From Bifidobacteriaceae bacterium (GTDB taxonomy: Bacteria > Actinomycetota > Actinomycetes > Actinomycetales > WQXJ01): a stretch of DNA of 13,693 bases. The stretch lies in the NCBI GenBank assembly GCA_031272565.1, contig JAISTN010000213.1, forward strand, positions 1-13,693, given 5' to 3'. The position numbers and the translations under genes are program-made. The stretch's first letter is position 1. Each line of letters opens with the position of its first letter. Positions 1 to 13,693 of the stretch are shown here, piece by piece. The notes below the pieces were generated by a model that saw nothing but the letters and a program-made list of their open reading frames with translations, was not told the origin of the DNA and made no database searches.

Positions 1-684
1 GGCCGAGGCGCCCCGCTCACCCAACAGCGGGTTGTCCACGTCGCAGGCCACCTGGACCGATACTTGAGCCCAGCGCGGGTCCAGGCCCGTGGTGTCGATC
101 CGGTCCAGGCCGGCCAGGGCGGCCCCTCCCGGCCCCAAATCCCAGCCCGATTTGTCCAACAGGCGCACCCCCAGCGCCTGGGCCAACCCGGCTCCACCGT
201 CGTTGGTGGCAGTGCCGCCCAAGCCCAGCACAATCCGCTCCGCCCCGGCCTGCAGCGCCGCCGCCATCAACTCCCCCACCCCAAAGGTGGAGGCCCGTAG
301 CACGTCGCGGGCGGCATCGGGCACCAAGTCCAAGCCGGCGGCGCTGGCAGATTCGATCACCGCCAGCCGGTCCTGTTCCACCCAGCCAAAGCCGGCCGTC
401 ACCGACAGGCCCAAGGGGCCGCGCACCTTGACTTCCCGCCAGACGCCCCCCAGGGCGGCGGCCAAAATCGAGGCCAAGCCCTCACCGCCGTCAGACATGG
501 GCAACGGCACGCACTGCGCTTCTGGCAAGACTTGCCGCACGCCCCGCCCCATGGCGGCGGCCGCCAAGGGAGCCGTCATTGAACCCTTGAAGGAATCCGG
601 CGCCAGCACCACCCGGGGGCCCTTCGGCGCGGGCACGGCCGTCGCTGGCTCCGGCCTTGCACCACGGCGGGATTTGCGGGCCAT
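1..684 (-). CDS. glxK: Glycerate kinase, GlxK/GarK family (partial, C-terminus outside window)
   Basis: ATP-dependent kinase that converts D-glycerate to 2- or 3-phosphoglycerate and so feeds glyoxylate-derived carbon into glycolysis. The 228 visible codons run from ATG at 684 to the left edge with no stop; family members are about 370-400 residues, so roughly 40% is missing. Visible family motifs are APDSFKGS (residues 28-35), SDGGEG (64-69), ESASAAGL (111-118) and GLGGTATNDGGAG (154-166). The N-terminus is about 20 residues longer than usual (basic, then Ala/Pro-rich), so a later start is possible; no strong ribosome site precedes 684. It is separated from the ureide operon by the repeat array, so it probably has its own promoter. 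In E. coli, glxK sits in the allantoin regulon, which fits allB in this window. Whether it is the 2- or 3-kinase type cannot be told. Confidence 0.93.
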   Translation of the reverse strand, partial: MARKSRRGARPEPATAVPAPKGPRVVLAPDSFKGSMTAPLAAAAMGRGVRQVLPEAQCVPLPMSDGGEGLASILAAALGGVWREVKVRGPLGLSVTAGFGWVEQDRLAVIESASAAGLDLVPDAARDVLRASTFGVGELMAAALQAGAERIVLGLGGTATNDGGAGLAQALGVRLLDKSGWDLGPGGAALAGLDRIDTTGLDPRWAQVSVQVACDVDNPLLGERGASA

Positions 685-726
685 CAGGATCAACCTATCG
701 CTCAGGGGGCAAGTAACGCGGCCCAA

Positions 727-750
727 GTGGCCGCCCTGGCCACGATTCTA
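727..750 (-). promoter_or_regulatory. Candidate promoter/operator for glycerate kinase
   Basis: On the minus strand TAGAAT (745-750) matches an actinobacterial -10 box (TANNNT). Just downstream, about where transcription would begin, lies a perfect inverted repeat, GTGGCC-gccct-GGCCAC (727-743), which could bind a regulator. No good -35 box is seen at 16-18 bp spacing. This palindrome differs from the GTATAC operators elsewhere, so glycerate kinase may be controlled separately. Confidence 0.25.
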
Positions 751-860
751 GGGGACGCCAGCCAGTGCCCCACCAGCCTGGCGATCACTCGCGGGCGTCC
801 GGTGCGCCCAGGTCAAGCCGGGTCACCGACACCGCCCCCACCAGCCCCACAGCCACAGTC

Positions 861-1134
861 GCCATCGGGCAGCCCGGAGAGACTTCCCGCAGTCCGGAAG
901 CCGCCGTGGACACAAGCGGAGAGACTTCCGGTAGTCCAGCGAGCGCCATCGGGCATTCCGGAGAGACTTCCGGCAGTTCTGGACCCCTCCAGAACGGTGC
1001 GGAGAGACTTCCGGTAGTTTTTCCGGTTCAGAAGTGCAGCAACTCTCTCCGCAATGGCCGATGGCGGCGTGTCGACTACCACAAGTCTCTCCGCATGGGT
1101 TGAGTGTCGCTCCTGGACCACCATAAGTCTCTCC
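861..1134. repeat. Convergent array of seven 18-bp repeats on a 42-bp period
   Basis: The unit is GGAGAGACTTCCGGTAGT. Plus-strand copies are at 876-893, 918-935, 960-977 and 1001-1018; minus-strand copies at 1033-1050, 1075-1092 and 1117-1134. Starts (or ends, on the minus side) step by 42, 42, 41 and 42, 42 bp. The two blocks mirror each other about position 1026, so the region can form a long imperfect hairpin or cruciform. Alternate units are preceded by a shared spacer element, GCCATCGGGCA on the plus side (861-871, 945-955) and its counterpart ATGGCCGATGGCGG on the minus side (after units 5 and 7), giving an 84-bp higher-order repeat. A CRISPR is excluded because the spacers are related and the orientation flips. 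Function unknown; 42 bp is close to four DNA turns. Confidence 0.85.
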
Positions 1135-1191
1135 GCAATGGCCGATGGCGGCGGTAGACCAACCACCTTGCCCTGCCCACGGACAGACTCG

Positions 1192-2094
1192 TCACCCGGG
1201 CCCCGTCCCCGCACCACCCGCCGTCAGGTGGTGGGCGGCGATCTCACCGGCGGTAGCCAGCCAGACGCGGTCCCTCAGGCCCGCCAGACGCTCGAACACC
1301 GCTTCCAGGGCCCGCAACCGGAACGGCGCCCCGGAAATGAAGGTGTGCAGCACCAGGTTCATCACCAGCGGCCCTTCCACTTGGGCGGCGGCCAGCAGTT
1401 CATCCAATTCGTCCAGCACCATGCGGGCAAAGGCGTGGGCCTCCACGCGCCGGCCAATCATGGTGGTTGAATCGTTCAACTCGACCCCGTATGGCAACGC
1501 CAGCAGCCCGCCCGCCAACTCGACCGGGCGGTCATCGGCCCTCAGCCCCAGCAGGTAACGGAAGCCGGCCGCCGCCAGCAACTCAAGGCTCCACGGGTTC
1601 AGCTCCAGCCAGGGGCTGGACCAACCCAGCGCCGGCGCCCCTTCCTCCTGGAGCATCCGGTCCGCCACTGCCTGGATGTACAAGGCTTCCTCAGCCCGGC
1701 TGAGGCCATAGACCGAATCGGAGTTCGACACACCATGCGCCACCAGTTCAGCACCGGCTGCCCGGGCCGCCGCCACCAGCCCCGAGGCGGTGTCATACGC
1801 CATTGTGTTCAGCAGCACGGTGGGCGGCAGCCCGTACCGCCGCAGCCGCTCCAACAACCGGAAACCGCCCACCCGGTTGCCATAGTCACGCCACGAGGCG
1901 TTGACGTAGGCCGCGCCGGGGCCGCCCTCTAGCACGTCCTCGACCCGGCCCTCGCCAAAGCGGTAGTCCTCTACTCCCACACAGACATACAGCGCCAGCT
2001 TGGCGCCGTTGGGCCAGGCGGCGTAACCCGGCCCGGCCGGCCGGCCATCGGCTTTCCCCGCAGGCTCACCCCACGGCAATCCCGTCACAGTCAC
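1192..2094 (-). CDS. PuuE-like allantoinase / polysaccharide-deacetylase (NodB-fold) family hydrolase
   Basis: Predicted cytoplasmic hydrolase of the NodB fold, in the branch that includes PuuE allantoinase. Colinear PuuE landmarks (numbered from a GTG at 2106): WPNGAKLALYVCVGVED (31-47), the DYGNRVGGFRLLERL block (74-88) matching YGSRxGxWR, LVAHGVSNS (121-129) matching IAsHGwrW, LPYGVELND (204-212) matching iPYtLDxND, and LVLHTFISGAP (near 250-260) matching the GLHxRxxGRP block. About 300 residues is normal for the family. Start: the GTG at 2106 lies upstream of a strong GGGAGG, so the real start is more likely GTG 2094 (4-base spacer) or GTG 2088 (10-base spacer). It begins just after the amidohydrolase stop and is the last gene of the operon. 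It probably opens a ureide or amide bond. True allantoinase activity is uncertain, because several PuuE residues differ and AllB is also present. Confidence 0.8.
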   Translation of the reverse strand: MTVTGLPWGEPAGKADGRPAGPGYAAWPNGAKLALYVCVGVEDYRFGEGRVEDVLEGGPGAAYVNASWRDYGNRVGGFRLLERLRRYGLPPTVLLNTMAYDTASGLVAAARAAGAELVAHGVSNSDSVYGLSRAEEALYIQAVADRMLQEEGAPALGWSSPWLELNPWSLELLAAAGFRYLLGLRADDRPVELAGGLLALPYGVELNDSTTMIGRRVEAHAFARMVLDELDELLAAAQVEGPLVMNLVLHTFISGAPFRLRALEAVFERLAGLRDRVWLATAGEIAAHHLTAGGAGTGPG

Positions 2095-2109
2095 AGTTCC
2101 TCCCACTTG

Positions 2110-3657
2110 TCAGTTCCCTACCCACCGGCTGAAGCCCACGTCGTAGGCGGCGGCCCGCCGCACCATCTCCAGGTAGTACGGGTAAACCCGCTGCGCCGCC
2201 TGCCCCGCCGCTTGCAGCGCGGCCGCCCGCCCGGCAAACAACTCCCTGGCCTCCGCCAACAAGGCGGCCTCATCCACCAGCGTCAACCGGCCTTCGCGGG
2301 CCACCACGTCACCCGCCACCATGGTCAGCCGCACCGACGAGCCGTCCTCGCAATAGACCAGTTGACCAGGCAGATCGTTCAACGGGGTGAACGGCAAGGT
2401 GTTCAAGTCAAGCAGCACCAGGTCCGCCCACGCACCAACCCGCACCACACCCAACTCGCCTGCCTGCAGCGAAGCCCGGGCCCCGCCCTCGAACAGGCAG
2501 CGCAGCACCTCGCGCGCACCGGGCCACTGGTCTGGGTCCAGTCCGCCGATGTTGTGGATCAGCCCAGCCAGCTTAGCCACCGTCCACAAGTTGACCGCGT
2601 CATCGGTGATGGCCTCGTCGCTGCCCAACGCCACTGGCACACCGGCCCGCCGCAGCCGCCTAAACGGCATCACGCCGCTGCCCAGCCGCAGGTTGGACAC
2701 AGGATTGTGTACCACGCAGGCCCCGGCCGCCGCGATCAGTTCAATGTCCGCATCGTCCACCCAGACGGCGTGGATCACATTGGTATGCCGGTCTAGGAAG
2801 CCCAGGTCGTGGGTGTAGCGGACCAGCGACCGCCCGGCAAACCGCGGCTGGGCATCCGCCAGTACCCGCTGGGTCTTGGTTTCCAGCATGTGGGCAAACA
2901 GCGGCAGGTCATGGGCCTGGCTGAGCGCGAACAGGTCGCCAAAGTACTCCGGGCTGACCCGCTGCGGGGCGGACACGGACACCGCCGCGGTCAGCCGGCC
3001 GCCTGCCGCCCCGTGCCAAGTCTCAATCAGATGGCGGTTCAGGTCCGCCATCGCGGCCCGCCCCGCCGCCGGCGGCCGGGACAAGCGTTCCCGCAGCCAA
3101 GCGGGCGCCAGGTCCTCCAGGAACGGCAACTTCTGGCCCTCCGGCAACTCCGGTTGGTCGATGGCGACCCGGGCCCGCAACCCGGCGTCGCGGTAGGCGG
3201 ACATGACGGCGTCGACGATTTCGCTGGTGGGCGCCGGTACAAAGAAGGCATCATCCTGCACCGCGGTGACGCCCCGGCGCAGCATCTCGATGGCGCCCAA
3301 CATGGTGCGCAGATAGGCCTCGCGGGGGCTGGGAGCCAGCTCGGGCAGCTCGGGTGATTCGTACAGCATGAATAGTTCAAGCGGCAGCGACGGCAGCAGG
3401 CCTTTCATGTGGTTGGCGGAGGAATGGAAGTGGGCGTTGATCAGGCCGGGGGCCAGCAGGTGGTGCCCAGCGCCTTCGATCACCTGAGCTCCAGCCGGTG
3501 CCTTGACCGGCCGGCCGGGCTCTCCAACCTGGGCGATCCGCCCGTCCGCCACCAACACGTCGGTGGGCTGGCTGGCCCCGGCAGCCAGGGCCAGATCGAA
3601 CACCCGGACCTGCCGGAACAAGGTGGGCCGGCCGGGTTGCGCCGCCACGTCAACCAT
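2110..3657 (-). CDS. Metal-dependent amidohydrolase, TrzA/MtaD/SsnA-like (deaminase or ureide hydrolase)
   Basis: Amidohydrolase-superfamily protein of about 515 residues with the layout of chlorohydrolase/MTA-SAH deaminase-type enzymes. Counted from the ATG at 3657: a small N-terminal beta domain (VRVFD, VLVADGRI), metal ligands in NAHFHS (H76, H78), H256 followed by catalytic E259 in AHMLET, H296 in IHAVW, the HNPVSNLRLGSG block (about 317-328), and metal-binding D347 in LGSDEAITDDA. The C-terminus returns to the beta domain (GAWADLVLLDL). Such enzymes deaminate ring amidines or release amide-linked groups; the substrate cannot be read here. Start choice: TTG 3690 and ATG 3684 are possible, but ATG 3657 follows a purine-rich GGGGGCGGA and gives a family-like N-terminus; it overlaps the kinase stop by 8 bases, implying translational coupling. 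It is cotranscribed with transporter, kinase and hydrolase genes, so its product is likely intracellular and catabolic. Confidence 0.85.
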   Translation of the reverse strand: MVDVAAQPGRPTLFRQVRVFDLALAAGASQPTDVLVADGRIAQVGEPGRPVKAPAGAQVIEGAGHHLLAPGLINAHFHSSANHMKGLLPSLPLELFMLYESPELPELAPSPREAYLRTMLGAIEMLRRGVTAVQDDAFFVPAPTSEIVDAVMSAYRDAGLRARVAIDQPELPEGQKLPFLEDLAPAWLRERLSRPPAAGRAAMADLNRHLIETWHGAAGGRLTAAVSVSAPQRVSPEYFGDLFALSQAHDLPLFAHMLETKTQRVLADAQPRFAGRSLVRYTHDLGFLDRHTNVIHAVWVDDADIELIAAAGACVVHNPVSNLRLGSGVMPFRRLRRAGVPVALGSDEAITDDAVNLWTVAKLAGLIHNIGGLDPDQWPGAREVLRCLFEGGARASLQAGELGVVRVGAWADLVLLDLNTLPFTPLNDLPGQLVYCEDGSSVRLTMVAGDVVAREGRLTLVDEAALLAEARELFAGRAAALQAAGQAAQRVYPYYLEMVRRAAAYDVGFSRWVGN

Positions 3658-4564
3658 CCGTCCGCCCCCATTCGGCCAAGTCATCTTCAACTTGCTGCCG
3701 GGTCAGGCCGGTCATCGCTTCGACCCCGAAACCGCCGATGGCGCACGATGCCGCCACCGCGCCCGCCCTTGCCGCCTGCACCGCGTCGCCGGTCCGGTGG
3801 TGCACCGCCGCGAAGGCGCCGCAGAAGGCATCCCCGGCACCGGTCGAATCGACCACCACCGCCGGCCGGGCCGGCACCTGGGTCAGGCTGTCATCCGCCC
3901 GCTGGTAGACCAGGCAGCCGGCGCCGGCTCGTTTGATGACCACCACGGAGGGTCCCCAGTGGGCGAACTCGCGCGCCGCGGCGGCCAGGTCCCGGTGGCC
4001 CAACAGCCGCCAGACCTCTTCTTCGCTGGGCAGGAAGACATCGCTCAGGCGGACCATCTCCGCCACCTCGGCATGGTGACCATAAATATAGTCTTCCTGC
4101 AAGTCCAGGTAGACCGTCCGCCCACCACCGCCCGGCAGGGCCTGCGCGCAGGCCAACTGCGGCGCCAGTGCCATGGCCAGGAACAACACCGCGGGCGCCG
4201 CCACGGCGTCCGCGTCCAGGTCCGCCGGCCACACCGACATGGCCTCGAAATGCGCCTCACCGTGCCACAGGTCCCACACCCTTGAGCCGTCCGCCAGGTA
4301 GGTGACGGTGTTACGGATGTTGGGTCGGTCGCGCCGCAGGAAGCCAGCCAGAGCCAGCCCCGCCCGCTCCAGCGCCGCCGCCGCCGGCGGCGGCAAGTCA
4401 GACCCCAGGGGCGCCAACAGCCGCACCTGCGGCTCGAACAACCGGGCCGCCAGGCCGGCGTAGATGACATCCCCACCCAGGCAGGCGTTGCGCCGCGTGC
4501 CGTCTGGCAACACGGCATCGTCCACCGTGATGTTGCCAATGCACAGCAAAGCGGTATGGGTCAT
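3650..4564 (-). CDS. PfkB-family carbohydrate kinase (FrlD-like position)
   Basis: Ribokinase/PfkB-fold kinase of 304 residues that would phosphorylate a sugar, sugar-amine or nucleoside-like substrate with ATP. Visible signatures: an N-terminal GNITVDD strand, GGDVIYAGLAARL (30-42) as the substrate-binding first PfkB motif, LPSEEE (179-184) replacing the usual NxxE metal-site region, and DSTGAGDAF (239-247) with the catalytic base Asp245 and anion hole. ATG 4564 is chosen over 4585 because it places the family core close to the N-terminus and starts 3 bases after the upstream stop. The gene overlaps the next one (amidohydrolase) by 8 bases. Beside a SIS-domain gene and an ABC importer the arrangement recalls frl and fra operons, where FrlD/FraD phosphorylates Amadori compounds before deglycation. 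That role here is inferred from neighbours; a nucleoside kinase is the main alternative. Confidence 0.88.
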   Translation of the reverse strand: MTHTALLCIGNITVDDAVLPDGTRRNACLGGDVIYAGLAARLFEPQVRLLAPLGSDLPPPAAAALERAGLALAGFLRRDRPNIRNTVTYLADGSRVWDLWHGEAHFEAMSVWPADLDADAVAAPAVLFLAMALAPQLACAQALPGGGGRTVYLDLQEDYIYGHHAEVAEMVRLSDVFLPSEEEVWRLLGHRDLAAAAREFAHWGPSVVVIKRAGAGCLVYQRADDSLTQVPARPAVVVDSTGAGDAFCGAFAAVHHRTGDAVQAARAGAVAASCAIGGFGVEAMTGLTRQQVEDDLAEWGRTDG

Positions 4565-4566
4565 GG

Positions 4567-5793
4567 CTACCGGCCCGCCTCCCATTCGGCCGCCGCTCGC
4601 CCGGCCACCGCCCGTTCCGCGGCCTCGCGCTCCGCGGCCCGGAACTTGGCCATCGCCACGTGGTAGCCAAACAGTTGGACCGGCACCACATAAGCCAGTG
4701 GGCTCAGCACCTCCGGCACGGCCGGCAGTTGCAACACGGCATCGGCCACGCCGTCAAAGCAACCCACGCCCTGGCTGGTCACCACGTAGGCCCGCCCGCC
4801 GTAACGTTGGGCCTCCCGGACCGTGTCCAGGGCGCGCGGCACGGTTCGCCCTGCCGGGGCGATTACCCAGAGTGGTTCGCCGGCCTTCAGGGAGTTGTAG
4901 TGGTGGAACTCTTCGATCTGCAGCGCCTGGGCGTGGCTGGGTGAACACTCCCTGATCTTGGCCGCTCCAATCACGGCGCACGGCCAGTTGGGCCCACCGC
5001 CGGCGAAGACAAACTCGTCCCCCGGGGCCTCGCGTTCGGCGATCTGGGCCACCACCGGTTCCACCTGGGCAATCACGTCACCCATCACGCCCGGCAGGCT
5101 GTCCAGCACACCGTCTAAGCCGGCCAGCGCCTCCACCCCACGCGCCTGCCCCACCGCCAGCGCCAACCGCTGCAGCAGCGCCAAAGCCGCGGTCGAGGCC
5201 TGCGTGGGCCAACCCACCCGCGTCGCCTCGATCAGCAAGGTGTCTTCACATTCGGTGTCCAGCGGCGAACCGGGCGAGTTGGTCAGGGCCAGCGTGACGG
5301 CCCCCCGGCGCTGCGCCACCAGGGCTGCCTCCACCGTCCGGGTAGTGCGGCCGGAACTGGACAAGGCCATCACCAGGGTCTGGGAGTCGATCAGGTGGTC
5401 CAGGTAGTAGGCCAGGTCCAGGCTCTGGACCGGTTCGCAGGGCACCCCCAGGGCCAGTTCCAACAGTTGCCGGGCCGCCTGCATCACGGCCAGCGAATCC
5501 CCCGCCCCGGCCAAGAAAGCCTTGGTCACACCGGCCGCCGCCAACCGCTTGGCCACACCCGGCAACGAAGCCTCATTCCGGGCCCAGGTCGCCTGGATGG
5601 CGGCCGGCTGGGCCACCAGCTCGTCCCGGGTCACCTCGGTCCGGTAGCGGCGCTTGGGATCCAGCGGGTCATCCGTGGGCAGTTCCAGGATCTTGGCGTA
5701 TTCCTCCTGGGCCACCTGCGCTATCACCTGGCGCTGGCGTGGGTCCAGGGCGCTGCCCGGCGCCAGCAGCGGCGTCAGCGGGTAGTCGGTCAT
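4567..5793 (-). CDS. Two-SIS-domain sugar-phosphate isomerase/deglycase-like protein (GlmS/FrlB/AgaS type)
   Basis: Cytoplasmic protein of 408 residues with two SIS domains. Domain 1 (about 60-215) shows TRDELVAQP (55-63), like the T-x-EI-x-QP entry of GlmS/AgaS, then LAGAGDS (94-100), the phosphate-binding SSSGRTTRTVEAAL (145-158) and ASTAALALLQ (199-208). Domain 2 (about 255-385) shows GAAKIRECSPSHAQA (276-290) and EEFHHYNSL (294-302), the counterpart of the GlmS ELKHGP active site with its His kept. There is no glutaminase domain, so it is not GlmS itself. FrlB-like deglycases cleave 6-phosphorylated fructosamines to glucose 6-phosphate and an amine, AgaS-like enzymes deaminate/isomerise galactosamine 6-phosphate; either would work with the adjacent PfkB kinase. 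The tail (384-408) is Ala/Glu/Arg-rich. AGGAG lies 9 bases before the ATG. The extra N-terminal 50 residues lengthen it compared with FrlB. Confidence 0.85.
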   Translation of the reverse strand: MTDYPLTPLLAPGSALDPRQRQVIAQVAQEEYAKILELPTDDPLDPKRRYRTEVTRDELVAQPAAIQATWARNEASLPGVAKRLAAAGVTKAFLAGAGDSLAVMQAARQLLELALGVPCEPVQSLDLAYYLDHLIDSQTLVMALSSSGRTTRTVEAALVAQRRGAVTLALTNSPGSPLDTECEDTLLIEATRVGWPTQASTAALALLQRLALAVGQARGVEALAGLDGVLDSLPGVMGDVIAQVEPVVAQIAEREAPGDEFVFAGGGPNWPCAVIGAAKIRECSPSHAQALQIEEFHHYNSLKAGEPLWVIAPAGRTVPRALDTVREAQRYGGRAYVVTSQGVGCFDGVADAVLQLPAVPEVLSPLAYVVPVQLFGYHVAMAKFRAAEREAAERAVAGRAAAEWEAGR

Positions 5794-5847
5794 GGTAGGG
5801 CACTCCTGTCGGTTGGGTCTGGCGTCATCTCACAGGCAGGGCCAGGT

Positions 5848-6720
5848 TCAGGTGCTCACGATGGCGTCCTCACCGGCCACCCGCAGGCCCACCACAATGA
5901 TGGTTAGGGTAGCCAAGACCTGCACCGTGGCGACGGCCGCCACCACGGGGTCAAGGTCGTAGCGCATCAGGAAGAACAGGTGCACCGGCAGTGTCATGTC
6001 CCCCACCGGAGTCAGGAACAGCGACACGGTCAGGTTGTCAAAGCTGGACAGGAAGGCGAAGGCCGCCCCGGCCACGATGCCGGGCGCCAGATAGGGCAGT
6101 TGGATGCGGCCAAACACCACCAGGCGGGAGGCCCCCAAGTTGCGGGCGGCTTCTTCCAGGGCGATGTCCGCCCGTTCCATTCTGGACATGGTGATGCGCA
6201 GCACAAAGGGGAAGGTCAGCACCACGTGGCCCAACACCAGCATGCCCAGCGACAGGTCGATCCCGATGGTTGAGATGAAGATCAGCAGGGCAATCCCGAT
6301 CACAATGCCGGGCAGCATCAGGGGGATCTGCAAGAAGGCCAACAGGAAGGACTTGCCGGCAAACTCGCGCCGCACAAAGGCGATGGCGGCCGGCACCGCC
6401 AGCACCACATCCAGCAGTACGGCGGCCACCGCCACCGACAGGCTGGTGACGGCGGCGTCGATGATCGCCTGGTCGTGCACCAGCCGGTCAAACCGCTCCA
6501 GCGCGAAGCCGGCCGGCGGGAAGCCGATGAAGTTCCTGGTGTCAAACGACGTGATGATGATGATCAGGGTGGGGACCACCAACATGATCAGGCCAATCGC
6601 GGCCACCCCGTGCAAAATGATGCGCCAGCCCGCATCGGCCGCCCGGGTGCGGGGCGCCGGCGGCACTCCGCCCGGCGCGCCGCCCACGGCGCCCCGTTCT
6701 AGTTGATCTGCCTGGACCAT
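5848..6720 (-). CDS. ABC transporter permease, PotC-like
   Basis: Inner-membrane permease of 290 residues in the spermidine/putrescine (PotC) branch of ABC importers. Hydrophobic segments are visible near residues 33-57, 90-115, 126-150, 158-176, 210-228 and 260-279. The cytoplasmic EAA loop that contacts the ATPase reads EEAARNLGAS...LPYLAPGI (189-215). The first 30 residues are a soluble Ala/Pro/Gly-rich extension. The ATG at 6720 has AGGAGG 8 bases upstream and overlaps the end of the other permease gene by 22 bases. Downstream, 54 bases separate it from the SIS gene, with no terminator seen. PotC-type importers also carry opines and other amino-compounds, so polyamines need not be the substrate. 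Confidence 0.92.
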   Translation of the reverse strand: MVQADQLERGAVGGAPGGVPPAPRTRAADAGWRIILHGVAAIGLIMLVVPTLIIIITSFDTRNFIGFPPAGFALERFDRLVHDQAIIDAAVTSLSVAVAAVLLDVVLAVPAAIAFVRREFAGKSFLLAFLQIPLMLPGIVIGIALLIFISTIGIDLSLGMLVLGHVVLTFPFVLRITMSRMERADIALEEAARNLGASRLVVFGRIQLPYLAPGIVAGAAFAFLSSFDNLTVSLFLTPVGDMTLPVHLFFLMRYDLDPVVAAVATVQVLATLTIIVVGLRVAGEDAIVST

Positions 6721-7604
6721 CGGGTCAACCTCCTCACCACCAGGTTGAGGATCACCACGGTCAACAGGGAACTGGCCAGCAGCAAGGCGGCCGCCGCCGC
6801 GCCCCGGCCCCAGTCCAGCAGCGAGGTCATCGAATCGTAAATGTAGATCGACAGGTAGTTGAAGGAGCCGCCGCCCAGCAGCATGGCCAACGTGAACTCG
6901 CTGTAGCCCAGCGCGAACACCAGGGTGATGCCGGCGGCGGCCCCGGGCACGGTTTGGGGGATCAGCACCCGCCAGAAGATCCGGAACTCGCTGGCACCCA
7001 GGTTGCGGGCGGCGTGGGTAGTTTCGGCTGGCACGTCCTGGATGGCGCTGATCAGCGGTATGACCATGAACGGCAGCAGCAACTGGGTCATGCCGATCAC
7101 CACGGACCGGACCTGGAACAACAGGCTGACCGGCTCGTCGACCAGCCCGGTGGAGGTCAGCGCGAAGTTGACCAGGCCCTGTTTGCCCAGAATCACAATC
7201 CAGGCGAAGGCCCGGATGATCCCGCTGGTCAGCAGCGGCGCCGCCACCGCCACCAGGATGACGGCCCGCAGCCAGCCGTGCACCCGGGTGATTAGGAAGG
7301 CGATGGGATAGCCGATCACCAGGCAGAGCAGCGTCACGCCCAGGGCGATGGCGAAGGTCCGGCCAAACAGGAACCAGAAGTAGCGGCTGGACAGCAGGCG
7401 GCCAAAGGTGGCGAACGAGATGCCGCCTTCCACCGCGGCGCCGTTCACCTCCAGGACGGAATATGACAGCAGCACGGCCAGGGGCGCCACCAGCAGGATG
7501 ATCATCATGATGGTGGCCGGCAGCAGTGGCGCCGGGATGGCCCGGAAGCGGCGCCGTTCCGGTTCGATCAGGCTGGCGTCTAGGGCACCGCCGGCGGCCG
7601 TCAT
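6699..7604 (-). CDS. ABC transporter permease, PotB-like
   Basis: Inner-membrane permease of 301 residues, partner of the PotC-like protein. Membrane segments are visible near 27-50, 81-105, 113-140, 164-188, 222-245 and 268-290. The EAA loop is HAARNLGASEFRIFWRVLIP (197-216), with the conserved Gly at the usual place. The gene begins with ATG overlapping the TGA of the ATPase gene by 3 bases, and ends inside the next permease gene, so the three are translationally coupled. It forms the heterodimeric channel through which the substrate delivered by the lipoprotein enters the cell. Confidence 0.92.
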   Translation of the reverse strand: MTAAGGALDASLIEPERRRFRAIPAPLLPATIMMIILLVAPLAVLLSYSVLEVNGAAVEGGISFATFGRLLSSRYFWFLFGRTFAIALGVTLLCLVIGYPIAFLITRVHGWLRAVILVAVAAPLLTSGIIRAFAWIVILGKQGLVNFALTSTGLVDEPVSLLFQVRSVVIGMTQLLLPFMVIPLISAIQDVPAETTHAARNLGASEFRIFWRVLIPQTVPGAAAGITLVFALGYSEFTLAMLLGGGSFNYLSIYIYDSMTSLLDWGRGAAAAALLLASSLLTVVILNLVVRRLTRWSRQIN

Positions 7605-8782
7605 GACGCCCCCACCCGCGAGTCAGCCGGGGCCGGGATGAGCCATTCGGCCGCCGCCTCGTTCAACGCCACCCGCACCGGGGTACCCACCGCCAGCAGA
7701 CCTTCGCTGCGCCCTCGCGGCACCCGCACGGTCAGTTGAGGACCGTCTGCTACGTCCACGCCATAGATGAAGGCCTCGCCCAGGTCCTGGAAGGTTGCCA
7801 CCGTGCCGGGCAGGCCAGCCGTGGCGGTGGCCGGCAGCAACTCCAGGTGGTCCGGCCGGACCAGCAGCGTCCGTTCGCCCGCCGTACCGCCTTCACGGTG
7901 CCCGATGCCGCTGGTGGCCGCGCGGCCCCCGGCAGCTTCCGGCGGCTCAGCCCCGTCAGCCAACCCGGCCGCCCCGCGAGCGGCATCGGCCCTCAGCGGC
8001 AGGCTGTGGGGACCAAACCGGAACTGTGCCCCGCCGGCGGCGCCCCCCGGTACCACCTGGCCCTTGATCAGGTTGGACCGCCCAATGAAACTGGCCACGA
8101 ACTCGCTGCTGGGGTGGTCGTAGACCTCGCCGGGCGTGTCGTATTGGGCGATGGTGCCGCGGTCCATCACCGCGATCCGGTCCGACATGGTCAGGGCTTC
8201 TTCCTGATCATGGGTCACAAACATGGTGGTGATACCCACCTCGGCGATCAGCCGGGCCAGTTCCAACTGCATCTGGATGCGCAGTTGGCGGTCTAAGGCG
8301 GACAACGGTTCGTCCAACAGCAGCACCTTCGGTTCGATCGCCAAGATGCGCGCCAGGGCCACCCGTTGCTGCTGGCCGCCGGAAAGCTGCTTGGGGTAGC
8401 GGCCGGCATACTCGCTCATGGAGACCAGGTCCAGCATCCGCTCGACCTGTTCGGCCAAGCGGCGCTTGGACAGCCGGCGGACCTTGAGGCCAAAGGCCAC
8501 GTTCTGGGCCACCGTCATGTGCGGGAACAGGGCATAGCTCTGGAACAGCAGGCCCACCTCGCGCCGGTTGGCCGGCCGGTCGGTGATGTCCGTGTCACCC
8601 AGGTAGACCCGGCCCTGGTTGGGGGTGACAAAGCCGGCGATGATCCTGAGCAGGGTGGTCTTGCCGCACCCGGAAGGTCCCAACAGCGTGACGAATTCGC
8701 CTTCCTTGACGGTCAGGTCCAGCGGGTACAACGCCGGCTGGTCACCGTAGGACTTGGCGACCCCGGTCAGCACAATCTCCAT
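7601..8782 (-). CDS. ABC transporter ATP-binding protein, PotA-like
   Basis: Cytoplasmic ATPase of 393 residues energising the Pot-type importer. Walker A is GPSGCGKTT (35-43), Q-loop in LLFQSYALFP (78-87), signature LSGGQQQR (133-140), Walker B VLLLDEP (153-159), D-loop SALD (161-164) and switch His191. A C-terminal TOBE-like regulatory domain follows (about 235-380), with GRSNLIKGQV and LLVRPDHLEL as landmarks. Residues about 264-303 form an Ala/Gly-rich, low-complexity insertion between TOBE strands; the DNA under it carries two inverted copies of a word also found next to gntR. AAGGAG lies 8 bases before the ATG. The gene overlaps the permease start. The 128-base gap upstream holds a strong hairpin that may lower expression relative to the binding protein. 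Confidence 0.95.
   Translation of the reverse strand: MEIVLTGVAKSYGDQPALYPLDLTVKEGEFVTLLGPSGCGKTTLLRIIAGFVTPNQGRVYLGDTDITDRPANRREVGLLFQSYALFPHMTVAQNVAFGLKVRRLSKRRLAEQVERMLDLVSMSEYAGRYPKQLSGGQQQRVALARILAIEPKVLLLDEPLSALDRQLRIQMQLELARLIAEVGITTMFVTHDQEEALTMSDRIAVMDRGTIAQYDTPGEVYDHPSSEFVASFIGRSNLIKGQVVPGGAAGGAQFRFGPHSLPLRADAARGAAGLADGAEPPEAAGGRAATSGIGHREGGTAGERTLLVRPDHLELLPATATAGLPGTVATFQDLGEAFIYGVDVADGPQLTVRVPRGRSEGLLAVGTPVRVALNEAAAEWLIPAPADSRVGAS
7897..7989. repeat. Inverted pair of a dispersed 12-16 bp word inside the PotA insertion
   Basis: GGTGCCCGATGCCGCT (7897-7912) is identical to 10142-10157 beside gntR; GCGAGCGGCATCGG (7976-7989) is identical to the reverse complement of 10147-10160. 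The two copies face each other and coincide with the low-complexity segment of the ATPase. Further 12-base copies of TGCCCGATGCCG (either strand) are at 312-323, 11736-11747 and 11812-11823. This looks like a REP-like palindromic family, though part of it may reflect codon bias. Confidence 0.5.
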
Positions 8783-8820
8783 CAGGCTGCTCCTTAGCCC
8801 AGCTCCATTGCCGCACCACC

Positions 8821-8878
8821 GGCCGGCCCGCCCGCCTGGCCCTGGTCAGTCACCCGCGAACCCGGCGGGCGGACGGCC
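8821..8878 (-). other. Intra-operon hairpin between binding-protein and ATPase genes
   Basis: Left arm GGCCGGCCCGCCCGCC (8821-8836) and right arm GGCGGGCGGACGGCC (8864-8878) pair over about 14-15 bp with one mismatch or bulge and a 27-base loop. No T-run follows in the direction of transcription, so a full intrinsic terminator is unlikely. In ABC-importer operons such a hairpin after the binding-protein gene commonly protects that part of the mRNA or attenuates downstream genes, giving excess binding protein. This role is inferred from position and structure. Confidence 0.6.
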
Positions 8879-8910
8879 AGCAAGTCAGGGCCAGTCGAGT
8901 TGTGGCCGGT

Positions 8911-9945
8911 TCAGCCGCCAAACCGCTGGTTGAACTGGTCGGTGATGTCGTTGCGGCTGGGGGCCGCCACCTGCCAGTCGATTCGCATCAGGGTGTTGAA
9001 CTCGGCTTCATCCGACACCAGGTATTCGGACGCCGCCACGGTGGCGTTCTTGTTGGTGGGGCCGAAGTACCACGGCGCGGCCGCGGCCGCTTCCTGGTAG
9101 GTCACTCCGCCCACGTCGTTCAGCAGTTCCAGTGTCAGGTCCTTGTAGGCCGTCGTGGTGGTCATGGCCATGCAGGTGACGTCCGCGATGGCGCCCTCGG
9201 ATGGCCGCACAAACTCGACGCTCATGCCGGATTCCTTCAGCACGGCGGCGTCGTTGTTCCACAGCGGCGCGATGGCGATTTCGCCGGTCTCGAAGAGTTG
9301 GGCCAGGGCCTCCGGGCTGCCGGCCACGGTGAAGTCGCCCAGTTCGGCAATCTTGTCGAAGCCCACGTCCAGGTTGGCCTCGCTGCCACCGGCCAGTTTG
9401 GCGGCCTCGACAAAGAAGGCGAACCCCAGGTTGGAGGAGGATGACACAATGCCGACGTGGCCGGAGTATTCCTCGTTCCACATGTCGGCCCAAGAGGTGG
9501 GCGCCGGCACCACGTCCGGGTTGTAGGCGATGCCGATCAGCGAGTAGGTGGCCGGCACGCCGTAGCCTTGGCAGGCGTCCTTGAAGATGTCGGCCTGTTC
9601 GGCCAGCACGGGGGCATCGGCTTCGGTGATGGGGGCGATCCAGCCTTCTTCGATGGCCGTCACCAGGCGGGATTCGCCCAGCGGGATGGCGTCGTAGGGG
9701 CTGGCATTGGCGGCGGCCTTGATTTGGGCCACAAAGTCGCCGGATTCGGAGGGCACCTGGGTCAGTTCGACGCCCTTGTGCTTCTCCAGGAAGGGCTTGA
9801 TGAGGAACTCTTCGTAGGGCTTGGCCAGGTCGCCGCCGTAGCCGATCATGACCATCTTGGCATCTTCGCCGCCGCCGCAGGCGCTCAGCGCCAGAAGCGC
9901 GACCAACCCACCGGACACGGCCGCCATCACAGGCTTGTGCTTCAT
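8911..9945 (-). CDS. PotD-like ABC transporter substrate-binding lipoprotein
   Basis: Extracytoplasmic binding protein of 344 residues, anchored by lipid. The signal peptide has a basic start (MKHKP), a hydrophobic core (7-20) and the lipobox LSAC with acylated Cys23, followed by a Gly-rich linker. The mature part resembles PotD/type-2 periplasmic binding proteins: MIGYGGDLAKPYEEFLIKPF (33-52), a mid-domain with SLIGIAYNPDVV and SWADMWNEEYSGHVGI, and a terminal lobe with the PLWNNDAAV segment. The family binds polyamines, opines or other cationic or amine-bearing solutes; the actual ligand cannot be read. AAGGA lies 8 bases before the ATG. It is the first gene of the long operon, directly downstream of the operator-bearing promoter region, and is followed by a hairpin. 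Confidence 0.93.
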   Translation of the reverse strand: MKHKPVMAAVSGGLVALLALSACGGGEDAKMVMIGYGGDLAKPYEEFLIKPFLEKHKGVELTQVPSESGDFVAQIKAAANASPYDAIPLGESRLVTAIEEGWIAPITEADAPVLAEQADIFKDACQGYGVPATYSLIGIAYNPDVVPAPTSWADMWNEEYSGHVGIVSSSSNLGFAFFVEAAKLAGGSEANLDVGFDKIAELGDFTVAGSPEALAQLFETGEIAIAPLWNNDAAVLKESGMSVEFVRPSEGAIADVTCMAMTTTTAYKDLTLELLNDVGGVTYQEAAAAAPWYFGPTNKNATVAASEYLVSDEAEFNTLMRIDWQVAAPSRNDITDQFNQRFGG

Positions 9946-9996
9946 GTTCTTGTTCCTTCTGCCGCCGGCCTTGGACGACGGCCTAGTTGAGACAGA

Positions 9997-10006
9997 TGGT
10001 ATACAG
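9997..10006. promoter_or_regulatory. GntR operator site 1 (TGGTATACAG)
   Basis: Near-palindrome with the GTATAC core at 9999-10004, matching the FadR/GntR scheme TNGT-N(x)-ACNA. It lies about 12 bp downstream of the proposed -10 of the transport operon, where a bound repressor would block start or early elongation. It is one of six such sites in the window, all in control regions. Confidence 0.7.
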
Positions 10007-10010
10007 TTCT

Positions 10011-10034
10011 GGCAATTGCCATGCTAGGGCATGG
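10011..10034. promoter_or_regulatory. Adjacent palindromes within the transport-operon promoter
   Basis: GGCAATTGCC (10011-10020) is a perfect 10-bp palindrome, and CCATGC-tagg-GCATGG (10019-10034) is a perfect 6-bp inverted repeat. Together they fill the -10 and spacer of the proposed promoter. They do not contain GTATAC and may be the site of a second regulator. No protein can be assigned. Confidence 0.4.
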
Positions 10035-10044
10035 TGCATGTCAA
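10016..10044 (-). promoter_or_regulatory. Candidate sigma-70 type promoter of the transport/catabolic operon
   Basis: Minus strand: TTGACA (10039-10044) is a perfect -35 box; at 17-bp spacing TGGCAA (10016-10021) is a poor -10 box, consistent with a regulated or activator-assisted promoter. Operator 1 lies just downstream and operator 2 about 65 bp upstream of the -35. The untranslated leader to the ATG at 9945 would be about 65 bases. Confidence 0.45.
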
Positions 10045-10105
10045 CCGCAAGACCTGGATTTTTGTGCTCAATGTCGCCCGCCAACCGAGCCCCGATGTTT
10101 CGATT

Positions 10106-10115
10106 TGGTATACAA
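10106..10115. promoter_or_regulatory. GntR operator site 2 (TGGTATACAA)
   Basis: GTATAC core at 10108-10113 with TNGT/ACNA half-sites. It lies 109 bp centre to centre from site 1, so the pair could form a repression loop. The following bases (GGGTTTCGCC) resemble those after site 5 (GTGTTTCGCC), suggesting that longer sequence around the boxes was copied. Confidence 0.68.
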
Positions 10116-10125
10116 TGGGTTTCGC

Positions 10126-10149
10126 CGGGCCACCCTCGCATGGTGCCCG
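10126..10149 (-). terminator. Possible terminator hairpin after gntR
   Basis: CGGGCCACC (10126-10134) pairs with GGTGCCCG (10142-10149) around a 7-base loop, giving an 8-bp stem with one bulged base, 12 bases past the gntR stop. There is no T-run after it, so termination is uncertain. The right arm is part of the dispersed word TGCCCGATGCCG. Confidence 0.4.
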
Positions 10150-10160
10150 ATGCCGCTCGC

Positions 10161-10814
10161 TCAGCCGCCAAACATGGCGCTGACCGTGGGGGCCAGGGAC
10201 TTGGCGATGTGGGCATACTGAACTGCCTCCGCCAAGCGGGCATTGCCGCTCTGGATGACCTGCAGCAACTCGTCATGTTCGGCCCAGGCCTCGTCCTGGT
10301 CCAGGTCGGACGTGAGATAGAACAGCCACACCACCCGCCCGGAGATGGCACGCAGGAACGACTCCATCAGGGCGTTACCGGTCAGCACGCCAATCTCGTA
10401 GTGCAACAACGCGGAGGCCTCGGCCACGCCGTACGGATCATGACCGGCCAGGGCATTGCGATCCGCTTCCTGCAAGGACCATAAGGTCGCCATGGACGCC
10501 CCCGCCTTGGCTCTCTCGGCCGCGATCCGGGCCGCCGCCACCTCCACCGCTAGGCGGACGTCAAACAAGTCGTCCACCATCTTGGGGGTCCAGGTTTCCA
10601 CCACCGCGCCCCGGTTGCGCTCAGTCCGGATGAAGCCGTCCAGCTCCAGGCGTGGAAAGACCTCGCGCAGGGGCACCCGCGACACCTCCAGCTCATCGGC
10701 CACGGCCTGTTCCACCAGCCGCGAACCCTGCGGGTACACCCCCTTGATGATCCGTTGGCGGATTTCGCCGTAGACCCAATCCGGCAGGCTGCCTCTGGGG
10801 TCACCGTTGGTCAT
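10161..10814 (-). CDS. GntR-family transcriptional regulator, FadR subfamily (FCD domain)
   Basis: DNA-binding regulator of 217 residues, the likely controller of all surrounding genes. The winged helix-turn-helix occupies about 11-75 (VYGEIRQRIIKGVYPQGSRL, then VADELEVSRVPLREVFPRLE and a wing with RNRGAVV). The all-helical FCD ligand domain spans about 80-210. Three of the usual metal/ligand residues are visible (H138 in ALLHYE, H180 in AEHDELL, H202 in YAHI), with the family's 22-residue spacing between the last two; the usual Asp four residues before the first His is Ser134. ATG overlaps the racemase stop as ATGA, with AAGGAG 7-8 bases upstream, so both are coexpressed. FadR-type proteins bind TNGT-N-ACNA palindromes, matching the six GTATAC sites in the two flanking control regions. 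Effector unknown; a ureide or pathway intermediate is plausible. Confidence 0.93.
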   Translation of the reverse strand: MTNGDPRGSLPDWVYGEIRQRIIKGVYPQGSRLVEQAVADELEVSRVPLREVFPRLELDGFIRTERNRGAVVETWTPKMVDDLFDVRLAVEVAAARIAAERAKAGASMATLWSLQEADRNALAGHDPYGVAEASALLHYEIGVLTGNALMESFLRAISGRVVWLFYLTSDLDQDEAWAEHDELLQVIQSGNARLAEAVQYAHIAKSLAPTVSAMFGG

Positions 10815-11557
10815 CGACTTGCTCCTTCGCCCATCTGAGCACTGACCGGCCAGCCTGGCCGGGCCTTGTCCGCCGCCGGCGGCGCGTAGGCGCCCACCTT
10901 GGAGGTTGTCTGCCCCAGCCTGACCAAGCCTTCCGCCTGCGTCACGGCCGCCGCCACGCCATCAATCACCGGCACCCCCAACTTGGCCGCCACCGGCTGA
11001 ACCAGGTCGCTGAAGCCGGCACAGCCCAAGACTATGACATCCGCCCCGGCCTGAAGCAGGCCCTGCGCCAAGCCCGCCCCGGCGGCCGCCGTTGGCTCCG
11101 GGCCTAAGCCTTGGTCAACCATGGGCAGATCGCCGGCCACCACCCCGGCACAGCGCCGGTCCAGCCCGGCCGTCAGCAGCGAGTCTTCGATTTGCCCGAT
11201 GGCGCCCGCCGGCGTGGTCACCACCCCGTACTTGCGGCCCAACAGCAGGGCGGTCATTACGGCCGCCTCAGTGATGTCCACTACCGGCACGGTCAACAGT
11301 TGCCGGGCGCCCTCGCGCCCGTATTCGCCAAAGCCGGCCAGGATCACCGCGTCGATACCGCCGGGCAGGCCAGTCAGGTAGTCCAAGCCGGCGGCGGCGG
11401 AGATGTATGACTCATAGAAGCCTTCCACCGTGTCGGGCCCCCAGGCCGGCCGGGCAGCCACGATGGTGGTGCCGGGGCTGGCCACCGCCTGGGCGGCGGC
11501 CCCGATGGCCTCAGTCATGGCTAGCGACGTGTTGCAGTTCAGTACCAACAAGCGCAC
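10811..11557 (-). CDS. Asp/Glu/hydantoin racemase-family protein with one catalytic Cys missing
   Basis: Cytoplasmic protein of 248 residues in the hydantoin/allantoin racemase (HyuA/HpxA) family. The family N-terminus INPNTS appears as LNCNTS (residues 6-11), with Cys8 in place of Pro. The first catalytic Cys, normally in an A-C-F motif, is Gly75 (AGF; codon GGC at 11333-11335). The second is kept as Cys179 in VLGCAGFSDL. The spacing of 104 residues matches the family (Cys76/Cys181 in HyuA), so the alignment is secure. VPVVDITEAA (91-100) is another family block. The GTG at 11557 is chosen because AGGAG lies 7 bases upstream and the core strand starts at once; the ATG at 11632 adds 25 unrelated residues. 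A Gly/one-Cys site is what arylmalonate decarboxylase has, so racemase activity is doubtful; decarboxylase or other proton-transfer chemistry is possible. Overlaps gntR. Confidence 0.87.
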   Translation of the reverse strand: MRLLVLNCNTSLAMTEAIGAAAQAVASPGTTIVAARPAWGPDTVEGFYESYISAAAGLDYLTGLPGGIDAVILAGFGEYGREGARQLLTVPVVDITEAAVMTALLLGRKYGVVTTPAGAIGQIEDSLLTAGLDRRCAGVVAGDLPMVDQGLGPEPTAAAGAGLAQGLLQAGADVIVLGCAGFSDLVQPVAAKLGVPVIDGVAAAVTQAEGLVRLGQTTSKVGAYAPPAADKARPGWPVSAQMGEGASR

Positions 11558-11644
11558 GTGTAGGCTCCTGACTGACCCGCTGGTTGGCCGTTGGGACCGC
11601 CCGGGATGGCCGGAGCAGGTCATGGCCTCCATCCCGCCGGACCA

Positions 11645-11654
11645 TTGTATACAC
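11645..11654. promoter_or_regulatory. GntR operator site 3 (TTGTATACAC)
   Basis: GTATAC core at 11647-11652. On the minus strand the site reads GTGTATACAA followed by T, so it also contains TATACA/TACAAT, a possible -10 box for the racemase-gntR transcript. It lies about 90 bases upstream of the racemase GTG. A site here would give autoregulation of gntR. Confidence 0.68.
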
Positions 11655-11707
11655 CTGAGCCCGGCTTGGGCGATGATCGGGCCTCAGGGGCCCAGCCCAT
11701 TTACAGA

Positions 11708-11717
11708 TTGTATACAA
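11708..11717. promoter_or_regulatory. GntR operator site 4 (TTGTATACAA)
   Basis: Perfect 10-bp palindrome, 63 bp centre to centre from site 3, i.e. about six helical turns, so both would face the same side of the DNA. It is the best match to the FadR-type TNGT..ACNA scheme in the window. Confidence 0.72.
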
Positions 11718-11736
11718 CCCCGGTATCATGGCACTT

Positions 11737-11822
11737 GCCCGATGCCGCCCGCCCACCAAAGAGGCGATGCCTGTCTCCCAGGTAGCTGCGGAGACAGCGA
11801 TCGCCTCTGACCGGCATCGGGC
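11737..11822. repeat. Large two-part inverted repeat between operators
   Basis: Outer stem GCCCGATGCCG (11737-11747) with CGGCATCGGGC (11812-11822), perfect over 11 bp. Inner stem 11760-11778 with 11790-11808, 19 bp with two mismatches (AGAGGCGAT..TGTCTCC), around an 11-base loop. The outer arms are copies of the dispersed word. It could be a two-way terminator between divergent transcripts, an extruded cruciform or a mobile palindromic element. No T-run is seen. Confidence 0.7.
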
Positions 11823-11895
11823 ACCTTCCGGCCCTCCCGGACCCCGCCGGCGGGACCCTCTGAAGCGCGGGCGGATCACTCCCAAGATTTCAATC

Positions 11896-11905
11896 GTGTA
11901 TACAC
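11896..11905. promoter_or_regulatory. GntR operator site 5 (GTGTATACAC)
   Basis: Perfect 10-bp palindrome about 45 bp upstream of the proposed allB -35 box, identical to site 6. The spacing of 78 bp to site 6 would allow DNA looping by a dimeric repressor. Confidence 0.7.
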
Positions 11906-11949
11906 AGTGTTTCGCCAAACCCCCCAGTACGGAGCCTCAAAGAGGGGAC

Positions 11950-11977
11950 TTGCATAGCGAAAAATCTGGAGTAGTGT
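11950..11977 (+). promoter_or_regulatory. Candidate promoter of allB
   Basis: TTGCAT (11950-11955) and TAGTGT (11972-11977) at 16-bp spacing fit a -35/-10 pair with an actinobacterial TANNNT -10. Operator 6 (11974-11983) overlaps the -10, so GntR binding would shut the promoter directly. Predicted start near 11985 gives a leader of about 75 bases before the allB ATG. Confidence 0.5.
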
Positions 11978-11983
11978 ATACAC
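11974..11983. promoter_or_regulatory. GntR operator site 6 (GTGTATACAC)
   Basis: Perfect 10-bp palindrome identical to site 5 and overlapping the proposed allB -10 box. This position is typical of direct repression by a GntR protein. Confidence 0.72.
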
Positions 11984-12060
11984 CAACGGTGCCGCGGTGG
12001 TCACCCCAGGGCCACGGCACCGGCCCGGCGCCCCACCAGGGTCTAGCGAAGGAGCAGGCG

Positions 12061-13464
12061 ATGACGCTCAACGGGTTTTCAACCGGCCCCACGCCGGGGG
12101 CCGCCCCCGGCCTGCGCTACGACCTGATCGTGCGAACCCAAGCCCTCGTCACGCCGGACGGTGTCCTGCCCGGCGCCATCGCCATCAAGGACGGCGTCAT
12201 TCAGGCCATCTTGCCTCCGGGCACCCCCGCCCCCGCCATGCAGGCCACCCAAACCATCACCACCGCGCCAGATGAAGTGGTCCTGCCCGGCCTGGTCGAC
12301 GCCCACATCCACGTCAACGAACCAGGGCGCACCCACTGGGAGGGCTTCGCCAGCGCCACCAAGGCGGCCGCCGCCGGGGGCTTCACCACCATCCTTGACA
12401 TGCCCCTCAACTCGCTGCCCCCCACCACCACGGTGGCCAACCTGCGCGCCAAGCGGCAGGCTTCAGACGGCCAGCGCTACATCGACGTGGGCTTCTGGGG
12501 CGGCGCCGTACCCGGCAACCAAGAGGACCTGGAGACACTCCACCAGGCCGGCGTGTTTGGCTTCAAGGCATTCATGGCCGGCTCCGGGGTGGACGAGTTC
12601 TGCCACCTGACAGCACCACAGCTACGCCAGGCCGCCACCGAACTGGCCCGCCTGGGGGCGCAACTGATCGTCCACGCCGAAAGCCAGGACGTGCTGGAAG
12701 CTCACCAAGTCGCCACCGCCCCGCACTACGCCGACTTCCTGGCCTCTCGCCCGCCCCAGGCAGAGGTCGAGGCGATCAGCCAAGTGATCGACATCGTGCG
12801 TCAAACCGGCGTCAAGGCCCACATTCTGCACCTATCCGCCGCCGCTGCCCTGCCGCTGATCCGCCAAGCCAAGGCGGACGGCCTACCGCTGACGGCGGAA
12901 ACCTGTCCCCACTACATCACCTTCGCGGCGGAGGAAATCCCGGACGGCGCTCCGGAATACAAGTGCTGCCCACCCATCCGCGACCGGGCCAACCGCGACC
13001 AACTGATCCAAGCCCTGCTTGACGGCACCATCGACTACCTCGCCTCCGACCACTCGCCGTGCGAACCCAAGTTGAAGGAACCAGGCCGGCAAGACCTGAT
13101 GCAAGCCTGGGGCGGCATCGCCTCGGTCCAGTTGATGGCCAGCGCCGCCTGGACTGCCACCCGCCCGCACGGTGCCAACCTGACCCACCTGGCGGCCTGG
13201 CTGGCGGCCAACCCGGCGCGGCAACTCGGCATCGGCTCTAAGGGCCGCCTGGCCCCCGGCCACCAGGCCGACCTGGTGGTCTTCGCCCCAGACCAGGCCT
13301 TCACGGTCGACCCATCCGCCCTGCACCACCGTTGGCCCATCACCCCCTACGCCGGCAGGACCCTGCAGGGCGCGGTCCGGGCCACCTACCTGCGCGGCCA
13401 ACCAGCCGGCCAAGACCCCAACCTAGGCCAACTGATCACCCACCAACCGGCCCCCACATCGTAA
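12061..13464 (+). CDS. allB: Allantoinase (AllB, dihydroorotase-like amidohydrolase)
   Basis: Cytoplasmic zinc hydrolase that opens the hydantoin ring of allantoin to allantoate. It is 467 residues, close to E. coli AllB (about 453), with an extra Gly/Pro-rich N-terminus of some 17 residues. Landmarks: DAHIHVNEPGRTHWEGF (80-96) with metal ligands His82 and His84; DMPLNSLPPTT (113-123), a strong AllB mark; carboxylated Lys169 in GFKAFMA; His205 in VHAES; His257 in LHLS; CPHY (282-285); KCCPPIRDR (301-309); Asp330 in ASDHSPC; MQAWGGIASVQ (347-357); and the TPYAGRT end motif. AAGGAG lies 6-7 bases before the ATG. It is transcribed divergently from the gntR unit and 27 bases ahead of a carbamoyltransferase. 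Dihydroorotase or hydantoinase activity is less likely, since EPGRxHWEG and MPLNxxP are typical of allantoinase. Confidence 0.93.
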   Translation: MTLNGFSTGPTPGAAPGLRYDLIVRTQALVTPDGVLPGAIAIKDGVIQAILPPGTPAPAMQATQTITTAPDEVVLPGLVDAHIHVNEPGRTHWEGFASATKAAAAGGFTTILDMPLNSLPPTTTVANLRAKRQASDGQRYIDVGFWGGAVPGNQEDLETLHQAGVFGFKAFMAGSGVDEFCHLTAPQLRQAATELARLGAQLIVHAESQDVLEAHQVATAPHYADFLASRPPQAEVEAISQVIDIVRQTGVKAHILHLSAAAALPLIRQAKADGLPLTAETCPHYITFAAEEIPDGAPEYKCCPPIRDRANRDQLIQALLDGTIDYLASDHSPCEPKLKEPGRQDLMQAWGGIASVQLMASAAWTATRPHGANLTHLAAWLAANPARQLGIGSKGRLAPGHQADLVVFAPDQAFTVDPSALHHRWPITPYAGRTLQGAVRATYLRGQPAGQDPNLGQLITHQPAPTS

Positions 13465-13491
13465 GAGCCTCAACCGAAGGAGATACCACCC

Positions 13492-13693
13492 ATGGCCACC
13501 ACTGCACCGGTCCGCACCATCGCCCAGCAGATCAACCAGATCGGCTTCACCGGCCGGTCGCTGATTTCCATCTCAGATCTATCGGATGACCAGCTCTATG
13601 GCCTGTTCGAACTAGCCCGGACCATCGAACCATGGAACCGGTCCAAGGTTGAACTGTTCCCCGGCGCCATCCTGGGCCTGCTGTTCTTCCAGC
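13492..13693 (+). CDS. Aspartate/ornithine carbamoyltransferase-family protein (partial, N-terminus only)
   Basis: The first 67 codons are visible; the gene runs off the right edge. The segment SLISISDLSDDQLYGLFELA (23-42) matches the helix that opens the carbamoyl-phosphate domain, and GAILGLLFFQ (58-67) is the strand that leads into the STRTR carbamoyl-phosphate motif, just outside the window. The roughly 22 residues before the domain are longer than in most PyrB and recall the YgeW-type paralogues found in purine-ureide clusters. AAGGAG (13477-13482) lies 9 bases before ATG 13492. Placed right after allB, it may work in the catabolic direction, passing a carbamoyl group from a ureido product to phosphate. 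A pyrimidine-synthesis PyrB cannot be excluded from this fragment. Confidence 0.8.
   Translation, partial: MATTAPVRTIAQQINQIGFTGRSLISISDLSDDQLYGLFELARTIEPWNRSKVELFPGAILGLLFFQ

Follow-up and report, generated by a model that had tools for sequence, protein, structure and literature searches.

The PotDABC importer genes and the adjoining genes for a two-SIS-domain enzyme, a PfkB-family kinase, a TrzA-type aminohydrolase and a PuuE-like hydrolase are best read, with roughly even chances in our estimate, as the entry stage of a catabolic route for a sugar-linked nitrogen heterocycle, i.e. a cyclic amidine or guanidine or a cyclic ureide. In the window (the entire 13,693-nt stretch of DNA analyzed) this module and allantoin breakdown look to be governed by one shared genetic switch. 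The module suggests that actinobacteria, alphaproteobacteria and a few further phyla possess a catabolic pathway combining two principles usually studied apart: phosphorylation and deglycation of sugar amines, and opening of purine and ureide rings. If so, a sugar-linked ureide-type nutrient would be common in nature, and none is named among the matches listed from the open PMC literature searched. An earlier sequence-only reading, which had placed a "fructosamine-type" kinase and SIS pair in a ureide-degradation regulon, stands in part: the genes are confirmed and their joint control is supported, whereas the family label does not hold.

Gene neighborhood and operon structure

The genes named in that reading were recovered as intact ORFs and with Pfam/NCBIfam profiles (Table 1). 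PfkB, the two-SIS enzyme, PotC, PotB, PotA and the solute-binding protein (SBP) are all intact, with profile support for each except PotB, which is recognized by its ORF; the neighbors TrzA, the PuuE-like hydrolase, the GntR/FCD regulator, the racemase-fold protein, AllB and the start of the carbamoyltransferase gene are likewise all present. The PfkB ORF overlaps that of the SIS enzyme by 19 bases and that of TrzA by up to 41, and a gap of 3 bases separates TrzA from PuuE; thus, a single operon, as had been proposed, is plausible. The glycerate kinase gene at the contig end is an extra gene absent from the earlier list.

Table 1. Features of the window, with strand and basis of assignment
Feature	Coordinates	Strand	Basis
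Glycerate kinase (GlxK type), cut by contig end	1..726	-	TIGR00045, 261.7 bits, above cut-off 168.45; start codon uncertain
Putative PuuE-like ring-opening hydrolase, polysaccharide-deacetylase fold	1192..2106	-	TIGR03212, PDB 3cl6
TrzA/COG0402-type aminohydrolase, deaminase residue set	2110..3690	-	NF004701 below cut-off; PDB 3lnp, 4f0r, 7ww2
PfkB-family sugar kinase, own subfamily	3650..4585	-	PF00294; tree; TGAGD motif, D252
Predicted two-SIS GlmS-like phosphosugar C-N enzyme, new subfamily, without glutaminase domain	4567..5793	-	Pfam/NCBIfam, tree
PotC-type permease	5848..6720	-	PF00528; NF007047 147 bits, below cut-off 326
PotB-type permease	6699..7604	-	ORF; sequence matches ORFs adjoining SIS in other loci
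PotA-type ATPase with TOBE domain	7601..8782	-	PF00005, PF08402; NF006987 342 bits, below cut-off 482
PotD-type SBP	8911..9945	-	PF13416
Operator-like palindrome GTATAC 5' of PotD operon	9999..10004; second copy 10108..10113		Site search
GntR/FCD regulator, presumed GTATAC binder	10161..10814	-	PF00392, PF07729
Allantoin-racemase-like protein	10811..11632	-	PDB 5lfd; AGFGE and LGCAG motifs
GTATAC 5' of racemase-GntR pair	11647..11652; second copy 11710..11715		Site search
GTATAC 5' of AllB	11898..11903; second copy 11976..11981, 78 bases on		Site search
Allantoinase AllB	about 12061..13464	+	TIGR03178, 544 bits; start placed by eye
Aspartate-carbamoyltransferase-like gene, start only, cut by contig end	13492..13692	+	Weak NF006046 match, 18.6 bits on 67 aa

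The SIS enzyme and the PfkB kinase

The SIS protein (408 aa) consists of SIS domains only and, lacking the N-terminal glutaminase domain, is not GlmS by domain make-up; the GlmS profile TIGR01135 gives 126 bits against a cut-off of 418. Residues matching the catalytic Glu, His and Lys of GlmS are retained in the alignment, which shows no counterpart of the C-terminal K603. Its predicted structure is nearest to the GlmS isomerase and next to amino-sugar-phosphate enzymes, and the nearest solved enzymes act, by their structure titles, on hexose 6-phosphates. In a tree covering 31 of the 80 loci described below, the module proteins lie on their own side of a 98/97 branch, apart from FrlB (four FrlB and FrlB-like, five GlmS and one AgaS reference rows, several being long branches); they thus also differ in clade from the GlmS isomerase domain and NagB-II/AgaS. 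Plasmid records matching the SIS protein number 306, each below 60% identity, and 27 of 40 among the matches listed are annotated as glmS.

The kinase is found directly 3' of the SIS gene in 49 of 51 full-length loci. Its tree (26 of the 80 loci) places it in a separate clade outside FrlD (support 100/99) and shows no grouping with Gsk or PsuK; the FrlD fructoselysine 6-kinase profile scores 19 bits against a cut-off of 247. The SIS and PfkB proteins belong to paired subfamilies, for which we found no characterized member.

These affinities bear on an Amadori (fructosamine) pathway, in which PfkB would produce a 6-phosphofructosamine, the SIS enzyme would deglycate it like FrlB/FraB, and TrzA and PuuE would handle the released amine. 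Like the FrlABCD and FraBDAE systems of fructosamine catabolism (FrlB, FrlD), the module combines an importer with a PfkB kinase and a two-SIS enzyme of the same protein superfamilies; domains, alignment and model agree on a fold of two SIS domains and on a catalytic Glu and His, the pair aligning between FrlB and the window protein, and FrlB and FraB share their general acid and base according to an excerpt of PMC9609667. A Rhizobium plasmid (locus L133) even joins a Pot importer, an FrlB-like SIS protein and PfkB. Unlike those systems, the module has its SIS and PfkB proteins in separate clades, a SIS fold nearest to GlmS, and additional TrzA, racemase and PuuE components. The "fructosamine-type" label is rejected on the trees and the SIS model, and we consider an Amadori pathway quite unlikely.

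Conservation and variation of the module

Of 248 genomes, one and the same set of five holds orthologs of SIS, PfkB, TrzA and PuuE (E limits of 1e-60, 1e-30, 1e-90 and 1e-40, respectively); as three of these genomes belong to one genus, they amount to about three independent cases. Together with the recurrence of the gene set in other phyla, this speaks for more than chance. A protein search (8000 candidates scored; best 120 of at least 635) supplied 33 of the 120 which, with the window, form alignment A1. A SIS-based scan kept 80 of 116 relatives as loci, with crude automatic ORF starts, and partner counts are therefore conditional on SIS. PfkB, TrzA, PuuE and a HyuA-type racemase accompany SIS in 28 of 29 full-length actinobacterial loci; by strict counts, the 22 full-length non-actinobacterial loci have PfkB in 15, TrzA in 9, PuuE in 7 and the racemase in 7. 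Across all 51, a TrzA-like (COG0402-type) match of at least 30 bits is seen in 46, the five without it being L074, L077, L080, L084 and L090, and a PuuE/AllB match of at least 40 bits in 45.

The expectation that the whole gene set would be kept together elsewhere holds for part of it: as judged from these loci, the widely conserved core is PfkB-SIS-TrzA-PuuE only. AllB and the carbamoyltransferase were rejected as core members: AllB-like genes are found in 5 of the 80 loci, and the AllB of the other four module genomes sits apart from the module, and the 10-12 kb surrounding it are free of GTATAC. AllB is present in all five module genomes, which is weak support given that 100 of the 248 genomes carry it.

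One could instead envisage that a single regulator controls two distinct ways of scavenging nitrogen, with importer, PfkB and SIS serving amino-sugar use and TrzA, PuuE and AllB serving cyclic-amide use, no conjugate being involved. The resemblance of SIS to GlmS and then to amino-sugar-phosphate enzymes would suit this, as would a congener (G001) with an AllB operon and GTATAC pair but no module, an absence that is likely rather than certain as this genome is 95% complete. However, the strict co-inheritance of SIS, PfkB, TrzA and PuuE and the gene order seen in different phyla favor a single pathway, and the families scanned, in a survey not dedicated to them, include no N-acetyl-amino-sugar genes such as NagA; we regard the two-function reading as unlikely.

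The window PotD is 41-45% identical to SBPs adjoining SIS in L116, L104 and L103, which relates it to the SBPs of alphaproteobacterial module loci; a search of 22 genomes gave no match at E <= 1e-15 in the remaining 21. Importers vary by lineage (Dpp, Pot, Bmp/PnrA, SBP_bac_3 and NMT1), so that a single common substrate is not assured.

The hydrolases and associated nucleobase-related genes

TrzA retains H87, H89, H267, E270, H307 and D358, each conserved in at least 93% of 50 aligned rows; these comprise the HxH, HxxE, H and D set of COG0402, which we take to be the metal and proton-shuttle residues of TM0936. Among the best 25 of 30 NCBIfam families no enzyme-specific cut-off is reached, the best being NF004701 (201 bits, cut-off 609). 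The PuuE-like protein matches PuuE in PDB 3cl6 (E 3e-15) and scores 73.1 bits against a cut-off of 424.6 with the PuuE allantoinase profile TIGR03212. In 47 aligned rows H124, G125, N128 and S129 are invariant and D130 is found in 44; no HxxxH motif occurs at the conserved His. As no curated cut-off is reached in the families compared, the chemistry of both hydrolases is assigned by family only.

Several loci carry further genes of ureide or purine character near SIS. L112 has a ureidoglycine aminohydrolase and two AllB genes, and L092 two AllB genes, all over TIGR cut-offs; these are independent links between SIS and ureide genes in other phyla and favor the sugar-linked heterocycle reading, as does a cyanuric acid amidohydrolase that exceeds its cut-off and lies upstream of SIS in L090 and L086. 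A FAD monooxygenase near SIS bears a weak resemblance to HpxO, a urate hydroxylase (scores of 88.6 and 67.7 bits against a cut-off of 500). A gene of about 260 aa before SIS, at first taken as RpiR-like, belongs to BtpA/SgcQ and has no PDB sequence match up to E 0.1; BtpA-family genes occur in 35 of the 80 loci.

The cyanuric acid amidohydrolase, the monooxygenase and BtpA would accommodate a nucleoside-like pathway, in which a ribosylated ureide or oxidized purine nucleoside is imported and phosphorylated by PfkB, its sugar is removed by SIS and/or BtpA, and the ring is then opened. Also pointing this way are an importer gene of the Bmp/PnrA type (PF02608, checked in L084), whose cluster members adjoin SIS in 5 loci, and the likeness of TrzA, at scores short of the cut-offs, to deaminases of 5'-deoxyadenosine and 8-oxoguanine. 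Against it stand the separation of PfkB from Gsk and PsuK, the hexose 6-phosphate substrates of the enzymes nearest to SIS, and the lack of any nucleosidase among the families scanned (again in no dedicated search); BtpA, moreover, has no match on C343, a second copy of the window, and is none of the window's assigned genes. On balance, we hold this pathway to be rather unlikely.

Regulation and the allantoin genes

The window contains six GTATAC sites against 0.32 expected, a number reached in 0 of 200 shuffles, and in 2.27 Mb pairs at a start-to-start distance of 56-116 bases are confined to it and C343. In G001 a pair 79 bases apart precedes AllB. Among 40 actinobacterial loci, grouped by record titles, 36 carry GTATAC where the module begins (L083 being too truncated to count); of the four without it by our rule (L047, L049, L097 and L099), the first three hold GTATAC nearby. 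Within genome G091 the exact form of CGGTATACCG has one listing, at the module start; with one mismatch allowed, it is too loose to inform in five genomes. The regulator has both GntR and FCD domains, has homologs in 34 of 41 actinobacterial loci, and presumably binds GTATAC, as the placement of the sites suggests. The common operator-like pairs support the proposed regulon linking the module to AllB, the racemase and the carbamoyltransferase.

The closest solved structure to the racemase is the allantoin racemase 5lfd (E 7.7e-59). In its AGFGE motif Gly replaces the first Cys and Glu follows three residues on, which Cendron reportedly described in 2016 as the allantoin racemase hallmark. CFGD/CFSD and GC.G motifs occur in 50 of 52 related racemase rows (window and C343 copy excluded), the exceptions being L106 and one of two L096 rows; orthology to the conserved-operon racemase was rejected, the window protein being of the allantoin type and the others of the two-Cys HyuA type. 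AllB exceeds the cut-off of TIGR03178 (544.2 against 357.85 bits) and falls below those of the stricter NF004839 (443 against 631) and NF005960 (311 against 688). The partial carbamoyltransferase matches (111 bits) an intact gene 3' of AllB in G001, itself at 202 bits against a cut-off of 236.95.

With the E. coli allantoin regulon (AllB, GlxK, glyoxylate route), in which AllB and GlxK are linked according to an excerpt of PMC10163214, the window shares AllB and glycerate kinase, and G001 the carbamate kinase, tartronate semialdehyde reductase and Gcl found 3' of AllB. The window differs in its GntR/FCD regulator, GTATAC pairs and apparently co-controlled sugar module, and in an ATCase-like carbamoyltransferase in place of AllFGH (as far as an excerpt of PMC11326118 goes). 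Hydantoin utilization (Hyu racemase and hydantoinase) is comparable in the HyuA-type racemase of most module loci and in having ring-opening hydrolases; unlike it, the module has a PuuE-like hydrolase and is coupled to a sugar kinase and SIS enzyme.

Mechanistic interpretation

From the gene set, its conservation, the operator-like pairs, the retained residues and the predicted fold we infer reactions, their order and a substrate. The ABC importer would take up the sugar-heterocycle conjugate, PfkB would phosphorylate its sugar, and the GlmS-like SIS enzyme would use its Glu/His pair to open the phosphosugar and would cut the sugar C-N bond, yielding a sugar phosphate and a free amino-heterocycle. 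TrzA may then hydrolyze an exocyclic C-N bond, that of an amidine, and so form a cyclic ureide. This would be epimerized by the racemase (HyuA type in most loci, allantoin type here) and then ring-opened by hydrolases resembling PuuE or AllB. Carbamoyl phosphate and glyoxylate would emerge from the ureide pathway, the latter reaching glycerate kinase via glycerate. GntR, acting at the paired GTATAC sites, would drive the module, the racemase and AllB-carbamoyltransferase jointly. The conserved catalytic residues fit this scheme, in which import and phosphorylation precede C-N cleavage and ring opening, as in the sequence-only reading.

Hydantoin, iminoallantoin and cyanuric-acid nucleosides are products of oxidized guanosine. 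Use of such sugar-bearing purine oxidation products as nutrients by way of the module and its variants is a long shot; if true, it would explain a kinase and sugar-removing enzyme beside an 8-oxoguanine-type deaminase, hydantoin or allantoin racemases and allantoinases, the ureidoglycine aminohydrolase, cyanuric acid amidohydrolase and nucleoside-type importers across lineages, and the tie to the allantoin regulon here.

The matches listed from the open PMC literature hold no paper on this gene set; most subscription papers lie outside that scope, and it may be published there. Induction screens could make use of the operator-like sites, and named isolates, e.g. Rhizobium sp. BK313 and Frondihabitans sp. 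Leaf304, are among the carriers of the module.

Gene layout and second copy

The window comprises all of contig C319 (13,693 bases), from an assembly with an estimated completeness of 69.5%. The same assembly (G000) holds a second copy of the cluster, racemase-GntR-Pot-SIS-PfkB-TrzA-PuuE, on a contig of 10,779 bases (C343, locus L123) with about 90% DNA identity to the first; either strains mixed within the bin or a genuine duplication could account for it. The gap between the glycerate kinase and PuuE-like genes of the window contains four direct copies of a 20-base GCGGAGAGACTTCCGGTAGT-like repeat in steps of 41-42 bases, followed by inverted copies in 42-base steps, with two 131-base arms that are 73% complementary.

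Features of the window, of the congener G001 and of loci with SIS relatives
Source	Feature	Coordinates	Strand	Details
Window	Allantoin-racemase-like gene, GntR/FCD regulator		minus	genes 1-2 in transcription order
Window	PotD-type binding protein, PotA ATPase, PotB and PotC permeases		minus	genes 3-6
Window	Two-SIS protein	4567-5793	minus	gene 7
Window	PfkB kinase, TrzA-type amidohydrolase, PuuE-like hydrolase		minus	genes 8-10
Window	Glycerate kinase		minus	beyond gap after PuuE-like gene; cut by contig end
Window	AllB, start of carbamoyltransferase			divergent from minus-strand genes
Window	GTATAC pair before PotD			sites 109 bases apart
Window	GTATAC pair before racemase			sites 63 bases apart
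Window	GTATAC pair before AllB			sites 78 bases apart
Window	Repeat region	860-1153
G001	ATCase-like carbamoyltransferase			downstream of AllB; 202 bits, cut-off 236.95
G001	Carbamate kinase			downstream of AllB; 348, cut-off 266 (NF009007)
G001	Hydroxypyruvate-isomerase-like protein			downstream of AllB; 220, cut-off 353
G001	Tartronate semialdehyde reductase			downstream of AllB; 349.8, cut-off 340.75
G001	Glyoxylate carboligase			downstream of AllB; 977, cut-off 711
L090	Cyanuric acid amidohydrolase, FAD monooxygenase, AtzE-like amidase	4611-9070		same strand as SIS
L086	Cyanuric acid amidohydrolase, FAD monooxygenase, AtzE-like amidase	4149-7871		same strand as SIS
L039	BtpA/SgcQ-family gene	9170-9955
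L102	SIS and PfkB array	2-7646
L079	SIS2	8800-9978

Conservation of the gene set

The SIS protein of the window is 53-69% identical to 33 aligned homologues from among the matches listed. A scan for its relatives, with one genome per species, yielded 116, of which 80 loci were kept; at lenient thresholds these encode PfkB-like (72/80), TrzA-like (64/80) and PuuE-like (59/80) proteins and a HyuA-type racemase (54/80). Under strict thresholds, and with loci grouped by record title, 28 of the 29 full-length actinobacterial loci combine all four partners (the exception is L077), while the 22 full-length non-actinobacterial loci have PfkB in 15, TrzA in nine, and PuuE and the racemase in seven each. 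Among the 51 full-length loci, 49 have PfkB immediately 3' of SIS. As a control for these partner counts, four separate searches of 248 genomes of the order, not conditioned on SIS, recovered TrzA, SIS, PuuE and PfkB orthologues in the identical five genomes; three of these belong to one genus, so that they amount to about three independent cases. The co-occurrence check suggested in the sequence-only reading bears out these four families as a conserved set, of which AllB is not part: it is sited away from the module in the other four genomes.

The logic common to the loci unites a sugar half, with a kinase and a GlmS-like C-N enzyme, and a nitrogen-ring half, with a deaminase, a racemase and a ring-opening hydrolase. 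The simplest single explanation is that the substrate would be a conjugate of a sugar and a nitrogen ring. The earlier idea of sugar enzymes joined to ring opening therefore holds in general terms, but its label "fructosamine-type" does not.

Operator-like sites and the AllB regulon

The window contains six copies of the palindrome GTATAC, where 0.32 would be expected; 0/200 shuffles reach this count, and all six sites form three pairs in three gaps. Across the 2.27 Mb assembly, pairs with a start-to-start spacing of 56-116 bases are confined to the window (three) and C343 (two), and a reversed control pattern is found nowhere. On C343, two of the window's three pairs are retained, and one further site stands unpaired where the contig ends. 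Sufficient sequence for counting was available for 81 loci (79 of the 80 scan loci, G091 and G130): GTATAC lies close to the leading gene (BtpA or SIS) in 40 of them, versus 3.2 sites expected from base composition. With the scan loci again grouped by record title, these are 36/40 actinobacterial and 2/39 other loci, to which G091 and G130 add one each. In the positive loci, the consensus surrounding the site is AAACGGTATACCGTTT-like. DeoR-type regulators are encoded in 20/39 non-actinobacterial and 0/41 actinobacterial loci.

In the congener G001 (95% complete), searches at the thresholds used gave no match to SIS, TrzA, PuuE, PfkB or PotD, yet its AllB operon is preceded by two GTATAC sites 79 bases apart. 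Hence, the ureide regulon exists without the module, which appears to have been added to it. GTATAC is absent from the 10-12 kb read around AllB in the other four module genomes, so that, among these five, the wiring of module to AllB is special to that of the window.

Importers and ureide links in other loci

Importer types vary between loci. A DppA-type binding protein is encoded in 35/41 actinobacterial loci. The Pot-type importer is found in the window and 11/39 non-actinobacterial loci, three of which have binding proteins 41-45% identical to that of the window. A Rhizobium brockwellii plasmid (L133) encodes in one row a Pot-type importer, an MmgE/PrpD protein, an FrlB-like SIS and PfkB, perhaps an opine/Amadori operon using the same importer type.

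One Anaerolineales locus (L112) combines two SIS and BtpA with a ureidoglycine aminohydrolase and two AllB, over TIGR cut-offs, along with a TrzA-type enzyme and racemase-fold proteins. An Oscillospiraceae locus (L092) has two AllB above the TIGR cut-off and L106 a dihydropyrimidinase above its own; AllB-like proteins of L066 (359.3) and L088 (339.4) score at or below the AllB cut-off of 357.85. In L090 and L086, a cyanuric acid amidohydrolase (over cut-off), an FAD monooxygenase and an AtzE-like amidase are encoded just upstream of SIS. A Bmp/PnrA-type importer lies nearby, an assignment that comes from a domain test on L084 and, for the others, from clustering.

BtpA and additional SIS genes

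A BtpA/SgcQ-family gene (PF03437) precedes or neighbors SIS in 35/80 loci. The protein has no PDB match by sequence, and this adjacency offers a clue to its function. On another Anaerolineales contig (L102), three PfkB ORFs and four SIS ORFs, one of which runs off the contig, form a head-to-tail array. In 13/80 loci, mostly from alphaproteobacteria, the module is accompanied by a further, diverged protein with two SIS domains (SIS2).
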